64,000 bases of DNA from a virus. The stretch spans positions 1 to 64,000 of the IMG/VR virus record IMGVR_UViG_3300025660_000005, one strand, 5' to 3'. Shown in pieces: positions 1 through 64,000 of this stretch (position 1 is its first letter; the number at the start of each line of letters is the position of its first letter). The position numbers and the translations under genes were made by a program. A model generated the notes under the pieces. The model searched no databases and was not told the DNA's origin. It worked only from the letters and a program-made list of their open reading frames with translations.

Positions 1-92
1 GAGGGGGAGCGGCCCAACCGCTTGGCCAATTCCCTCTGCGTGATTCCCTTGGCGGCCATCATCTGGCGGATCTGTTCCATCGGATCGTTCAT
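1..92 (-). CDS. XRE-type HTH protein, partial (runs off left edge)
   Basis: Only the first 30 codons are in the window. They read as the start of a Cro/C1-type helix-turn-helix: a short leader, then AAKGITQRELAKRLGRSP, which matches the turn of helix 2 and helix 3 of XRE repressors. The ATG at 92-90 follows a GAGAGGG ribosome-binding site. The likely role is DNA-binding regulation. The rest of the protein, and so its family, cannot be judged. Confidence 0.75.
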   Translation of the reverse strand, partial: MNDPMEQIRQMMAAKGITQRELAKRLGRSP

Positions 93-143
93 TGGTCAGC
101 CCTCTCTAGGTAGTCTGTTGGAACACGCTCCGTCAGCCATACG

Positions 144-980
144 CTACAGGACGCCATGACCTTGTACCTCCGGGCTCACTCCGCCCAAGTCCTCCACGGC
201 CTCGACGACCTTGAGGATGTCCGCCTTGTAGTACCCTGCGGCGTTCAAGCACCCCGCCTCGATGATCTTGAGCCCGTCCGGCGTCCGGGCGATGTCCATG
301 ACGAAGGCACGGGACGGCTCCCACGAGAACGCCTGCCCGGTGACGAAACGCTTGATGTCCTCATCGATGAGAAGCTCTTGGTAGGGCCGGTTCCCCTGCT
401 TGTAGAGGGAGCCTGTCACGACCCGACCCCGGACGACGTAGACACGGTACTCTGCGTAGATGACCTTCGGGCGGGCGATCATGACGGGGGCTTCCGGCGT
501 CAGGGTGGAGCCGTCATCGTGCCCCAACGCACAGACCTGATGCTGCCACTTGGCGAAGTCGTCCCAACCCATGCAGACGCCCGTGAAGGTCTTGGTGTCC
601 ACAACGGGACGGATGAAGAACTGGCCGTCCTCCGTCCGGTTGGCGACCAACTCCTTCGTTACATCTCCGAAAGGGGCGATGTGGGCGTCGTTGTTGAGCA
701 TGTGGGGGGCCCACGGAGACTCTAGGTAGATCTCCATGTTGTAGTTAGCGTTGAAGTACGCCCCCGGCATCCACCCTCGCTCTTGGGCGATGCGGACCAT
801 CGTCGTGGCTCCCATCACCATCACCTTGGTCCCCTCGGGGATCACAGGTTCGGGGATCAGCCGTGACGTGAAGGGCACCACCTTGTGGACGCTGTACGGG
901 ATCTCCAGACGCTCAAGCGCCCGAAGGAGCCCGTAGAAGCCTTCCTCGTGGTACAGATTCTCTTGGATAATCCAGTGCAT
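144..980 (-). CDS. ATP-grasp domain protein, R2K-like clade
   Basis: A 278-residue protein with ATP-grasp features: a central FIRPVVDTKTFTG segment, then EYRVYVVRGRVVTGSLYK, and a late D-x-A-R-T-P-D-G-LKIIEAG strand with the acidic metal-binding residue. This order matches R2K-type ATP-grasp proteins, which are common in phages and predicted to ligate amino acids or peptides. Substrate and partner are unknown. The stop of the upstream gene overlaps the start (GTGATGA); a GTG one codon earlier is an alternative start. The family call rests on motif memory; a specific ligase activity would be inference. Confidence 0.65.
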   Translation of the reverse strand: MHWIIQENLYHEEGFYGLLRALERLEIPYSVHKVVPFTSRLIPEPVIPEGTKVMVMGATTMVRIAQERGWMPGAYFNANYNMEIYLESPWAPHMLNNDAHIAPFGDVTKELVANRTEDGQFFIRPVVDTKTFTGVCMGWDDFAKWQHQVCALGHDDGSTLTPEAPVMIARPKVIYAEYRVYVVRGRVVTGSLYKQGNRPYQELLIDEDIKRFVTGQAFSWEPSRAFVMDIARTPDGLKIIEAGCLNAAGYYKADILKVVEAVEDLGGVSPEVQGHGVL

Positions 981-2011
981 CACCGCTCCCAGTCGAAGTC
1001 GTAGCCGTGAACGACGGCGTTCTCCGCCCGCTGTGCGGTCGTGCTGTACTCGTCCATGTCGGCGTCCTTCTCGGACGCCCTCTCGGCCTCATCCTGCTTG
1101 TGGAGCTTCCTGTTCTTGGCGAACTCCCGCTGGATGGCGGCCTCCAAGATGCTCAGGCCACGGGTCTCCTTGATGAGGGTCTTCATGTCCCGGTCGGAGT
1201 GTACGTTTGACCCCGCGATCCGCAGCGCCAGCACAAGGCGGTTCTGCGGCGTGTCCTTGTGGTCGACCCGCCACTTGTCAAAGGCGATCACGTCCTCCAG
1301 TTCCATACGAGGGGACATGAAGGAACTCAGCCAGAAGTGCATGTTGGCAGCGTTAAGGGCGTGCCACAGTTGGGTGTCCCACTGTCCGTAGATGGCCCGG
1401 AGCAACCGTTCCCCGACATAGGCTTTCCCGAAGGCGGTGTCCTTGTGCATCAGGTCAAAGCAGGCCCCGAGGATGTCGGAGATCAGCTTGTCCAGTTCCT
1501 GATACCCCCGCTTGAAATCGTCGTCGTACCGCCGGAGTCCGTAGGCCAAGAACTCGGCGGCGTTGTAAGTGTCCAGCAGACGTGCCCTGCGCTCACCCTC
1601 CGTATGGGGGCCTGACCGCATCACGAGGCCCCGTAGGCCAAGGTCGTGCTTGAAGGGGTCGTAGCACACCTCGTCCAAGTCCCGCTTGCCCTTGGGGCCG
1701 TAGAACCGCTTGTCCTCCCGCCCTTGGCGCACCTCGTCGCACTGTGCGCTGACCATGACAGCCCACGGGCTGTTGGGGTCCTTCACGGCGTTAGACATAG
1801 CCCCGCCGAGAATCCAAAAGGCCCCGTGACGGGAACCCTCCAGCAAAGCGTGCCACGCCTTGTCCCCCAAGGAGAATAGGTGTTCCCACTTCTTCTCGTG
1901 CGGCCACAGGTCGTCCCCCGGCGTGGACGGGCGCAGCTTGCGGATGGTCGTGGCGATGTTGTGAACAGCCCAATACATCTTGGTCTGCCGTTCTTCGTTT
2001 GAAAGTCCCAT
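980..2011 (-). CDS. conserved-looking hypothetical protein, 343 aa
   Basis: Not recognised. The protein is soluble, mixed alpha/beta and rich in aromatic residues, with no signal peptide or membrane segment. It has many Trp and charged residues and a charged C-terminal third. It is translationally coupled by 1-4 base overlaps to the genes on both sides, so it belongs to the operon running from the kinase/phosphatase gene to the ATP-grasp gene. Codon use matches the neighbours. Confidence 0.6.
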   Translation of the reverse strand: MGLSNEERQTKMYWAVHNIATTIRKLRPSTPGDDLWPHEKKWEHLFSLGDKAWHALLEGSRHGAFWILGGAMSNAVKDPNSPWAVMVSAQCDEVRQGREDKRFYGPKGKRDLDEVCYDPFKHDLGLRGLVMRSGPHTEGERRARLLDTYNAAEFLAYGLRRYDDDFKRGYQELDKLISDILGACFDLMHKDTAFGKAYVGERLLRAIYGQWDTQLWHALNAANMHFWLSSFMSPRMELEDVIAFDKWRVDHKDTPQNRLVLALRIAGSNVHSDRDMKTLIKETRGLSILEAAIQREFAKNRKLHKQDEAERASEKDADMDEYSTTAQRAENAVVHGYDFDWER

Positions 2012-2358
2012 CAGTTCACCGTCTCATCCTCATTTCCAGCACCGAAGATCCGCTCCCAACCGGCCCGAAACTGCTCAGAGTTCACCTTGGCGGGACCGGG
2101 TGCGGGGAACGGGCTCTTGATGATCGTCTTGCACTTCTTCAGGTTGCTGTCCGGGATCGGGGATGTCTCCACGACCTCGGAGAAGATCGGCTCCCCTTCC
2201 CTCAAGGGCGTGGCGATCCCCACCTCCAACGTCCGCTGCCCCTCATCATTCACACGGGAGCGCAGAACGTGCTGCCCTTCGCCGTCCTCTGTGGGCGGCC
2301 CCGGAAGTAACACGTCGGAGGGCTCGGCCTCTGGCGTCGTGTCAGGCTTGTCCGTCAT
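2011..2358 (-). CDS. hypothetical protein, 115 aa
   Basis: Begins at the ATG at 2358, just after the kinase/phosphatase stop at 2364. A longer upstream reading would overlap that gene heavily and is rejected. The N-terminal 30 residues are Pro/Glu-rich and probably disordered; the rest is polar with a short basic patch. Function unknown. Its stop overlaps the next start (ATGA). Confidence 0.6.
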   Translation of the reverse strand: MTDKPDTTPEAEPSDVLLPGPPTEDGEGQHVLRSRVNDEGQRTLEVGIATPLREGEPIFSEVVETSPIPDSNLKKCKTIIKSPFPAPGPAKVNSEQFRAGWERIFGAGNEDETVN

Positions 2359-2363
2359 CTGCC

Positions 2364-3341
2364 CTACTGCCCGAAGAACACGGTGGCATCCGTGTACTGG
2401 AATCCGCAACGGTGGGCGAAGGTTTCGTCCTTCTTCATGTCCCCCACCATCATGCACTGCGACGGGTCGAGCAGGTAGCGCTCGATCAGCACGACGCCCA
2501 TACCGGGCATCGGCTTGGGCCAGTACGAACGGGGCACGCCGCCACGGTCGGGGGCGTACACAACGTCAATGTCGGCGTCCAGCAACTCGCACGTCCTGTT
2601 GAAGCAGGCGATGACCACCGGCTCCGCCACCGCCGTCGGGTGTCCCGCAGGCTTGGCGATGCCGGACTGGTTGGATGCGCCCAACAGGATCCAGCCGTCG
2701 GCGAGCAGTTCGTGGATCTTCTCCTTGCGTCCCGGCATCAGGACGACGTCGGCAGGATCCCTCGGGTAGTGCTCACCCGACTTGCACACCCGCAGGGTGC
2801 TGTCGAAGTCGAAGATCATCGCCCGGTTCACGTACTCGGGGCCGAGATCGATGGTCACGGGGACGTGCTCGACGTCCGTGAACCCCTCCGACACGTCGGG
2901 AAGTTCCACCCGGTTCCAGTAGGCGAACTGCGCCGCAGGCGGGAAGTTGCCAGGATCCTTCTTGTACTTCGACGCCTTGTACTCCGCCACGGAGAGGAGC
3001 TTGCCGTGGTTGAGAATCTGACGGCGGGCGGCGAGGAACTGTGCCTGCTCACGGTTCGTGTCCATCCACAGGATGCGGATGGGGAGGCCCAGATCTCGAG
3101 CGACCTCAATCGCCACCGCCCGGTGTGCCGTGTTGGAGTAGACGTTGTCCAGCACGAAGGAACGGACGCCCTGCCCGTGGAGTTCCACGAGCTTCACGTA
3201 GAGGAGTTCTTTCTTGCTGGATAGCGCACCGCCGAGGGTGTCCCGGTTCAGCCGGGTGTAGCCCTGATCGACGTACTTTTTGACCGTGGTCGTCTTTCCC
3301 GATGCGGGAGGCCCCGCTACGAGGACGATCTCTTGTTTCAT
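2364..3341 (-). CDS. polynucleotide 5'-kinase / 3'-phosphatase
   Basis: A 325-residue two-domain RNA/DNA end-healing enzyme in the T4 Pnkp order. Residues 1-150 form the kinase with P-loop GPPASGKT (10-17) and a downstream basic helix. Residues 172-325 form a HAD phosphatase with the DFDST nucleophile motif (Asp178, Asp180) and a late GD-x2-KDE motif. It would phosphorylate 5'-OH ends and remove 3' phosphates, preparing cleaved tRNA or nicked DNA for ligation. An RtcB ligase is also in the window (53712-55124). The gene has its own promoter (3379-3407) and a GGAG ribosome-binding site. Confidence 0.9.
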   Translation of the reverse strand: MKQEIVLVAGPPASGKTTTVKKYVDQGYTRLNRDTLGGALSSKKELLYVKLVELHGQGVRSFVLDNVYSNTAHRAVAIEVARDLGLPIRILWMDTNREQAQFLAARRQILNHGKLLSVAEYKASKYKKDPGNFPPAAQFAYWNRVELPDVSEGFTDVEHVPVTIDLGPEYVNRAMIFDFDSTLRVCKSGEHYPRDPADVVLMPGRKEKIHELLADGWILLGASNQSGIAKPAGHPTAVAEPVVIACFNRTCELLDADIDVVYAPDRGGVPRSYWPKPMPGMGVVLIERYLLDPSQCMMVGDMKKDETFAHRCGFQYTDATVFFGQ

Positions 3342-3378
3342 AATGGTCTCCTTCGTCCGGGCATCTTACCCGTCACGC

Positions 3379-3407
3379 TCTCTACCCGTGTGAATGAGGG
3401 GCTAAGC
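3379..3407 (-). promoter_or_regulatory. phage-type promoter GCTTAG-N17-TAGAGA
   Basis: On the minus strand GCTTAG (3407-3402) and TAGAGA (3384-3379) are exactly 17 bases apart, with GGG just before TAGAGA. It lies about 40 bases upstream of the kinase/phosphatase start. It overlaps the end of the HNH gene, so the operon is re-initiated here. Confidence 0.7.
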
Positions 3408-3935
3408 CGGGAGGATGGAAACTCCGGCCTCGTCCAGATAGGACAAGTCCAGAGTCCACGTTTGCTGGGAACGGTTCTCCCACTGGTCGAAGGCGTCCTT
3501 GATGTGGACCCCAACTTGGGACAACGACCAGCCGTTCAACCGGGCCAGTCTGTCCATAGCGGCCCGTGCGGCCTCTGGGCCGTCCACGCTGAAGGTACGC
3601 CCGTAGTGCTTGACCTTGTGACACAGAGGGCACAGGGAAATCAGGCGTTCGAGCCTCTGGATCTGGGTCCGGTCATCGTAGTCCCAGACCTCATGGCACT
3701 CAACGTGCCAGTCAAAGCCCTGTGTCTTGCCGCTCTCCCCGCAGACCTCACAACGCCACCCGGCCCACCGGGCCTGCGCCTTGCGGAGCCGATCCCACTC
3801 CGCCTTCTTCATACGGGTGCGGAGGTTATCCCCCCAGCTAGTCCGGGGCACGAGTTCGATGTACAGGGGTTGAGTCTGGTGGGGTTGCTCTAGCTCTGTG
3901 TCGTCGTCGAAGCTGAAGTCCTTGAACCCACTCAT
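3402..3935 (-). CDS. HNH-type endonuclease-like protein
   Basis: A 177-residue protein. A zinc/HNH core spans roughly residues 60-110: CEVCG, then HVECHEVW, then LCPLCHKVKH, giving two CxxC pairs around a beta-beta-alpha HNH motif. The N-terminus MSGFKDFSF closely resembles that of the SSB-like protein (MSGYQDFSF), although the rest differs. Its start overlaps the stop of the upstream gene by four bases. Its role could be DNA processing or homing. It lacks obvious HTH repeats, so a replication or repair role is as likely. Confidence 0.7.
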   Translation of the reverse strand: MSGFKDFSFDDDTELEQPHQTQPLYIELVPRTSWGDNLRTRMKKAEWDRLRKAQARWAGWRCEVCGESGKTQGFDWHVECHEVWDYDDRTQIQRLERLISLCPLCHKVKHYGRTFSVDGPEAARAAMDRLARLNGWSLSQVGVHIKDAFDQWENRSQQTWTLDLSYLDEAGVSILPA

Positions 3936-4210
3936 CTGTCAGGTAATTCCCAACCGCCGTCGCCCGAACGCTTGGCGTCCGTGCCCCTGCGGTGCTTCTT
4001 GTAGTCACGTTCACGGGCCTTGATGAGAGCGGTAGGCTTCTCCGCCCACATCTCGTCGACCCGCCAGCCCTTCTGAAACTCGCCCGTGCAGTTCAGTTGG
4101 AGTTCCAAGACGGCCCCGACCTTGAGCGCAGGCTTCTTGTTCACCCACCCGTAGGTTACACGCCCGTCAGGGTGGCTGAACTTGCACTGAACGTGGGTGT
4201 CCGTGCTCAT
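3932..4210 (-). CDS. hypothetical protein, 92 aa
   Basis: A small basic protein: a beta-rich first half, then a Lys/Arg-rich tail that could bind nucleic acid. No family recognised. Its stop overlaps the start of the HNH gene (ATGA), and it sits one base downstream of the Tat-signal gene, so it is part of the same transcription unit. Confidence 0.55.
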   Translation of the reverse strand: MSTDTHVQCKFSHPDGRVTYGWVNKKPALKVGAVLELQLNCTGEFQKGWRVDEMWAEKPTALIKARERDYKKHRRGTDAKRSGDGGWELPDR

Positions 4211-4211
4211 C

Positions 4212-4490
4212 TTAGTAGCCTGGGGGCAACGGGTTCACGGAGAACACCTTGCGGCCTACCGCTGCGTAGTCCCGCCGTACCCGAAGGGGCTGCACCATCG
4301 AGGCGGCCAGCTTTGACCGGCCCTCTGCCGTCGATAGGTACTCGCTAATGATCCGCTGCTTGTCCTCGTTGGGCGGCTCGGGGCGGGATTCTGGGAGAGG
4401 CCCCAAGAGAGGGCGAACCTTTCCGTACAGCGCAAGTGCAGCCGCTCCGCCGAACAGGACCTTCAGGAACCCTCTGCGTGACGTGCTCAT
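4212..4490 (-). CDS. small protein with a twin-arginine signal
   Basis: A 92-residue protein beginning MSTSRRGFLKVLFGGAAALA. The SRRGFLK stretch is a canonical Tat motif followed by a hydrophobic segment (residues 9-23), predicting export or anchoring through the host Tat system as a folded protein. The remaining 65 residues are polar and end in a Pro/Gly/Tyr-rich tail with no catalytic motif. The start overlaps the SbcD stop (ATGA). Function unknown; a cell-surface or lysis-related role is possible but unsupported. Confidence 0.6.
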   Translation of the reverse strand: MSTSRRGFLKVLFGGAAALALYGKVRPLLGPLPESRPEPPNEDKQRIISEYLSTAEGRSKLAASMVQPLRVRRDYAAVGRKVFSVNPLPPGY

Positions 4491-5455
4491 CGGGACTGCT
4501 CCAAGTACCCCAACACCCGTTCCTTCACAACGTCGGGGAGATCATCGTCGGCCCGCACGATGTCCTCGATGGATCTATCGGACTGGCCGAGAAGGACGTC
4601 CTTCAAGTTACCCACGAACGTCTCCATCGTGAGATCCCGACCCTCCTGTCGGGCACGGCCCTCGATGTCGAACACTTCCATGGCCGGGGCGACCTTGAGC
4701 TTGCGCTCCTCGATCACGACCCCAGACTTCTCAAACCGCATGACGACGCACTTCGGGGTGCGCTTCACGTCATCCTCGTTCAAGGCCCCACGGGACAGAC
4801 TGCCGGGATTGATGAACCGAGTCTCCCCGATCTGCTGGACGCCTTGATCCTTGTGCCAGTGGCCGAAGCACCACACGTCCGGGGCAAGGTTGGCTAGTTC
4901 CCCGTACTGGAGGATGTCCTCCGTCCCGAACATCTCGCCGCCCCGCGGGCTGGCAAGGCAGTGGGCCACGGCTACGAGGTAGTCCTCGTCGCCTTTGACC
5001 AATGACGTAAGGCGGTTCCAGTCGTACTCAACGCCGTGGTAGGGGATGCCCACCACACGCACCACAGGACGCCCGTCGCCACCGAAGACGGCCTCGTGGG
5101 TGTCATACAACCTGTGGACAGCCTCAGAGGCGTACAGGACGCCCAGCGGGCTCTCCGGCAGGAACTCCATGTTGCCGTACTTCACGTCGTGGTTACCCAC
5201 GCAACAGAAGGTCGGCGGCCCTTGTGCCAGCACGGCGGCCACACGTTCAACGAGGCGGTGACTGTTCCGGGTCGGGCTCTTGATGTGAAAGAGATCGCCC
5301 CCGTCCAGAATCGCCTCCGCCCCCTCCGCACGGGCGATGTCATTCACCTGTGCGATCTTGTCGAGGATGGTTGCCGTCCAGTCGTCAACACGGGCCTGCG
5401 GGGCTGTGTCGGCGATGTGGGCGTCTGTCCTGAAAACGAGGGTGGTGTCCTTCAC
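4487..5455 (-). CDS. sbcD: SbcD/Mre11-type nuclease (T4 gp47-like)
   Basis: A 322-residue calcineurin-fold phosphoesterase with the full metal-binding set: Asp11/His13 in DAH, GGDLFH (52-57), GNHD (87-90), His165, and GHWH (198-201). With the adjacent SbcC-like ATPase it would form the end-processing nuclease used in recombination-dependent replication. It starts with GTG at 5455, overlapping the transglycosylase stop (GTGA). About 110 residues follow the core as a capping domain. Confidence 0.9.
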   Translation of the reverse strand: MKDTTLVFRTDAHIADTAPQARVDDWTATILDKIAQVNDIARAEGAEAILDGGDLFHIKSPTRNSHRLVERVAAVLAQGPPTFCCVGNHDVKYGNMEFLPESPLGVLYASEAVHRLYDTHEAVFGGDGRPVVRVVGIPYHGVEYDWNRLTSLVKGDEDYLVAVAHCLASPRGGEMFGTEDILQYGELANLAPDVWCFGHWHKDQGVQQIGETRFINPGSLSRGALNEDDVKRTPKCVVMRFEKSGVVIEERKLKVAPAMEVFDIEGRARQEGRDLTMETFVGNLKDVLLGQSDRSIEDIVRADDDLPDVVKERVLGYLEQSR

Positions 5456-6102
5456 AGCGTAGCCCTCCGCATCCTATCGGCGATGCGCCAGACCTTCACC
5501 TCGTAGTCGCCCCCGTTGTACTTGCGAAGGCACATCCACCCCTTACACCAGCCGGGGAACTTGGCCAGATGCTCTGCCGTCCACCCGATGGCGAAGTAGG
5601 GGTCGAGGAGTTCCTTGCACTCAGGGCGGCCCCGGAAGGTCGTCATCACCTGTGTCATCCCGCAACTGCGGGGCTTGCCGTTCTTGTAGTCGCCGAACGT
5701 CCGCACCCGGAACTTAGACTCCTTCCACACGATGGCGGTGAGTACCAGCGGGTCAATGTCGTTGGACTCAGCGTGGTCCAAGATGATCCGGGCGATGTCC
5801 CTCGCCGTGTAGGACTGCTCCCAACCCTCGATCAGCTTGCCCAGGTCGTGCGGATAGGCCGTAGAGGCGATGGCCTCCATGGCCTTCACGATCTGGTCGA
5901 TCTGTGCGTCCCGGTCAACGGAGAACAGGTCGCTCAACGTCGGACAGGACGGGCACTCCAAACAGGTCATCGCAACGTCCCCACAGTCGGGGAACGGTTG
6001 AATGTTCTCGTGCCTCTCCTCCAGTGCGAAGAGACCTGGAATGGTAGCCCCGGCCAGGAAGCCGATGCCCAGTAGTACCACCGCAACGATGCCGTACCTC
6101 AT
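5452..6102 (-). CDS. membrane-anchored lytic transglycosylase-like protein
   Basis: A 216-residue protein with an N-terminal hydrophobic segment (residues 4-26) and a Cys-rich stalk (C40, C47, C50, C53). The SLT-like catalytic domain has the acid Glu128 in WKESKF, the GMTQV motif (148-152) and a late KYNGGDYEVKV segment. It would cleave peptidoglycan from the periplasmic side. It sits between the SbcD and SbcC genes with overlapping starts and stops at both ends, an unusual place for a lysis gene. Whether it is an endolysin or a virion or membrane-bound hydrolase cannot be told. Confidence 0.75.
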   Translation of the reverse strand: MRYGIVAVVLLGIGFLAGATIPGLFALEERHENIQPFPDCGDVAMTCLECPSCPTLSDLFSVDRDAQIDQIVKAMEAIASTAYPHDLGKLIEGWEQSYTARDIARIILDHAESNDIDPLVLTAIVWKESKFRVRTFGDYKNGKPRSCGMTQVMTTFRGRPECKELLDPYFAIGWTAEHLAKFPGWCKGWMCLRKYNGGDYEVKVWRIADRMRRATL

Positions 6103-7196
6103 ACTGCACCTCCGTGCTCATGTGCCAGCGTCGAGCCGCAGACCGGACATTCACCCAACCCACCCAGGGTTTCCGTAAACTCCTGGGTCACAGCGTCCAA
6201 GGCGGACTCAGCGTCCGCCAACTCCTGCTCCGTGTCCGTCACCTTCTTGGTCGCCTTGAGGTAGCGGGACTGCATGCCCCGCATCACGTCCAAGGCGGCC
6301 AACCGGCGTTCTGTCTGCGTGAAGTCGATGTCTACACCGACTTCCTCCACGCCACTCAACCTAGTAACTTCCGAGTCAAGGCGGGAATGCTTGGCGGCCA
6401 GCCCTTCCAGACCAGCCTTCTCCCCCAGCAGTACCCGGACGGCCTCAAAAGGCTCGTCACCCGGCAGATTCACGTCTTCGATCCCTGATAGGCGGCCTAC
6501 CGCCTCCTTGGCTCCTGTGTGCCTGTCGTGCAGATCCGTCAAACCCGAAACGGCCCGCTCGATGGTCAGGGCCTTCCCTTGGGCCTGTTCAATCTGTACG
6601 AGCGTGGCCTCCACGTCCTCCAGACCCTTAAACCCGTCCAGCTTGGCCTCTAAGCCGCCGATGTCCGCTTTCCGCACCTTCAACTCGGACGAGGCGGCCC
6701 GCTTGTCGGACTCCGCCAACCGGAGAGCGCCGTTCAACTGGCCTACCCGCTCCACGTCCGCCACGGCTTCGGCGAGGACGCTACCGGGCTGGTCCAGCAG
6801 GAATACCTGACCCGTGAACTGCGGGGCAACCTGGGGCCACACCTCACGGCCACCAGCGGTGATCGGGACGATCCCCAGATCCCGCACCTCATCCGGGACG
6901 GACTGCCCCGGATGGATAGCGTCACCCCCATCGATATGGTAGGTGGGCTTGGCCCCTTTGGCCGTACCCTTCGACCATTCCAGCGTGTGCCCGTCGTCCA
7001 TCTCCAGCTTGACCGTCGTGGTCTTGGACCCGTGCCGGATAAAGGACGTGCCCCGTGTGTTCTGGAGTGCCCCACGGATGGCCCGGATCAAGGCGGACTT
7101 GCCGGAGTTGTTCTGACCCGTCACGACGGTGAAGCCCTTGATGAGGAGCTTCACCGCCGCGATGGATTGGAAATTCTGTACGTTTACGGTGAGCAT
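6099..7196 (-). CDS. sbcC: SbcC/Rad50-like ATPase, half length
   Basis: A 365-residue protein with an N-terminal ATPase half (Walker A GQNNSGKS, 27-34), a coiled-coil-prone middle (about 170-330) and a zinc-hook CPVC (350-353) only 12 residues from the end. Normal SbcC/gp46 proteins continue past the hook with a returning coiled coil, the signature motif and Walker B, and these are absent. No matching C-terminal half is encoded nearby. The promoter-like GCTAAC-N17-TAGAGT lies just upstream (about 7200-7240). The gene is coupled to the transglycosylase and SbcD genes by overlaps. Confidence 0.8.
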   Translation of the reverse strand: MLTVNVQNFQSIAAVKLLIKGFTVVTGQNNSGKSALIRAIRGALQNTRGTSFIRHGSKTTTVKLEMDDGHTLEWSKGTAKGAKPTYHIDGGDAIHPGQSVPDEVRDLGIVPITAGGREVWPQVAPQFTGQVFLLDQPGSVLAEAVADVERVGQLNGALRLAESDKRAASSELKVRKADIGGLEAKLDGFKGLEDVEATLVQIEQAQGKALTIERAVSGLTDLHDRHTGAKEAVGRLSGIEDVNLPGDEPFEAVRVLLGEKAGLEGLAAKHSRLDSEVTRLSGVEEVGVDIDFTQTERRLAALDVMRGMQSRYLKATKKVTDTEQELADAESALDAVTQEFTETLGGLGECPVCGSTLAHEHGGAV

Positions 7197-7233
7197 AGAG
7201 CCTCCCTCCGGTCACTCTACCCGAAGGAGACCG

Positions 7234-8445
7234 CTAGTTAGCCTCGTCGTCCGCCGCTTCCCGCACGCCGGTCAGGATGCTATCGACGTCCAGGTCCTCG
7301 TCCTCTGCGGCCACAATCGTGCCGGGACCAGCCACCGTGAGGGCGTCCATCACCTGCCGGGACAACTCGTCGACGGCCCCGTCAGCGGCCCGGAGAGCTT
7401 CCTTGAAGCGTTCCATGCCCTGGATCTTGAGGGTCTCACCGGAGCCCCGCTCCCAGGACAGCCAACTGGAACCCTTGATGATCCCGTGGGCCTTGGCGAT
7501 CTCAATGACCGACTTCATGTCGTCGATGCCCTCGCCGAACCGGACGAAGAAGTCGGCCTCGTGGCCCTGTGACGCCGAGATCTTGCACTTGTCGATCTTG
7601 GCCCGGATGGTGGAGGCGATGACGGCATCGATCTTCTTGTGGGTGAGGGGATCGTAGATCTTCCCCTTCTCGTACTTGATGCGGCGGAGGCCGAACCGAA
7701 GGCTGCTGTAGAACTTCCACGCCTCTCCACCCTGCTGCGTGTTGGTCGGGCCGCCGTACCCCGTCGTGTTGATGGCCTTGCGAAGCTGGGAGATCCCGAT
7801 GACGCAGGAGCCGGAACGGGAGATGGTGGACTGCAACTCCCGGAGGAAGTGCGACCAGATCTGTGCGATGAGGCCAACACGGCCCACGTTGCCCTTCTCG
7901 TCGAGGGTCTGGTTCAGGATGGCCTGGGGGACACCCGCACCGACCGAGTCGATGACGATCAGGTCGACCCCGGCCCGTGCCATCGCCGTGATGACGGTGA
8001 GGCCACGCTCCAAGGAGACCGGCTGCACCAGGTTGAACACGTCCTCGTTCTGGACGGGGATGCCGAGGGCACTGGCGTAGGACAGGTCGACGGCGTGCTC
8101 CCAGTCTACGAAGCCCACGTAGCCACCGTTCTCGATGGTCTTGTTGGCGACTTCCAGGGCCATCGTCGTCTTACCCGCCGCTTCCTGACCGTACAGGTTG
8201 ACGATCTTCCCCCTGGGGAACCCAGGACAGGGCATGACGCCCCAGCGGTTCGCACGGCCTCCGATGAGCCAGTCGATCACGATGGAGCCGGAGGGGAGGT
8301 GCGGGAGGGACTCCTTGAGCTTGCTTTCGTCCACCTCCACGTAGGAGTCGTCATCCTTGAGGATGCCGCTGACAGCCCCACGGGCTGCACTCAAAGGGCT
8401 GCGCTTCCGCTTGGTGCCCACTTCAGTCTTCTTTCTAGTCGCCAT
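7234..8445 (-). CDS. recA: RecA/UvsX-type recombinase
   Basis: A 403-residue strand-exchange ATPase. Walker A is GQEAAGKTT (86-94), the catalytic Glu lies in a VDWEHA segment, Walker B is LIVIDS, and a QLR-containing loop matches bacterial RecA L2-type regions. A basic N-terminal tail precedes the core. The acidic C-terminus ends with EDLDVDSILTGV and a short tail. LDVDSIL also occurs exactly at the end of the 352-residue protein at 9957-11015. The ATG follows an AGGAGGG site. Its start overlaps the resolvase stop. Confidence 0.93.
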   Translation of the reverse strand: MATRKKTEVGTKRKRSPLSAARGAVSGILKDDDSYVEVDESKLKESLPHLPSGSIVIDWLIGGRANRWGVMPCPGFPRGKIVNLYGQEAAGKTTMALEVANKTIENGGYVGFVDWEHAVDLSYASALGIPVQNEDVFNLVQPVSLERGLTVITAMARAGVDLIVIDSVGAGVPQAILNQTLDEKGNVGRVGLIAQIWSHFLRELQSTISRSGSCVIGISQLRKAINTTGYGGPTNTQQGGEAWKFYSSLRFGLRRIKYEKGKIYDPLTHKKIDAVIASTIRAKIDKCKISASQGHEADFFVRFGEGIDDMKSVIEIAKAHGIIKGSSWLSWERGSGETLKIQGMERFKEALRAADGAVDELSRQVMDALTVAGPGTIVAAEDEDLDVDSILTGVREAADDEAN

Positions 8446-9106
8446 CTTGTAGTCCCTCCTGTGACCATCGGAAGAAACGCTCGTCCTCCCGGTGGAGTAT
8501 CCCTTTGAAAACGGTGTCCCCGGCCTTCTTGCCCCGTGTGAACGTGTGGATCTGCGTGAACTGCTTCCTCTCCACGGGGTTCAAGTCGTCCACCCCTATT
8601 ACTCCGTCATGCAGCTTCCAGAACCTAGCAGCGGTCCAAGCAGCCCAATAACCGTCCGCCTCGTTGTGGTTCCACCGCCCCTTGCCCCCGCAGTCCGTCT
8701 TGGCGGCCTCCACCATGTCGGGCTTCATCATCTTCCAGCCCTTCGGGCGTTGCAGGGACTCTCGGGCGTGCGCCTTGATCTGCATCGGGGAGAAGAAGAC
8801 CACGTCCACCTGTGCCAGCCGGAGGGCCTCACAGGTATACAGGAACAGACCGTACATCCCCTCGCTGTAGAGATCGTTGAACACCGGGTACTCAAGCCCT
8901 ACACGAGTGACACCGTAGTCCACGCCGATCTGCTCAATGTGAGCACGCAGAGCGTCCCGCATGGCGATGTAGCGGTCAATGAAGAGTGTTTTTGCGGACG
9001 TTTGGAAGCGCCCACGGGCCAAACAACGGTGGGCACCCACGGCATCGCTGTCGTGGAGTGCCCACCCGTAGTTTGTCAGGGAAGGGTCGATACCGAGAAC
9101 ACGCAT
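8435..9106 (-). CDS. RuvC-type Holliday junction resolvase
   Basis: A 223-residue RNase H-fold nuclease: GIDPSLTNYGWA with Asp7, Glu72 in GLEYPV, and Asp151 in EADGYWAAW supply the metal site. It is longer than typical RuvC (about 170 aa) by a C-terminal extension of about 55 residues. It would resolve four-way junctions made by the downstream RecA. It overlaps the RecA start by 11 bases. Confidence 0.85.
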   Translation of the reverse strand: MRVLGIDPSLTNYGWALHDSDAVGAHRCLARGRFQTSAKTLFIDRYIAMRDALRAHIEQIGVDYGVTRVGLEYPVFNDLYSEGMYGLFLYTCEALRLAQVDVVFFSPMQIKAHARESLQRPKGWKMMKPDMVEAAKTDCGGKGRWNHNEADGYWAAWTAARFWKLHDGVIGVDDLNPVERKQFTQIHTFTRGKKAGDTVFKGILHREDERFFRWSQEGLQDGD

Positions 9107-9130
9107 GCCACCCCCGGTGACGGGAGGTGT

Positions 9131-9856
9131 CTAGTCGAGCATGTCATCGACCATGGAGTCGATGTCCTCGGACGCTACCGCTGCGGCCTGTGCGACCGGG
9201 GCGCTTCCGCCACCGCCGCCGCCACCACCGGCCAGCTTCTCACGAACCTGCTCGATGGTCATCTCACGCCCGACCTCGCCCCGGATGCCCTCAACGATGC
9301 GGGCCACGTCGGCGAAGATGCTGTCGACCAGCCCCTTGGCCTTGTCGTTGCCCATCATCTTGGCGAGCAGGCTGTCCTTGCACGGGCTGAAGTCGATCTT
9401 CTGGAACTGGGTATCCGTGCAGGAGAGCGTCACGTCGTGCTGGCCGAACGGGAACTCCTTGTGGATGTGGTTCAGGCGCTTGTACTTGTCGCCGCTGAAG
9501 ATCCACGGGATCACTTCCACGTCGCCAGCCGCCAGCCGGGTCTTGTCGATGGTGCCGTCCTTGAGGGTCGGCCACACGACCAGCACCGTGCCGATGCGGG
9601 TACGGGCGGGCTCTCCGGCGAGCTTGGTGAACTCGGGACCGCTGTTCACGATGTAGCCCGCGTTCGGGATGTAGTTCACCTGAGCACCCGTGAACTGGGG
9701 CGCTCCGTCCATGATGGCCAGACCGTTCTCGTCGGTCTTCTTCCACCACCCGAAGGACACCCTGTAGGTGTGACCCCCCTCGGCCTTGAAGCGCTTGGTC
9801 TTCTCGCCGATGCCGGAGTCATTCTCGCCGAAACTGAAGTCCTGGTAACCGCTCAT
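9131..9856 (-). CDS. single-stranded DNA-binding protein candidate
   Basis: A 241-residue protein built like a phage SSB: a beta-rich core (about 15-175), a Gly-rich linker with eight consecutive glycines (about 200-210), and an acidic tip SEDIDSMVDDMLD. Tip and linker resemble the partner-docking tails of SSB/gp32. No primary-sequence family is recognised, so the call rests on architecture and position between the resolvase and other recombination genes. The ATG at 9856 is chosen because AGGAGG lies eight bases upstream. The promoter-like GGTTTCA...TAGAAC is about 60 bases upstream. The N-terminal MSGYQDFSF is shared with the HNH protein at 3402-3935. Confidence 0.6.
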   Translation of the reverse strand: MSGYQDFSFGENDSGIGEKTKRFKAEGGHTYRVSFGWWKKTDENGLAIMDGAPQFTGAQVNYIPNAGYIVNSGPEFTKLAGEPARTRIGTVLVVWPTLKDGTIDKTRLAAGDVEVIPWIFSGDKYKRLNHIHKEFPFGQHDVTLSCTDTQFQKIDFSPCKDSLLAKMMGNDKAKGLVDSIFADVARIVEGIRGEVGREMTIEQVREKLAGGGGGGGGSAPVAQAAAVASEDIDSMVDDMLD

Positions 9857-9956
9857 GATACGCACCTCCTAAAGTAGTCTGGACAGGACGGGTCATCTAC
9901 CGGACAGGTCCTTGTCGACTGGTTCTACTCCACGGGGGAAGGGTTGAAACCCCCCC

Positions 9957-11015
9957 TCAATCAATGTCCTCAAAAGAATCGAGGATGGAGTCCACGTCCA
10001 ACAGATCGTCGGCGGTCTTGCCCGTGAGAGGATCCTTGAAGGAGGGGTCCGAAACGGCATCTTCGGGCATGGCGTCAAGGAAGGATTCGGCCAGGTCTGC
10101 GGGCGTGTTATCGGGCAACGCTTCCGCCGCCGAAGGGGCCTCCTCTGGCTCCACAAGCCCCCCAGATTCGTCCTCCGGCTCCACAGGGGCATCCTTGGGG
10201 GCTTCCTCTACTGTCGGCTCCACGGGCGGCGTGGGGGCCTCTGGCACAGGCTGCACCACCACCGGGGCTACAGGCTCAGGCTCCTCTGTGAGCCCACCTA
10301 CCGTGGCGATCACGTCCGCCAGATCCTCTACGGCATCCTCGTCCTCTACCGGGACAGGCACCTCAACCTCCGCCCCCTCGGCATCCTCGTCATCGGATCC
10401 CAACACACGGAGCGGGATCTCGCCTTCCATATCCCCCAACATGCCGTCGATGTCGGCCAACTCCGCCGTGGCGTCCACGGGCTTGAAGTCCGGGGCCGAC
10501 ACCTTCTTAGATCCCCACTGTGCCCCCAACCCGATCTCCTCGTTGCAGAGGCGGATCTGATCCTTGAGCATCGAAACGGTGGACTTCAGGTCGGCCCGCT
10601 TGGCTTTCACCACAGCCATCGTCTGCGCCAGACTGATCTCGGTCAGTTCCAGTTCGTCGAAAGCCAGGATCTCGTCCCGGAGCTTCATCGAGGCTTCGGC
10701 ATCACGGTCGGCCACGCTGCGACCGGCCCGGACATGAGGGTCCTCCGCCAGAAGCTGCATTTTGGCCAGTTCGATGTCCAGTTCCGCCCGCCGCTTGGCA
10801 CGGGTAACCCCGTGCAGCTTCTTGGACACCCGGAGGAAGATCCGCTCCACCCGGTGCATCACCCCACGGCACTCGGCCATCTTGTTATTCAGCCGCTTCG
10901 GCCCGTAGGCCAACGGATCTGCGTCCAGGTCGACGTGCAGTTCCTTGAGTTCCCCAAAGACTTCCTCGGCGTCCTCAACCGTGAACGTCAGGAAGTCGGA
11001 CGCCGCCGTAGTCAT
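9957..11015 (-). CDS. acidic recombination-associated protein with LDVDSIL tail
   Basis: A 352-residue protein of unknown family. Residues 1-180 are charged and helix-prone (coiled coil). Residues 190-320 are an acidic, Pro/Glu-rich disordered linker. The last 16 residues contain LDVDSIL, identical to the RecA C-terminal motif and similar to the SSB-like tip. It lies between the SSB-like and helicase genes, so a mediator or scaffold role comparable to UvsY is plausible but inferred. It is coupled to the gene upstream by an ATGA overlap. Confidence 0.6.
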   Translation of the reverse strand: MTTAASDFLTFTVEDAEEVFGELKELHVDLDADPLAYGPKRLNNKMAECRGVMHRVERIFLRVSKKLHGVTRAKRRAELDIELAKMQLLAEDPHVRAGRSVADRDAEASMKLRDEILAFDELELTEISLAQTMAVVKAKRADLKSTVSMLKDQIRLCNEEIGLGAQWGSKKVSAPDFKPVDATAELADIDGMLGDMEGEIPLRVLGSDDEDAEGAEVEVPVPVEDEDAVEDLADVIATVGGLTEEPEPVAPVVVQPVPEAPTPPVEPTVEEAPKDAPVEPEDESGGLVEPEEAPSAAEALPDNTPADLAESFLDAMPEDAVSDPSFKDPLTGKTADDLLDVDSILDSFEDID

Positions 11016-11440
11016 CAGTTGCCTCCGTTACCGTTCGACAACGCCTCGCTCATCAGCGAAGCGTAGTTGTGCTTGATGGCCTTCTGTGCGCCCAGACGCT
11101 GCTCCGACGTGATCGTCGATCCCGCCATGGCGTTGTCCGTTGCGGCCAGGTCCGCCTGAAGCCCCAGTACGAGGGCCGCCATCCGGGACTCCTTGAGGGT
11201 CATCCCGCTGGCACGGTTGGCCTCTGCCACGTCACCGTCCTGTGCGGACACGAGATCCGCCCCGCCCCCGGCATCGTCCTGGATCGTGTCCCAGGCCGCC
11301 GAAAAGCCCACGTAGGCATCTCCGTACCGTCCCTTGATGGAACGGGTACAGACCACCTTCGTGACCCGGAGGCCCTTCTTGATGCGGGCCAGTTCAGCCC
11401 TGAGTTCCGCTCGTGCCTTGTCTTTCGTTTCGTCAGCCAT
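11015..11440 (-). CDS. hypothetical protein, 141 aa
   Basis: Not recognised. Mostly alpha-helical with a charged N-terminal helix and a Gly/Asn tail. The ATG at 11440 is preferred over an upstream start because GGGAGGAC lies just upstream. Possible phage promoter elements (TAGATG) are about 45 bases further up. It is cotranscribed with the acidic recombination-associated gene (ATGA overlap), so a DNA-metabolism role is likely. Confidence 0.6.
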   Translation of the reverse strand: MADETKDKARAELRAELARIKKGLRVTKVVCTRSIKGRYGDAYVGFSAAWDTIQDDAGGGADLVSAQDGDVAEANRASGMTLKESRMAALVLGLQADLAATDNAMAGSTITSEQRLGAQKAIKHNYASLMSEALSNGNGGN

Positions 11441-11511
11441 GTTGTCCTCCCTTTCGAGGGTCGTGTTCTGTTCACACCCCATCTACTCGGGGGGAACCCG
11501 GAACGTACCCA

Positions 11512-13866
11512 CTAGGAAGCGAGAGCTTGGAGTCGCTGCTTGAAAAGCGTGTTGCGGAGGTCTTCCTTGTCGTTGAACACGGCGGAGGCCAGTGCTGTGT
11601 GCGTGCCCACTAGCACGACCCGCTTCTTGGCCCTCGTGACCGCCGTATACAAGAGGTTCCGCTGTAGCTGGTGCCTGAACCCGTCGATGAGCGGCATCAC
11701 GATGACGTCGTACTCCAGGCCCTGTGCCTTGTGTACGGTACAGGCATAGGCCAGACGGATGAGGCGGGGGAGATCCTTGAACGCCACCTTCACGAACACC
11801 GGAGGCTGGCCGAAGATCTTGAGTTCCACCTCTTTGTCCTTGCGGTTAATGCGGGACACCTTGCCCACGTCACCGTTGAACACGCCCTTCTCGTAGTCGT
11901 TCTTGACGACCATGATCCGGTCGCCCTCCCGGATCACGTCACCGCCCAGACGAACCTCCTGCAACCCGATCCCCTGTGGGTTGAGGATCATCCGAATCCT
12001 GTCATTCAGATTCGTGACCCCCACGGTCCCCCCGTGACGGGGTGACAGAACCTGGAAGTTACGGCGCTGATCGTACAGCTTGGAGGCCATCTTCAGGATC
12101 GCCTCCAGCACCATCTCCTCTGACTTGAGGATCAACAGCGAGAACTCCGACCCCTGAGTGTAGGAGGGCACCTCGCCCTTGTAGATGTCGTGGGCGGCGA
12201 ACACGATGTCGCTGGTCTCCTCCTGACGGAAGATCTCGACCAGGTGAACAACGGGGTACACGTCACTGGACACCAGATCCCGCAACACGTTGCCCGGTCC
12301 CACAGAGGGAAGCTGTGCGGGGTCGCCCACGAACACCAGACGGCACTGCGGGGACGTACAGGTGAGCAGCCGGTACATAAGGTGCTGGTCCACCATCGAG
12401 GACTCGTCCACGAACACAACCTCCGCCGGGTGCGGGCGCTCTACGCTGAACCCCCACTGCGAACCCTGCCCCATGTCCCCCTTCTCACCGTCCGCCTCAC
12501 CCACGATGCCCGTGTACGTGGACTCCCGCTTGTCGTCAGACTTCCCTCGGGCGGAGAACGCCCGGTGGATCGTGTGGGCGGGTGCCCCGGACAGGGCGGA
12601 AAGGTTCTTGGCTGCGATCCCAGTAGGAGCGCACAGGAGGAAGGGCACGTCGGAATCCTGAAGGATGCGAACGGCGGCCCGCAGGCTGGTCGTCTTACCT
12701 GTTCCGGGCAGCCCGGTCAGGACGGACACGGGCTCTGTAAGGGCGTTGAAGATGCCCTTCTTCTGTGTGTCTGAGAGGACCATCTTGGAGGACAGGCCCC
12801 ACTCCTCGATGGCGGTCTTGATGACCGTCGCCAGCCTGGGGCGCTTCATCTCAGCCTTGGCCTTCGTGTCCGGCCCCACACCCCGGAGCCGCTTGAAGTA
12901 GGTCTTCAACTCCAGCCCGCCCTTCCCGTAGGCGGCGGTCTTCCGTCGGCTGTGCAACAGCTTGGCGGACTCAGACTCCATCTCCCAGGACCAAGGCTCG
13001 TAGACCGCGACGGCCCCCGGCAGGGTTTCCCTGTCCACCACGAGATCCTTGTTGAGATGGCACTCCTTGAGGGCCGACGCTACCTGCCTGGTCGTGACAC
13101 CGGGGATCAGGGCTTGGACAGTCCCCATGACTTGCCCCGTTCGCATGTAGAGGTGACCCATGCCCCGCTGTGTGCGGGCACAGTACAGGACGGCCCCGTA
13201 CACCCGGTTCTCCCCGTCCATGGGAAGGCCCAGACGGATGGCGATCTCGTCGGCGGCGCTGAACTCAAAGCCCTCCAGACGCACCAGCGCCCACGGGTTC
13301 TTCGCCAGCACCTCCTCTGCCTCACCACCGAACTTGGCCCACACCTCCCGCACCTTGCTGTTGGGGACGCCGAGATCATTGAGGAAAGTGAGGGTCTTGA
13401 AGTACGCCTGCGTCGACGTCCACCGCTGGGAGATGTGCAGGGCAGTGAACTCGTCGATGCCCGGAACGACCTCCAACTGCTTGGGGTCGGACAAGGCGGC
13501 AACGAAATCCTCGCCCAAGTACTGCCGTGCAAGCAGGAGAAGGCGTGGGCCGACCCCGTTGGCGGAGAGCATCTTCTCAGCGGTGTCCGCGTCCCACCCG
13601 TTCTTCAGGATGGGGGCCTTCGTGATCGCCAGTTGCTTCCCGTGCGTCTTGTGGGTCTTCCAGTTGCCCTCAAACCCGAACCACGTCCCCACCTTGATGG
13701 GGATACCGGGGACGTGCCCCTTGACCGTGGCCTGCACGCCCTTGACGATCCCGATCTGCCCTTCCGGGGTTTCGGGAGCGTCCAGACTCATCTTCAGAAT
13801 GTAGAAAGCCTGGGCCGGGTCATCGTAGATGACGGAGTGGACCCGGCCTGAAAAGTACAAAGGCAA
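11512..13866 (-). CDS. recD2: RecD2-type SF1B helicase
   Basis: A 784-residue 5'-3' helicase. An N-terminal OB-like and helix-hairpin-helix region (about 1-340) precedes the motor: motif I GLPGTGKTT (about 385), motif II VDESSM, motif III GDPAQLPSVGPG, then VHKAQGLEYD and YTAVTRAKKRV near the end. The long N-terminus marks the RecD2/TraA subfamily, as opposed to the RecD of RecBCD or Dda. It would unwind DNA during recombination-dependent replication. Confidence 0.92.
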   Translation of the reverse strand: MPLYFSGRVHSVIYDDPAQAFYILKMSLDAPETPEGQIGIVKGVQATVKGHVPGIPIKVGTWFGFEGNWKTHKTHGKQLAITKAPILKNGWDADTAEKMLSANGVGPRLLLLARQYLGEDFVAALSDPKQLEVVPGIDEFTALHISQRWTSTQAYFKTLTFLNDLGVPNSKVREVWAKFGGEAEEVLAKNPWALVRLEGFEFSAADEIAIRLGLPMDGENRVYGAVLYCARTQRGMGHLYMRTGQVMGTVQALIPGVTTRQVASALKECHLNKDLVVDRETLPGAVAVYEPWSWEMESESAKLLHSRRKTAAYGKGGLELKTYFKRLRGVGPDTKAKAEMKRPRLATVIKTAIEEWGLSSKMVLSDTQKKGIFNALTEPVSVLTGLPGTGKTTSLRAAVRILQDSDVPFLLCAPTGIAAKNLSALSGAPAHTIHRAFSARGKSDDKRESTYTGIVGEADGEKGDMGQGSQWGFSVERPHPAEVVFVDESSMVDQHLMYRLLTCTSPQCRLVFVGDPAQLPSVGPGNVLRDLVSSDVYPVVHLVEIFRQEETSDIVFAAHDIYKGEVPSYTQGSEFSLLILKSEEMVLEAILKMASKLYDQRRNFQVLSPRHGGTVGVTNLNDRIRMILNPQGIGLQEVRLGGDVIREGDRIMVVKNDYEKGVFNGDVGKVSRINRKDKEVELKIFGQPPVFVKVAFKDLPRLIRLAYACTVHKAQGLEYDVIVMPLIDGFRHQLQRNLLYTAVTRAKKRVVLVGTHTALASAVFNDKEDLRNTLFKQRLQALAS

Positions 13867-13868
13867 CG

Positions 13869-14402
13869 CTACTTCTCCTTGGTGGCGTCCTGGATCTGGC
13901 GGAGGATGTCCTGAAGGCTCTGCGCCTGTGTCCCCAGGGCCTCAACTTGGCCGAGTCCCTCCTTGGACAGCAACTCCTGCATCCGTTCGGCGTCGAACTT
14001 CGTGGCGCAGGCGATCCGGGCGTCATGCCCGGGCAGGTACATCAAAGGCAGCCGCAGTTCCGTTCCGTCGAACTGCTTGAGCCACCACGTCGCTTCCTGT
14101 GTCCAGTCGCCCTCCTTGTAGATGAGGGTCCCATCACCGTGGACGTTCAACAGGCGTTCAGGGTGCTCGTGGTGACCTGCGGGACATTCCATGCCCTCGG
14201 GCCAGTAACAGCACCCGCCGCCCCGTTTCGTAGGGTCTGGGGGCATTGGGGGGACCATGTGAACGGCTACGTGAACGAGGATGCCCTCAAACGGACGCAA
14301 GGCGTCGTCAACGTCATGGACGTTGCCCTGCTCCGTCATCCAGAGCGTGTCATCCTTCGCATAGAACTTGCCCTCTAACAGAATCGCATTGAACCCGTCC
14401 AT
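13869..14402 (-). CDS. hypothetical protein, 177 aa
   Basis: Not recognised. It has a Cys/His-rich central patch (CCYWPEGMECPAGHHEH) that could bind a metal, a beta-rich N-terminal half and a C-terminal helix ending in charged residues. It lies directly upstream of the helicase gene with two bases between. A CGGGTATTCT element just upstream may be its promoter. Confidence 0.6.
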   Translation of the reverse strand: MDGFNAILLEGKFYAKDDTLWMTEQGNVHDVDDALRPFEGILVHVAVHMVPPMPPDPTKRGGGCCYWPEGMECPAGHHEHPERLLNVHGDGTLIYKEGDWTQEATWWLKQFDGTELRLPLMYLPGHDARIACATKFDAERMQELLSKEGLGQVEALGTQAQSLQDILRQIQDATKEK

Positions 14403-14450
14403 GAGTCCCTCCTTGTCATGGAGAATACCCGAGAGCGCTGTGTTGTGGGG

Positions 14451-17400
14451 CTACTTGGGGGGGAGAATGGTGCAGGCTTCACCCGTGCAGAACTTGTCTT
14501 CCGAATCCTTGTCGTGGGTGTCGGCCCCGCCGAAGTCGATGGCCTTTGTGCGGGCTACCATCGAGGCGTACTGCTCCTCATCGATCTCCTGGTACGGAGC
14601 GAACTGGTAACCGTGATCCTCGTCCGCCAGGGGCAACATCGAGATACCCTTGAGCCGATCCTCAAAAGCCTCGAGTGCGGGCTTGAGATCCCGCACCTCG
14701 TCCTTCGTGAAGGTGATCGTGACGGAGACCTGGTTGTCGGCCCAGTGCTTCTGCAAGTCCTCGGCGTTCAGGTACTGCTCCCAGACCGTCACCTCCGCCT
14801 TGCCCTTCGTGAAGTGGTTCTCCCGGACGGGGAACGCCACCACGGACGTGTCGTCGGCGTAGGGGTCGGGGTGGACGTCGAATCCTGCGTCCCGTGCGGC
14901 CTGGACCAGCGGGGACGTGTTCTGCACCCGAATGTGCCGGATGTAGAACTCCGAGTGGGGGTAGTGGATACCGGGTGTCGCCCCACACAAGAGGCTGACG
15001 GTGTTGTGGGACAACACCCCATTCGCCACATATTCTTTCGTGTCAGGAACCTCGATATCAAAGGTCGGGCTATAGGAATCCGTGACATCTACCACAGGAT
15101 CCAACCACAAACCCTCCCCAAAGACTCGCTCCCGTAATTCACGGGACACATACCGGAGCAAATCAGGTTCCCCCATCCGCGAAGTAATGAGCCACCTATC
15201 CCGAGAGCCCCAACCACCCGGACCCGCATTTTTCAGCTTGACATTGAAACCCACAGCTCGGCAAAGGACCAAAAGGTCTCTAGCGAAACCTTCAGACACC
15301 GTACAGATGCCCCAAGTAGAACGGTTATAGATCGCTCCATCAGCCCGCCACAAACCCGTGATGAACGCTTTGATGCTGTCTACCCCTGCGCTGCGTATGG
15401 CCAAAGGCATCTCCAAGGAGTGTGAAAAGTCCTTCAGCATATGGTTGGCTTCTAGGTAAGCCAAAAGGTGGGTCGAGTTGATGTATATACTGTGATCATC
15501 GTCCACAAGAGCATCCAACCCAAACAAACTCTTCACCGTCTGGGAAATGAAATGGACAAGGGAAGCCTCTTTCCGATTGAAAGATATCCGCAACCCCTTC
15601 TTATGGACAGAACCATCCCCATACAACATCCCGAGAAACCATGCTAACGCAGGACTCATCTCCTTCGGTTGCAGAATGCTCTTGGTATTGTGGTATGGGG
15701 CAGGGACCTGAAAAAGAGAAGGCTCTGTCTTGTTCTGGTAGTCCCCCAAAGAAACCAAAAGTTGGTCACCTACCACAATATCAGCAACCTTCTTCCAAAC
15801 AACATCGCCATCAACCACCACCTGGTACTGATGAGGCAAAGAGCCCTCAAGAAGATTTCCATCCTCTGTCCGTAACTGCTTAGTAGGACCATCCCCATTC
15901 ACAAAGAACTTAGTGATGTTTTTCCCAAGGGAAGTCCACCCAGAAATATCCTGCCACATCTCTCCTTGCACATCCCCCAACTCGGACAGCCTGAAAATAC
16001 CCTTTTCTGTGTTTATGAGAGTGCCCTGTACTTGGCACCCAGAAGGCTTCACGGTCGTCGTCTTGACCGAGAGGCCACAGCCCAGCCACTCAGAGTAGAT
16101 GCGGTCGAGGCGCTGCACGTAGTCATAGCCCTCATCGCACCAGTTCAGGAACGAGCGTCTCCCCAGCTTGGCCATCGCCTGTGTGATCCCAGACATGGAA
16201 CAGCCGATGCGGCGGTTGCGCTGCATGACAGCGTTGGCCCTTGGGATGTGTGTAGGAACGAGGGTCACGGTCTTGGCGTAGAGGTACGCCATCTTGAGGG
16301 TGCGCTCGTAGTCGTCGTAGTCATCGTGGTGGGCCGGGTAGGTCTCCACGAGGTTGCAAAGCTCAAAGGACTCAAGGGATTGCTCACCGCAGGGGTTCGT
16401 ACCCACGACCCGCCAGTCCTTGTTGTCCGCAGGGTGTCCCATGCGGCTGTATGCACGGGCATTCTCCAGCCAGCAGATACCAGGCTCCCCGTTCTTGGCG
16501 ATGGAATCCACGATGTCCGTGTAGTCCATGCCCACGTACCCGAACACGGAGTTGTTGGACGCCCAACGGCGGTCGTTGAGGGCCTCCTCGTCCTGCTTGA
16601 GGGTCACGAAATCCTCGTCGTCGGGCTCTCCGAACATGATCTCTGCCGTCCGGCGGACGCCACCGGCCACGACGCACTTGCCGATGTAGTTGAACACATC
16701 GACGATCTGGGCTGACCCGATACGGTACGGCGTGGGAGCCTTCTTGCCCTTGAACGTCACGATCACGTTCCCGATCTTGCCCGTGGCCTCGTCGTAGTCC
16801 ACGTCGAACTCAGCCCGGACGCCCTTGGGGAGCAGGATCTTCGTGATGCCCTCGACCAGTTTCTGGAGTGGGAGTGGCCCGGAGGCTACGCCCCCGAAAG
16901 TGCTGATGGCTGCCCCACGGCCCCGCACCGGCGAGTAGTCGATGACCCTCGGGTACTGGGCCTTGCCCACGAACGACTCCAGCAAGGTACGGACCAGGTC
17001 CACCCAGCCCTCCCGGCTGTCATCCACCACGTAGGGCGTGACGGACATGTCGGGGCGCTGGATACGGACAGCCCCTTTCCCTCTGGTGTCTCCACCGACA
17101 CCCACGCCGAGCATCGAGAGGTCCATCAGGAAGGTGAACGGGCCGGAGAAATCTTCAGCGAGCTTGTCCGTGGACACGAAGGCGCAGTTCTGGAGGGCGG
17201 CGGAGCCCCGGCTATACACGACGTCCGTGCCCATCATCCACAGGCCACGCCCCGGTGGCGTGAACTTGAAATCGAACATGCGGCGGAACATCTCCTGCGC
17301 CGAGTTCTGGCCCTTGGCCTCATTCCACGGGAGGGCCATCCGGCGGCAGTGGATCTTCTGGATCTGGAAGCAACCCTCGACGACCCGCTTACACGTCTGC

Positions 17401-17570
17401 CAGAACTCCTCCGTGCCACCCTCGGGTAGCTCACGGGCGTAGGTTCGCTTGAACGTGAAATAGCCTACCGGACCCCAGTTGGGCTGCTTGCCGTGGAACT
17501 CCTCAAGGAACGAACTGGACAAGGAAAAAGCACGGACCTTTCGGTCACCGGCAGCCTGACTGAAAATCAT
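14451..17570 (-). CDS. class II (B12-dependent) ribonucleoside triphosphate reductase, intein-containing
   Basis: A 1039-residue precursor. The exteins (694 aa) match monomeric RTPR: Cys129 in LQNC, N-x-C-x-E at 392-396 with radical Cys394 and Glu396, Cys405 in ELCN, and a C-terminal CTGEAC redox pair. It reduces NTPs to dNTPs with adenosylcobalamin, using B12 from the host. An intein (residues 512-856) interrupts the conserved KPSG/TVSLL site. The start ATG at 17570 has an AGGAG site; 18 further upstream residues are rejected as untranslated. Genes on both sides are replication genes. Confidence 0.92.
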   Translation of the reverse strand: MIFSQAAGDRKVRAFSLSSSFLEEFHGKQPNWGPVGYFTFKRTYARELPEGGTEEFWQTCKRVVEGCFQIQKIHCRRMALPWNEAKGQNSAQEMFRRMFDFKFTPPGRGLWMMGTDVVYSRGSAALQNCAFVSTDKLAEDFSGPFTFLMDLSMLGVGVGGDTRGKGAVRIQRPDMSVTPYVVDDSREGWVDLVRTLLESFVGKAQYPRVIDYSPVRGRGAAISTFGGVASGPLPLQKLVEGITKILLPKGVRAEFDVDYDEATGKIGNVIVTFKGKKAPTPYRIGSAQIVDVFNYIGKCVVAGGVRRTAEIMFGEPDDEDFVTLKQDEEALNDRRWASNNSVFGYVGMDYTDIVDSIAKNGEPGICWLENARAYSRMGHPADNKDWRVVGTNPCGEQSLESFELCNLVETYPAHHDDYDDYERTLKMAYLYAKTVTLVPTHIPRANAVMQRNRRIGCSMSGITQAMAKLGRRSFLNWCDEGYDYVQRLDRIYSEWLGCGLSVKTTTVKPSGCQVQGTLINTEKGIFRLSELGDVQGEMWQDISGWTSLGKNITKFFVNGDGPTKQLRTEDGNLLEGSLPHQYQVVVDGDVVWKKVADIVVGDQLLVSLGDYQNKTEPSLFQVPAPYHNTKSILQPKEMSPALAWFLGMLYGDGSVHKKGLRISFNRKEASLVHFISQTVKSLFGLDALVDDDHSIYINSTHLLAYLEANHMLKDFSHSLEMPLAIRSAGVDSIKAFITGLWRADGAIYNRSTWGICTVSEGFARDLLVLCRAVGFNVKLKNAGPGGWGSRDRWLITSRMGEPDLLRYVSRELRERVFGEGLWLDPVVDVTDSYSPTFDIEVPDTKEYVANGVLSHNTVSLLCGATPGIHYPHSEFYIRHIRVQNTSPLVQAARDAGFDVHPDPYADDTSVVAFPVRENHFTKGKAEVTVWEQYLNAEDLQKHWADNQVSVTITFTKDEVRDLKPALEAFEDRLKGISMLPLADEDHGYQFAPYQEIDEEQYASMVARTKAIDFGGADTHDKDSEDKFCTGEACTILPPK
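15003..16037 (-). mobile_element. LAGLIDADG intein within the ribonucleotide reductase gene
   Basis: A 345-residue in-frame insertion beginning with Cys (CQVQGTLINT) and ending VLSHN before Thr, the standard intein splice residues (Cys1, His-Asn, Thr+1). The middle has two LAGLIDADG-type helices, LAWFLGMLYGDGSV and IKAFITGLWRADGA, so it also encodes a homing endonuclease. Base composition is visibly richer in A+T than the flanking exteins, suggesting recent acquisition. The insertion point is the catalytic KPSGT segment, a common RNR intein site. Confidence 0.93.
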
Positions 17571-17708
17571 TGTGTGACTACTCCTACGAAGACGCCTCGG
17601 GCAAGGGGGTGGCACGAGCACCACCCTGTATTAGAGGGGTGGGTTTTCATCATGGACTCCATCAGAGTAGGGCTCATAGAAGGGAAAACGAACCCCCTCC
17701 GCATCACC

Positions 17709-18704
17709 CTACCCACAGAAGGCCAGAAGCCGAGCAGTCAGACTCATCCAGGGGTTCAAGGCACCGGTCAAAAGGTCTCTTTCGGTGAGGGCCAGCTTGC
17801 CGATCAGAGCCTGCACGTCGCCTTGAGTCCACATGGCGGATTGTGGGGCGAGCTTGTTCTTGTAGTACCACTCGTTGATGTTCAGCCGGAGGGCGGCCTC
17901 CTTGAACCCGATCCCCTCCGCCTTCATCCTGAGCGGACCCAGCCACCTGTAGACTGTGGAGGCCAGCAACCGGCAGATGTAGATCGTGGGGTCACCCTTG
18001 TTCGTCTTCTTGATGCGGTCCAGGACCTTGGCCACCTTCACGCCATCCTTGCGGGACAGGGCGTTCGTCAGGGGCGTAGTGAGGGCCACCCCTAGAGGTG
18101 CGAGGCCACCTTTGACGTGCGTGCCGTCTATGGTGGTGGACCCGTCCAGGGAGGCCAGTTCGGCCATCTTGAGCAACTCGTAGTGGATGAGCCCCTTGTC
18201 TGTCCCGACCCTCTGGACGATCCCACTGGCGAGGGGGAACGAGATCTTCTTATCGAAGGTGTCCTTGGCCTCCATGATCACGAACTCGACGGCCAGTTCC
18301 TCACGCTTCCACGGGGACTCGGCCTCGTCGTATATCTGTTTGGCCTTCACCTCTTTCTTCAGGAACTCGGCGAACGCTTTGCCCGCCTTGGTCCGTGTGT
18401 CCAGCTTCCCGTCCACGTACAGCAACAGGACGGACTCGCCCTCATCCCGCTTCATGAACTCACGGTACAGATCGAGCTTCCCCTTGTGGGGCTTCTCTAC
18501 GACCACCAGCACCGGGGCTTCGAACATCACGTCCGCCGCAGCGGCGTCCCAAATGGACATAGGGTCGGTGGCGTCAGCGTAGGACACACGCCACCCGACC
18601 TTCTCCTGATCGAGGATGGTCTTACGGAGGGCACGGCGACGGTTGAACCCGTCAGTGCCTGCGATGGCAACCAGCTTCGGGGGTGCCTTCTTCTCTTTGG
18701 CCAT
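17709..18704 (-). CDS. DNA polymerase III delta subunit-like protein
   Basis: A 331-residue protein resembling HolA: a GTDGFNRRRALRKTI start like the delta nucleotide-fold opening, a DEGESVLLLYVDGKLD-type segment, and a helical C-terminal half that ends by pairing a lineage helix with LLTGALNPW. It would bind and open the sliding clamp. It overlaps the delta'-like gene by ATGA, which supports a clamp-loader pair. Sequence similarity is moderate and read by eye only. The ATG at 18704 is chosen for this coupling. About 140 bases without a gene follow before the reductase start; they hold one hairpin but no full riboswitch. Confidence 0.6.
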   Translation of the reverse strand: MAKEKKAPPKLVAIAGTDGFNRRRALRKTILDQEKVGWRVSYADATDPMSIWDAAAADVMFEAPVLVVVEKPHKGKLDLYREFMKRDEGESVLLLYVDGKLDTRTKAGKAFAEFLKKEVKAKQIYDEAESPWKREELAVEFVIMEAKDTFDKKISFPLASGIVQRVGTDKGLIHYELLKMAELASLDGSTTIDGTHVKGGLAPLGVALTTPLTNALSRKDGVKVAKVLDRIKKTNKGDPTIYICRLLASTVYRWLGPLRMKAEGIGFKEAALRLNINEWYYKNKLAPQSAMWTQGDVQALIGKLALTERDLLTGALNPWMSLTARLLAFCG

Positions 18705-19366
18705 CAGCCCACCCCCATCAAGGCGGAGATCAACTCCGTCGGCGTCGGGTTGTAGTGCGAGGCCACCTTGCGTAGCCGTTCCCACAGCGCCCGTCTCTTG
18801 GGGCAGTCCAGGTCTGTACTGACCGCATCAGCCGACGCCTTCAAGAAGGACAGCACATCCCGGGTCTTCTTGGCGAACTTCTGGACATCAGACGGGATTA
18901 GGTGGACGTCACCGGACAGGGCGTTGTCCACCGCGACCCACGCCGTGGCCACAAGGTCTTCATCCTCGTCGGACTCGCCCGCTCCCGGCACCCACTGTTC
19001 CATGCACCGGGAGCGCACGGTAGCGGACACTGAGCCATAGTCGTAGGCCCACAGGATCGGCTGCACGACGCCTTCAGCGAACTCCTCGATCCCTTTGAGC
19101 AGGACGTCGGTCGCCTTGGCTTGTGCCTCGTCCACGGGGCCTATGACGACGCAACCGACGGAGTCATAGAGGGGGGTGTCCAACAGTAGGGCCATCGCTT
19201 CACGGGCTTCGGCGACATTCAGGGAGAAGAGGGTCTGGTCCTTCTTGGGCTTGGCCCGCTTCTCCTCAGTGTCCCCGAAATCACCTGACAGGTGACCGAC
19301 CTCGATGGCCTTGCTGTATGCGGCTTGTCGGGCACCAGGCCCGTGGAGCAATATGCAGGATGCCAC
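18704..19366 (-). CDS. clamp-loader delta' subunit-like protein
   Basis: A 220-residue protein. The segment CVVIGPVDEAQAKATDVLL followed by SATVRSRC mimics the Walker-B/sensor region of delta'/tau (DEA-x-ALLK and T-x-RSRC). The N-terminal ILLHGPG lacks the GKT of a working P-loop, as in many delta' proteins. It starts with GTG at 19366 behind AGGAGG. No gamma/tau ATPase is visible in this window, so the motor subunit would have to be encoded elsewhere or supplied by the host. Confidence 0.6.
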   Translation of the reverse strand: MASCILLHGPGARQAAYSKAIEVGHLSGDFGDTEEKRAKPKKDQTLFSLNVAEAREAMALLLDTPLYDSVGCVVIGPVDEAQAKATDVLLKGIEEFAEGVVQPILWAYDYGSVSATVRSRCMEQWVPGAGESDEDEDLVATAWVAVDNALSGDVHLIPSDVQKFAKKTRDVLSFLKASADAVSTDLDCPKRRALWERLRKVASHYNPTPTELISALMGVG

Positions 19367-19414
19367 GCTTACCTCCTGTAAGGGAATCTTACCCGAGGAA
19401 AGCGGGCGAGGAGC

Positions 19415-19633
19415 CTACTGACCGATCTGGAAGATGCCCTTGCAGGTCGTACAGCGATATCTGATGAGCTTTCCGGCCCGCTCCGCCAGGTTGAAGGCTC
19501 CCCCAGCACGACCCATGGGCTTCTGTGCCCGCTGCATGATGATCTCGGCCTGGTTGCCCTCACACTTCTCACTCGCACGGCACTTGATCCAGAGCGTCTT
19601 GGGGACAGGAACCTTTTTCTTCTCGTCAGCCAT
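19415..19633 (-). CDS. small zinc-ribbon-like protein, 72 aa
   Basis: A basic protein with Cys pairs at the middle (C-x5-C in the CRASEKC segment) and end (CTTC), spaced as a zinc ribbon. The ATG at 19633 has a GGAGG site five bases upstream and is preferred over 19645. It overlaps the upstream gene by eight bases. It may bind nucleic acid or assist transcription; no family is recognised. Confidence 0.6.
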   Translation of the reverse strand: MADEKKKVPVPKTLWIKCRASEKCEGNQAEIIMQRAQKPMGRAGGAFNLAERAGKLIRYRCTTCKGIFQIGQ

Positions 19634-20183
19634 TGGGGCCTCCATCCACTTCGGGGTACGTCAACTTGGGGTGCCCCTCCGGCCACACAAGGGAGTCCCC
19701 CGTGTCCATGGGGTCTGTGTCAGGCAGGACGATAGGCTCCCCGGGTGCAACAGGATCAACCAGCGTGCTGGACGACTCCGGTTCTGCATCCGGTTGTACC
19801 ATACCCTGTTCCTTGAGACGGACGATCAGGGCTGCTTCGATCTTGTCGGTCACCCCCTTGTAGTCACCCTCCTCAATCAGGGCTTGGTTCAACGACACAC
19901 GCAGGGACGTCGTGTCCTCTGTCACGATCTGGTAGGTCGGGTCTTCCAGCACAGGAACGACCACGTTTTGCCAGACGTACCAGATGACCTTGTAGGGGAA
20001 GTAGCCCTTGTAGGCGGGAGCTAGAGGCCCTCCAGGGGCCAACTGAACAACCACCCAACGTGCAGGAGCAGCCCTTGTAGTCCCAGGGAAGTCCGCATGA
20101 GCACGGCTTAACAGGATATGCAGGCAGCCCACAGCCATCTTGCGGGTGTCGAAGCGTTCGTACTCTGATGTCCTGATCGTCAC
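19626..20183 (-). CDS. hypothetical protein, 185 aa
   Basis: Not recognised. The first 120 residues look folded, with an aromatic YKGYFPYKVIWYVW stretch; the last 60 are Pro/Asp-rich and likely disordered. The start is preceded by a good AGGAGGG site. It is the first gene after the long structured non-coding stretch at 20184-20906 and may share its transcript. Confidence 0.55.
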   Translation of the reverse strand: MTIRTSEYERFDTRKMAVGCLHILLSRAHADFPGTTRAAPARWVVVQLAPGGPLAPAYKGYFPYKVIWYVWQNVVVPVLEDPTYQIVTEDTTSLRVSLNQALIEEGDYKGVTDKIEAALIVRLKEQGMVQPDAEPESSSTLVDPVAPGEPIVLPDTDPMDTGDSLVWPEGHPKLTYPEVDGGPNG

Positions 20184-20640
20184 AGCACCCTCCTACAGAG
20201 GTCCCGTAGACACAGAATACCGAGGCCGGGGTCTAAACTTGAAACTATTGGGGTGGAACTTTGGCGGAGAGGCAAACTTGGGAGTTTTTAATACACGTCG
20301 CCCAAGCCCCACTAGGGGTAACCTGCGCTGGATTTTCCGGCTGCCGTTGCAGTCGCTACTACGTTGACGAGAACAAGCACTGGAATCTTAACCGCTATCC
20401 CTACTCATCATCCGGTCGTCCTACGGACGCCCTTTTCTCTCATCATGGTCCTGAGAGTCAGGGTCATTCTACCGCAGTCCGTGATGGGCTACCCGGGGTC
20501 AGGTGCGTTCCTCGTTACACCTGAAGGCTCCCATCCAGGCCCTCTCCCATACGGAAAGGGCAAACCTCAAATCACCTTCACCATCGAGGGGACCAAGGAG
20601 TCCCGCAGATGACGAGGTTCGACATGTTCAAAGAACAGAC
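20184..20640 (-). ncRNA. putative large structured RNA
   Basis: There is no convincing coding frame in 20184-20906. On the minus strand the part from 20640 down carries a boxA-like GTTCTTTGAAC (20636-20626) followed by closely packed hairpins: arms 20582-20593/20600-20611, 20539-20547/20553-20561 (9 bp), 20499-20505/20518-20524 (7 bp), 20437-20442/20452-20457 (6 bp), 20417-20421/20425-20429, and 20307-20310/20315-20318. The 9-bp arm, and another at 20745-20760 outside this span, need G-U pairs valid only in minus-strand RNA, which indicates the transcribed strand. The 3' end may run into the leader of the 185-aa gene. The class is unknown. Confidence 0.5.
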
Positions 20641-20906
20641 CGTCCTGTGGGGGCGCTCTCAAAGCTCAATGGCTTCCCCTCCGGTTACCCGGATACCTGC
20701 CAAGTCATTAGGACTATGACTCTCTGCCTCCAGTGGCTTTCCACGATCCCCAAGGGGACCAGTACTCAACGGCACCGGAGCGGCAACAGTACGTCTCATT
20801 TTCAGAGATCAGGTCGGTCGGTCGAACCAAGTACAAAGGGTAGTCGCCGTTAGGGCACGACGTCAAGGAAACAGAGGGGGCTGTAAGGGGGCAGGATGAG
20901 TGGGGT
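20641..20906 (-). other. non-coding stretch upstream of the structured RNA
   Basis: 266 bases between the 3' end of the 394-aa gene and the boxA-like element. It contains the hairpin GGTCCCC/GGGGATC (20745-20760, G-U pair valid on the minus strand) but no recognised promoter. Short open frames in both directions lack ribosome-binding sites and typical codon bias. It may be the first part of the same RNA. Confidence 0.35.
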
Positions 20907-22091
20907 TCAGGAAACCGGGACGCTGTCGGGCCTTTCGGCGACATGACGGTGGACGACTTTCTCGATGATGCTGCCGTCCATCCACCGGGTGGTGACGTGC
21001 TCGACCATGTCCCTGTCGGCCTTCTTCTTTTTACGGTTCCGGTTGCGGGGGAGGATGATGGACAGCGGGTTGCCGTCCTTGAGCTTGGTCAGGTCGGGCT
21101 TGACGATCTCGTCGAACAATTCCTCGGCCTGTAGGCGCTTCTTGATCTCCTTGAGGAGGCTCTTGTCGGCCCACAGTTCCTTGAAGAACGCCGCCCAAGC
21201 GGCCTTCCAGTAGTTCACGGAGAAGCTGCCGGGTGAGATGTTCGCCCAATCGGCCATCTGGTTCCTCTGCACGAAGCGGCCCTTCTCGGCCTGCTCCAGC
21301 CAGTACAGCATGGCGGGGGACCAGTCCCGGTTGTTGGTAAACGCCTTCTTCATCAAGGCACGGAACTTCTTGCCCAACGGGTCACCCATCTTACGGTAGG
21401 TGATGGCTGACAGGAACTCATGCGGGGTGCTGTATTCGGGCTCCGGCTCATCACTCGGGGCAGCGAACTCGTAGTCCTTGCCGTCCTCGTCCGTGGGCAT
21501 CTCCTGTTCGGGAGGGGCGTCACGCTTGAGGGTAATGAGCTTCTGCTTGATCCACGAGGCGATGACACCCTTGCCGACCATGACAGGGGACTCCTTGCCG
21601 GACAGGATCCCGCTCTTCAAGGTCTTGCCTGCTGACCGGGGGATCGGCGTGGCCGCCTTGTCCTCCTTCGTCAACGACTGGCCCATCAGGGTCAGATTGA
21701 TGAGTTCGTCCGCCTCGACCGGCAGGCCCATCGACGAGATGGTACGGGCCACGTTGGCCTCGACCGCCTCATACATGCGGGTGTAGCCGGTGGAGAACCA
21801 CTCGGGGTCTACTGTGGCCTTCTCAAACGCCGCCTGTGCCAGAGGAAGGCCGCGCTTGCCCTTCTTCCACCAGATGCCGTCCTTGACGTTGGCCGCACCC
21901 TCTAGCGTCTGGAGGCGAAGCATGATGTCGTACTCACGGCGCATGGCACCGGACGCACCGGACACCCAGCGGGAGGCCACCCTGTGTGTCAGCTTGTCCG
22001 TATCGGTGACCGCAGCGGCCTCACGGGATGCTAGATCCCGGGCAACACGGTTGAGGGCCACCAGGTCTCTTTTCAATGTGTTCAGCGTCAT
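20907..22091 (-). CDS. hypothetical protein, 394 aa (possible DNA-binding)
   Basis: A largely helical, basic protein with no confident family. A segment around residues 120-185 (ELINLTLMGQSL, then VIASWIKQKLITLKR) and a later region (RNQMADWANISPGSFSVNYW) look like helix-turn-helix stretches and faintly recall sigma regions 2 and 4; this is speculative. It is transcribed from a sigma-70-like promoter just upstream, divergent from the sigma-like gene at 22337. Confidence 0.6.
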   Translation of the reverse strand: MTLNTLKRDLVALNRVARDLASREAAAVTDTDKLTHRVASRWVSGASGAMRREYDIMLRLQTLEGAANVKDGIWWKKGKRGLPLAQAAFEKATVDPEWFSTGYTRMYEAVEANVARTISSMGLPVEADELINLTLMGQSLTKEDKAATPIPRSAGKTLKSGILSGKESPVMVGKGVIASWIKQKLITLKRDAPPEQEMPTDEDGKDYEFAAPSDEPEPEYSTPHEFLSAITYRKMGDPLGKKFRALMKKAFTNNRDWSPAMLYWLEQAEKGRFVQRNQMADWANISPGSFSVNYWKAAWAAFFKELWADKSLLKEIKKRLQAEELFDEIVKPDLTKLKDGNPLSIILPRNRNRKKKKADRDMVEHVTTRWMDGSIIEKVVHRHVAERPDSVPVS

Positions 22092-22126
22092 GCTGGCTTC
22101 CTTTCAGCACTGTCTACCACGACACC

Positions 22127-22156
22127 AGTATAGAACGAACACCGAGCGACGTGCAA
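22127..22156 (-). promoter_or_regulatory. sigma-70-like promoter
   Basis: TTGCAC (22156-22151) and TATACT (22132-22127) are 18 bases apart on the minus strand, about 40 bases upstream of the 394-aa gene. It differs from the GCTTAG-type promoters elsewhere and would suit host RNA polymerase early in infection. Confidence 0.5.
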
Positions 22157-22195
22157 GTTCTTGTTATCATTCCAGAATCTAGGATGGCGTTTTCC

Positions 22196-22223
22196 TTGAC
22201 AGGCAACAGGAGCGTGGTACATT
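22196..22223 (+). promoter_or_regulatory. sigma-70-like promoter for the sigma-like gene
   Basis: TTGACA (22196-22201) and TACATT (22218-22223) are 16 bases apart, about 110 bases upstream of the ATG at 22337. A perfect -35 contrasts with the GCTTAG class. This fits host-driven expression of a phage sigma factor that then reads phage promoters (inference). Confidence 0.55.
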
Positions 22224-22336
22224 CAAGGCACAGGCCACCACCGCAACCTGCTCGTAAGAAAGCCCGTTCAAGTTGGTGGTCGAAACCCAGCCAAGGCTCA
22301 TGCTCGAAAGAGCGATTGCCTAAGGAGGAACCCCGG

Positions 22337-23701
22337 ATGACCAATGTGAATCCCTGTCTCCCGTCTCCCCAACAGTTCACGCCCCACCTGATCAAGCAGC
22401 TAGGCAAGGCCACCGACTTCAAAAGCGGGATTCTGGTCTCTAGTGCGGACATCCTCCCCGACGTGATCCGTGACGCCGGGTACGACCCGGACAACCTCAG
22501 TCAGTACGGCGACCCGAAGGACGGCTGGCAGCGCCCCGGTCGGGACAAGCCCAACGGCTTCGACCGGCGCATCTGGTACTCGTACCGTCGCCTCCACTGG
22601 CGTTCCCAGAATCCGATGGTCTTGACCGGCCACCGTGGCAAGTGGGGACTCACCGATGCAGGGGTAGCCCTCGCCGAGAAGCTGTGCCCCCGTCCCCTCC
22701 CCGCTCCGTCCCCCGCCCTATTCCACGAACCCATCCTCAAGGCGCTGGGTCAGGCCACCGACTACGAGCCTGACCCCTTGAGTTTCAAGGAGATTCTCCC
22801 GGACGTGTTCCAGGTTCTGGGGTACGACTTGGCGGCCCTCCCTCGTGGCTGGGACGTGAAGACTTCCAATGGCACCCTGCTGGCCCCGGAGCGTGCCCGT
22901 TGGGCCATGAAGAACCTCTGTGACCGGGCCATCCCCTACGTGGAAAAGGCCGGACACGGCAAGTGGCGGCTGACCACCGCAGGGATCGAGGAGGCCCGCC
23001 GCCTCACCGGAGCCAAGAAGGCCAACCTCACGGGCGAGTTCCTGGGTCAGCGGATCAAGGAGACCGGCGGCCACCAGGGCGACCTGATGAAGATGATGGC
23101 CGGTGCCGTGGCGAAGAAGCTCCCTATCTCAGCCCGCACGAACCGGGTCGAGGACCACGTCCAGAACTGTCTCCTGCGGTTGATCCAGCGTGACAGCCTG
23201 AGAGAGCGGATTCTGGCAGGCAAGAAGATCCCCGACTCCCTGCTGTCCACCTACGCTGTCCGGGCCGGTTACACGGACATCCGGGACGAGGGGAAAGACC
23301 CCGTCGCACGGGAACTGTACGGGGCACGGACTCAGTCGGAGCGTCAGCACGGCGTCGTTACGGCTCCCATGTCCGACCCCCGGATCGTGTGGCAGCGTGG
23401 CGATGACGGGCACGCAGGCGAAATGATGGACATCGCCTCTGAACCCTTGGACGCCCCCAACGCCGTAGACGACTGGATCCAGTTCGAAGGGATCATGGAG
23501 CGGATCGAGGACATCGTGCGGGAGAAGAAGCCGAAGGCGTGGATGCGCTACGTCGGCATCATCCGCATGCGGGTCTGTGGGTTCACCGTCAAGGAGATCG
23601 CTCACGAGGAGGGCGTCAGCCCCCACCGTGCGGCTTCTATCGTGGCGGAGGCCCGCCGCTGTGTGAAAGAGGCTGGTTCGGATTCCCTGTTGATGTGCTA
23701 G
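22337..23701 (+). CDS. sigma-70/ECF-like factor with two N-terminal winged-helix repeats
   Basis: A 454-residue protein. Residues 12-116 and 124-230 are tandem copies of a winged-helix-like unit (H-x-IKxLGxATD/Y ... G-KW-LT-AG-xxA). Residues about 250-345 resemble sigma region 2 (RVEDHVQNCLLRLIQ, then a DIRDEG helix). Residues 410-450 form a region-4-like HTH (GFTVKEIAHEEGVSPHRAAS). It would direct RNA polymerase to phage promoters. The ATG at 22337 follows TAAGGAGG; earlier in-frame codons are rejected. The combination with duplicated winged helices is unusual. The sigma call is by motif only. Confidence 0.6.
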   Translation: MTNVNPCLPSPQQFTPHLIKQLGKATDFKSGILVSSADILPDVIRDAGYDPDNLSQYGDPKDGWQRPGRDKPNGFDRRIWYSYRRLHWRSQNPMVLTGHRGKWGLTDAGVALAEKLCPRPLPAPSPALFHEPILKALGQATDYEPDPLSFKEILPDVFQVLGYDLAALPRGWDVKTSNGTLLAPERARWAMKNLCDRAIPYVEKAGHGKWRLTTAGIEEARRLTGAKKANLTGEFLGQRIKETGGHQGDLMKMMAGAVAKKLPISARTNRVEDHVQNCLLRLIQRDSLRERILAGKKIPDSLLSTYAVRAGYTDIRDEGKDPVARELYGARTQSERQHGVVTAPMSDPRIVWQRGDDGHAGEMMDIASEPLDAPNAVDDWIQFEGIMERIEDIVREKKPKAWMRYVGIIRMRVCGFTVKEIAHEEGVSPHRAASIVAEARRCVKEAGSDSLLMC

Positions 23702-23940
23702 ACGAGGGACCGCATGTCGTAGGCCCCGTGTTCGGGGAGGCGCTGGTCATCGACCAGTAGACGTTCGGCGAACATCGTGACGATGCCCCTCACGTCATCC
23801 ATCTTGAAACCTTCCGCCAGCAAGATGTCGGCGAAGAGTTGCGTGTTGGCGTTGACCGCCTTGGACCACAAGGCGGCTCCCCGTAGCCCATCGATGTATT
23901 CCTGCCACTCGGCCATGGTTTCGGGTAAGCGGTCGCCCAT
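23698..23940 (-). CDS. hypothetical protein, 80 aa
   Basis: A small helical acidic protein, not recognised. It starts at 23940 (TAATG overlap with the helicase stop, GAGGGGAG upstream). Its stop overlaps the sigma-like gene's stop by four bases on the opposite strand, so the two transcripts converge here with no room for a terminator. Confidence 0.6.
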   Translation of the reverse strand: MGDRLPETMAEWQEYIDGLRGAALWSKAVNANTQLFADILLAEGFKMDDVRGIVTMFAERLLVDDQRLPEHGAYDMRSLV

Positions 23941-26900
23941 TAGACTCCCCTCACCCGGCCCACGTAGGGCGAAGTCATGAGTTCCATGATGTCCTGGTTC
24001 AGCCTGGTCTTGGAGGACTCGTGACGGGCAAGGCCCTCCCACTCACCGCCCAGGTCCAGTCCCTGTGCCTCCCGCATGATGGCGTTGAACACGTCAGCGT
24101 CCATCTCCTGGAAGTACCTGCGGATCTCGTCCAGCGTGCCATCAAGTTCCGTCTGAGCCTCCGGGGTGTTCGGGTCGTAGACTGCGTCGATGGTGATCTC
24201 GTCGACCGGCTGGTCTTGCCCCTGACGCCACGCCCTCGCTGTCCGCTGCTTCATGGACTCAGAGTTCCAACCGTCCCGGTCGAGGTGAATGACCGTGTCG
24301 AAGGCCTGGAGGTTGTGCCCGTACTGATAGGTCGGGCCGTACAACGCCAACGTCCTGATCCGCCTGTCGGGCGTGATGATCTCCTTGAGGACGAACTGTT
24401 GCCAGTTGTCGGCCTTGTAATGGACGTTGTCGGGGCCCGCAGGGAGCAGGGGGTGCCTACGGTACGTCTTCTTATGGAAAGGCAGCGTGTGCGTTGTTAC
24501 GCCCCCTGTCTCGGCGAGTACCTGGTCACGCTTCTCCGGCTTCATCTTGGCCAGGAGGTCCCTCGGCATCTCAAACGTGATCTTCTGGATAGGGGCGTCC
24601 CCGTCCATGAAGTGGATCTCGTCTTTGAGGGCTACAGCGTGCCAGCCGGTGATCTTCTTCGCCATGTGACGGGCCGCCGACCAGATGAGCCTGGTGTCGT
24701 CCGTGAACAGGAGGGCACGGCTGGCTCCGTCCGTGGCATCGACCTTGTCCCGGATGACCTCTTCGGCCACCAGGAGCTTCGGACTCTGGATGTGTTCGGC
24801 CTCCGCCTCCAACTCCTCCGGGGAGAACCTGGTAGCCCAGACCTTGAGTGCCCTCTTGAACTGGTGCGGGAGCGGGATCGGGTCCCCCAACTTGTCCGGG
24901 TAGGGGAGCGTCTCCGTCCGCATCATGTGGGCGATGTCCGTCAGGGCGATCTCGGGGTGGTTCGCCAGGTCGTTGAGCAGCTTGACGACGGGCTTGAACG
25001 CCTTGCCGAAGATGCGCTCTACGTCGGGATGGCGGCCTGAGATCCCCGCTTTCTCCCTGTCTTTGAACCTGGTGGCGAGCCCTTTCATCATGTAGGCGAA
25101 CTGGTCGGTGACCGCCCTGTAGGCGTCTTCCACCTGGGGCGGCATCACGGCGACCATGTTCTCAGCCTGGAGGGGGGGTAGCTCGTCCCCTGTGTTCCGC
25201 TTATCGGCGTAGTAGATGTTCCGCTTTACCCATGTGTGCAGGTCCCTGCGGACGAGGGGGTCGGTCTTCACCCCAACGATGCGGCCACCGATGGTCTCAC
25301 AGAACCGCTCCTTGAACCGCCGCATCTCCTTGCGGTTGTCCTTGGCCTCAATGGAGGGGCCGTTCAGGGGCGTGTTGTTCGTGATCGCTGTCAGGACGTA
25401 GGCGTCCATGGGGCGCTTGTCCATAGGGCTGGCGGTCAGGCAGATCTTGCGGGGGTGCCACAGGTCCAGGGCTGCCGACGCAGCGCCTGCCTCCCTGTTC
25501 CGCATCTTGTGGGCCTCGTCGAAGTAGATGGCCACGTAGAGGGCCGTGTTCCACCGACGACGCTTCCAGTACTTAGCGATGTGGGAGGGCGGCTTGCCTG
25601 TCTTGGACGACCCGGAGAACTCTGAGTACGAGATGATGTCTACCCGTGCCCGGAGTTCCTTGGAGTCCGAGATGAACGCCCGGATCTCTTTCGGGAGGTT
25701 GCCCTTGAGGGCAGGCGGGCACACGAAGAGGAACCGTCCGTTAGTCTGGATCTCTTTGCCGTCGGGCCGGGTGTAGGAGGCATCCTCGTCGGCCAGCCCG
25801 TCCCGGATGAGCTTCTGCATCCCTGCGATGGCGATGAGGGTCTTACCCACGCCCGTCTCCGGTGCCAGAACCCCGTTCCCGCCGTTGGCGTCCATCCAGG
25901 CCAGTGCCTGCTTCTGGATCACGTTCAGGTCGAAGGGCTTGATGAGGCCCGTCTCCCTGTCCGTCTTGCGGGTCACGAAGCCGCCAAGGTTGCCCGCAGT
26001 GTAATTGGTAAGGTTATCCTCCGCCGTGGCCGCCTCTGCGTTGGAGAGGTCCTTGTAGTAGGACTTGACCAGTTCCAGGGCGGACGCTGACAGCGACATC
26101 CCTTGGAGGGTCTCCATGACGACGCCGAAGTCCTTGGGGTCGAGGTAGAAGGCTGCCGCACGGCTGCCCTCCACCTTCTCGTGGGTGATGCTTGGGATGC
26201 ACCCTCGCTTGCGGCCCACGTTGCAGGCCAGTTCCTTGAGGGCGTTCCTGAGCACCGTGTAGTCCTTGGACCCGGGCACCTTCAAGAAGAGCTTCTGTGA
26301 CTTCTGGCGGAGCTTGCGGCCTTTGAACGTCCGCACCGTGGTCACGTCGGCCACAGTCACGTAGGGCTCCCTGTCAGCGGGATCGATGCGGACGGGGACC
26401 TTACCGCCGTGCCCCGTGGTGGCGCTGTACGTGTAGGCCGTGCCTTCAATGAGGCGGCCCTGTGAGTTCACCATGTCGTCGAGGTAGACGCCCTTGAACC
26501 GCCCGGACACGATGACCGGGTGGTACTGAGCCTCTGTGTCACCGTCCTCGTCCACGATGAAGGTGGGCTTCTGCTTGACCGGGAAGATGCGGGTTAGACG
26601 TCCCTGTTTGGCCTTGTCATCTGTAAGGGACACCCACTCCATCTCACCCAGAAGCTGGTCAGTGTCGTTGGGGTCCAACCGGAGGAGATCCCGAACAGGG
26701 ACCTCCGTGCGGGTGGGGATGAGCGCCATCTTCTTGCGGGCCTCTGCGTTCTCCCGGCGCTTGGTGACATACTCATCCTGAGTCAGGACGTCGCCATCCC
26801 GGTCGAATATGAGCTTCTCGCCAGTCTCCTGGTTGATCCCGTACTGGACGGGGCGGCCCATGATGAAGCCCGTCTCAGGTTCCAGGCCCTGACGGGTGAT

Positions 26901-27500
26901 GAGTACTTTGACGCCCTCATCGATCTCGGCCAGCGTGGCATTGTACTTTTTGGTTAGGGCGTAGGCTTCGGGATCGTTGTCCCGCAGCTTCTCTACGCTC
27001 TCCTGCTTCCCTGTCATCCTGCGGATGATCCCCCAACGCCTCGGGCCGTAGGGGCGGGCCTTGATGTAGACCTCTTTGTCCCGTGCCACGGCGACGAACA
27101 GCGGGACGAACAACTCCGTGATCTTGCGCCAGGTCGTGTTGTCCTCTGTCCGGCCCATTAGGAGCCGCCCGAGGAGCATGTTCATCTCCGGGCGGATCTC
27201 AGCGATCTGATTGGCGATGGCCGGAGAGACGTTGCGTCCGTCTACGGGGGAGGTGATCTGAAGGAGCCGGTTGGCGGCCCGCATGAACATCCTGCGGATG
27301 TCGTCCGGGACATCTTCGCCCATCTCGATCCTCTTGAGGAGGATGTAGAACTCGAAGAACGGCAAACCCCTGGGGGTAAACGCCTTGCGGAGCTTCAGCC
27401 ACACGGACTGAGGGACCAGGGACTCCGCTTTCTTGAGTTCTTTCTCCAGGTCAACGGCTTCTTCAACCGCCCGCCGGAGGATCTGATCTGTCGCTGTCAC
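23940..27500 (-). CDS. SNF2-type superfamily 2 helicase, very large
   Basis: An 1186-residue protein. The SF2 motor occupies the C-terminal half: motif I APETGVGKTL (about 545), DEAH-type FDEAHKM (about 658), and a late GHNLQAFDTVIHLD / QRTARAWRQGQ motif (about 1060-1090) typical of SNF2 and related ATPases. The N-terminal 500 residues are helical and beta-rich without a known domain. The start is GTG at 27500 behind AGGAGG; an earlier ATG is rejected. Comparable giant helicases occur in large phages, sometimes packaged in the virion. Whether this one is cannot be told. Confidence 0.8.
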   Translation of the reverse strand: MTATDQILRRAVEEAVDLEKELKKAESLVPQSVWLKLRKAFTPRGLPFFEFYILLKRIEMGEDVPDDIRRMFMRAANRLLQITSPVDGRNVSPAIANQIAEIRPEMNMLLGRLLMGRTEDNTTWRKITELFVPLFVAVARDKEVYIKARPYGPRRWGIIRRMTGKQESVEKLRDNDPEAYALTKKYNATLAEIDEGVKVLITRQGLEPETGFIMGRPVQYGINQETGEKLIFDRDGDVLTQDEYVTKRRENAEARKKMALIPTRTEVPVRDLLRLDPNDTDQLLGEMEWVSLTDDKAKQGRLTRIFPVKQKPTFIVDEDGDTEAQYHPVIVSGRFKGVYLDDMVNSQGRLIEGTAYTYSATTGHGGKVPVRIDPADREPYVTVADVTTVRTFKGRKLRQKSQKLFLKVPGSKDYTVLRNALKELACNVGRKRGCIPSITHEKVEGSRAAAFYLDPKDFGVVMETLQGMSLSASALELVKSYYKDLSNAEAATAEDNLTNYTAGNLGGFVTRKTDRETGLIKPFDLNVIQKQALAWMDANGGNGVLAPETGVGKTLIAIAGMQKLIRDGLADEDASYTRPDGKEIQTNGRFLFVCPPALKGNLPKEIRAFISDSKELRARVDIISYSEFSGSSKTGKPPSHIAKYWKRRRWNTALYVAIYFDEAHKMRNREAGAASAALDLWHPRKICLTASPMDKRPMDAYVLTAITNNTPLNGPSIEAKDNRKEMRRFKERFCETIGGRIVGVKTDPLVRRDLHTWVKRNIYYADKRNTGDELPPLQAENMVAVMPPQVEDAYRAVTDQFAYMMKGLATRFKDREKAGISGRHPDVERIFGKAFKPVVKLLNDLANHPEIALTDIAHMMRTETLPYPDKLGDPIPLPHQFKRALKVWATRFSPEELEAEAEHIQSPKLLVAEEVIRDKVDATDGASRALLFTDDTRLIWSAARHMAKKITGWHAVALKDEIHFMDGDAPIQKITFEMPRDLLAKMKPEKRDQVLAETGGVTTHTLPFHKKTYRRHPLLPAGPDNVHYKADNWQQFVLKEIITPDRRIRTLALYGPTYQYGHNLQAFDTVIHLDRDGWNSESMKQRTARAWRQGQDQPVDEITIDAVYDPNTPEAQTELDGTLDEIRRYFQEMDADVFNAIMREAQGLDLGGEWEGLARHESSKTRLNQDIMELMTSPYVGRVRGV

Positions 27501-27508
27501 GGCACCTC

Positions 27509-29776
27509 CTACTCGTCGTGGGACAGCCAACCGGCCACGGTCGAAGGTGCGGTTGCGGCGACCTTCGTGTTGGCCTCCGGGTAGCTGGCGTGGAGGAGCC
27601 GTGCGTAATGACACTTGGCCTCCTTGCTGTGCTGCTTGAGGAAGCCCGTGTAGAGGGCGTGCTTGGCCGCACGGCGGACGTGCATGTCGGAGGCTACGTG
27701 CCCTGCGGCCTCACGGAGTTGCGTGCAGGCGGACAGGCCGAGGCTGGCAGTCTTCGTGGGGAACCCGTACAGCCCGTAGGACCTCACCCCGGCCCGCTTG
27801 GCCTGAAGGATCACGTCCCGGCTGTCCGTTGCGATGTGGGGCCACGAGGCTTCGTCGTCGTTGTAGGAGGCGACCTTGGGGGCCATTTCCTTGAGGGCGG
27901 TCAGGATGATGCGGGCGGAGGAGCTTTTGGCCCGCTTGGCGTGCATGGCCAGGAACTGCGCCACCCTCTCATCCTTGCGGTAGGCGTTCTTGGCGATGAG
28001 GAGGGCACGCTTGGCGATCTTGCGGGTTGCGGACTCACAGTCGGCCTGAACCCGCTTGGTGTAGCCGTAAAGGCCAGACGGGGCCGCTGCTGTCTTGACC
28101 AGGGCGGCCATGCGCTCTTCCAGACCGGGGATCATAGAACCTTCGGGTTTGGGCTCCTCTTCGTCGGTGAACACTTCGCCTTCGGTCCACGAACCTTCAG
28201 GGTCGACCTCACCGGGCTTCCAGTCGGCCATCCTCTCCAGTTCCTTCATCGCCGTGCTACCCAGCTTGACACGAGTTCGCTTGGCCACTTGCATCAGGTG
28301 CTTCACGAAGTCTTCTACGGCCCACATCTTAGCTCCATTCAGGTCTGGTGTATGAACACCGGACCCAAACGGGCTCTCTACAGCGTAGGAACGCGGTCCT
28401 GTGAGATGAATGGGATACGTGTCCATGATGCGGTCAACGATCTCTTGCCAGTCTACGGACCATCGAAGTGGGTTGGACGCTGCTGCTGTGCGTCCCTTGA
28501 CCCCACCCTTCTGAGGACCGAGGTTCCATTCCCAGACAGGATTGATCCAACCCTGCTTGATACGGTAATCCTGCTCCTTGGCGTCTACGTACTCGGGAGG
28601 CACCAACCAAACGGCGAGCCAGTCTTTCCCGTCCCCTTTCTTCTGCTTGATGACCTTCTTGGCCTCTGCGGGCTTCATCTTGACGTGCTTACTGTCCTTC
28701 GCACGGCGGCCCCAGTACTCACCCTCGGTGTTCTTGGCGGCTGTGAGCAGAGCAGCCATTTTCCCCAGGGTTTCCATCGCAAGGTTGTGCATCACATGCT
28801 TGCCGTCCTTCTCCGCTAACATGACGGTGACGTCGGAGGCCATCTTGCCCGAACCCTTGAGCTTGGATATGACATTGGAAGGGACCTTGGAGGAGGCGGT
28901 CTCTTTCCATGCGGTGCTCGCCCACTGGCTGTCGATGATGTAGCTCTTCGCCTTGTTGGGTACTTTGCGGCCCGCATCTTGGTGGACAACGACGCCTTTC
29001 ATTTTGCCGTTCTTCATCCGCTCGATGGCGTAGAACCACGACCCCTCGATGTCACTGGACACCTTCGTGGAGTGGTAGAGCTTACCCTCTTCCATCGAGG
29101 AGGCCATCTTCTCTAGAGAGGCGGTAGCGAGCCTGATGCGGTACTTCTTCAGGGCTTCCCGGAGAGGGTAGATCGTCGTTTGGTCGAGGCGGTTGTGGAA
29201 CACCAGGGAGTCGAAGAGTTCCTTGCCGGTCTTGATCAGGACGCTGTACCCCAGCGACTGGACCTTGTCCAAAAATGTCCGGGCATCCTTCGGGTTGAAG
29301 GGGCCATATGCATCGCCCTCATCCACAGCCCAGACGTAATGCTTCCTGGGGTCGATGCCGTATTCTTCCGGGCGGGGCTTCTTAGCGGCCTTCTTGAGCA
29401 GGTCGCCGTACTCTTCGTTCATGGCTTCCCACTTGTCGGCGGCCTCGGGGTTGCCGTGGTCACGGAGGTACTTGGCCACGTCTACAGACTCGCCCTCAGT
29501 GAACCTGGCGGCGAGATCCCGGAGTTCCTGCATCGCGTTCTTCATCTGATCACTCCTTGCAGACTTGGCGACGGACTTCATCACCGTCTCCAACTTCTTC
29601 GTGAAATCGGCCAGCGCCCATGCCACCGCCTTGTCTTTGGTGGCTGACCCGTAACAATGGCCATCAAGGTTCACCCGGTACAATCCGTTCCCTGTGGGGG
29701 TCAGGTCGTAGGTGAGCAGGATGCGTTCGGCGATCTCCCGCCAGCTTACGGACCATGTGAGGGGCTTGACGGCCAT
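27509..29776 (-). CDS. large multidomain protein with an internal duplication
   Basis: A 755-residue protein of unknown function. Residues 1-95 and about 490-590 are two copies of one domain (PLTWSVSWREIAERI against PLRWSVDWQEIVDRI, then W-A-x-DF-KxLxxV). A basic Ala/Lys-rich linker follows. The C-terminal 150 residues are helical and positively charged, with a GLYGYTKRVQADCESATRK opening. No transmembrane segment. The start at 29776 overlaps the C39 gene's stop (TAATG). The Lys/Ala richness and size would suit an internal virion protein, but this is inference. Confidence 0.6.
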   Translation of the reverse strand: MAVKPLTWSVSWREIAERILLTYDLTPTGNGLYRVNLDGHCYGSATKDKAVAWALADFTKKLETVMKSVAKSARSDQMKNAMQELRDLAARFTEGESVDVAKYLRDHGNPEAADKWEAMNEEYGDLLKKAAKKPRPEEYGIDPRKHYVWAVDEGDAYGPFNPKDARTFLDKVQSLGYSVLIKTGKELFDSLVFHNRLDQTTIYPLREALKKYRIRLATASLEKMASSMEEGKLYHSTKVSSDIEGSWFYAIERMKNGKMKGVVVHQDAGRKVPNKAKSYIIDSQWASTAWKETASSKVPSNVISKLKGSGKMASDVTVMLAEKDGKHVMHNLAMETLGKMAALLTAAKNTEGEYWGRRAKDSKHVKMKPAEAKKVIKQKKGDGKDWLAVWLVPPEYVDAKEQDYRIKQGWINPVWEWNLGPQKGGVKGRTAAASNPLRWSVDWQEIVDRIMDTYPIHLTGPRSYAVESPFGSGVHTPDLNGAKMWAVEDFVKHLMQVAKRTRVKLGSTAMKELERMADWKPGEVDPEGSWTEGEVFTDEEEPKPEGSMIPGLEERMAALVKTAAAPSGLYGYTKRVQADCESATRKIAKRALLIAKNAYRKDERVAQFLAMHAKRAKSSSARIILTALKEMAPKVASYNDDEASWPHIATDSRDVILQAKRAGVRSYGLYGFPTKTASLGLSACTQLREAAGHVASDMHVRRAAKHALYTGFLKQHSKEAKCHYARLLHASYPEANTKVAATAPSTVAGWLSHDE

Positions 29777-31374
29777 TACTGGCTCCTCTTGAGGTACAGG
29801 TGGGCCACACGGGCGGCCATCCTGGGGCGTTGTTTGATTTGGAAGACCGTCACGTCGAGGTCTGGGGTCACTGACAGTACCCGGACCCCTGTGTTGTTGA
29901 TGGGGTTCAGGTATTCCCCTGCCTTGAAAGAGACACGCCACACACCGGCCCCGTAGCTGTTGCCTGCATAGACGAAGGCGGTCGTGCTGTGTTTCCTCGC
30001 GTGGAAACCAGCCGACATCAATGCCCCCTCAAAATCACCTTTGCTACGGGAACGGAGCAATTTCCTTTCGGCTCGTTGCTTCAATGCAGCCGTCATCTTG
30101 GGGTCTGGTTTACCAGAGGAGAGGGAAAGCTGACTGGCCATCCGGGGGCTCTCGGGCCGCTGTGGTACTGCATCACCCTGTTCATGGATGAGCTTGTTCT
30201 GTAGTTGTCGCATCACGTCAGTTCCTCCAGCGATGGGCTCACCGTACCCGTGTTCGATCTCGTTTGGGTAGATGTCCTTGCCATCTGGGTTCCCCTTGTA
30301 GCCTGCCTCTTTGGAAGCGGCGAGGCGCCCCTTACGGTCCTTGTTGAGGATCTTGCCCGCCTTAAGCGCCAAGAAAGCGTTTTGACGATGCATCCCCTGC
30401 TTCACGAGGTGCTTCATCGCTTCCTTCTCAGTCATGTACTGGAGGAGTTGGGCGGCCCGGTTCATGTCCTTCTCGTCGATCCGGGCCAGCTTCTCCAACA
30501 GGGACGCCTCACGCTCCACCATCGGCTTCTTGTGCTTGGGCTTGCGGCTCCGCCCTTTGGACACGTCGCGGTCGCGGTTGTGGTGAGCGCCTGCGGCTCC
30601 GCCCGGCTTCCCGTGGCGTGCAGCGCCGGGGTCACGAGGGGCCTTGTTTTTCACTTTGACCTGCATGAGGGTCTTGGCCGTCTTCATCTTCTTGGCCTTG
30701 GCGATGGCTTCACCCCGGTCGGGATATCCCCCGACCACGCCGCCGTGCTCGTTGAAGATTTTGAACTGCTCAGGCTGGCCACGGTAGGGGCTCTTCGAGG
30801 GCTTCTTCGAGACGAAGAACTTGGTGCCCTTCACGGGCTCAGCGTCGGCGGGCACCTTGCTGGCGACCATCTGGCGACCCTCGGGGGACACCTCACGCTC
30901 GACGGCCATCGCGGGCCGACGCACGAGGTAGTTCGGCCACTTCTCGTACCACTTGCCGTAGAACTCGGCCTTGGGAACGATGCGGACGGTCTCATCGGGG
31001 TCCGGGATGTTGGGGTCGGCCACGTAGACGTTGAGGTCCTCGTCCACGTCGAACACCACAGAGGCGTGGGACCAGTCCCGGCCTTCGGGGTTCCAAGCGA
31101 TCATCACGGGGACGCCCCGGTCAGTCCACTTCTTCAACTGCTGGACGGTAGCTGGAACGGTGAGGGTAGCCCGCATGCCGTAGTGCTGGGCCGCGGCCAG
31201 GGCTTCCTCCCAGGCGGCACCCTGCATGGGCTTGGCACCCATGACCCGGTTCACCTCGTCCTCGTTCGTGTCGACCCCGTTGGCCTTGAGGCACATCATC
31301 ATGGAGCAACTCATGCACGAAAATTGAGTGCGTTGCCTTACAGGGGTCACGTTTGCTTTGGCCTCACGCTGCAT
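29776..31374 (-). CDS. C39-like cysteine peptidase domain with a long basic tail
   Basis: A 532-residue protein. Residues 8-165 form a papain/C39-like peptidase: catalytic Cys20 in RQRTQFSC, His in DWSHASVVF, and Asp in VADPN. After it come a basic, Lys/Arg-rich disordered region (about 180-330) and a helical C-terminus. It may process virion proteins or peptides. The start at 31374 has AGGAGTG upstream. Its first residues re-create a sequence also found at the start of the upstream homing-endonuclease gene, which shows where that gene inserted. Confidence 0.7.
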   Translation of the reverse strand: MQREAKANVTPVRQRTQFSCMSCSMMMCLKANGVDTNEDEVNRVMGAKPMQGAAWEEALAAAQHYGMRATLTVPATVQQLKKWTDRGVPVMIAWNPEGRDWSHASVVFDVDEDLNVYVADPNIPDPDETVRIVPKAEFYGKWYEKWPNYLVRRPAMAVEREVSPEGRQMVASKVPADAEPVKGTKFFVSKKPSKSPYRGQPEQFKIFNEHGGVVGGYPDRGEAIAKAKKMKTAKTLMQVKVKNKAPRDPGAARHGKPGGAAGAHHNRDRDVSKGRSRKPKHKKPMVEREASLLEKLARIDEKDMNRAAQLLQYMTEKEAMKHLVKQGMHRQNAFLALKAGKILNKDRKGRLAASKEAGYKGNPDGKDIYPNEIEHGYGEPIAGGTDVMRQLQNKLIHEQGDAVPQRPESPRMASQLSLSSGKPDPKMTAALKQRAERKLLRSRSKGDFEGALMSAGFHARKHSTTAFVYAGNSYGAGVWRVSFKAGEYLNPINNTGVRVLSVTPDLDVTVFQIKQRPRMAARVAHLYLKRSQ

Positions 31375-32287
31375 GACAGACACTCCTGTAAGACGGGATC
31401 CCGAACATGACACGAGCACGTCGGACAGTTTCTTTGCTCACCCCTAAACGAGCTGCAAGTGCCGGGTCGGGCATCTTTCCGAGAGGCTCATGAGTCCAGT
31501 CCCGCTTCTTTTTCTTGTAGGGGGCAATCCCAAAGATGTTTCTCCATCGGGACACCGTCGTCTGTCCGACACCCAGACGAGATGCAAGATCCATGTCCGT
31601 CATTTTCCCGAGAGGTTGTCCTGACCAATTAACACCTCCTGAGATGATGTCCCGTGTCATTTCAGGCGAACCTTTGGGCTTGAAAGATTCCAGGTCATTG
31701 GGGTAGATGACCTGCACATGCCACCCCTGCGACTTGTAGAAGGAGACCTTGACAGCGAGCCTCTCCCGGTACCTGTCCCCAAAAGTTCGGCTTTCGATGA
31801 ACCCTGCGTACTCAACTACGGTGTTTCCCACCACCCAATCAGCCACGTAGGGGCCGATTGGGACTTGGAATTGATGTGCAATGTCCTGTTCATGCCAAAA
31901 AAGATCGATGAGGGCTTCTGGGTAGCTTTGTGCAGCCTCCCCCTCAGTGGTGATGAACCTTGACTGGAAGGGGCATATGCCTTTCTGGTTACGATGCCGT
32001 GAAACCGTGGGCTCGGACACTCCAAGCTCCTTTGCCAGCACAGCATCTGGAAAACCACCAAGAGGAACATCATCCCACACCACATTTACATACCGTGACG
32101 TGAAGGGCGGGATGCCTCTTCGATTGCGGGCATTACAGACCACAGGACGGGCGACCTTATACATGCGAGCCACATCACCATCAGACAATTTGCCCAAAGG
32201 GGCATCGTCCCAGTTGATCCCTTTAGTGCAGGTGTACTGAGTCCGCTGGCGGACGGGGTCTACGGCTGCTGCGGCTTGCTTGTTCAC
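31364..32287 (-). CDS. homing endonuclease with VSR-like core and four HTH repeats
   Basis: A 307-residue protein. After about 20 residues that copy the C39 peptidase N-terminus (VDPVRQRTQYTC), it has two HTH repeats of the form W-x-x-x-PLGxxxD-x-x-LA, a central VSR/EDxHD-like nuclease domain (GPYVADWVVGNTVVEYAG; GWHVQVIYPNDL), then two more HTH repeats. This matches I-Bth0305I-type homing endonucleases. The GTG start at 32287 overlaps the upstream stop (GTGA). It sits at the codons for the peptidase's catalytic cysteine. Confidence 0.8.
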   Translation of the reverse strand: MNKQAAAAVDPVRQRTQYTCTKGINWDDAPLGKLSDGDVARMYKVARPVVCNARNRRGIPPFTSRYVNVVWDDVPLGGFPDAVLAKELGVSEPTVSRHRNQKGICPFQSRFITTEGEAAQSYPEALIDLFWHEQDIAHQFQVPIGPYVADWVVGNTVVEYAGFIESRTFGDRYRERLAVKVSFYKSQGWHVQVIYPNDLESFKPKGSPEMTRDIISGGVNWSGQPLGKMTDMDLASRLGVGQTTVSRWRNIFGIAPYKKKKRDWTHEPLGKMPDPALAARLGVSKETVRRARVMFGIPSYRSVCHAA

Positions 32288-32733
32288 CCTCGATCCCTCC
32301 ATGCCTTGTCCACGATCTGCGGGACCTTCCGTTGCCGGAGGTTCGCCACAGCGTCATCCAACCCGGCGGCGGAAAGGGCCTTGAACAGTTGGGCCAGCAC
32401 CTCGGGGGCGTTGTACTTGTTGAAGGCGGTCTTCTTGGTGCGCCAGCCGGGGGTCACCATGTCGGCCAGGGAAGCGCAGAAGGCACCAGGGTCGTCGAAC
32501 TTCCCGTCCATCTCCTTGATGCACTTCGTAACCTTGTGCTTCACGTCCCCGGTCAGGGACGACCAGAACTTCTTGACGCTCTCCTGCGTCCAGCCCTTCG
32601 GGAGCTTGTCCCAGCCCTTGGCCTGCCGGTGGAGAGCAAGCAGGAAACGTCGTGCATCTTCGTCCTGTGCGGCAGTCCGAAGAACGGCGTCGTCGAGCGT
32701 ACTCGCCATCTTGAACAGTTTGCCTTGGGGCAT
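32284..32733 (-). CDS. hypothetical protein, 149 aa
   Basis: Not recognised. A helical, basic protein with a central GWTQESVKKFWSSLTGDVKHK segment seen, from memory, in uncharacterised phage proteins. A GGAGGTCACT site precedes the ATG. It is coupled to the peptidase locus by the GTGA overlap. Confidence 0.6.
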   Translation of the reverse strand: MPQGKLFKMASTLDDAVLRTAAQDEDARRFLLALHRQAKGWDKLPKGWTQESVKKFWSSLTGDVKHKVTKCIKEMDGKFDDPGAFCASLADMVTPGWRTKKTAFNKYNAPEVLAQLFKALSAAGLDDAVANLRQRKVPQIVDKAWRDRG

Positions 32734-32844
32734 AGTGACCTCCAGAGAGTCCCGTAGAGCGCTCTACCTATGCCTCGTCATAGGACGATCATTGAACCCA
32801 AGGGTATGGTAGGAGAGTCCCTCGGGCTCTACGGAAGGGTGCAG

Positions 32845-33111
32845 ATGAGATACGATTTTTTGATACAGAAGATCGCCCGGTTTTCGGGTGTCCCCGCTGA
32901 ACAGGTACGGGCAGTCATGTTCTGCCTGCCAGACGCACTCCTGTCCTTGGAAGAGGATGATTCCGTCCGAACCCCCTTGGGCGTGTTCCGAACACACCGC
33001 ACGAAGTCTCGAGTAGTTGTCCCGCCGATGGGCCGACCGGAAGACGGAGTCGTCGTGCCGTCGTCGTTGGTTATTCGTTTGAAGGGGGGAGTACGGTTGA
33101 GGAAAGGCTAA
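32845..33111 (+). CDS. HU/IHF-like DNA-binding protein, 88 aa
   Basis: Resembles the HU family: an N-terminal helix pair (FLIQKIARFSGVPAEQVRAVM, split over two helices), then a SVRTPLGVF turn and a basic beta arm. It would bend or coat DNA. The ATG at 32845 has GGAAGGG six bases upstream; earlier starts at 32770 and 32806 are possible. It lies alone on the plus strand between minus-strand genes and overlaps the next minus gene's stop by four bases. Confidence 0.55.
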   Translation: MRYDFLIQKIARFSGVPAEQVRAVMFCLPDALLSLEEDDSVRTPLGVFRTHRTKSRVVVPPMGRPEDGVVVPSSLVIRLKGGVRLRKG

Positions 33112-33356
33112 TTGACGTCGAAGGGTTCTTCTGCGGCTTCCGCTGCTACCTCGACGCCAACATCCAACCCAACGTCCACGCCGTCCGCTAGTCCCTCGCC
33201 CCACCCACGCTTGAGTCCGAGCTTGTAGCCCAACTCCATGGCCTCCTGCGGGTCTGTGGGGGTCTCTACGTCAGGCGGATCCTCATCGTTGAGGCCCCGG
33301 AACTTCCTGAACAGGACCGGGCGTTTGATCGCCAGTGCAGCACTCGACTTGGTCAT
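33108..33356 (-). CDS. hypothetical protein, 82 aa
   Basis: A small protein with a basic N-terminus and an acidic, Val/Gly/Asp-rich C-terminus (DVGLDVGVEVAAEAAEE) likely to be disordered. No family. The ATG at 33356 has AGGAGAGG seven bases upstream. It converges on the HU-like gene with overlapping stop codons. Confidence 0.55.
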   Translation of the reverse strand: MTKSSAALAIKRPVLFRKFRGLNDEDPPDVETPTDPQEAMELGYKLGLKRGWGEGLADGVDVGLDVGVEVAAEAAEEPFDVN

Positions 33357-33404
33357 CACATCACCTCTCCTGCATAGGATACCCGAAACTTGACGGGCGA
33401 GCAC

Positions 33405-33845
33405 CTAGCGACCGATCTGTTTCAGGGCCATGTGCAGGACTTCCTTCGACATGTCCGTGCCGTTCTTCTCGATGATGGAGTTGACGACATGACGGAGGGT
33501 TTCGGCCACCTTGCGCTCCAACGCCTCACGGGTTTTCTCGTCCCCATCCTTGTACTTGGTGAGGAAATCCTTGTCCCCGGTCAACTGTGCCAGCGTGGAC
33601 AGGTACGCCTCACGGCGCAGGGCTTCGATCAGCAGTCCGTAAGCGATGGCCTGTGTGCCATGCCCCAGCATGCCCTTCGACACCCGTTCGTCCCCGGCGT
33701 CCTGTAGGTTGTGGGAGGAGTAGATCATCCCGTTCGGGTTCTGGCAGATCCGTACCTCAACCACGATGGTTTTGTGTTCGTTGTTCGTGCCCTTGAGCTT
33801 CAGTTCTGCGGGCGGTGTCAGTCCGGGATCAGCTTGATCGACCAT
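33405..33845 (-). CDS. hypothetical protein, 146 aa
   Basis: Not recognised. A mixed alpha/beta protein; beta-strands around KTIVVEVRIC are followed by helices with many charged residues. The start at 33845 has a GAGGGAGAG site and overlaps the small membrane gene upstream by 28 bases. Confidence 0.6.
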   Translation of the reverse strand: MVDQADPGLTPPAELKLKGTNNEHKTIVVEVRICQNPNGMIYSSHNLQDAGDERVSKGMLGHGTQAIAYGLLIEALRREAYLSTLAQLTGDKDFLTKYKDGDEKTREALERKVAETLRHVVNSIIEKNGTDMSKEVLHMALKQIGR

Positions 33846-33991
33846 TCGCTCTCCCTCTGTCGGCGCTCCCACCTCTTGTAACCCTTCCCGAGGCGTGCCA
33901 GCACCCAACAGGGGAGGAAGATGAGCAGGAACAGGCCGATAGCCTTGCCGAATATGACAAGGGCTCCGAGTGTCAAACCAAGTGCTTCCAT
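33818..33991 (-). CDS. small single-span membrane protein, 57 aa
   Basis: A 57-residue reading frame with a hydrophobic segment at residues 3-31 (LFLLIFLPCWVLA) and a basic C-terminal tail rich in Arg and Lys. The ATG follows AGGAGGTGGGAA, one of the best ribosome-binding sites in the region, and a GCTTAG-type promoter lies 20 bases up. It has the size and charge pattern of an accessory lysis or membrane-stress protein, but nothing specific can be claimed. Confidence 0.6.
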   Translation of the reverse strand: MEALGLTLGALVIFGKAIGLFLLIFLPCWVLARLGKGYKRWERRQRESEWSIKLIPD

Positions 33992-34007
33992 TTCCCACCT
34001 CCTACTT

Positions 34008-34037
34008 CTTCAACCCGTGAAAACACTGGGCTAAGCC
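34008..34037 (-). promoter_or_regulatory. phage-type promoter variant GCTTAG-N18-TTGAAG
   Basis: GCTTAG (34037-34032) and TTGAAG (34013-34008) with GGG before the -10. The spacing is 18 bases here, one more than the usual 17. It sits at the very end of the groEL gene and would drive the membrane protein and its followers. Confidence 0.5.
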
Positions 34038-35599
34038 TTGCCAACGGAGCACTCGACCGTCAGCAGAGTTACAGCAACGGACACGGCGGCACGTACCACC
34101 TCAACCGCTACTGCTGTGGGGTCTACTATCTTGGGGTCCTGTGACAGGTCCCTTACTTGTCCGGTGCGGGCGTCTAGTCCGCCCCACGGAGAATCGTGTT
34201 CAGCGATCTGGTGCAGGACAGCGTGAGGGTCGAGGCCCGCGTTACCAGCTAACATCAGTGCGGGGGCCTGGAGGGCTTTGCGGAGAATGTCGCCCCCTGT
34301 GCCCCGTGCTTCCCCTGTGAGCGCTTCGGCGGCCCGGAGGTACACTGTGCCGCCACCGGGAACCAGGCCCTCTCTGAGGGCCGCCCTGACGGCTCCAAAG
34401 GCGTCTTCCACACGGGCACGGCGTTCCTTCATAGCGGACTCGGTGATGCCGCCCACCCGTAGGATCACGAAGCCGTCGGCGAGCTTGGCCTTGCGCTCCT
34501 TGATCCTGTCCAGGTCGAACTCAGAGGTGGTAGTGCGCTCCAAGCCCTCCAGTTCCCGGATGCGTGCGTCACGGGCTGCCTGCTTGTCCGGCTCATCATA
34601 GCCTTCCAACAGGGAGGACTTCATGCCGACGGTCGCACGGCGCAAGGAGCCGAACCACTCCGGCTGCCACTTCCTAACGCTCTGGCCCGCCTCCGGGTCA
34701 ATGAACACGGCCCCAGCCATGGCGGCGATGTCCTTCAGGTACTCGACCTTCTGGACGTGGACGCCCGGAGCCAGCACCGGGTAAGCCGTGACGTTCGACG
34801 CCTTGATGTTCATGCCGATGGTCATGTTGACCATCCCGCTGAACGAGGGGGCGAAGATCAGCAGCGGGTTGTTGGGCCACTGGGAGGCTTCCTCCAACAG
34901 GGAGACCACGTCTGTCACCTGGTGGATGGGCTGGTTGACCACCGCCACGAGGGCACCTTCCAACTTGAGGGCACCCTCTGGGCCTTGGAAGTGGTGGGAG
35001 GCTAGGCGGGCGTCACACTCGAAGCCGTCCTTGTACTCCAACACGGTCTCCGTGCCATAGCCGTCCTCGATGGAGATCGTCCCGTCCTTGCCGACGGCCA
35101 TGGCACCTTCAGCGAGGCACCGGGCCACGTCATCGTCTCCGTTGCTGGCGATGCGGGCTACGTGATCCAGGTCCTTCTGGTTGTCGGCCCGGACGGACAT
35201 CTCACGGATGGCCTCGATGGCTCTCTCGGAGGCGGTTTGCAACTCGTTGCAAACCGTCCTCGGTTCCACCCCGGCCACGATCCGCTTGTGGCCTTCCCGA
35301 AGGAGGGCGGCGCTGACGATGGCGGCGGTGGTTGTTCCGTCCCCGCACTTATCATTCAGGGCTATGCAGGAGTACTTAAGGATGTCCGCCCCGAGAGCCC
35401 TCGGGCCTTCCAACTGGATCTCCCTCGCCACTGTGACCCCATCTTTCGTGGGGAGAAGCCCTGCGAATCTATCTAACAAGGCGATACGCCCATGTGGACC
35501 GTAGGTGACGGCAACCGCACGGGCCAGTGCGAGGGCTCCTTCGAGGAGGGGGTTGCGGGCGGTGAGTCCGTGCCTGATATGTTTCGGCGTGCTCTTCAT
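34031..35599 (-). CDS. groEL: GroEL-type chaperonin
   Basis: A 522-residue Hsp60. Signature segments include YGPHGR, DGVTVARE (53-60), GDGTTTA (86-92), an EGLVPGGGT motif and VDPTAVAVEVVRAA near the end. It folds proteins in an ATP-driven ring. It lacks the Gly-Gly-Met tail of bacterial GroEL and is highly diverged, as in other jumbo-phage chaperonins. No groES-like gene is visible in this window, so it may work without a lid or with the host's. GAGG precedes the ATG. Confidence 0.9.
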   Translation of the reverse strand: MKSTPKHIRHGLTARNPLLEGALALARAVAVTYGPHGRIALLDRFAGLLPTKDGVTVAREIQLEGPRALGADILKYSCIALNDKCGDGTTTAAIVSAALLREGHKRIVAGVEPRTVCNELQTASERAIEAIREMSVRADNQKDLDHVARIASNGDDDVARCLAEGAMAVGKDGTISIEDGYGTETVLEYKDGFECDARLASHHFQGPEGALKLEGALVAVVNQPIHQVTDVVSLLEEASQWPNNPLLIFAPSFSGMVNMTIGMNIKASNVTAYPVLAPGVHVQKVEYLKDIAAMAGAVFIDPEAGQSVRKWQPEWFGSLRRATVGMKSSLLEGYDEPDKQAARDARIRELEGLERTTTSEFDLDRIKERKAKLADGFVILRVGGITESAMKERRARVEDAFGAVRAALREGLVPGGGTVYLRAAEALTGEARGTGGDILRKALQAPALMLAGNAGLDPHAVLHQIAEHDSPWGGLDARTGQVRDLSQDPKIVDPTAVAVEVVRAAVSVAVTLLTVECSVGKA

Positions 35600-35633
35600 G
35601 CCTCATTCTACCCGATAGCGTGGGACATGAGGG

Positions 35634-35807
35634 CTAGGGCTTGTTCTTGCCCGTGTACTTGAACTTTGGCTGCCGGGGGACACAGGGCTCATCGAGGGAG
35701 GGTGCGGAGGTCCACCAGTTCTTCTTCGACACGTCGCTCCACCACTTCGGTTCCTCTGGGGACCGGAACAGGGTGCCGTCGAAGTCATAGAGGTGAAGCT
35801 CAGGCAT
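35634..35807 (-). CDS. mini HAD-like protein, 57 aa (motif I only)
   Basis: A 57-residue frame starting MPELHLYDFDGTLFRSPEEP. The DFDGT motif and following Trp-Trp and Pro residues match the opening of HAD proteins of the Swiss-army-knife RNA-repair type. The protein ends before motifs II-IV, so it cannot be a complete phosphatase. It could be a fragment left by deletion or a small protein using the metal-binding loop for something else. It overlaps the upstream gene by eight bases. Confidence 0.5.
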   Translation of the reverse strand: MPELHLYDFDGTLFRSPEEPKWWSDVSKKNWWTSAPSLDEPCVPRQPKFKYTGKNKP

Positions 35808-35988
35808 TGACCAGGATCCCCGTGATGATGGGCTGGAACTTGGGATTCTGGAGACTGAAGGCGACCAGCCGTCGGCGCATCACCTTGTCTTGCGGTGCCC
35901 TACAGCAACCCATGAGGGCTTTCTTGTACTCTCTGAACTCCGGGTGTTGCTTCATAGCGGCCAGTACCCTCGGGGCCAGTCGTTTCAT
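35800..35988 (-). CDS. hypothetical protein, 62 aa
   Basis: A small basic helical protein, unrecognised. It is coupled to the 199-aa gene upstream by an ATGA overlap and to the HAD-like mini-gene downstream. It is Lys/Arg-rich with two Cys together (GCCR). Confidence 0.55.
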   Translation of the reverse strand: MKRLAPRVLAAMKQHPEFREYKKALMGCCRAPQDKVMRRRLVAFSLQNPKFQPIITGILVNA

Positions 35989-36584
35989 GACAGATACGCC
36001 AGCACCTCATAGCTGTCCTTGGCCATCTTAGTGAACGAAATGACCAGCACCGAGTTGGAAATCGACTCAGGGGAGAACGGGTCCTCTGAGTTCGAATAGG
36101 CCAGGTCCGCCCGGATCGTCCCGCTGTCCCCGTTGAACAGGTGGGACGACACGACGTCGTCCAGTTCGATCTCGAACTTGGCGAGGATGTCCAACGCCTT
36201 GGAGTACCCGTGTTGGGGCTTCCTGAACCGCCCGTTGCCATCCAGGCCTGCCCGCTTGAACAACGGAATGACGGCCCGCTTGAACTTGGGGTCCATCCGC
36301 TTGGAGGCCACACGAACACGCTTGAGGCTGATGTAGGCTTTCTCAAGGTCCTCGATCTTGTTCACGACATGCTGCACAGGGCCGTACACGTCAGCCAGGG
36401 ACTCGTAGCCCTCTGCCCCGTGTCCCGGAGGGGGTGTTCCCCTCCCTGTCCAGAGGAAGACCACGTCCTTCATCCGCAGGAGCGATGTCCCGATGGCCTT
36501 GACGCCCATGTCGAACTGTTTGCGGTCTTCGCTGGCGGCTCTCTTAATATACCGGGCTGCTACCCGGTTCGTGTGCTTGCTCAT
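35985..36584 (-). CDS. hypothetical protein, 199 aa
   Basis: Not recognised. The N-terminal 25 residues (RVAARYIKRAAS) are basic and of the type that precedes many phage virion-associated proteins in this window. The rest is mixed alpha/beta with a central helical region. The ATG at 36584 follows GGAGG. A TAGATT element with CCGG before it lies about 40 bases upstream. Confidence 0.6.
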   Translation of the reverse strand: MSKHTNRVAARYIKRAASEDRKQFDMGVKAIGTSLLRMKDVVFLWTGRGTPPPGHGAEGYESLADVYGPVQHVVNKIEDLEKAYISLKRVRVASKRMDPKFKRAVIPLFKRAGLDGNGRFRKPQHGYSKALDILAKFEIELDDVVSSHLFNGDSGTIRADLAYSNSEDPFSPESISNSVLVISFTKMAKDSYEVLAYLS

Positions 36585-36637
36585 GCGGGCCTCCATGTCC
36601 TACTGGAGTAGCCTCATAACGAATCTACCGGCAAGGG

Positions 36638-36666
36638 GCTTAGGCCCTTCCTGTTCTGTGTGGACG
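36638..36666 (+). promoter_or_regulatory. phage-type promoter GCTTAG-N17-TGGACG
   Basis: GCTTAG at 36638-36643, 17 bases, then TGGACG. It is nearly identical to the element at 52604. It would drive a short unit ending at the terminator 36881-36914. Confidence 0.5.
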
Positions 36667-36706
36667 GACGTGAAGCCCCCCTGTGGGGATCTTCGTGAGA
36701 AAAGCC

Positions 36707-36735
36707 TTGACAGGAGCCCAAAGGGCCTCTAGCGT
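36707..36735 (+). promoter_or_regulatory. possible sigma-70-type promoter
   Basis: TTGACA at 36707-36712 with a weak TAGCGT 17 bases later. It lies between the GCTTAG element and a small reading frame. The -10 is poor, so the call is tentative. Confidence 0.35.
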
Positions 36736-36759
36736 CAGGGGCGAACAGGAGAGACCGAG

Positions 36760-36858
36760 ATGCAGACCTTATTTACAACCTTCAGCTTGCGGACGCACGT
36801 CAGCCTTACCGGCTGGTCGTATCTGTCCACGAGTGCGCCGGAGGGTGTAACGGGGTAA
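36760..36858 (+). CDS. small reading frame, 32 aa
   Basis: ATG at 36760 with AGGAGAG about seven bases upstream; 32 codons ending TAA. Unrecognised; polar and Thr/Ser-rich. It lies between a promoter and a strong terminator, so it may be a real mini-protein, a leader peptide or part of a small RNA. Confidence 0.35.
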   Translation: MQTLFTTFSLRTHVSLTGWSYLSTSAPEGVTG

Positions 36859-36880
36859 GCACAACATCTGCTGACCTTGG

Positions 36881-36914
36881 AAGCCCGCCCGGACACACCC
36901 GGAGCGGGCTTTTT
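36881..36914 (+). terminator. intrinsic terminator upstream of the tRNA cluster
   Basis: An 8-bp stem AAGCCCGC/GCGGGCTT with an inner CCGG/CCGG stem and a TTTTT tract. It closes the short unit at 36638-36880, so the tRNA cluster probably depends on a later start or on anti-termination. Confidence 0.8.
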
Positions 36915-36950
36915 GCGTTTAGGGCCTCTGCCACAGGGCGGCGGCCAGAG

Positions 36951-37016
36951 GGTCTTTGACAATTGAATAGTAGGTCTTCGGTGCTGGGAGTTGCCCAGCT
37001 TCCAGCACCGTTCTTT
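36951..37016 (+). promoter_or_regulatory. boxA-like element and leader hairpin before the tRNAs
   Basis: GGTCTTTGACAATTG (36951-36965) resembles a boxA anti-termination sequence. It is followed by a 9-bp hairpin CGGTGCTGG/CCAGCACCG (36979-37010) and a second GTTCTTT just before tRNA-Leu. The layout resembles an rRNA leader. Confidence 0.45.
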
Positions 37017-37099
37017 GCTGCTGTGGCGGAATGGTAGACGCGCTTGGTTCAGGTCCAAGTGTCCTTCGGGGCGTGAAGGTTCGACTCCTTTCAGCAGCA
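37017..37099 (+). tRNA. tRNA-Leu(CAG)
   Basis: Acceptor GCTGCTG/CAGCAGC, anticodon loop TTCAGGT in a CTTGG/CCAAG stem, long variable arm, T-loop TTCGACT. CCA is not encoded. Confidence 0.9.
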
Positions 37100-37103
37100 C
37101 TTT

Positions 37104-37212
37104 GGGTCGTTGGGCTCCCCCTCGGGGGATAGCGCAGCCGCTTGTACAGCGGTTGGTCGTGGATAAACGTCTGCGGGGTGGCAACGCCCCAGGAAGACGA
37201 TAAGAGCGACCC
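37104..37212 (+). ncRNA. structured cloverleaf-like RNA between tRNAs
   Basis: Closed by GGGTCG/CGACCC (37104-37109/37207-37212). Inside are hairpins CCCC-CTCG-GGGG, CCGCT/AGCGG (37138-37152) and CGTCT/AGACG enclosing GGGG/CCCC. It resembles a tRNA in layout but has no T-loop TTCRANT, so it is not a tRNA. Function unknown. Confidence 0.5.
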
Positions 37213-37224
37213 GGTCCAATTCAC

Positions 37225-37311
37225 GGAGGGGCAAGCAGATCGGTGACTGCACCCGGTTGCTAACCGGACGAGCCTTAATCGGCCTTGAGGGTTCGACTCC
37301 CTCTCCCTCCG
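37225..37311 (+). tRNA. tRNA-Ser(GCT)
   Basis: Acceptor GGAGGGG/TCCCTCC, anticodon loop TTGCTAA in a CCGG/CCGG stem, long variable arm, T-loop TTCGACT. Confidence 0.9.
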
Positions 37312-37316
37312 CCTCT

Positions 37317-37402
37317 GGATGATACGGTCAAGCTGGTGCTTGCGCTGGGCTGTAACCCCGGTCCGCTGACGCGGCAGCAAGGTTCGATTCCTTGATCATC
37401 CA
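37317..37402 (+). tRNA. tRNA-Tyr(GTA)
   Basis: Acceptor GGATGAT/ATCATCC, anticodon loop CTGTAAC, long variable arm, T-loop TTCGATT. First of three Tyr genes in the cluster. Confidence 0.85.
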
Positions 37403-37411
37403 CTTTCATAC

Positions 37412-37494
37412 GCCGGGATGGCGTAACTGGTAGCCGCATCCGGTTTAAGCCCGGATATCCTTGAGGCGTGGGGGTTCGAGTCCCCCCTCTGGCA
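37412..37494 (+). tRNA. tRNA-Leu(TAA)
   Basis: Acceptor GCCGGGA/TCTGGC region, loop TTTAAGC in ATCCGG/CCGGAT, long variable arm. The last acceptor pair is weak. Confidence 0.85.
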
Positions 37495-37538
37495 CCTACT
37501 TGGGCTATAAGGTTCCATTAGGGACACAGGAGGACCCC

Positions 37539-37994
37539 ATGGATCTTAAAAGCGAACTGGTCAGACTGGCCCATGAAGTACCTGAAACCCGCAAGCACAT
37601 CCTGCCCCTTCTGCGGAAAGAGGCGGCAACGGGTGACCTTATCGGTCTGTTCCACAAGGCATTCTTCCAGTGGATGAAGAAGGTCGGCAAGGCCACGCAG
37701 GCCGACCATGTGGGCGAGATTTACAGGAAGGGGATGACTGTGGAGATCGCTTTCCCGAATCTCCCCTCCCCCAGCCAGTCCTCGACTCCGGGTGAGGACC
37801 ACGTCATCGCGTACTTCACCCCCGACTTCCAACGCAACCAGGTACAGTGGTGGGTGTTCGTCTATGTAGAGGAAAAGGGGATCGAGGACGAGGAAACCAG
37901 CACGCACTCCATGTCGATGACCTCCTTCGCCTCCATGTCCCCCCGTGACATCCTGAAGATGGTCAACGCCCAAGCCCTCAAGTTCATTCGCTAG
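37539..37994 (+). CDS. hypothetical protein, 151 aa
   Basis: Starts at 37539 with AGGAGG upstream. The N-terminus LVRLAHEVPETRKHILPLL is a segment that, from memory, opens many uncharacterised tailed-phage proteins. The middle is beta-rich (VQWWVFVYVEE). It lies within the tRNA cluster and is the only cluster gene of this kind. Function unknown. Confidence 0.65.
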   Translation: MDLKSELVRLAHEVPETRKHILPLLRKEAATGDLIGLFHKAFFQWMKKVGKATQADHVGEIYRKGMTVEIAFPNLPSPSQSSTPGEDHVIAYFTPDFQRNQVQWWVFVYVEEKGIEDEETSTHSMSMTSFASMSPRDILKMVNAQALKFIR

Positions 37995-38028
37995 CAAAGC
38001 CCCGGTTCGATTCCCCGCACATTCTTGT

Positions 38029-38100
38029 AGAGGTGGCTCTGGGTAAGCGGGTTGGTCTCCAAAACCGACCGTCGGGTGGGTTCGATTCCCACTACCTCTG
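38029..38100 (+). tRNA. tRNA-Trp(CCA)
   Basis: Acceptor AGAGGTG/TACCTCT, loop CTCCAAA, T-loop TTCGATT. Its D-arm is short. Confidence 0.85.
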
Positions 38101-38106
38101 CCTTCT

Positions 38107-38180
38107 GCCAAGGTAGCTCAGGTAGGTAGAGCACTCGGGTGAAATCCGGGGTGTCGGCGGTTCGATCCCGCCCCTTGGCA
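38107..38180 (+). tRNA. tRNA-Phe(GAA), copy 1
   Basis: Acceptor GCCAAGG/CCTTGGC, loop GTGAAAT in CTCGG/CCGGG, T-loop TTCGATC. Position 32 is G, which is unusual. Confidence 0.8.
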
Positions 38181-38219
38181 CTGATCGGTATAGTTCCCCG
38201 GACAACAAGGGGGAACGAC

Positions 38220-38630
38220 ATGGGCAAGCATGACAAGTGGTCGGAGAAGGACAAGCTGAAGAGGCTGCCGAACCCCGACCCAGACGGGTACGAGATCAGG
38301 ATGGAGATCCCGGAGTTGACGTTCATGGGCGTCAAACAGCAACCGGACTTCGGTCACCTGACGTTGGTCTTCTACCCGGCGGACTGGATCATCGAACTGA
38401 AGGCACTCAAGGAGTACGTGGTGGCCTTCAGGTCCAAGGTGATCTCCTACGAACGCCTCATCAACGTCATCTACGAGGATCTCGTGGCGGTCTATGAACC
38501 GGCCCGGTTGCGCCTCGTAGCGGACCTCCGGCCCCGTGGCGGGATCTCGTCCCGCCTGGTCATCGACTCGGACTGGGGGTGCAGGGGCGGCAAGGAGGAG
38601 TTCGGGGACTGGAAACGCATGGAGGGGTAG
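38220..38630 (+). CDS. QueF-like protein lacking the catalytic cysteine
   Basis: A 136-residue protein with the QueF fold (preQ0 nitrile reductase): RMEIPELTF, then QPDF with Asp43, IIELKALK with the substrate-binding Glu-Leu-Lys, and LRPRGGIS near the end. In QueF the nucleophilic Cys is seven residues before the Asp; here that position is Met36. So it is unlikely to reduce preQ0 in the usual way. It may bind a 7-deazaguanine or act on DNA or tRNA differently. The ATG at 38220 follows AAGGGGG. Its 3' end overlaps tRNA-Phe copy 2 by ten bases. Confidence 0.75.
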   Translation: MGKHDKWSEKDKLKRLPNPDPDGYEIRMEIPELTFMGVKQQPDFGHLTLVFYPADWIIELKALKEYVVAFRSKVISYERLINVIYEDLVAVYEPARLRLVADLRPRGGISSRLVIDSDWGCRGGKEEFGDWKRMEG

Positions 38631-38692
38631 CTCAGAGGTAGAGCAGGGGACTGAAAATCCCCGTGTCGGTGGTTCGATTCCACCCCTTTCCA
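38621..38692 (+). tRNA. tRNA-Phe(GAA), copy 2
   Basis: Acceptor GGAGGGG/CCTTTCC with wobble pairs, loop CTGAAAA in GGGGA/TCCCC, T-loop TTCGATT. The 5' end overlaps the QueF-like stop codon. Confidence 0.85.
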
Positions 38693-38696
38693 CTTT

Positions 38697-38785
38697 GGAG
38701 GAGCGGTTGAAGTTGGAGAGTCACGCCAGACTGTAAATCTGGTCCGCGTTGCGGTGAGTGGGTTCGAATCCCACCTCCTCCACCA
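38697..38785 (+). tRNA. tRNA-Tyr(GTA), with CCA
   Basis: Acceptor GGAGGAG/CTCCTCC, loop CTGTAAA in CCAGA/TCTGG, long variable arm, CCA encoded at 38783-38785. Confidence 0.9.
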
Positions 38786-38793
38786 ACTTACTT

Positions 38794-38878
38794 GCCAGAG
38801 TGGCGGAATGGTAGACGCGGTCGGTTCAAAACCGTCTGTCCTTGAGGCGTGGGGGTTCGAGTCCCCCCTCTGGCACCA
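38794..38878 (+). tRNA. tRNA-Leu(CAA), with CCA
   Basis: Acceptor GCCAGAG/CTCTGGC, loop TTCAAAA (one T-T mismatch in the stem), long variable arm, CCA at 38876-38878. Confidence 0.85.
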
Positions 38879-39011
38879 TGACCACTGAGGGCACGCACTA
38901 CCCCGCAAGGGATGTGAGGAAGCTCGGGACACCACTGCTGAAGGAAGGAGGCCGTAGGCCGTTCGCACTTCCGAGGGTGCAACCCAAACAGGAACGTGGT
39001 ATCTTTGGCCT

Positions 39012-39647
39012 ATGAAATTGGACCCTTCCATGAAAGGTACCCCTTATTCTGCGCTACACGGTAAGAGCGGTGTCTATGCCATCAGAAGTAGGGCTTCGGG
39101 GAAGCTCTACATCGGGTCCGCAGTGGATCTCTACAAGAGGTTCTCAGCACATGGGAGGCTTCTTCGAAAAGGCACCCACCATAACACCCCCTTACAACGA
39201 GCCTTTGCCAAGAGGGGTGAAGAGGACATTTGCTTCTTTGTGCTTGTTCAGGCGGCCCACGACAAGCTCTTGGAGAAGGAACAGGAGTGGTTGGACAAGA
39301 CCCCGAAAGCCAAGAAGTACAACATCCTCCCAGAAGCAGGCAACAGCCTGGGTTACAAGCATACAGAAGAAACGAAGCAAGCCCTGTCACTTTTGCAGCG
39401 GGGCAATAAGAACGCTGTGGGATCGGGTGGTCGGAAGGCTTCCCCAACGGAAGCGGAAAAGGCGGCGATCAGCCGCACTAAGAAGAAGCAGCCCTACCCC
39501 AAAGTCCGTTCTCCTGACGGGGCTGAACACGAAGTGACCCCGTCCCTCAATCTGTTCTGCCAACGTCACGGCCTTACACGCCAAGGAATGCAGAAGCTCT
39601 TTTCAGGGCAACGCTCTCGGCATCGGGGTTGGGCCAAGAGCGGGTGA
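39012..39647 (+). CDS. GIY-YIG homing endonuclease
   Basis: A 211-residue protein: GVYAIRS and YIGSAVDLYKRF are the GIY and YIG motifs, followed by a catalytic-type Arg and Glu region, a NUMOD-like YKHTEETKQALS segment and a C-terminal HTH. It cuts DNA at a specific site to spread its own gene. It is free-standing in the tRNA cluster. The region is richer in A+T than average. The 133 bases before it hold no gene and only a weak ribosome-binding site. Confidence 0.88.
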   Translation: MKLDPSMKGTPYSALHGKSGVYAIRSRASGKLYIGSAVDLYKRFSAHGRLLRKGTHHNTPLQRAFAKRGEEDICFFVLVQAAHDKLLEKEQEWLDKTPKAKKYNILPEAGNSLGYKHTEETKQALSLLQRGNKNAVGSGGRKASPTEAEKAAISRTKKKQPYPKVRSPDGAEHEVTPSLNLFCQRHGLTRQGMQKLFSGQRSRHRGWAKSG

Positions 39648-39727
39648 GCAGCGCTATGCGGACGGGTAGGGGCCACTAGATGAATGTGTCCATAAAACAG
39701 GATCCCGGCTACGGGTGGTCATCCTTT

Positions 39728-39757
39728 GCGACCGTGGTGAAACGGTAGACACGCCGG
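39728..39757 (+). tRNA. tRNA-Leu(TAG), 5' half of a split gene
   Basis: GCGACCG acceptor strand, D-arm and CCGG of the anticodon stem, then interruption. The matching half lies at 40364-40415. Rejoined, the halves give a canonical Leu tRNA with a CTTAGAA loop. Confidence 0.7.
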
Positions 39758-39789
39758 TTCCGGTTGCTAGCCTATACCGTAAGCTGTGT

Positions 39790-40290
39790 ATGGGACGACG
39801 TTACACAAAAGAGATCCTAGCCCCACTTGTTCAACAGAACACTTCCATGGCGGGCGTGCTTCGAGATTTGGGGGTGAAACAGGCGGGCGGGACACAAACG
39901 CACATCACCCGTAAGGTACGGGAATACGGACTCGACACAGTCCATTTCCACGGTCAAGGATCCAACAAGGGAACAGCCCATAAGGGAGGCCCGGGAAAGA
40001 CTCCGTGGCTAACTACCCTGTCAAAGAAGGACACAGGGAGGCGTACCGCAGCGTACCGCTTACGGAGGGCTCTCCTTGACAGTGGGCGGCCCTATGCGTG
40101 CGAATCTTGTGGGATCGAGGGAGTGTGGGTCGGGAAACCCCTCATGCTACAGGTGGACCACATCAACCGAGACTGGTTAGACAACCGCCCTGAAAACTTA
40201 CGATTCCTGTGCCCTAACTGCCACTCCCAACAACCTGGGTGGTGTAATAGCAAAGGGTTGACCTCCGTGACCAAACAAGAAAAAGGCTGA
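39790..40290 (+). CDS. HNH homing endonuclease inserted in a tRNA-Leu gene
   Basis: A 166-residue protein with an N-terminal HTH-like region and a C-terminal HNH core: CESCG, VDHINRDWLDNRPENLRFLCPNCHSQ read as three blocks. The ATG at 39790 is chosen; no strong ribosome-binding site is seen. Its last codons overlap the complete tRNA-Leu that follows. It lies between the two halves of a tRNA-Leu, so it is the likely mobile agent. Confidence 0.85.
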   Translation: MGRRYTKEILAPLVQQNTSMAGVLRDLGVKQAGGTQTHITRKVREYGLDTVHFHGQGSNKGTAHKGGPGKTPWLTTLSKKDTGRRTAAYRLRRALLDSGRPYACESCGIEGVWVGKPLMLQVDHINRDWLDNRPENLRFLCPNCHSQQPGWCNSKGLTSVTKQEKG

Positions 40291-40364
40291 GTGGCGGAAC
40301 GGTAGACGCACCCGTTTTAGAGGCGGGCGCTTAGGGCGTGTGGGTTCGACTCCCACCTCAGCCA
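40285..40364 (+). tRNA. tRNA-Leu(TAG), complete copy inside the insertion
   Basis: Acceptor GGCTGAG/CTCAGCC, loop TTTAGAG in CCCGT/GCGGG, long variable arm, T-loop TTCGACT. It overlaps the HNH stop codon, and its final A joins the 3' half of the split tRNA. Confidence 0.88.
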
Positions 40365-40415
40365 CTTAGAATCCGGTGCCTTTGAGGCGTGGGGGTTCGA
40401 CTCCCCCCGGTCGCA
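40364..40415 (+). tRNA. tRNA-Leu(TAG), 3' half of a split gene
   Basis: ACTTAGAATCCGG anticodon side, variable arm, T-arm and CGGTCGC acceptor strand pairing with GCGACCG at 39728. Confidence 0.7.
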
Positions 40416-40419
40416 CTTT

Positions 40420-40491
40420 GCCGATGTAGCTCAATGGTAGAGCAGCCGTTTCGTAAGCGGCAGGTTGTCGGTTCGATTCCGACCTTCGGCT
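40420..40491 (+). tRNA. tRNA-Thr(CGT)
   Basis: Acceptor GCCGATG/CTTCGGC with one mismatch, loop TTCGTAA in GCCGT/GCGGC, T-loop TTCGATT. Confidence 0.85.
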
Positions 40492-40495
40492 CTTT

Positions 40496-40528
40496 GCTAG
40501 CGTGGCTCAACGGTAGAGCACCTGATTT
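40496..40528 (+). pseudogene. truncated tRNA, 5' half only
   Basis: GCTAGCG acceptor strand, D-arm and 5' anticodon stem stop abruptly at the start of the next tRNA. No 3' half with CGCTAGC was found next to a T-arm. Confidence 0.6.
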
Positions 40529-40600
40529 GCCCAGTTAGCTCAAGTGGCAGAGCAGCGGATTTGTAACCCGCTGACATCGGTTCGACTCCGGTACTGGGCT
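40529..40600 (+). tRNA. tRNA-Thr(TGT)
   Basis: Acceptor GCCCAGT/ACTGGGC, loop TTTGTAA in GCGGA/CCCGC, T-loop TTCGACT. Confidence 0.88.
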
Positions 40601-40618
40601 CTTGTCTGATTCAAGCAT

Positions 40619-40691
40619 GCCAACGTAGCTCCAACGGTAGAGCACTTGCATGGTAAGCAAGGGGTTACGGGTTCGATTCCCGTCGTTGGCT
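40619..40691 (+). tRNA. tRNA-Thr(GGT)
   Basis: Acceptor GCCAACG/CGTTGGC, loop ATGGTAA in CTTGC/GCAAG, T-loop TTCGATT. Confidence 0.88.
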
Positions 40692-40695
40692 CTAT

Positions 40696-40846
40696 GGGGG
40701 AGTGGTCAAAAGTCACGCTACTCGTTGTGACGACCTTATCCTGACCCCGGTCGGGAACTCTGTTGCGACTTCAGCAAGGTATAGACATCTGCCTGTAAAG
40801 CAGACCGCCCGAGAGGGCATTGTAGGTTCGATTCCTACCTCCCCCA
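40696..40846 (+). tRNA. tRNA-Tyr(GTA) with an approx 65-70-base insertion in the D-loop
   Basis: Acceptor GGGGGAG/CTCCCCC, loop CTGTAAA in TCTGC/GCAGA, variable arm and T-arm are normal. Between D-stem GTC (40705-40707) and GAC (40784-40786) lie 76 bases where about 8-10 are expected. The extra part contains the hairpin GTCAC/GTGAC. It may be processed out or the gene may be inactive. Confidence 0.65.
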
Positions 40847-40851
40847 CCTTT

Positions 40852-40924
40852 GCGCTCGTAGCTCAGTGGATAGAGTCCCGGCCTCCGAAGCCGGTGGTCC
40901 CCGGTTCAAGTCCGGGCGAGCGCT
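40852..40924 (+). tRNA. tRNA-Arg(CCG)
   Basis: Acceptor GCGCTCG/CGAGCGC, loop CTCCGAA in CCGGC/GCCGG, T-loop TTCAAGT. Confidence 0.9.
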
Positions 40925-40928
40925 CCAT

Positions 40929-41015
40929 GGAAGGGCAAGCAGATGGGCGACTGCACTGGTTTCGAAAACCAGCGAGCCTTAACCGGCCTTCGGGGTTCGA
41001 CTCCCCGTCCTTCCG
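40929..41015 (+). tRNA. tRNA-Ser(CGA)
   Basis: Acceptor GGAAGGG/TCCTTCC, loop TTCGAAA in CTGGT/ACCAG, long variable arm. Confidence 0.9.
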
Positions 41016-41018
41016 CCA

Positions 41019-41139
41019 AAGGCACCCCAGCCGGGGCTGTAGATCAGGGGTGTCCAAGACCACAGAGAAGCAGCACTTCTGGGAGGAGTGGGCGGCCAGC
41101 GGTAACCAACCCGTGGTTCCCTACGTGCTGGGGTGCTTT
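41019..41139 (+). ncRNA. structured RNA closed by a 13-bp stem
   Basis: AAG-GCACCCCAGC (41019-41031) pairs with GCTGGGGTGC-TTT (41127-41139), enclosing hairpins AGAAG/CTTCT and AACCA/TGGTT. It sits between two tRNAs with no coding potential. Not recognised as a known RNA. Confidence 0.55.
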
Positions 41140-41143
41140 CTAT

Positions 41144-41225
41144 GCTGTCGTGATGGAATGGTAGACATGCGGGTCTGAGAGGCCCGTGCCCTTGAGGTGT
41201 GTGGGTTCGAGTCCCACCGGCAGCA
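41144..41225 (+). tRNA. tRNA-Leu(GAG), copy 1
   Basis: Acceptor GCTGTCG/CGGCAGC, loop CTGAGAG in CGGGT/GCCCG, long variable arm. Confidence 0.85.
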
Positions 41226-41230
41226 CTCAT

Positions 41231-41317
41231 GCGACCGTGGCGGAATGGTAGACGCGCTGGCTTGAGGGGCCAGTGTCAACAATGACTGGCGTGAGGGTTC
41301 GAATCCCTCCGGTCGCA
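41231..41317 (+). tRNA. tRNA-Leu(GAG), copy 2
   Basis: Acceptor GCGACCG/CGGTCGC, loop TTGAGGG in CTGGC/GCCAG, long variable arm. Its acceptor is identical to that of the split tRNA-Leu. Confidence 0.85.
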
Positions 41318-41321
41318 CTTT

Positions 41322-41409
41322 GGAAGGGCAAGCCAATTGGTGATGGCAGCCGCTTGGAAAGTGGTCGAGCGTGATGAGCGCCTTGGGGGTTCGACTCCCC
41401 CTCCTTCCG
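41322..41409 (+). tRNA. tRNA-Ser(GGA)
   Basis: Acceptor GGAAGGG/TCCTTCC, loop TTGGAAA in GCCGC/GTGGT, long variable arm. Confidence 0.85.
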
Positions 41410-41434
41410 CCAACGAAGACCTACTGTTCAACTT

Positions 41435-41520
41435 GGAAGCGCCAGCCGACGTGGCGACGGCACCTGTCTTGAAAACAGGCGAGCTTTACGGCCTTGAGGG
41501 TTCGACTCCCTCCGCTTCCG
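41435..41520 (+). tRNA. tRNA-Ser(TGA)
   Basis: Acceptor GGAAGCG/CGCTTCC, loop CTTGAAA in CCTGT/ACAGG, long variable arm. Last tRNA of the cluster. Confidence 0.9.
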
Positions 41521-41521
41521 C

Positions 41522-41845
41522 CTACCGTGTCCCCGGCCTGCGGGGCAGGTTCTTCGGCTTCACGGCCTTCTCCGCCCCCAGCGCCTTCGCTACCTCGTCA
41601 GGGTCAATGCGCTTTGTATCGCATCCCTTCGTCCCACACCGGCACGTCTTGAGCGTGTCGACGGCCTCTCGGTCGTCCGGCTCTTCGATCCAGATCTGAA
41701 CCATCCTGATCCCGGCCTGCTTGCGGGTGCAGTTATGGACAACAGCCGCAGCCTCCAGCACGGTGGCCGCCTCGTAGGTGTTCTCAGGGAACCCCGGCTC
41801 CGGGAGTGACTTCTCGGTGAAACAGTCGACGGTGAACTTGGACAT
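41522..41845 (-). CDS. hypothetical protein, 107 aa, with a CxC..C cluster
   Basis: Not recognised. Contains TCRCGTKGC, a possible metal-binding knuckle, and a basic C-terminus. GGAGGGAGCC precedes the ATG. Its stop lies one base from the last tRNA on the opposite strand, so the two convergent units meet without a spacer. A GGTACAAT element about 30 bases upstream may be its promoter. Confidence 0.65.
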   Translation of the reverse strand: MSKFTVDCFTEKSLPEPGFPENTYEAATVLEAAAVVHNCTRKQAGIRMVQIWIEEPDDREAVDTLKTCRCGTKGCDTKRIDPDEVAKALGAEKAVKPKNLPRRPGTR

Positions 41846-41898
41846 GTGGGCTCCCTCCTACCCCCATTGTACCGGGGGCAAGAGGGAGAAGGATGGGA

Positions 41899-42222
41899 TT
41901 ATCCGTTCCAGCCGCTCGGGGCGGGGCAACCGTCCATGGACGCAGGGAACGCCTGGGGCGCTTCCGGTCCCGACTTGGGCTTGAGGGGCACGCCCCACGT
42001 CTCCAGCCGCTCACGGGTGGCGTAGCGCAGCGTGCAGACGAGTACCGGGGCGTCCGTGGCCTTGGTGAACGTGGTCTCGGTCGTGTGGAAAGAGACCTCG
42101 TGGCCGTACTTCGTGCCGACGTCCCGGAGGATGCCCCTGCTGGGTGCCTCGTCCTCGAAGCTGGCCGACGCCGCTGCCACCGAACACTCGGTGGAGCAGA
42201 GGCTGTCCTCGACGAAGTCCAT
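41899..42222 (-). CDS. hypothetical protein, 107 aa (may be part of a longer frame)
   Basis: An unrecognised protein with Cys in its first 15 residues and a Pro/Lys-rich tail. The ATG at 42222 has AGAGGAGC upstream. The same frame is open for 71 codons further up, with coding-like codon choice and a run of six His, back to the TGA of the MBL gene at 42436. That upstream part has no ATG, GTG or TTG in frame. The start at 42222 is therefore the simplest choice but not certain. Confidence 0.55.
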   Translation of the reverse strand: MDFVEDSLCSTECSVAAASASFEDEAPSRGILRDVGTKYGHEVSFHTTETTFTKATDAPVLVCTLRYATRERLETWGVPLKPKSGPEAPQAFPASMDGCPAPSGWNG

Positions 42223-42435
42223 GCTCCTCTCACCGATGGTGTTACACCCGTAGTCTACGGACTGGCCGCCTGCACCCTTCGTGGCGCTGCCGATGCCCTT
42301 GGAGGCGCTACGGCTGCGGCTGTGGCTACTGAGGGTGTTGTTACTACCCAGGAGGCTGCGGGTGCCCCACGGGTTGCCGTAGGTGTTGCCGTAGTTGTGG
42401 TGGTGATGGTGGTGAACCTCTAAAAAGTGAGGGGA
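42223..42435 (-). other. start-less open frame between MBL stop and the 107-aa gene
   Basis: 71 codons in one frame, ending in Met at 42222. The reading includes six His, then NYGNTYGNPWG-like repeats and a Ser/Arg-rich stretch. Third codon positions are strongly G/C as in real genes here. It could be read only by passing the TGA at 42436-42438 or by an unusual start. Confidence 0.4.
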
Positions 42436-43434
42436 TCAGAGATCGTAGACGTTGCCTTCACGGGCGAAGTCGACCCGGCCCCGGAACATCGCCCCAAGGG
42501 CATAGTCCTGTGCGTGGGCTTCCATCTCCCGGAGCTTGTCGTCGTCGTGCTTGGGGTCGTGGTGGTGGATGAGGCAGAACTTGGCGTCGGAGTCCTTGGC
42601 CTGTTCGATGCAGGATTCAGGGGAACCGTGGCCGAAGCCTTGCTGCATGCCCTGAAGCTGCTGCTCCGTGTAGGCACCGTCCAGAACCATCAGGTCGGCG
42701 TTGTGGCCCAGCTTGGAGACCTTCTGGTTCGGGAACCGCAAGGGTTCCATGTCGTAGCAGAACGCCGCCTTCTTGCCCTCGTACTCGATGACCCAGCCGA
42801 GGCAGCCGTTCGGGTGCTCCAGCGGGACGGTCGTGATCTTGATCCAGTTCTCCGGGCCGCCAACGGGCCTGTCGCCCACCGTACTGGGGCCGTGGGGGAA
42901 CAGGGTGGCCTCGTCTTGCTCCTGACCCCTGTGCCATTCGTGGGCGTACCAGAACGCCTCGCTGAACTGGCGGTCATGGCTCTGGTACTCCTTGTGGGCC
43001 GGGAGAGACTCGTGGGCCACCGGGAAGTGCGGGTTGGACTGCTGATGGGACAGCATCGTCTCCACGACCGTCTTGGGGTGCGAGCCGTCCGCCAGCCGTT
43101 CCCCGCCCTCGTGACCGGAAGGCCGGAGACCGTGGAAGTGGAACGTGTTGTGGGCCAAGTAGAACGGGGTGCAGAACGGGAGCCCTTGGATGTGGTCCCA
43201 GTGGTAGTGCGTCAACAGGACGATGAAGTGCTGATGGGGGAACTCCTGTTCCACCCAACGCTTCATCAGTTCGTCCCCCAGGATGGAAACCCCAGAACCG
43301 CACCCGACGATGATCTTGAAAGGCCCTGCCTCGATGAAGAAGCAGTTGGTGTTGCCGCCAAACTCCACGGTGCTGAAGTCCTTACGGGACGGGGCCGGAA
43401 GCGAACCTCGGGAACCGAAGCATGTGATCTTCAT
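42436..43434 (-). CDS. MBL-fold metallo-hydrolase
   Basis: A 332-residue protein of the metallo-beta-lactamase fold: GSRGS opening, FGGNTNCF, the metal motif THYHWDH (75-81), and later His and Asp residues (CYDM; IHHHDP). The usual Asp-x-Gly-Thr-Gly after FGGNT is changed to GCGSG. Related enzymes hydrolyse cyclic nucleotides, phosphodiesters or RNA. A role in cleaving immune signalling nucleotides is possible but not shown. The ATG at 43434 follows GAGGAGG. A CGGGGTAGAGT element precedes it. Confidence 0.8.
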   Translation of the reverse strand: MKITCFGSRGSLPAPSRKDFSTVEFGGNTNCFFIEAGPFKIIVGCGSGVSILGDELMKRWVEQEFPHQHFIVLLTHYHWDHIQGLPFCTPFYLAHNTFHFHGLRPSGHEGGERLADGSHPKTVVETMLSHQQSNPHFPVAHESLPAHKEYQSHDRQFSEAFWYAHEWHRGQEQDEATLFPHGPSTVGDRPVGGPENWIKITTVPLEHPNGCLGWVIEYEGKKAAFCYDMEPLRFPNQKVSKLGHNADLMVLDGAYTEQQLQGMQQGFGHGSPESCIEQAKDSDAKFCLIHHHDPKHDDDKLREMEAHAQDYALGAMFRGRVDFAREGNVYDL

Positions 43435-43493
43435 GTGCGTCCTCCTCATCCACTCTACCCCGTGAGCCTACGCCATGCACCTACACGAAGTAG

Positions 43494-43522
43494 GCTTAGA
43501 GGATCCTTCTATTGGGTTGATG
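43494..43522 (+). promoter_or_regulatory. phage-type promoter before the tmRNA, GCTTAG-N17-TTGATG
   Basis: GCTTAG at 43494-43499, 17 bases, TTGATG; a TATAGA also lies at 43524-43529. A boxA-like GTTCTTTGAAAAC (43540-43552) follows just before the tmRNA. Confidence 0.55.
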
Positions 43523-43554
43523 GTATAGAAGGACACGCTGTTCTTTGAAAACTT

Positions 43555-43920
43555 GGGGGTGTACTGGTTTCGACTGGGGTGTACGAGGCTAAACGTTCGT
43601 TCCGAGTGCTGTCGGGCGTTACAGACGGCAAAGGCTTAATTGCCAACGAGACCCTTCCGATGCAGGCGGCAGCGTAGTCGAAAGACTGTGCTGGTGCTTC
43701 ATTCTCACGTCAGAGCACCCGATTCGGGGCGTGAGGTTACAGCAGAAACGGGTTGGCGTTCAGGATAGCGGGCAGGCGGCTACCTGAAGGCGATGACTAA
43801 CAGCAGCATGTGCGTTGAGGATCGAAGCACCTTGCCCGTGCGGGATAAACACGGGAAATGAGCGTAGTGCGTTGGCGTAGGCATCTTAGGACCGGGGTTC
43901 GATTCCCCGCACCTCCACCA
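43555..43920 (+). ncRNA. ssrA: transfer-messenger RNA (tmRNA), tag ANETLPMQAAA
   Basis: One-piece tmRNA. The tRNA-like ends pair GGGGGTG (43555-43561) with CACCTCC, ending ACCA; GGTTTCGAC follows the 5' end and the T-arm is GGGGTTCGATTCCCC. The tag frame begins GCC at 43642 and ends TAG at 43675: ANETLPMQAAA. It rescues stalled ribosomes and marks the peptide for proteolysis. The tag ends Ala-Ala-Ala, where most bacterial tags end Leu-Ala-Ala. Confidence 0.95.
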
Positions 43921-43928
43921 AGTGCTTG

Positions 43929-43954
43929 AAAGCCGGACAGCGATGTCCGGCTTT
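43929..43954. terminator. bidirectional terminator after the tmRNA
   Basis: A perfect 11-bp stem AAAGCCGGACA/TGTCCGGCTTT with a GCGA loop, T/A-flanked on both sides. It serves the tmRNA and the convergent PTH2 gene, whose stop is at 43960. Confidence 0.85.
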
Positions 43955-43959
43955 CCTCG

Positions 43960-44373
43960 TTAGAGGAGCCTCAAGTGGCCGGTGATAGGGTCGATCACGT
44001 CTGGAAAATCCGGCCCGATGCAGACCGCAGTGTTCGTAGGTACGCCGTGGAACTCAGTGTCCCCGGCGTCGGTGCAGAGGAAACAGGCGATCCCGGCCCG
44101 CAGGGCCGTACCGTATAGGTCGAGGAGTTCCTGCTCGGTCTCCACCCCGACCACGATCTTGGTGAACTTGCCGGAGAGCCACAGCTTGACGGCTTCCCAA
44201 TTCCACCCTGTGTGTCCGGGGCCGATCACGAAGGTGCCGTCCCCGACCTCTGTGCAGTGATCCAGAATCCCGCCCAAGGAGGCGTGCGCTCCCTGTGCGA
44301 CCATCTTGCCCTTCCGCATGCCGAGGTCGGTGCGGAGGATGATGATCTGTTTCGGCCAGCCTCGATCAGTCAT
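43960..44373 (-). CDS. pth2: peptidyl-tRNA hydrolase, PTH2 type
   Basis: A 137-residue enzyme of the archaeal/eukaryotic PTH2 family: IILRTDLGMRKGKMVAQGAH, then KIVVGVETEQEL, TDAGDTEF, GVPTNTAVCIGP and ITGHLRLL. It frees tRNA from peptidyl-tRNA released by stalled ribosomes, which fits the nearby tmRNA and tRNA cluster. Bacteria use the unrelated Pth1, so this is a phage acquisition. It starts at 44373 and overlaps the upstream gene's stop. Confidence 0.9.
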   Translation of the reverse strand: MTDRGWPKQIIILRTDLGMRKGKMVAQGAHASLGGILDHCTEVGDGTFVIGPGHTGWNWEAVKLWLSGKFTKIVVGVETEQELLDLYGTALRAGIACFLCTDAGDTEFHGVPTNTAVCIGPDFPDVIDPITGHLRLL

Positions 44374-44644
44374 GGTGCCACCGTACCTTGTCCCCTTCCT
44401 CGTCCTGCTCCCAGATCCCCATCGCAACAAGGCCACAGATCATGTGGTACAGGAAGTCGCCGGTCGGGTTGGCGGACCAGAAGACCCACTTCAGGTCGGT
44501 CTGGAAGCTGGCGTCGGGATCAAACATCCCCATCGACCTGCCCAACAGGTAGGCGGCCCCGTCCAGATCCTCCCAGTTCCGCAGCCCCATCATCAGTTCG
44601 GCCTGAGAGAGCTTGGGGAACTTGTTCATCGGGAACTCAAGCAT
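44366..44644 (-). CDS. hypothetical protein, 92 aa
   Basis: An acidic helical protein, rich in Trp and Phe, unrecognised. The ATG at 44644 (MLEF) with GGAG upstream is preferred; a downstream Met at 44629 is possible. It overlaps genes on both sides. Confidence 0.6.
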   Translation of the reverse strand: MLEFPMNKFPKLSQAELMMGLRNWEDLDGAAYLLGRSMGMFDPDASFQTDLKWVFWSANPTGDFLYHMICGLVAMGIWEQDEEGDKVRWHHD

Positions 44645-45122
44645 CAGGGTACTCCAGCCCAAGGGCGGTCATGTAGACTCTCATGAATTGCCTGCCCCGT
44701 TCAAGGGTGAAGGACGGCCAAGGCACACCCTGTACGGTAGCGGCCTCCGGTGAGGTGCCCTCCTTGGAGGCGAACACACGCCCGAGGAACGTCCCGTCGG
44801 CGGCGATGTACTCCCACACGTACAGGCGCTTGGAGCTTGTCCAACAGAAGTCCTGCTTGCCGAGGCGCTCCTTGTGGAAGGCTACGCTGGACAGCCCGGA
44901 GGCGTGCCGTGCCCTCATCACAATGTCCATGCAGGCCAGTAGTTCGGTGCTGTAAGAGGTGAGGTTCCAGAGGGGGGTCGAGGGTTTGTCCATCATGTGG
45001 CGGAGCTTGGATCCCCGCACGTAGAGACGGCCTTGGGCGTCGTACCGGGTGACGTTGCCGTCCGGGTCGTTCACGATGAGGCCGCCGCAGTTCTTGGCTA
45101 CCCTTTTGAGCCCGTCGCCCAT
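44637..45122 (-). CDS. hypothetical protein, 161 aa
   Basis: Not recognised. An alpha/beta protein with RYDAQGRLYVRG and a C-terminal helix. The start at 45122 overlaps the upstream stop (TAATG). Part of an operon of small genes downstream of the promoter at 45930. Confidence 0.6.
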   Translation of the reverse strand: MGDGLKRVAKNCGGLIVNDPDGNVTRYDAQGRLYVRGSKLRHMMDKPSTPLWNLTSYSTELLACMDIVMRARHASGLSSVAFHKERLGKQDFCWTSSKRLYVWEYIAADGTFLGRVFASKEGTSPEAATVQGVPWPSFTLERGRQFMRVYMTALGLEYPDA

Positions 45123-45397
45123 TACCCCTCGTTGGCCATCGCTGCGGCCTTCTCGGTTGCCGCCTGATGGCAATCGTCCCGTTCTTCGTCGGTGAGCACA
45201 ACGGTTTCCTTCGTGTCCGTCCGGGTGACGGACAAGGGGATCAAGACCGCCGTGTCATCACAGATGAAGTTGTCCTCCGGGTACTTTACCTCGTACACCG
45301 CCTCGATGACGGGCGCACTGGCATCAGGCGTCTGGCGTTCGAACATGACCCGGATCAGTCGTCGCTTGTCTGCCGCCCGTTCGTAGGTGGCTCGCAT
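45122..45397 (-). CDS. hypothetical protein, 91 aa
   Basis: Not recognised. A beta-rich N-terminal half (RLIRVMFERQ, VIEAVYEVKY) is followed by an acidic helix. The ATG at 45397 has GGAG six bases upstream; a TTG one codon earlier is also in frame. Confidence 0.6.
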   Translation of the reverse strand: MRATYERAADKRRLIRVMFERQTPDASAPVIEAVYEVKYPEDNFICDDTAVLIPLSVTRTDTKETVVLTDEERDDCHQAATEKAAAMANEG

Positions 45398-45400
45398 CAA

Positions 45401-45880
45401 CTACTCCGTCGGGCGGGTTGCCACGCCGGTCACGGTCATCGTCACGCCCTTGGCCTTGGCGGTCTTCTTGACCGGGGTGCGGGGCAGTTCGTTGATGACC
45501 TGCGTCTTGATGGCTTCCTCGGCCTCGGCCACGCCGAACTCTTCGAGCAGGATGGCGGCGGCGGGCTTGTCCAGCGTGAGGGCCTCGGTCATGGCGTCCT
45601 TGATCATGGCGAGGGCGTCCTTGCGGGTCGCACCCATGCGCTTGGTCAGGAGGGCCAGCGTCGGCAGGAGGGGGATCGAGCACGTCGGCGCTCGGTCGGT
45701 GTCGTGGCCCACGGCCAACTCGTCCACTTCCAGCGTGAGGTTGATCACGAGACCCTTCGTCTTCGTGTCGGGGGAGGCCGAGTCCTTGGCGTCGCCCTGG
45801 GCCTTGGCGACCTGCTTGAGGCCGTCCTTGATGCCGGTCTCGATGGCCAGCCGAACTTCGGGGGTGAGGATGGTGTCCAT
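45401..45880 (-). CDS. hypothetical protein, 159 aa
   Basis: Unrecognised. Helical, with a probable coiled segment around residues 85-130 and a basic tail (VKKTAKAKG). The ATG at 45880 follows AAGGAGC; the upstream frame is rejected. First gene after the promoter at 45930-45958. Confidence 0.6.
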   Translation of the reverse strand: MDTILTPEVRLAIETGIKDGLKQVAKAQGDAKDSASPDTKTKGLVINLTLEVDELAVGHDTDRAPTCSIPLLPTLALLTKRMGATRKDALAMIKDAMTEALTLDKPAAAILLEEFGVAEAEEAIKTQVINELPRTPVKKTAKAKGVTMTVTGVATRPTE

Positions 45881-45929
45881 TTCGTGCTCCTTGTAAGCGT
45901 CCTTCAGGGGCCTTTCGGCCCGTTCACCT

Positions 45930-45958
45930 TCTCTACACAAGAACGGCCAGCCCTAAGC
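45930..45958 (-). promoter_or_regulatory. phage-type promoter GCTTAG-N17-TAGAGA
   Basis: GCTTAG (45958-45953), 17 bases, TAGAGA (45935-45930), about 50 bases before the 159-aa gene. Confidence 0.7.
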
Positions 45959-45963
45959 CCACC

Positions 45964-47184
45964 TCAAACGGTAAACGACTGCCGCCTCTTGATTTCAGCC
46001 ATGATTGCCTTGTGTGCCCGTTCCCAATCCGCCCGGTTCATCAGCCGCAAGGAAAAGAACATGGGCATCCCGTTCACGGAGCGGGGAGCGCACTTGTCGA
46101 ACCAATCCCAGACGCAGCCGATGTCCTCGGCGTACCGCATGTTTGCGGCACCCTCGGCCTCGCTCCTGCGGGCGTTGACCAGTTCCCACTTGGCCAGCTT
46201 GGCCTTGTACTCGGCCATCAAAGGTTCCCGGCTGGTGTGGTAGTCGGCGACCGCTTTATCGTGGTCCGCCGTGATCTGTTTGATCTGGTCGAACACACCC
46301 GCACAAGCCGCCTCCCAAGCAGCGAGGGTCTCTTCCTTGTACGCCTGCATCAGCTTGTCGTTGGCGTGCCGGATGACCTCGTTCTGCCGCTTGATCTTGC
46401 CCTCGTACTCGGCCCGTGCGTTGTCCGGGGCCTGTTGCCAGCCGATCCGCTGTTCGATGTCGGACATGGCCTCCGGGTCGAGGATCACCTCTTCCTGAAG
46501 CTCCGGTGGTTCGGGCTTCGGAGGGTCGGTCGGCAGCTTTGGCATCTTGGGCGGGTCACTCTCAGGCTCCTCCGGCTCCTTGCCCGGTTCGGGCGGCAGG
46601 AATCCACGGGCCTCAATCTTCGCCCGCTTCTTGTCGGAGATGCTGAGTGCCCCCATCGCAAGCAGGGGGAAGCAGAGGCTCATGTCCTGTGCGGAACGGA
46701 CGTCCTTGTCCGTCCAGATCTGCCGGTTGCAGACTCCCATGACAAACGCTTTCAGTTCGTCCTGTGGGTAAGATCCGATCCGCAGGCGGAACCGTCCGAG
46801 AGCCTTGTGGCCTAACTTGCGGAGGGCCAGCTTCTCATCCCACGTCAGCAGTTCCTTGTCGTGGTCGGGCCAGAGGACAGGGATGTCCTCCAAAGCCTTG
46901 AAGGCTTCCTCTACGCTGGAACCCTTGGGGACGAGGAACTCACACGCCTGCTTGCGGGCACGGACACGGAGGCCCTCCAGTTCCCATACCCACCAGCGAC
47001 CCTTGCCCTTCGTCACGAGGGTTTGCGGGCCGAGGTACACCTTGAGATCCCGAACGAAGTCGTCCGAGTTCTCACGGATCCCCATGAGGGACTTCACCTT
47101 CTTGGCAAGGTGCTCCCGGATCAGGGCCTGTACGACTGGGTCCTTGGAGACGGACTGGATCAGGATGTGGGTGTCAGCTTCCAT
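45964..47184 (-). CDS. hypothetical protein, 406 aa, coiled-coil
   Basis: Not recognised. Residues 1-180 are mixed alpha/beta; about 195-235 is a Pro-rich acidic linker (PPKPEPPELQEE); about 250-340 are long charged helices likely to coil; the C-terminus is basic. The promoter element ends about five bases before the ATG, so the transcript may be leaderless. It lies downstream of the VWA gene. Confidence 0.6.
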   Translation of the reverse strand: MEADTHILIQSVSKDPVVQALIREHLAKKVKSLMGIRENSDDFVRDLKVYLGPQTLVTKGKGRWWVWELEGLRVRARKQACEFLVPKGSSVEEAFKALEDIPVLWPDHDKELLTWDEKLALRKLGHKALGRFRLRIGSYPQDELKAFVMGVCNRQIWTDKDVRSAQDMSLCFPLLAMGALSISDKKRAKIEARGFLPPEPGKEPEEPESDPPKMPKLPTDPPKPEPPELQEEVILDPEAMSDIEQRIGWQQAPDNARAEYEGKIKRQNEVIRHANDKLMQAYKEETLAAWEAACAGVFDQIKQITADHDKAVADYHTSREPLMAEYKAKLAKWELVNARRSEAEGAANMRYAEDIGCVWDWFDKCAPRSVNGMPMFFSLRLMNRADWERAHKAIMAEIKRRQSFTV

Positions 47185-47188
47185 ACAT

Positions 47189-47217
47189 ACCCAACCCGTC
47201 TGGAAGAAGGGCTAAGC
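47189..47217 (-). promoter_or_regulatory. phage-type promoter GCTTAG-N17-TTGGGT
   Basis: GCTTAG (47217-47212), 17 bases ending GGG, TTGGGT (47194-47189). A weaker -10 than the TAGANN sites. Confidence 0.5.
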
Positions 47218-47218
47218 C

Positions 47219-49882
47219 CTAGCCCTTGTCTTTGTAGACCATGCCCCGGCGTCCCGTGCGGGCATCGACCAGTTCGTTCATCTTGGCGACGAGCCCCTTG
47301 GGGATCTCGGGGATCTTGTCGGAGTAGACCGAGTCCACGAACAGGGCCTCGACGTACTTGGCTCCGTAGCCCATCCCAACCCCGACGACGTGGATGTTGG
47401 CCTGCTTGGCGAGGCGGATCTGCCGCTTGATCACGGCCTCGTGCCCGTAGTTGGGGCAACCGTCCGTGACTACGAACACGAAGCGGTGAGCTTCGCTCCG
47501 CAGGGAGATGGCGTTGAGGGCGTACTGGATCCCGTCGGACATCGGGGTGCCGCCAGTGGCCCTCGTGTTGGCGAAGCGCCACTTCACGGTGCGGAATCCT
47601 TCGTGCCACTGCTTGAAGATGTCGTAGATGACGCCCTCATGGCGGTGGTACAGGCGGTTCTTGACGTCCTCGTCCGGGTCAGTCCGGTAGTCGTTGTACC
47701 GCCCTCCCCGACGCCCGTCCCTGAATCCCAAGGCCAGTGTCGGGCAGTTGAGGGCGTCCAGAGGCTCCGTGATGGCGATCATGATCCGGGCGGCGTCGGC
47801 CAGCCACCCGCTCATCGAACCGGACTCGTCCACGACAACCGCTGCCGCCATCGACATGTCCGTCTGCAAGCCCTTGCGGTAGTAGGGACGCTTCGGCATC
47901 TCCCCGCCCCGCAGGCACGCCTTGGAGTCCACGAGGTAGCGGGTGGACAGGTTGCGCCCGTGCTGTACGCCATGAACAGTGCTGGTCATCTCCAGTGCCC
48001 GGACGATGTTCCGCAGGCGGGCTCTCGTGTAGGCGGACTCGGACGTAACGGACTTGACCAGCTTCGTGGCTTCGGCCATGTCGTGTTCCCGGCCCCGGCC
48101 CGAATGAGGAACCAGCAGCGCTTCATCGAGGCCCGGATTGTAGGGCTTCCACGGGGCCTCGCCGGTCTCCGTGTCCGAGTCTTCCTTGTCCTCGGCAGCG
48201 TTGACCGCATTCTCCAGCGCCTTGTTGTTGTCGAGGGCGTGGGTGTCCTTGCCGGACTGTGCGTCGTTCAACGCCTGCTCGGCGACGTCCTCCCACTTGT
48301 GATCGTTGCCTGCGTGGGGGCCTTGGGCGTGGTGGTGCCCCCCGGCCCCGCCCGACTGGTCGCTCCCGTCCGGGCCTATGTCCGGCTGGTCGATGCCTTG
48401 GTGCTGGCTGGCGCTTCCCTGATTGGCTCCCTGTCCGGCCTTGCCGTCCTTGCCCTCGTCGTCCCCGTCCCCGTCTCCGTCACCACCATCGCCACCGGCA
48501 GCATCGCCATCCTTGTCGCTGCCGTCCTTGGAACCGTCGCCGTCTTCGTCACCCTCATCGCCGTCTTTCCCAGACCCGGAGCCGTCCCCGTCGTCATCGC
48601 CGTCTTCGTCTCCACCGGAGCCGGACGAACCGTCGCCGTCCTCGTCCCCGTCAGACTTGCCACCGGACGAACCGGAGCCACCCTGACCGTCACCGGCCTC
48701 ACCTTCGCCCCCACCGTCGCCTTCATCGTCGAAGTCGTCCTCGTCGAAGCCTTCGAACTTGGGGCCGGGTGCGGACTTCTTGCCCGCCTGCTTGTCCTTC
48801 TTGTCCTTGGCCTTATCGGCGGCAGACTTCTTCTTGACGTCGACCTCTTCCTGATGGCCACAGGCCGTGCAGGTAGCGAGGCCCTTGCCCCGAACCTTGC
48901 CTCCCTTGCCGTCTGAGAGGGGCCGTACAACGATCTTGGAGGCGGGTGCGCCACAACCGGGGCACGTTTGCATCCCGTCGCCGTGCTGCCCGTCCTGGGC
49001 CTTGTCGTCGGACTCGTCCATACCGCCCAACTCCCCGATCTTGGCAACGACGTCCATCGCCAGTCGGATGCACCCGAGATCGTCCTTGGCGGACAGATCG
49101 ATGGTGTCCTGAAGCATCGGGGTCAGCGGGCCGGTCATCACAAGGTCGACGGCATCCGGGTTGTCCGTCTTGTACTCGGCGAAGGCTTCACGCTGGCGCT
49201 CGGTGTTGTACCCAAGACCCACGTCACGGAACGCCCGGACGATCACAGACAAGGCTCCCGGCTTGCCCCCGTGGGAGCGCACCTGTTCGACGCCTGCGGC
49301 CTCCTTGTCGAGGATGAAGTCCTGCAAGTCGGCCAGCTTCGTGTGCGAACCCTCGTAGTCCTCACGGCCCCGGCGCTCGATGCGTATGTCCTCGATGATG
49401 TTGTTCCACTCTTGGAGGGCCTTGTGGAGCCCACTCCAGTCCTTCACCAGCGCCCAACGGGGCAGGATGAAGTTCACGCACTCCTTCACCTGTAGTGGTC
49501 TGCGGCAGGAGTACTTCGTGTGGAACGCCTCGTGGTACGCCCCGCCGGTCAGGCCAAGGGCTACCTTGAGGGGCAGCTTGTCGGGTGTGTTGGCAATGAC
49601 GATGCACCGCTCCGGGGCGGTCATGTTGTTGGCCTTGGAGACCCAGTCGGCTACGTCCTTCGCTGTGGGGGTGCAGCCCCTGTTCTTCCCGGCCCACTGG
49701 CACATCTCGGACACGAGCGCCCGTGCAGTCCAGCGGTCAAGGTTGTAGAACATGGATCCCCGGCTGAGAACGGGAGGAGCCTGACGGCCCAGGACACCGA
49801 TCACGGAGGCCCTGTGGGTTCGTCGGTAGCGGTCTCCCCTTACAACGGGGGTGAGTTCCTGTTTCGCTGCTGGCTTGGCCAT
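47219..49882 (-). CDS. VWA-domain protein, CobT-like, with HExxH motif
   Basis: An 887-residue protein. The N-terminal part has GAYHEAFHTKYS (His117, Glu118, His121), a zincin-like motif also found in CobT-family proteins. Residues 315-365 hold two CxxC pairs of a zinc ribbon. About 380-560 is a Gly/Asp-rich, very acidic low-complexity region. The C-terminal VWA domain has the MIDAS DESGSMS (about 684) and later Thr and Asp residues. Divergent partner of the CobS-like ATPase. In bacteria such pairs insert metal or remodel complexes; in phages their target is unknown. Confidence 0.85.
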   Translation of the reverse strand: MAKPAAKQELTPVVRGDRYRRTHRASVIGVLGRQAPPVLSRGSMFYNLDRWTARALVSEMCQWAGKNRGCTPTAKDVADWVSKANNMTAPERCIVIANTPDKLPLKVALGLTGGAYHEAFHTKYSCRRPLQVKECVNFILPRWALVKDWSGLHKALQEWNNIIEDIRIERRGREDYEGSHTKLADLQDFILDKEAAGVEQVRSHGGKPGALSVIVRAFRDVGLGYNTERQREAFAEYKTDNPDAVDLVMTGPLTPMLQDTIDLSAKDDLGCIRLAMDVVAKIGELGGMDESDDKAQDGQHGDGMQTCPGCGAPASKIVVRPLSDGKGGKVRGKGLATCTACGHQEEVDVKKKSAADKAKDKKDKQAGKKSAPGPKFEGFDEDDFDDEGDGGGEGEAGDGQGGSGSSGGKSDGDEDGDGSSGSGGDEDGDDDGDGSGSGKDGDEGDEDGDGSKDGSDKDGDAAGGDGGDGDGDGDDEGKDGKAGQGANQGSASQHQGIDQPDIGPDGSDQSGGAGGHHHAQGPHAGNDHKWEDVAEQALNDAQSGKDTHALDNNKALENAVNAAEDKEDSDTETGEAPWKPYNPGLDEALLVPHSGRGREHDMAEATKLVKSVTSESAYTRARLRNIVRALEMTSTVHGVQHGRNLSTRYLVDSKACLRGGEMPKRPYYRKGLQTDMSMAAAVVVDESGSMSGWLADAARIMIAITEPLDALNCPTLALGFRDGRRGGRYNDYRTDPDEDVKNRLYHRHEGVIYDIFKQWHEGFRTVKWRFANTRATGGTPMSDGIQYALNAISLRSEAHRFVFVVTDGCPNYGHEAVIKRQIRLAKQANIHVVGVGMGYGAKYVEALFVDSVYSDKIPEIPKGLVAKMNELVDARTGRRGMVYKDKG

Positions 49883-49918
49883 GTCACCTCACGGGGCGCA
49901 AGTTACCACCCGGTGACC

Positions 49919-49947
49919 ATTCTACCCGGAACGAGAAAAGCCTAAGC
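49919..49947 (-). promoter_or_regulatory. phage-type promoter GCTTAG-N17-TAGAAT (VWA gene)
   Basis: GCTTAG (49947-49942), 17 bases ending GGG, TAGAAT (49924-49919). Best match to the window's consensus. About 37 bases before the VWA start. Confidence 0.75.
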
Positions 49948-49961
49948 CCACGCTTCGGGGG

Positions 49962-49990
49962 GCTTAGCGAAAGGGGGCAACGGGTAGAAG
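49962..49990 (+). promoter_or_regulatory. phage-type promoter GCTTAG-N17-TAGAAG (ATPase gene)
   Basis: GCTTAG (49962-49967), 17 bases ending GGG, TAGAAG (49985-49990). With the minus-strand copy it forms a divergent pair between the VWA and ATPase genes. Confidence 0.75.
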
Positions 49991-50030
49991 GGGCAGACGG
50001 ACGAGAAACCCTACTCACCGAGAGGGGCAA

Positions 50031-51269
50031 GTGACGGATAGCAAGACCAAGCCTGATGGGCTCAAGTGCCGGATCTGCGGTCACGTAGAGCAGGACTTCC
50101 TGGGGGACCACCTCTTGGAAGCCCACGGCATGACAGCATCAAAGTACCTCGACACGTACCCGGATGCGGGCACCGTCAGCCAGCGGCTCCATGCCCGCTT
50201 CCAGCAGACTGTGAACCCCCGCAAGCGGGCGCACCCGCCCAAGCCCACCTCCCTGAAGGTGAAGTTTGGGCGGATCGAGTTCCCGGTTAACGTGGACGTG
50301 CCAGTGGAAAACTGCCTCCCCATGCCGGACCATTACCGGATCCCCCGGTACGGACTGCTCGGGGAGGACGTGGAGCACGCTGTCGTGTCCCTGTTCTTCA
50401 AGCGGTCGATCTACGTGTGGGGGCTTCCCGGTAGCGGGAAGGACGCCCTGTTCCACGCTTGGAGCAACCTGACCCGCACCCCGGCGATGATCCGGCAGGT
50501 GAAACCGGGCACGGACATCGAGGCGTGGTTCTTCAGCCGTGGGTTCACAGAGGCGGGCACGCATTGGGAAGAGGGCGAGGCCCTCAAGGCCCTGCGTGAC
50601 GGGTTCGTCACCCCTACCGGACGACGCATCCCTTACATGATGCTGGTCACTGACTTCGACCGGGCCGACCGGGAACAGGCCGAACACCTCCGCCTCATCA
50701 CGGACTCCATCCAAGGCCGCATCGACGGCCCCGCTGGCAAGGTCTACCCGGTACTCCCCGGCACGCTGGTCGCCGCTACAGGCAACACGGCGGGTTCGGG
50801 CGACGAACGTGGGCGTATGATCTCGGCCAACCCCATCGACGCCTCCCTGCTCGACCGCTTTGAGAAGGTCTTCCAGTTCCGCTGGATGGACTGGCGGGAC
50901 GAGGAGTCCATTGTCCGGGCCAAGTTCCCGGTGCTGGCACAGCGGGTCGGAGACACCCTGTTCGAGAAGATGGGCAAGGTGACGAAGTCGCTCCGTGAGG
51001 CCATCCTCGACGGCGAACTGTACGGCGAGTTCTCCCACCGTGGCCTGTGCTCGATCCTGATGCACGCAGAGGACATGCTGGAGTGCAACGGCTCTGCCAA
51101 GGTGCCGAAGAACCTGTTGAAGCTGGCCTCCCGTTCGTGGCTCGACCGGCTACCCGACGAGGAGAACCGGGAATCGGCGATCAAGATCATGGATCCCCAC
51201 ATCTCCATGCTGGACGTTGGCAAGGCTCCTCCGGGATCCACTGTCGGCGGGTTCAAGGGGGGCCGATAG
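50031..51269 (+). CDS. CobS/MoxR-like AAA+ ATPase with N-terminal MucR-type zinc finger
   Basis: A 412-residue AAA+ protein. Residues 10-45 hold a C2H2 finger (Cys13, Cys16, His27, His32) followed by ASKYLDTYPDA, as in MucR/Ros. The ATPase has Walker A GLPGSGKD (131-138), a VTDFDRAD Walker-B-like strand, ATGNTAGS and LLDRFE arginine-finger region. It starts with GTG behind AGAGGGG. Paired with the VWA protein, it probably powers a remodelling complex. The finger may recruit it to DNA. Confidence 0.85.
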   Translation: MTDSKTKPDGLKCRICGHVEQDFLGDHLLEAHGMTASKYLDTYPDAGTVSQRLHARFQQTVNPRKRAHPPKPTSLKVKFGRIEFPVNVDVPVENCLPMPDHYRIPRYGLLGEDVEHAVVSLFFKRSIYVWGLPGSGKDALFHAWSNLTRTPAMIRQVKPGTDIEAWFFSRGFTEAGTHWEEGEALKALRDGFVTPTGRRIPYMMLVTDFDRADREQAEHLRLITDSIQGRIDGPAGKVYPVLPGTLVAATGNTAGSGDERGRMISANPIDASLLDRFEKVFQFRWMDWRDEESIVRAKFPVLAQRVGDTLFEKMGKVTKSLREAILDGELYGEFSHRGLCSILMHAEDMLECNGSAKVPKNLLKLASRSWLDRLPDEENRESAIKIMDPHISMLDVGKAPPGSTVGGFKGGR

Positions 51270-51270
51270 G

Positions 51271-52113
51271 ATGAGAGGCACACCCAAGCACACCGTTAGC
51301 GCCAAGAGCTTCGTTAGCCCGCTGCTCCTGACTCTGGGGAAGCTCTCCGGGTTCAAGCCGGACGTCCCCGTCCAAAGCGAGGCCACCTACGATCCGACCT
51401 GTGTGGACATGGGCATCACCATCGACCAGTTCGGAAAGCCCGCAGGGGTCAACGCTTTCAGCACCGTGCGTTGGATGCAGGCGGCGTTCAAGACCCTCAT
51501 CGCAGAGGGTTGGGCCGCCCGTGAAGGCCGGGGTACGTGGAAGCTGACCCCGGATGGAGTAATCAAGGCACAGTCCCTACGGGATGCCAAGTCCTCGGAG
51601 GACAGCGTGGACGGTGACAAAACTCAGGTAGCCTCGATGCCCTTGCCGGTGTCCCCCGGACACGACGAGGGCAACGATTACCACGACGACGCCTACATTC
51701 GGGGGCTGGCCATCGAGCAGACGCCCTGTTACGGGGCGTACTCGGACAAGTCGGACGTATGCACCGACTGTGCGGTGAAGAACCGCTGCCTCAACGCCAT
51801 GGCGGCTCACCTGTCCCGGCTGTCCACCCTGTTGGCCAAAGAGGACATCGACGCCGCTGCCGCCAAGCAGGTACAGCCCTCGACCGTCGTGGGGCCTGCC
51901 GTGAAGCCCTCAAAGCCCGCCGCCCGACCGGCGACGAGTGGTGCCACGAGCATGTCGGGTGAAACGCAACGAATCACCTGTCAGCAGAAGGCCATCTGCA
52001 AGAAGTGCGGTAACGTGGTGTCGAAGGGTGAGGATGCTGTCTGGATTCGCTCGGCGAATGCGTCACAAGGCCCACCCGGCATCTACCACGTTCACTGCTA
52101 CGAGGAAGATTGA
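51271..52113 (+). CDS. three-domain protein: winged helix, Cys motif, zinc finger
   Basis: A 280-residue protein. Residues 5-105 match the winged-helix unit duplicated in the sigma-like protein (PLLLTLGKLSGF... GTWKLTPDGVIKA). About residues 150-185 carry CYGAYSDKSDVCTDCAVKNRC. The C-terminal 45 residues are a CKKC...H-x2-C zinc finger. It may bind DNA or the ATPase. It follows the CobS-like gene with one base between and precedes an overlapped hypothetical gene. Confidence 0.6.
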   Translation: MRGTPKHTVSAKSFVSPLLLTLGKLSGFKPDVPVQSEATYDPTCVDMGITIDQFGKPAGVNAFSTVRWMQAAFKTLIAEGWAAREGRGTWKLTPDGVIKAQSLRDAKSSEDSVDGDKTQVASMPLPVSPGHDEGNDYHDDAYIRGLAIEQTPCYGAYSDKSDVCTDCAVKNRCLNAMAAHLSRLSTLLAKEDIDAAAAKQVQPSTVVGPAVKPSKPAARPATSGATSMSGETQRITCQQKAICKKCGNVVSKGEDAVWIRSANASQGPPGIYHVHCYEED

Positions 52114-52595
52114 TGCCCACGCCGAAAACTGCCGACCTGATCACGGTTATCCGTACCATCGAAGACCTCCGCCGTGCCCTGCCCAGCCTCCTCACCGCCA
52201 TGCCGGACGAGGAGGCTGTGGCCTTGGGGCACAAGCTGGCGGGCATCTCCAAAGAGGCCGGGGAAGCCTTGGAACCCATCAAGGGCAAGCTGCGTGAACT
52301 GGCCGTACAGGCCCGTGCGGGAGATCCCGGCGCAGAGCACTTCGATGGGAACGACGGCTCCCGCTGTACGGTCTCGATCCCCAAGCCCAACACGGTCGTT
52401 CGCAAGGACGCCGACATGGACGGCTTGAAGGGGATTCTGGGAGATGACTTCGACCGCTTCTTCGACACGGTCGTGACCTACAAGGCCCGTGATACCCTCG
52501 CTACCCGTGTCGCCGGGGCTGATCAAGCCAAGCGGGATGCCGTCCTTGAAGCGGTGGACGTGAAAGAGGGCACCCCTCGGGTGTACTTCAAGTAG
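52113..52595 (+). CDS. hypothetical protein, 160 aa
   Basis: Unrecognised. An N-terminal helical pair, then a compact alpha/beta part (HFDGNDGSRCTVSIPKP; DRFFDTVVTYKARD). The ATG at 52113 overlaps the upstream stop (TGATG). Confidence 0.6.
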   Translation: MPTPKTADLITVIRTIEDLRRALPSLLTAMPDEEAVALGHKLAGISKEAGEALEPIKGKLRELAVQARAGDPGAEHFDGNDGSRCTVSIPKPNTVVRKDADMDGLKGILGDDFDRFFDTVVTYKARDTLATRVAGADQAKRDAVLEAVDVKEGTPRVYFK

Positions 52596-52603
52596 CGGAT
52601 CCG

Positions 52604-52632
52604 GCTTAGCCCCTTCCTGTTCCGTGTGGGAT
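52604..52632 (+). promoter_or_regulatory. phage-type promoter GCTTAG-N17-TGGGAT
   Basis: GCTTAG (52604-52609), 17 bases, TGGGAT. Twenty bases before the 336-aa gene. Confidence 0.6.
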
Positions 52633-52651
52633 CCCTGAATAGGAGGAGCCC

Positions 52652-53662
52652 ATGACTGAACGAGTACTCCCCAACTGCACCTGTGGCCGCAACGAGTGGC
52701 GACAAGGTGGCTGCACGATGGGAGCCGGTTACTCGGCCCATCACTTCTGCCCCTGCGGCCTCCGTGCCTTGGAGATCAGCAACAACGGCTACAGCACGTT
52801 CTCCATCTTCCCGGATGGTCCGAAGGGCGTCCCCGACGACTTTACCGAGACGTTCCTCCAGCCGGTGTTCGATTGGTTCAACACCAAGCTGGCCACCGCT
52901 TCCCGTGCCTACGAGATGGACGGCTGGATGCCCCTCAAGAAGGCCAAGGAGAACGAAGACGCCGACGCCATCGCTGGGACATTCGGCCTCGACCCGGCCA
53001 AGGGCTACCACTACAAGTCCGAGTACAACGACGACCACAAGCTGGTGGGCGAGTGGTACGAGGACGACGAGGGGAACCGCCTCCCCGTGGACGGCAAGGC
53101 CCTGATCGAAGCGTTCCGTGCCGGGTACGTCCAGTACAACCCCCGGACGCTCCTCGCCCCCGAGAACCCGCCGCTCTGGCCGGAAATGATCTTCCGTGTC
53201 TACCTCGGGACGGAGGGCGGCTGGAAGCACGTCCCCCGAGAAGAGGCCCGCACCGAAGAGATCATTGACCCGATCCGCCGCAACCACGACGAGTTCTGGG
53301 CCGGGGTGTTCAAGGAGGTGCAGGACAAGTCGGGCCGCACCTTCGAACCCACCGTGATCCCCAACCAGTACTACGGGGACAGCACGAAGTCGGAGCCGTG
53401 GTACACGTTCGTCTACGCCGAGACCGAGTTCACGGTCGGCCCCCGCAAGCGGGTAATCAGCCTGTCCATGAAGTCGGAACGCCTGTTCGCCGTGGACCAC
53501 CTCCGGGATCTCGGGAAGCGGGACAAGGTGACCTACGAATCCAGTGGTCGCTGGCAGGGCCCCGAAGACCACGCCAAGTCCATGACGATCCACGCATGGG
53601 GCCGTGACAAGCTGATCGAATACCTCCTCGCTGCCCTTGAGTTCTTGCCTGTCGAGCCCTGA
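52652..53662 (+). CDS. hypothetical protein, 336 aa
   Basis: Not recognised. The N-terminal 35 residues hold a Cys/His cluster (CTCGRNEWRQGGC, then HHFCPCG) that could bind zinc. The remainder is a mixed alpha/beta fold with charged surface stretches. AGGAGG precedes the ATG. It has its own promoter. Confidence 0.6.
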   Translation: MTERVLPNCTCGRNEWRQGGCTMGAGYSAHHFCPCGLRALEISNNGYSTFSIFPDGPKGVPDDFTETFLQPVFDWFNTKLATASRAYEMDGWMPLKKAKENEDADAIAGTFGLDPAKGYHYKSEYNDDHKLVGEWYEDDEGNRLPVDGKALIEAFRAGYVQYNPRTLLAPENPPLWPEMIFRVYLGTEGGWKHVPREEARTEEIIDPIRRNHDEFWAGVFKEVQDKSGRTFEPTVIPNQYYGDSTKSEPWYTFVYAETEFTVGPRKRVISLSMKSERLFAVDHLRDLGKRDKVTYESSGRWQGPEDHAKSMTIHAWGRDKLIEYLLAALEFLPVEP

Positions 53663-53666
53663 GCGG

Positions 53667-53695
53667 GCTTAGTGCCCTCCGCTTCCGTGTAGATG
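53667..53695 (+). promoter_or_regulatory. phage-type promoter GCTTAG-N17-TAGATG
   Basis: GCTTAG (53667-53672), 17 bases, TAGATG (53690-53695), 16 bases before the RtcB start. Confidence 0.7.
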
Positions 53696-53711
53696 ACCCG
53701 AGGAGGGACTC

Positions 53712-55124
53712 ATGTCTCACAAGTACGACATCCACTGGCTGACTGACAACTGCTGTGTCCTGCCCGCACGGGCCGGGATGCGGTGCGACGTCACAGCTTT
53801 CCTCACCAAGGAACTATGGGAGGCCACCGAAGAGGGGCTCTGGGCACAGGCTGTACAGGCCGCATCCTACAAGGGTGTGACTCACGCCTTCCTGATGCCG
53901 GACACCCACTTCGGGTTCGGGGTTCCCATCGGCAGCGTCATCGTGACCGACGACACGCTGGTCCAGTCAGGCTCCGGCTACGACATCTCGTGCGGCGTCC
54001 TCTACATGAAGACGAGCCTCAAGGCGGCGGACATCGTCGATCCGGCCAAGCGGCTGGAGTGGATTCATGCGGTTGAGGAGCGTGTAGCCACGGGCCTCGG
54101 TTCGCACCGTCCGGTCAAGATGCCGACCTACGGGTGGACGGACGTGCAGGAGATGCTTGCCCACGGCGGAGAGCCGGTGGGTGTCACGGCGGACGAGTGC
54201 GAGCGTGTCTTCATGCGTGTGGACACGGCGCACTTCAAGGCCAACCGCATCGACCGGGCGTGGCCGAAGGCCGTCCCGCAGATGGGATCCCTCGGTGGTG
54301 GGAACCACTTCATCGAGATGCAGGTAGACCCGACGGACTCCTCTGTCTGGCTGATGCTGCACTGCGGCTCCCGTGGGTACGGGTGGCACACGGCCAACCA
54401 CTACTTCTACGAGGGTGCCCGATTGCGGTGCCTCCAGTCCAAGCGACGGGAGGAGTCCTACCTCCGCATGGACGAGGATCTCGGGAAGGAGTATTGGGCG
54501 CACCACAACTCGGCGGCCAACTACGCCATCGCCAACAGGCACGTCATAGCCAGAGGGCTGGCGGACGCCACGGCGACGGTGTTCGGAGGGGCTGAGTCTG
54601 AGACCCTGTACGAGATCAGCCACAACCTGATCCAGCAGGAGCGCATCTACCTGCCGGACGGTTCGCTGACGGAGGGCTTCGTTCACCGCAAGGGGGCGAC
54701 CCGTGCCTTCCCGGCTGGACACCCGGATCTCGCCCGCACGAAGTGGGCTGAGACGGGCCACCCGTGCTTGATCCCCGGTTCCATGAAGGACGGGGCTGCG
54801 ATCCTGTTCCCGCTCTCCGGGACGAGGAAGACGGGCTGCTCCGTCAACCACGGGGCCGGACGGCTCATGGGACGTGGGGAGGCCAAGCGTGAGCTTCGGG
54901 CAATCCACGATGAGATCGACGAGGAGATGCGGGACGCCCGTGTCGTCTGCGCGGACGGAACCATCGTCGAGGGCATCGTCATGAACTCGGAGCGGACGCC
55001 GCTGGACGAGTGCGGCCACGCCTACAAGGATCTCAACGCTGTGCTCCGGGTGTTGGAGGACGAGGGCATCGCCAAGATGACCCTGCGCCTGTTCCCGGTC
55101 GCCAACCTCAAGGGGCTGGAGTAA
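53712..55124 (+). CDS. rtcB: RtcB-type RNA ligase
   Basis: A 470-residue RNA ligase joining 2',3'-cyclic phosphate (or 3'-phosphate) to 5'-OH ends. Metal and GTP-binding motifs are intact: PDTHFGFGVPIG, GSGYDISCG, GGGNHFIE, LHCGSRG, and the guanylylated His in VNHGAGRLM. It would repair tRNAs cut by host defence nucleases, complementing the phage's own tRNA set and Pnkp. The start has CGAGGAGGG upstream; its stop overlaps the next gene (TAATG). Confidence 0.95.
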   Translation: MSHKYDIHWLTDNCCVLPARAGMRCDVTAFLTKELWEATEEGLWAQAVQAASYKGVTHAFLMPDTHFGFGVPIGSVIVTDDTLVQSGSGYDISCGVLYMKTSLKAADIVDPAKRLEWIHAVEERVATGLGSHRPVKMPTYGWTDVQEMLAHGGEPVGVTADECERVFMRVDTAHFKANRIDRAWPKAVPQMGSLGGGNHFIEMQVDPTDSSVWLMLHCGSRGYGWHTANHYFYEGARLRCLQSKRREESYLRMDEDLGKEYWAHHNSAANYAIANRHVIARGLADATATVFGGAESETLYEISHNLIQQERIYLPDGSLTEGFVHRKGATRAFPAGHPDLARTKWAETGHPCLIPGSMKDGAAILFPLSGTRKTGCSVNHGAGRLMGRGEAKRELRAIHDEIDEEMRDARVVCADGTIVEGIVMNSERTPLDECGHAYKDLNAVLRVLEDEGIAKMTLRLFPVANLKGLE

Positions 55125-55324
55125 TGAACGACATCAGTCTGAAAGTCGTGATGTGGCCCGAGGTGAAGGGCCACCCGAAGGCTCCGCCCCGTGAGGGGTA
55201 CGTGAGCTTTGAGTACCACGAGATCGAGGAGTTGGCTCTGCACTTCGACCTGATGATCCAAGAACGGGACGGGGACACCTTCCTGTTCCTGTGCGGTAAG
55301 GGCAGAGCCTTCAAGCAGAGGTGA
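55124..55324 (+). CDS. hypothetical protein, 66 aa
   Basis: A small alpha/beta protein, unrecognised. Cotranslated with RtcB through a TAATG overlap, so it may be a cofactor or unrelated passenger. Confidence 0.6.
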   Translation: MNDISLKVVMWPEVKGHPKAPPREGYVSFEYHEIEELALHFDLMIQERDGDTFLFLCGKGRAFKQR

Positions 55325-55327
55325 CGG

Positions 55328-55588
55328 ATGACGAAACTCCAAAGGACGGCCTGCGCCTGTCTGTTCGGGCTAGTTGTGTGCGGTGTGGTGCTGGCCATGA
55401 TCGTCACCGGCTTCATGGCTGGTGCGGAGGCCGGGATCGAGATCACCATGAACACCAACATGGCGTCCGAGAACCTTGAGGCCCGGTACTATTACGCCCG
55501 AGGCATCCTGTTCGGTATCGTAGCCATGACCCTCTGGTGGCGTTTAGTGGAACCCCGGCTCCTGAGATGGATCCGAAACGGAGACTAG
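55328..55588 (+). CDS. two-span membrane protein, 86 aa (holin-like topology)
   Basis: Two hydrophobic segments (about residues 10-32 and 58-77) with a short polar loop and a basic tail. Small two-span proteins often serve as holins, but no family is recognised and no endolysin is adjacent. GAGGTG precedes the ATG. Confidence 0.6.
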   Translation: MTKLQRTACACLFGLVVCGVVLAMIVTGFMAGAEAGIEITMNTNMASENLEARYYYARGILFGIVAMTLWWRLVEPRLLRWIRNGD

Positions 55589-55589
55589 C

Positions 55590-56591
55590 ATGACGGACAA
55601 GGGTAACGGGAACGGGAACGGGAACGGCAAGATCATCACCCTGTTCCCTGAGATGGGCGGCGCTCCGAAACAGGCCGCCCCGCAACAGTTCAACCTGACC
55701 ATTGGATGGAACCCTGCGTTGGGCTCCGTCATGGTGTCCTTCGACGAGTCCGTTCGGGGGTTCGGCCTCCGGTCGGACGACGCCGAACGTCTGGCGAAGA
55801 CCATCCTGTCCCACCTCCAGTTCAAGGAACTCCCGTTCCACCGGACGGCTCCCCCGCTCCCCGTGGACGCCCCTCTCCGCAAGGCAGAGGTCGAGTGGCT
55901 GATGGAGCACCCCCTGTGGACGTACCCTGTCGAGATGCGCTGCCCGCCCGAGGGAGGCAGCTACTTCGGGGACCCCATTGAGATCGGGGACGTCGACAAG
56001 TCCGGCCACAAGGTCGTTTCGGCGGAGCCGGACTCGGAGGGCGTGCTCAAGGCCGTCCCCATGCTGTTCGACGGCCCGGACTGGCAGGACGAGGTACACC
56101 GGATCGGCGGCGGGTTCTACGAGTCCGTTGAGACCACCTTCCACCACGTCGACCCGCTGGCGGAGCGCATCCACGACGAGCTTTCCGACGGCGTGGACGA
56201 CCCCCGCAACAATGCGTCCCGTGTCTGGGTCGAAGCCGGAGGCTGGTACGACCGCTCCGAGGACGACAACGAGATGATCCCGGAGGAGGGGTGGAACAAG
56301 TACAACCGCTGGCAGTCCTGTCACGACATCCGCCTCGACTGTGGCGGCCCGGACTGGGAAACGGCTCTGATGGAACTCGCCCGCCTCGTCCGGTTCTTCT
56401 ACCACGACGACGGCACCGAGAGGGCAGAGGCCCCCGAGAAGTGCGAGGGCTCCTTCGAGAACGATGATGCCATGAATGGGGACTGGATCTCGGCCTGTGA
56501 GGACGACGGGGACGGGTTCTGCAAGACGTGTGGGTATGTCATGGGGTGGCACGAGAGCACCCCTGATGAAGACAAAAGTGAAGATGCCTGA
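55590..56591 (+). CDS. hypothetical protein, 333 aa
   Basis: Unrecognised. The N-terminus has four GN dipeptides in a row (low complexity), the core is acidic alpha/beta, and the C-terminus carries Cys residues (CEGSF, CEDDGDGFCKTCG) that could form a metal knuckle. Confidence 0.6.
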   Translation: MTDKGNGNGNGNGKIITLFPEMGGAPKQAAPQQFNLTIGWNPALGSVMVSFDESVRGFGLRSDDAERLAKTILSHLQFKELPFHRTAPPLPVDAPLRKAEVEWLMEHPLWTYPVEMRCPPEGGSYFGDPIEIGDVDKSGHKVVSAEPDSEGVLKAVPMLFDGPDWQDEVHRIGGGFYESVETTFHHVDPLAERIHDELSDGVDDPRNNASRVWVEAGGWYDRSEDDNEMIPEEGWNKYNRWQSCHDIRLDCGGPDWETALMELARLVRFFYHDDGTERAEAPEKCEGSFENDDAMNGDWISACEDDGDGFCKTCGYVMGWHESTPDEDKSEDA

Positions 56592-56602
56592 CCCTCGGGG
56601 GG

Positions 56603-56631
56603 CTTAGCCCTTTCGTGGTTCGGGTAGAGAT
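56603..56631 (+). promoter_or_regulatory. phage-type promoter GCTTAG-N17-TAGAGA for the ABC-OmpA operon
   Basis: GCTTAG (56603-56608), 17 bases ending GGG, TAGAGA (56626-56631), about 20 bases before the first gene of the operon. Confidence 0.75.
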
Positions 56632-56651
56632 AGAGCAAGAGGAGGTGCCTG

Positions 56652-57368
56652 ATGGCCGGTGAAGAGAAAAAGAAGGGCGGGTTCCTGTCCATGTTCGTGG
56701 ACTACGACACGGAAGAGACCCCCGACGATGCGACCGACGTGACCGAGGTCGCCGCTCCTGCGGTGTCCGATGACCCGCTGGCAGCCTTCACGGCTACCCC
56801 AACGGCACCCGTAGAGGCGGCACCCGCCGCCCCGGCAGCGCCTCCGGCCCCCAAGCGGACAGCGTTGGACTGGACGCTCGACGAGGTCTTCGCCGCAGGC
56901 AAGGTAGGCACCGGGGCGAACTCGGCCCACACCGTCCTCACCCTGCTGGACAACCTCGCACAGTTCCCCGAACCGCAGCGCCTCGCCATGATCCGGGCGA
57001 TGGACGCCGCCGACGACGCATGGGACGAGCCCACGGTCAAGGCGGACGCTGAGAAGCGTGTCAACGTCCTGCGCCAGTACGGATCCTTCATCGACAAGGA
57101 CGTAGCCACCCGCTGTACGGCGATCCAGAGCCAGTTCGAGGGCCTGAAGACCAGCAGCGATGACCGCATCAAGGCGCTTGAGGCGCAGATCGCCGCCCTC
57201 CAGTCCGAACGTGAGCAGGTGATGCAGGACATCTCCGAGTCTCAGGTTTCGGCCAAGGACAGGGCGGCAGCGGTGACCAAGCGTGGCGAGGATGCCAAGG
57301 CCGCAGCGGCCAAGGAAGGCGTCCGTTACACCAAGCTCGTGACTTTCTTCGGCCAGCAGAAGGGCTAG
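56652..57368 (+). CDS. coiled-coil protein at the head of the ABC-OmpA operon
   Basis: A 238-residue cytosolic protein. An acidic N-terminus is followed by an Ala/Pro-rich linker (about 45-70), a helical domain (75-150) and a coiled coil (150-225). No family recognised. The gene is preceded by AGAGGAGG and the promoter at 56603. Its place suggests it works with the transporter. Confidence 0.65.
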   Translation: MAGEEKKKGGFLSMFVDYDTEETPDDATDVTEVAAPAVSDDPLAAFTATPTAPVEAAPAAPAAPPAPKRTALDWTLDEVFAAGKVGTGANSAHTVLTLLDNLAQFPEPQRLAMIRAMDAADDAWDEPTVKADAEKRVNVLRQYGSFIDKDVATRCTAIQSQFEGLKTSSDDRIKALEAQIAALQSEREQVMQDISESQVSAKDRAAAVTKRGEDAKAAAAKEGVRYTKLVTFFGQQKG

Positions 57369-57434
57369 GCCGAAGGTGCCTGCCGGGAATGACCCCGGTA
57401 CGGTGAGACAGACAATTCGCAAGGGAGGTTCGAG

Positions 57435-59120
57435 ATGAAGCTCAAGCCGATGGGAAAGATCCTGCTCGTCCTAGTCGTCGCGGGAGCGGCGGCGGGTGCG
57501 TACTTCGGGTTCTTCCACGAGTCCACGACCGAGACGGCGACCGCCACCGCTCCGGCGACGGCGACCGCCACCACGACGCAGCCTGCGGCTGTGACCCCCA
57601 CGACGACCCCCGGTGCGGTGGCGGGTGTCCAGGCCCCTGCGGCGATCAAGCCGACCGGCGTCCAGCCCAAGACCCACTACAAGGTGGCCCTGTCGCAGTG
57701 GCCCGGTCACATGGCGGGCATCATCGCCTGCGGCGGCCTGACGACGCAGCCGGGTTCCATCTGTGCCAAGGAGGGGATCCAGCTTGAGTTCGTCTTCATC
57801 GAGGAGCCGGACAAGAAGAACGCTGCCCTCCAGTCCGGCGAGGTCGACTTCACTTGGCAGGTGGTCGACGAGATGCCCCTGAACATGCCCGGTTACGCAC
57901 GCTCCGGCGTCGAAGCGCAGGCGTTCGTCCAGATCGACTGGTCCCGTGGCGGTGACGCCTGTGTGGCAGCGGCCAACGTGAAGACGCCCCGTGATCTGCT
58001 GGCCAGCCGTGGCGCAGCCATGATGAAGTTCAGCCCCGACCACACGGTCTACGAGTTCTGGATCAACAACAGCGACCTGAACCCGCAGGAAGTGCGGCAG
58101 CTTCGCCAGCAGACCAAGTTCTCGATGGACTCATGGGAGTTCGGGCGCAACCTGTTCTGTCAGAAGCAGGTCGACGTGGCATGCCTGTGGGAGCCTGACG
58201 TGACGCTCGCCCTTGAGTGCCGCCCCGGTGCCCACCGTGTGTTCAGCACCAAGGACGCCGACACGCTGGTCGCCGACGTGCTGCTCGGTAAGAAGGACTT
58301 CCTCCAGCAGCAGCCCGAGATCGCCCGCAAGGTGGCGAAGATCTTCATGGAAGGTGCCAAGCTAGGTACGGCGGACAAGCCCGCAGCGGCCCGCCTGATC
58401 TCGACGGTCGTGCCCCGTTTCCGTGACGAACTCAAGTACGAGGGCACCCTCAAGGCGCTCAACTGGGTCCGCTGGAACGATCTCGGCGACAACACGTCCT
58501 TCTTCGGCCTCGGCGGGACTGCGCCCCTCTTCGACACGGTCTACAAGCAGGCGGACAGCATCTGGTCGGAGTACACGGAGCCTGACGGCACCCCGGTCCT
58601 CTCGCAGCGCTTCAGCGCCCACGGTCTGCGTACCGCAGCCATCGTGAAGCCCCTGTACGACGCTGAGATGGCCCGACGCCAGCAGGTCGCCGCCTCGTCC
58701 GGTGTGGCAGCGGTTCCCGTGGCAGCGGCGAAGCCGGTCTACAACCCGCAGGTCGCCAAGACGGCGGCACCCAAGCTGGTCAAGCCGGTGAGCATCCACT
58801 TCGACACGGGTGCCTACGCCATCGACACGCAGTCCCGCTCGATCCTGAAGCGTCAGGTGTTGCCGCAGTTGATGCTGGCGACGGCCATGAGCATCCGTGT
58901 CGAGGGCAACACCGACGACGTGGGCAGTGACAGCGGCAACAAGACCCTCTCGGGCAAGCGGGCGCAGGCGGTCGTTGACTACCTGATCTCGCAGGGCATC
59001 GACCCGGCCCGTATTGCGGCACAGGGCAACGGCGAGGACAACCCGCTCTGCGACCTGAAGACCCCCGACTGCCGTTCACGGAACCGCCGCACCGAGATCC
59101 TGTTCGTTTCGGCCAACTAG
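57435..59120 (+). CDS. ABC-importer binding protein fused to an OmpA domain
   Basis: A 561-residue protein: N-terminal membrane anchor (8-26), Thr/Ala-rich linker (30-78), a periplasmic binding-protein fold of the NMT1/SsuA/nitrate-taurine type (about 80-410; e.g. GEVDFTWQVV), an Ala-rich spacer, then an OmpA/MotB domain (about 445-560) with NTDDVGSDSGNKTLSGKRAQ split across its two motifs and NRRTEI at the end. It would bind an unknown small molecule while tethered to both inner membrane and peptidoglycan. It is followed by the permease and ATPase. Confidence 0.85.
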   Translation: MKLKPMGKILLVLVVAGAAAGAYFGFFHESTTETATATAPATATATTTQPAAVTPTTTPGAVAGVQAPAAIKPTGVQPKTHYKVALSQWPGHMAGIIACGGLTTQPGSICAKEGIQLEFVFIEEPDKKNAALQSGEVDFTWQVVDEMPLNMPGYARSGVEAQAFVQIDWSRGGDACVAAANVKTPRDLLASRGAAMMKFSPDHTVYEFWINNSDLNPQEVRQLRQQTKFSMDSWEFGRNLFCQKQVDVACLWEPDVTLALECRPGAHRVFSTKDADTLVADVLLGKKDFLQQQPEIARKVAKIFMEGAKLGTADKPAAARLISTVVPRFRDELKYEGTLKALNWVRWNDLGDNTSFFGLGGTAPLFDTVYKQADSIWSEYTEPDGTPVLSQRFSAHGLRTAAIVKPLYDAEMARRQQVAASSGVAAVPVAAAKPVYNPQVAKTAAPKLVKPVSIHFDTGAYAIDTQSRSILKRQVLPQLMLATAMSIRVEGNTDDVGSDSGNKTLSGKRAQAVVDYLISQGIDPARIAAQGNGEDNPLCDLKTPDCRSRNRRTEILFVSAN

Positions 59121-59130
59121 GAGGGCGATC

Positions 59131-60009
59131 ATGTCGGCCCACTCTGCGAAGTACATCTGCACGCCTACGACCGGGAGCATGCGCTATGTGCTCCCGGTCG
59201 CGGGGCTTGTCCTGTTCCTGCTGGCATGGGTAGCCGTGACCAAGCTTGAACTGGTGAATCCCAACTTCCTCCCTTCCCCCAAGGCAACCTTCGGGGCGCT
59301 GGCGGAAGCGTTCGTGGACGCACCCCCGCAGACACTCGTGGAGGGGACCAAGGGCGAATGGCGGGACATCCAGCCGGGGTGGGACACCTTCGTCCACTCC
59401 AGCGCAATCCAAGGGGCGGGCTTCAGCTTGAAGCGCATCTTCTTGGCGTTGTTTTGGGCGTGCCTGTTCGGGATCCCCATCGGGATCTTCATGGGGGCCT
59501 TCGGGTGGTTTGAGAGTCTGCTACAGGCCCTCGTGATGCCCATGCGGAACGCCCCGATCATGGCCTTCGCCCCGCTGTTCATCCTGATCTACGGGATCGA
59601 GGAGCAGATGAAGATCAGCTTCCTCGCCTTCGGCACCATCGTGTTCATTATCCCTGCGGCGTTTGACGCCGTGAGGAACGTGCCGCCCCTGATCATCGAC
59701 AAGGCGGTCGACATGGGGTTCCGCCCCATGGGAACGCTCTGGTACTACGTCCTGCCGTCAGCGCTGCCCCGTCTGTGGGACGGCATCCGCCTGTGTACGG
59801 GCGTAGCGTGGACGTACCTCGTAGCAGCGGAGGTGATGAACGTCACCACCGGCCTCGGGGCTATGGAAGCCAACGCACAGCGGTTCCAAAATACACCGAG
59901 GGTCTACGCTGCGATCCTCATTATCCTGATCCTCGGGGTGCTTTCCGACTACCTGTTCCGGGTCATCAAGAAGGTCGTCCCGATGTTGAACCAAGGGAGC
60001 GAAGCATGA
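59131..60009 (+). CDS. ABC transporter permease, SsuC/TauC-like
   Basis: A 292-residue membrane protein with about six helices. The EAA-type loop is AVDMGFRPMGTLWYYVLPSALP. It would form the channel for the imported ligand. It starts 10 bases after the binding-protein gene and overlaps the ATPase gene start (ATGA), so all three are cotranslated. Confidence 0.88.
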   Translation: MSAHSAKYICTPTTGSMRYVLPVAGLVLFLLAWVAVTKLELVNPNFLPSPKATFGALAEAFVDAPPQTLVEGTKGEWRDIQPGWDTFVHSSAIQGAGFSLKRIFLALFWACLFGIPIGIFMGAFGWFESLLQALVMPMRNAPIMAFAPLFILIYGIEEQMKISFLAFGTIVFIIPAAFDAVRNVPPLIIDKAVDMGFRPMGTLWYYVLPSALPRLWDGIRLCTGVAWTYLVAAEVMNVTTGLGAMEANAQRFQNTPRVYAAILIILILGVLSDYLFRVIKKVVPMLNQGSEA

Positions 60010-61037
60010 GCGGCACAGCGGACAACACCGGAGACGGACACGTCTCCATCGACGAGGCTTTCGCCGCACCCGCTGCCCCTGTGGCGGCTACCCCGGCTCC
60101 CGTTCCCGCCCCCGTGGCGGCCAAGGGCAGCGACCTGAAGCTGGACTTCAAGGGCTGCGGGCAGACCTTCAGGAACGACGGCGAACTGGTCGAGGTGGTC
60201 AAGGACATCACCTTCACGGTGGAGGGCAACCAGACCATCGCCATCCTCGGGCCGTCCGGCTGCGGCAAGTCCACCCTCCTGCGGATGGTGTCCGGCATGC
60301 ACCCCAGAGGCATTCGGATGCCGACGGTGGGCGAGTGCTGCATCAACGGAGAGGCCGTGCTGACCCCGCACGACGACGTCGTCACGGTGTTCCAGAGCCC
60401 TGTGCTGGTCCCGTGGCTGTCCGTGTTGGGCAACGTCATGCTCTCCTTCAAGCCGTTCCTGTTCGGCCCCCGGCCCCGTTGGCCCTGGGAGGTGGCGCAG
60501 GACTTCGTAGCGGCCATCGGTGACCGCTTTGAGGCCACCCGCCTGAAGATCCCGTGTTCGGATCCCTACAAGGAGATCGAGGCCAAGGCCATCACCCTGC
60601 TGAAAGAGGTCGGGTTGGGTGACTCCCTTCACCAGTTCCCGCATCAGCTTTCGGGTGGGATGAAGCAGCGGTGTAGCCTCGCTACCTCGCTGGTCGTTGA
60701 GCCCAAGATCCTGTGCATGGACGAGCCGTTCAGCGCCCTCGACCCGACGTCCAGCAAGGCGATGCAAGAGATCATCGTGCGCTTGCGGGACAAGTACCCC
60801 TGCCTTATCCTGTTCGTGACGCACAACGTGCGCCGTGCCCTCGATCTGGCCGACCGCATCATCGTGCTCTCCACCCGACCGGCTACCATCGCTGGCGACA
60901 TCCGACTGCCTGCGAACAGGCCGGAGGACTGGAAGCACACGCCGGAGTATGCCGGTCTGGAAGCCAAGATCCTGCACCTGATCAGTGACGCCTCAGAGGC
61001 TTCTGACAGTGGCGGTGAGTTGACCATCAGCGTTTAG
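60006..61037 (+). CDS. ABC transporter ATPase, SsuB/TauB-like
   Basis: A 343-residue ATPase with every catalytic motif: Walker A GPSGCGKST, Q-loop VFQSP, signature LSGGMKQR, Walker B ILCMDEPFSALD, and switch His in FVTHN. An Ala/Pro-rich N-terminal extension of about 40 residues is not typical of the family. A 45-residue insertion-like region lies between Q-loop and signature. It should hydrolyse ATP to drive import. Confidence 0.92.
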   Translation: MSGTADNTGDGHVSIDEAFAAPAAPVAATPAPVPAPVAAKGSDLKLDFKGCGQTFRNDGELVEVVKDITFTVEGNQTIAILGPSGCGKSTLLRMVSGMHPRGIRMPTVGECCINGEAVLTPHDDVVTVFQSPVLVPWLSVLGNVMLSFKPFLFGPRPRWPWEVAQDFVAAIGDRFEATRLKIPCSDPYKEIEAKAITLLKEVGLGDSLHQFPHQLSGGMKQRCSLATSLVVEPKILCMDEPFSALDPTSSKAMQEIIVRLRDKYPCLILFVTHNVRRALDLADRIIVLSTRPATIAGDIRLPANRPEDWKHTPEYAGLEAKILHLISDASEASDSGGELTISV

Positions 61038-61046
61038 GAGGCCCCC

Positions 61047-61982
61047 GTGTCCGATAAAACCCCCAACTACCGGATGGCCTTCCTGACGCATTGGCTCAAC
61101 CTGTCATTCCTCGCAGGAGGCATTGTCATCGGACTCGCCTCGGGTGGCATGACGGGGTTGTTCGTGGTGCTCGGGATTGAGGTCGCCTTCCTGTGGATCC
61201 TTCCCGACCTAGCCCTCGTCCAGCGGTTCCTCACGGTGACCGCCAAGACCGAGGACGTGGATGAGCAGCGCTGGTACTACCTCCGCTCCCTGTGGGGGTT
61301 GGAGCCTGATCAATCCCTTGGGTTCCTCGGTGCCGTGTTCGGTGTAGACGTGGCATGGCACCAGCTAGACCTGAACCCGGACAGCGGTTACCGGCGAGTC
61401 CGTAACCAAGACAGCACGATGGAGCACAAGCGGACGTTCCTGCGGATGTGCGAGGTCGTCCACGAACTCCGCAAGCTGCATGACGTTCGCAAGAGTTCGA
61501 TCTCCACCAGCCAGATCAGGAAGCTGGACGAGATGATCAACAACTGGCTGGCCCTGCACAACACGGCCAAGGATGCCAAGGCCGCCCTCCTCCGTATGGA
61601 CAAGGACAGCCTGCGGACGGAGTTCGGGCGTCTACGGGAACAGGCCGCAGAGGCCGACCCCAGCACCCGGATCGTGATCAGCGAGCGCCTCCGTACCCTG
61701 AAGTCCAAGGTGGAGTCGATCCCCAAGCTGGAACGCCGTGAGGGGCTGGCCGTGGCACAGGCCGAAGGCATCGCCCACCACATCGAGAAGGTGAACCAGC
61801 AGGTTCGGTCGGCGGGTATGGCCGACGTGTCCAGCAAGCTGCTCGACACCACGGTGGACAACCTCGTAGACGTGTCCGTCATTGACGACCTTGAGGTCAT
61901 CTCGGACACGAGGGACGCCCTTTCGGGCACCTCGATGGACGACGACGGCCTTTGGGAAGAGATCGGAGATGCCCTGAAATGA
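61047..61982 (+). CDS. two-span membrane protein with long coiled coil
   Basis: A 311-residue protein starting with GTG behind AGGAGG. Hydrophobic segments occupy about residues 12-32 and 36-58. From residue 65 on it is cytosolic, helical and rich in heptad-like stretches (about 120-260), with an acidic end. It may couple the transporter or membrane to a cytosolic partner. No family recognised. Confidence 0.65.
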   Translation: MSDKTPNYRMAFLTHWLNLSFLAGGIVIGLASGGMTGLFVVLGIEVAFLWILPDLALVQRFLTVTAKTEDVDEQRWYYLRSLWGLEPDQSLGFLGAVFGVDVAWHQLDLNPDSGYRRVRNQDSTMEHKRTFLRMCEVVHELRKLHDVRKSSISTSQIRKLDEMINNWLALHNTAKDAKAALLRMDKDSLRTEFGRLREQAAEADPSTRIVISERLRTLKSKVESIPKLERREGLAVAQAEGIAHHIEKVNQQVRSAGMADVSSKLLDTTVDNLVDVSVIDDLEVISDTRDALSGTSMDDDGLWEEIGDALK

Positions 61983-62239
61983 GTGCCCTTGGACGAGCCT
62001 TCCGCCGCCTGAAGAGGGTCATAAACCCCATCGACCGGGAGGTTTTCGAGTCCACCTCCACCAAGGTCGTTCGAGAGAACGGCGAGGTGACTGTCCTGCG
62101 TGTCAACGGCAAGGACATCGACCCGGAGAGCCCGGAGGGCAAGAAGGCCCTCGCAGCGTTCGACGAGTCCATGGCGGAGATGTCGAAGTCCTTGGATTCA
62201 ATGAGCCGGTCGCTCGACCGCATGTTTGATAAGGATTGA
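61979..62239 (+). CDS. small helical protein, 86 aa
   Basis: A basic N-terminal helix, a beta pair, and a C-terminal helix with regular Ser/Met/Leu spacing. It overlaps the previous gene (ATGA) and ends the operon. Unrecognised. Confidence 0.6.
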   Translation: MSALGRAFRRLKRVINPIDREVFESTSTKVVRENGEVTVLRVNGKDIDPESPEGKKALAAFDESMAEMSKSLDSMSRSLDRMFDKD

Positions 62240-62242
62240 CAG

Positions 62243-62971
62243 ATGGCTGATCCACACAACCCTGAGCGGTACGGCGAGTGCTGGCACCAGTACAAGATCG
62301 ACGCCTATGCAACGGACATGGAACCTCTCAAGCCCTTCGTCGTGTTCTCTGGCGGTTGGGCTTGGCACCTGCTCTCGCCCCCAGGCCACGCTGAACGCAA
62401 GCACGCCCACGATCACAAGGACGTGGACATACACTGCCCGAAGGAGGCAGTAGGCACCGTCATGGGCCTCCTGAGCGTCCTGGGGTACAAGAAGGTCAAT
62501 ACGAAGTACGACCGCCTGCCCAGCGCAGAGGACTTCCGCCGGTACGAGCGGGTCGTGGACGACAAGAAGCACCCGGAGTACCGCCTGACCATCGACTTCT
62601 TCGTCGGGGACTACCCCACGCTGGAGTTGCCTGACGGTTCGAAGGTCGTGCGGCCCGACGTCCTCCTGACCTTCTACGGGGAGATCCACTCCAGCGACAA
62701 GGCTTGGGCCGTGCTGGCAGCGACCAAGCTGTTCGAGAACGGAGAGACCCCGGAGAACTTCATCCACAGGGGCGACCTGTTGGCCTGTCCCGACCTGGAC
62801 GTGTACATCTGCACCAAGTGCGGGTGGACGGGGCAGTTCGTGGACGACAAGCCTGCCGTGGGGCCGAATCCGATCCACCCCGGCTGCAACTACATGGCTC
62901 ACCGCATGGGGAAGCCCTCTTTCCGACCCATGAGTGACCTACCAGGCATCCTCGCCAAGCTACGAGGCTGA
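62243..62971 (+). CDS. nucleotidyltransferase-fold protein with a zinc finger
   Basis: A 242-residue protein. VVFSGGWAWHLL (about 33-44) and HDHKDVDIHC (about 55-64) resemble the GG...hxDhD core of minimal nucleotidyltransferases. A CTKCGW...HPGC motif follows near residue 190. It may transfer nucleotides to a protein or RNA; the substrate is unknown. Confidence 0.6.
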   Translation: MADPHNPERYGECWHQYKIDAYATDMEPLKPFVVFSGGWAWHLLSPPGHAERKHAHDHKDVDIHCPKEAVGTVMGLLSVLGYKKVNTKYDRLPSAEDFRRYERVVDDKKHPEYRLTIDFFVGDYPTLELPDGSKVVRPDVLLTFYGEIHSSDKAWAVLAATKLFENGETPENFIHRGDLLACPDLDVYICTKCGWTGQFVDDKPAVGPNPIHPGCNYMAHRMGKPSFRPMSDLPGILAKLRG

Positions 62972-62972
62972 C

Positions 62973-63317
62973 ATGCCCAAACCCGGACACGACAAGAGAC
63001 ACAAGAAACCTCAGTGTTTCCCCCTGCCGCAGGACAAGGTACGAGCGCTCCGGGCAGATGAGGATGTGTGGGCCACTATCCAACACCCGAACACCGGGGA
63101 GACCCTGCGTGTCCGGTTCGCCAGCCACCCTCGGGTAGACTGGTTCGAGCAATCCTCCGTCTGCTACGTCCAAGACACCCACTACCAGGGCCCTGCCATC
63201 TTCCTGAAGGACGGCCTGATGCAGTTCGGGAACGGCGACGTCAAGCGTGTGTTCTCATCCTACTGCGGGTCTGTCATCGGGGTGGTCGTTGAGGAACACC
63301 CAAGGGAGAAACCATGA
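62973..63317 (+). CDS. hypothetical protein, 114 aa
   Basis: A basic N-terminal tail (HDKRHKKP), then a beta-rich domain. Unrecognised. The start at 62973 follows the upstream stop by one base; its stop overlaps the next gene (ATGA). Confidence 0.6.
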   Translation: MPKPGHDKRHKKPQCFPLPQDKVRALRADEDVWATIQHPNTGETLRVRFASHPRVDWFEQSSVCYVQDTHYQGPAIFLKDGLMQFGNGDVKRVFSSYCGSVIGVVVEEHPREKP

Positions 63318-63799
63318 TCACCCTTGAAACCATCGCACTAGCGGGTGGCCTGTTCGTCCCCCTCGTGTTCTGGCATTTCGTGGCCGACTGGCTGACCCAG
63401 ACCGAGAAGATGGCGGAGGCCAAGTCCCACAAGTTCGGGATTCTGGCGCTCCACTGCCTGATTTACTCCGTGATGTTCATCCCGGCTTTCTACCTGTACG
63501 GGCTGGAGTCGTGGGAGATGGTGTTGGGCTTCCTGCTCCTGTACGTCAGCCACTTCATCGGGGACACCTACCTCGTGGTGTTCCTGTGGGCGAAGTACCT
63601 CCGCCGCATGACTTCGATGCGGATACCGGAGGACGACGGCAGCTTCACGGGCACTGATGTCCAAGTCCCGACCGACATATTCCCCAACTATGAATTCATC
63701 ACGACCCCGCTCCTGTTCCGCCCGTCCCTCGTGCTGGTCATTGACCAACTATGGCATCTGGCCTTCCTCTGGCCTATCGTGGTGCTCGCCCTGTACTGA
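63314..63799 (+). CDS. DUF3307-like membrane protein
   Basis: A 161-residue protein with about four hydrophobic segments. The N-terminal FWHFVADWLTQTEKMAEAK, followed by a further HC in the next helix, matches DUF3307 (HxxADxxxQ...H). Function unknown. Confidence 0.65.
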   Translation: MITLETIALAGGLFVPLVFWHFVADWLTQTEKMAEAKSHKFGILALHCLIYSVMFIPAFYLYGLESWEMVLGFLLLYVSHFIGDTYLVVFLWAKYLRRMTSMRIPEDDGSFTGTDVQVPTDIFPNYEFITTPLLFRPSLVLVIDQLWHLAFLWPIVVLALY

Positions 63800-63809
63800 G
63801 GAGGAGAAC

Positions 63810-64000
63810 ATGCCCGACGAGATGAAGTTCCAGACCCTTCGGGATGTAGGCTACCAGATCAAGCCTCACTGCGGCCTGTGCAAGCGGGGAGAGTTCCCGT
63901 CCCTGCACGCCCTGTGGGGTCGTTGCACTCGGCACTCCTACATCCACGGCAAGCACAACGGGGACAGCCGCCTCGGCATCCTCCGCACGGGGTGTTGTGA
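63810..64000 (+). CDS. small zinc-binding protein, partial (runs off right edge)
   Basis: 63 codons are visible. CGLC at residues 21-24 with later Cys/His (GRCTRHSYIH) suggests a small zinc-binding protein. AGGAGGAG precedes the ATG. Confidence 0.55.
   Translation, partial: MPDEMKFQTLRDVGYQIKPHCGLCKRGEFPSLHALWGRCTRHSYIHGKHNGDSRLGILRTGCC

Follow-up and report, generated by a model that had tools for sequence, protein, structure and literature searches.

The 64,000-nucleotide stretch analysed here (the window; the first 64,000 positions of IMG/VR record IMGVR_UViG_3300025660_000005) appears to carry a phage-encoded, envelope-spanning ABC importer module, and sequence comparison and structure models suggest that this module was inherited as five parts across huge phages and some bacteria. 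The five parts are a binding protein (SBP) fused to an OmpA domain, a permease, an ATPase, a soluble Nm short-motif protein and a membrane-anchored coiled-coil protein, which resembles PspA/IM30 in several members. They were found together in Bacillus phage G, in Lak phages and in the 735-kb phage LR756501, as well as at 39 non-redundant IMG/VR loci. Our best reading, held at about even confidence, is a functional importer for a small solute with an amine group, which would be fixed between wall and membrane and coupled to a scaffold.

Genes of the locus and their products

A sequence-only reading of the window had described six co-directional genes here, encoding a complete importer whose binding protein is fused to OmpA, an ATPase with intact motifs and a two-span coiled-coil protein. 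All of these were borne out. The six open reading frames are intact between 56652 and 62239 (Table 1), with 4-nt overlaps at P0003/P0004 and P0005/P0006, and the importer with its two flanking coiled-coil proteins, P0001 and P0005, spans 56652-61982.

Table 1. Features of the importer locus in the window
Feature	Coordinates	Strand	Description
Bipartite motif GGCTTAGCCC-N10-CGGGT	56601-56625	+	intergenic; possible promoter or processing signal
P0001	56652-57368	+	238 aa soluble protein; Nm family of module
P0002	57435-59120	+	561 aa; binding protein-OmpA fusion (Pfam, AlphaFold2, structure match)
P0003	59131-60009	+	292 aa TauC/SsuC-like permease (Pfam, TauC model, solved chains)
P0004	60006-61037	+	343 aa ABC ATPase, counted from ATG at 60006 (Pfam, motifs)
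P0005	61047-61982	+	311 aa; helical coiled coil with two hydrophobic spans
P0006	61979-62239	+	86 aa small helical protein; outside conserved module

The AlphaFold2 model of P0002 (mean pLDDT 88.3) consists of an N-terminal membrane helix, a TauA-like binding domain at about residues 78-405 and an OmpA domain at about 445-560. The binding domain matched TauA 6ssy (Z 29.1, 290 residues, rmsd 3.1) and the TauA profile (8.5e-14), and the Pfam match to NMT1 was weak and under the cut-off (0.0019). In TauA, taurine is contacted by Gln30, Gly61, Gly79, Glu106, Thr132, Asp205 and Trp176, and its amine is bound by Glu106 and Asp205, according to the excerpted text of PMC6906117. D174 and D281 of P0002 align with this amine-binding pair; Gln30 lies outside our alignment, and three further residues named in that paper misfit the numbering of the mapping. 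Aspartate was present at the D174 position in 43/43 viral rows and at the D281 position in 42/43, and both were kept in 80/80 bacterial rows (the best 80 of 232 matches). The counterpart of Trp176, W252, was found in 36/43 viral rows and in all 80 of those bacterial rows. Because the two acids are kept and align with the amine-binding pair of TauA, the ligand of P0002 probably carries an amine. In the window class, the positions equivalent to TauA Gly61 and Thr132 are occupied by proline, which suggests that the remainder of the pocket differs from that of TauA.

The OmpA domain of P0002 (Pfam 2.7e-17) matched 5m38 with Z 17.7 over 112 residues (rmsd 1.2). An Asp/Arg pair marks OmpA_C peptidoglycan-binding domains, and the window protein has this pair as Asp494 and Arg509. 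Canonical OmpA-like members have histidine at the place of Asn492, which is invariant in this family (43/43 viral rows; 80/80 bacterial rows, the best 80 of 232 matches).

The permease P0003 matched BPD_transp_1 in Pfam (1.1e-14) and the TauC model at 1.2e-33, under the equivalog cut-off; its nearest solved chains were CmpB and NrtB. P0004 (ABC_tran, 6.7e-27) has Walker A (GPSGCGKST), Q-loop (VFQ), signature (LSGGMKQR), Walker B (CMDEP), SALD and the H-switch (VTHN), all intact.

P0001 is built of a short N-terminal motif, GGFLSMFVDYDTEE, a disordered linker and a coiled coil. A profile of P0001 with its relatives from loci L009 and L010, run against 1003 ORFs, matched L010 itself and six others, all of the Nm family (five with E <0.01, one with E 1). 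The two hydrophobic spans of P0005 lie at about residues 26-58. The protein is present at all three window-class loci (L008, L009 and L010), and scanning further brought up no additional relatives. P0005 had no Pfam match to PspA_IM30, and comparison with the PspA-like families detected no homology (probability about 1% in hhalign). Its model, from an alignment of three sequences, had a pLDDT of 55, and the best Foldseek match had E 0.26. VIA-align gave weak rows with Z <9, mostly BAR-like bundles and one for the ESCRT-III protein CdvB2 (Z 6.9); by the tool's own guidance helical models often reach such scores, and all these rows were set aside. On sequence comparison, the PspA-like slot of the window class seems to hold an unrelated-looking two-span coiled coil, and P0005 perhaps fills the role held elsewhere by a PspA-like protein. 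Among the loci compared, P0006 was present only in the window record and in the 100%-identical contig L008.

The sequence-only reading had placed all six genes under one phage promoter. A sigma-70 scan of 55400-63400 found no sigma-70-like promoter (1.1 expected). The bipartite motif GGCTTAGCCC-N10-CGGGT occurs four times in the window against 0.01 expected by chance, each time where one gene ends and with an ORF on the same strand downstream, and the copy at 56601-56625 makes a single phage promoter for the gene set possible.

Recurrence in huge phages and bacteria

Recurrence of the gene order, both in further huge phages and in bacteria, had been named beforehand as the test of the sequence-only reading, and the gene set does recur in both; an order unique to this genome, with broken motifs elsewhere, was not what we saw. 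What recurs is the five-part module, not the sixth gene. Gene sets were inspected in phage G, Lak-B4, Lak-A1 and LR756501, and the binding protein alone was matched in 15/15 listed Lak records and in LR756503.

We compared neighbourhoods within 7 kb in 44 non-redundant viral loci, which were chosen by their P0002-family gene. Of the 44, 42 had the permease and 38 the ATPase. The Nm/P0001 family occurred in 43, and a further 43-locus count was reached by the membrane partner, PspA-like in 40 and P0005 in 3; every other gene family was common to at most six. Eleven redundant loci had been dropped (L011, L022, L036, L037, L039, L040, L047, L048, L050, L053 and L056). L142 is in the tree and outside these counts, and L068, which has a stop within its stretch, was left out of A7. 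The PspA_IM30 cut-off was reached only by the partner protein of L004 (7.8e-11).

No ATPase was found near the module in L028, L046 and L051, nor between the permease and Nm in L004, where the permease is near the contig end. The ATPases of these four loci were not recovered by reading TAG as Q or TGA as W, and a search elsewhere in the four records, which are fragments, gave no match, the search having no positive control. These loci suggest that importer activity may be dispensable, or that a host ATPase is borrowed.

Importers of the TauC/SsuC-type family look rare in phages as judged from sequence searches: among the 50,697 phage records of INPHARED, 18 had a permease match at 1e-8, and several of these 18 look like bacterial DNA. 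The matches in Acinetobacter phage MD-2021a (apparently bacterial by annotation) and in SA 1306 Kay and Y15 (apparently bacterial by judgement) were left out of the phage modules, and L153 (MT836268), with SBP, permease and ATPase and without an Nm or Psp match, was left uncounted.

The module was also found on Bacteroidota chromosomes in the same gene order. The genome scan used patterns from a mostly N-type alignment, its bacterial sampling was biased, and the best 80 of 232 matches were kept. In 23 of these 80 bacterial loci, a family including the AAA+ ATPase of L083 lies downstream. The membrane protein of the bacterial loci was identified as PspA by profile comparison only, and Pfam found no PspA in L083. 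With at most a few candidates per genome scored in full, 1/398 Pseudomonadota genomes matched at E<=1e-45 and 1/296 Bacteroidota genomes matched, each being the centre itself. The Pseudomonadota locus L064, a 4.6-kb contig, clusters in the tree with a contig from Bacteroidales and may therefore be mis-binned. Plasmids gave one partial match, in Paenibacillus (25% identity over 58% of the query).

In the SBP tree, the window-class proteins form a deep clade of their own, and the phage copies extend over deeper branches than the bacterial copies sampled. The virus and bacterium labels require at least three changes on this tree, and the starred branches force only one.

Possible roles of the module

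In our preferred reading, the importer would be put into the host inner membrane during infection with its receptor tethered to peptidoglycan, and would take up a small amine-carrying solute, which may resemble taurine or an aminophosphonate or be some other zwitterion. P0005, as the scaffold partner in this phage, would organise or stabilise the surrounding membrane, and a large, probably long-lived infected cell would retain its envelope and supply. The earlier suggestion that the transporter feeds a metabolite to the cell is, by itself, too narrow for a module with a membrane-anchored, partly PspA/IM30-like partner. A broader proposal, which we advance only tentatively, is that megaphages have as a hallmark a wall-tethered machine in which an importer works together with an ESCRT-III-like scaffold, kept whatever the host phylum (Bacillus, Prevotella or the host of this phage), since giant infections would need envelope upkeep and solutes; the PspA part would have been replaced in the window class.

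It is also possible, though we consider it doubtful, that the ABC parts are an ATP-driven envelope sensor or motor for repair and not for feeding. The OmpA arm and pocket would read the state of wall or solute, and the ATPase cycle would drive assembly or disassembly of a PspA/ESCRT-III-like scaffold, sealing or remodelling the membrane in a giant infection. In 43 of 44 viral loci the module is accompanied by a soluble coiled coil and by a membrane coiled coil, PspA-like or other. This fits such a machine, as do the AAA+ family that follows the module in 23 of the best 80 of 232 bacterial matches, the few viral loci that lack the ATPase and keep the remainder, and the link between remodelling and solute transport proposed in the excerpted text of Ravi et al. 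(PMC11237479). A pure motor would, however, have no need of the invariant or near-invariant pocket acids, and no ESCRT-III fold was recognised in P0005 with the pLDDT 55 model, Foldseek or VIA-align. Superinfection exclusion, in which an altered envelope machine blocks the DNA entry or receptors of rival phages, is improbable. The predicted membrane and wall location would suit it, and Al-Shayeb et al. (PMC7162821, excerpted text) make the general remark that huge-phage proteins located at the membrane may influence susceptibility to other phages. PADLOC linked the OmpA domain to ZorB (8.2e-9) and the ATPase to Mad3 (3.6e-29), with weak coiled-coil matches to DruG and BrxC. All PADLOC matches (these four, PD-T4-6, Mad8, AriA, AbiLi and a Toprim-linked ATPase) were shared domains or coiled coils, and a defence identity was rejected. 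Pfam, PADLOC and other profile searches recognised no whole defence or exclusion system, and both the conservation of the module on Bacteroidota chromosomes and the strong constraint on pocket and ATPase motifs argue against exclusion; this role, also raised by the sequence-only reading, found no support.

That the genes are neutral or recent bacterial cargo, carried by a bacterial or chimeric contig, is very improbable. Host DNA can occur in IMG/VR contigs, and profile searches of the 73-kb record that holds the window matched neither terminase nor sheath. Against this stand the 17 tRNAs and one tmRNA of the window, its phage-type helicase, ribonucleotide reductase and GroEL families (PHROGs scan of just 10 of its other proteins), the separate deep clade of its SBP, the modules that phage G, Lak phages and LR756501 carry in their genomes, and terminase-family matches in its relatives L009 (536 kb; 1.5e-29, with one TAA inside) and L010 (402 kb; 8.5e-28). 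Across the records searched, Terminase_6N matched 7/21, Terminase_6C 0/14 and phrog_2, which we take to be the terminase large subunit, 9/15; sheath matched 5/21 at E<=0.001 and none over the cut-off. Of these profiles, Terminase_6N and phrog_2 were informative, and Terminase_6C and sheath hardly so.

A single importer type, along with its partners, is common to some of the largest known phages despite quite different host envelopes, and a module shared by giant phages of very different bacteria suggests rebuilding or feeding of the host envelope. This sharing raises a testable question: which demands the largest phages make on the host envelope, or how they act on it. It also offers a small phage gene set for studying a PspA/ESCRT-III-like scaffold joined to an ABC transporter, a combination that in bacteria is predicted only.

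Comparison with known systems

The module resembles TauABC/SsuABC (TauA 6ssy) in the fold of the binding domain, the permease and ATPase family, the two pocket acids and the tryptophan. It differs in having an OmpA fusion and a membrane helix instead of a free receptor, in further pocket residues, and in the linked coiled-coil proteins. The P0002 domain shares its fold with OmpA, Pal and TagL and keeps Asp494 and Arg509, but its family differs from them in the invariant Asn492.

Phage G gp243-gp250 contain the same five parts in one direction, with annotations of ABC-like transporter permease, ABC transporter and OmpA/MotB domain. The order there is PERM-ATP-Nm-Psp-SBP, with two tandem SBP-OmpA genes. 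Only 7/22 rows of the phage G class retain the OmpA Asp. Since phage G has the same SBP-OmpA fusion and a Gram-positive host, the fusion needs no outer membrane.

Cellular operons of the PspA/Snf7-ABC-PBPB/OmpA type were already predicted by Ravi et al. (2024, mSystems, PMC11237479), in whose excerpted text an AAA+ ATPase "may occur" and is not obligatory. In searches of open-licence PMC articles, we found no account of phage-borne operons of this type. The L083 AAA+ protein matched 1 of 11 phage records, at phage G gp596, far from the module, and had no match in the 73-kb window record, which is a fragment. As to the TM-anchored PspA of these operons, L004 has a PspA_IM30 match, while P0005 of the window has TM spans and helices without one. 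The window likewise brings together a PBPB-OmpA fusion, a permease and an ABC ATPase, and the bacterial loci we sampled look like these operons, 23 of the best 80 of 232 matches including the AAA+ family downstream. The operons in that excerpted text are bacterial, whereas the modules described here are in huge phages, with the soluble Nm protein as a regular fifth member.

The importer genes and the motif in front of them

The sequence-only reading had described six co-directional genes that include a complete ABC importer, and this was confirmed by ORF coordinates with Pfam and NCBIfam assignments (table below). The full set of ATPase motifs was found in P0004, as had been claimed. Two gene pairs, permease/ATPase and P0005/P0006, overlap by 4 nt, suggesting translational coupling within each pair. 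The predicted structure of P0002 was a good model (mean pLDDT 88.3), in which the binding domain matched TauA (6ssy) over 290 residues with a Z of 29.1 and the C-terminus matched OmpA-like domains. No full-length counterpart of P0002 stood among the matches listed from a predicted viral structure library. The description held for the importer, but the sixth gene, P0006, is not conserved and the single phage promoter is unproved.

A sigma-70 scan of 55400-63400 returned zero promoters. The proposed start point does, however, coincide with the plus-strand copy of a bipartite motif, GGCTTAGCCC-N10-CGGGT, which occurs at four sites in the window against 0.01 expected. All four sites share identical spacing, lie at gene ends and stand 5' of an ORF on the same strand; at 3408 and 34037, the preceding ORF uses the motif's TAG as its stop codon. 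One more GGCTTAGCCC, the fifth, stands at 52603 without the CGGGT half. The motif may be a phage promoter or a processing signal.

Features of the window and of two compared loci
Feature	Location	Strand	Description
Six-gene run, co-directional	window 56652-62239	+	
P0001			238 aa; soluble coiled-coil protein
P0002			561 aa; N-terminal membrane helix, NMT1/TauA-type binding domain, OmpA domain (Pfam, NCBIfam, model)
P0003			292 aa; TauC/SsuC-like permease (Pfam/NCBIfam)
P0004			ABC ATPase (Pfam/NCBIfam)
P0005			311 aa; two-span coiled-coil protein
P0006			86 aa; small helical protein
GGCTTAGCCC-N10-CGGGT	window 3384-3408	-	bipartite motif
GGCTTAGCCC-N10-CGGGT	window 34013-34037	-	bipartite motif
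GGCTTAGCCC-N10-CGGGT	window 47194-47218	-	bipartite motif
GGCTTAGCCC-N10-CGGGT	window 56601-56625	+	bipartite motif
Long ribonucleotide reductase	window 14451-17624		phrog_367, 2.4e-121
Phage GroEL	window 34031-35599		phrog_5725, 4.1e-101
17 tRNA genes and tmRNA	window 37017-43920		tag ANETLPMQAAA
LR756511.1 importer locus	L152 5241-14172		single strand-uniform run
AAA+ ATPase and 2OG-Fe dioxygenase	L083 11414-14213		3' of module; Pfam on L083; also L078, L096, L120

Recurrence in phages and bacteria

The importer genes and their partners, together a five-part module, recur in phage G, Lak phages, LR756501 and Bacteroidota. A tblastn search with P0002 against 50,697 phage records gave matches in 30, with query coverage of at least 80% in 18, including Bacillus phage G and Lak phages; coverage was 72% in LR756501 and LR756503. 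Three module classes were compared: the window class (window, L009, L010), the N-type and the phage G type. The phage G-type query was covered to at least 80% in all 20 matched records (phage G, 2 records, 497 kb; Lak, 15 records, 540-552 kb; LR756501 and LR756503, 735 kb; a faecal fragment, 38 kb). The N-type query reached this coverage in 19 of 21 records, the same set minus the 38-kb fragment, and the other two were partial Acinetobacter matches. In INPHARED, CAKLQH02 and CAKLQF02 (Acinetobacter phage MD-2021a) carry scattered ssuC/tauC on several contigs, which appear to be bacterial DNA deposited as phage.

An IMG/VR profile scan found 50 loci, whose contigs ranged from about 16 to 536 kb, with several at 350 kb or more; removal of 11 redundant loci and addition of five from annotated phages left 44 viral loci. 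Within 7 kb, 42 of the 44 had the permease, 38 the ATPase, 43 a member of the soluble-partner (Nm) family that includes P0001, and 43 a PspA-like protein or P0005 (40 and 3, respectively). The two loci lacking the permease, L023 and L057, begin at a contig edge. Any further family was common to at most six loci. Beyond the window class, two gene orders were seen: Nm, PspA-like, binding protein, permease, ATPase; and permease, ATPase, Nm, PspA-like, binding protein.

The whole gene set was checked in phage G, Lak-B4, Lak-A1 and LR756501. The phage G record labels gp243, gp245, gp249 and gp250 as ABC-like transporter permease, ABC transporter and OmpA/MotB domain; gp249 and gp250 are tandem paralogues of the binding protein-OmpA fusion (L002 8797-11999). 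Lak-B4 (L005 12579-15233) has one complete ABC ATPase gene and, 1.3 kb further along, a second ATPase piece of 132 aa, which did not lengthen when TAG or TGA was translated as an amino acid. A permease query also found a 595-kb phage record, LR756511.1. Its run is an expanded importer locus that encodes three binding proteins, two of them OmpA-type (one of these matched Pfam OmpA only weakly), together with a permease, an ATPase, a von Willebrand A protein and two unassigned proteins; Cpn10-like and DnaJ genes come next. The Nm and PspA-like profiles had no match at this locus.

In cells, the module looked sparse: at E<=1e-45 a single genome of 398 from Pseudomonadota matched, and a single one of 296 from Bacteroidota, each being the centre itself. 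A separate scan of 84,980 genomes gave 232 relatives. The bacterial set, a biased sample, was the best 80 of the 232, and 77 of these were from Bacteroidota lineages by record titles. Some copies lie on long chromosomal contigs (Aquimarina latercula, 1.5 Mb), and all five module genes were present in 38 of the 49 loci with enough flank. The family of the L083 AAA+ ATPase (Pfam AAA and AAA_lid_6 in that member) occurs at 23 of the 80 loci, downstream of the binding protein at a distance of 1.8 to 3.5 kb.

In a midpoint-rooted binding-protein tree of 43 viral and 80 bacterial rows (123 in total; bacterial sampling biased), the window, L009 and L010 formed a separate clade (support 100), as did the phage G type (22 viral rows, support 100). 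In the third part (99), the bacterial rows sat together with 18 viral ones, the N-type rows and L142. At least three changes of virus/bacterium label are needed on this tree, of which the starred branches force only one. The relatives of the window are phages: L009 (536-kb record) and L010 (402-kb record) have terminase-family matches at 1.5e-29, with one TAA inside, and 8.5e-28. The ten window proteins scanned included phage-type helicase, ribonucleotide reductase and GroEL families. By eye, an RtcB RNA ligase-like protein lies upstream of the module in the window (53712-55124) and in L010 (5443-6867).

Partner proteins, ligand pocket and probable wall tether

The N-terminus of most Nm members combines a short K-x-[LF]-x-x-[LF]-F-V-E type motif with an acidic run and a low-complexity linker. 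When a profile built from P0001 and its counterparts in L009 and L010 was searched against 1003 ORFs, it matched L010 itself and six others, all of the Nm family (five at E <0.01, one at E 1). Among the membrane partners, that of L004 exceeded the curated cut-off for PspA_IM30 (7.8e-11), phage G gp247 reached 0.36 only, and those of LR756501, Lak-B4 and L009 had no match. The two PspA-like clusters matched each other (hhalign 95.6%), which for coiled coils is supportive but short of conclusive. P0005 matched neither cluster, and the confidence of its model (pLDDT 55) was too low for a fold claim. The window class has a class-specific membrane coiled coil where the other classes have a PspA-like protein.

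In TauA, according to PMC6906117, Glu106, Thr132 and Asp205 hold the amine of taurine, Gln30 and main-chain groups of Gly61, Gly79 and Thr132 hold the sulfonate, with Trp176 lining the pocket; binding is abolished when Glu106 is lost, and SsuA lacks Asp205. An offset of 21 between chain index and that numbering fitted 8 of the 11 residues named (Asn55, Asp84 and Ser109 misfit), and every other offset from 18 to 24 fitted at most one. At this offset, Glu106, Asp205 and Trp176 correspond to D174, D281 and W252 of P0002. The D174 place is Asp in all 43 viral rows, the D281 place is Asp in 42 and the W252 place is Trp in 36, and each is invariant in the 80 bacterial rows. Unlike TauA, the window class has Pro at the Thr132 and Gly61 places. 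Judged from these residues, the ligand is likely amine-bearing; taurine itself is not claimed. At 14 of the 80 bacterial loci the module is accompanied by a 2OG-Fe dioxygenase family (PF10014 in the case of L083), which gives a weak hint of an amino-acid-like substrate.

In the OmpA domain, Arg509 was invariant across the compared rows. The D494 place was Asp in every window-class (3/3), N-type (17/17) and bacterial (80/80) row, against only 7/22 for the phage G type. We take Asp494 and Arg509 to be the residues that bind the peptidoglycan stem, and the sequence pattern would fit a domain tuned to the host wall type. Since the recorded host of phage G is Gram-positive, the fusion cannot serve as an outer-membrane device in every case.

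Proposed function and relation to known systems

We give about an even chance to a phage importer, in which the phage would install a transporter with its receptor held between inner membrane and wall, an amine-bearing solute would be taken up, and the membrane scaffold would organise or protect the complex. Four loci count against a simple importer by showing no ATPase nearby: L028, L046, L051 and, judged by its position, L004. Each of them retains genes for the binding protein, the permease, Nm and the PspA-like partner. The main rival, a sensor or repair machine, seems to us less likely than the importer. PADLOC matches of the module reflected shared domains only. The sequence-only reading had offered metabolite supply, envelope sensing or blocking of another phage; it was right in part but too narrow.

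For the phage-borne module, no account was found in the literature searched, and a main-text term search of PMC7824862, PMC7162821, PMC6784885, PMC8346664, PMC9723777 and PMC12607003 gave none. The cellular version is already known as a prediction, because Ravi et al. 2024 (PMC11237479) describe operons in which PspA or TM-Snf7 is accompanied by AAA+, ABC ATPase, permease and a PBPB-OmpA protein, and suggest that remodelling and solute transport are connected. The window locus is a phage-borne variant of this predicted cellular system.
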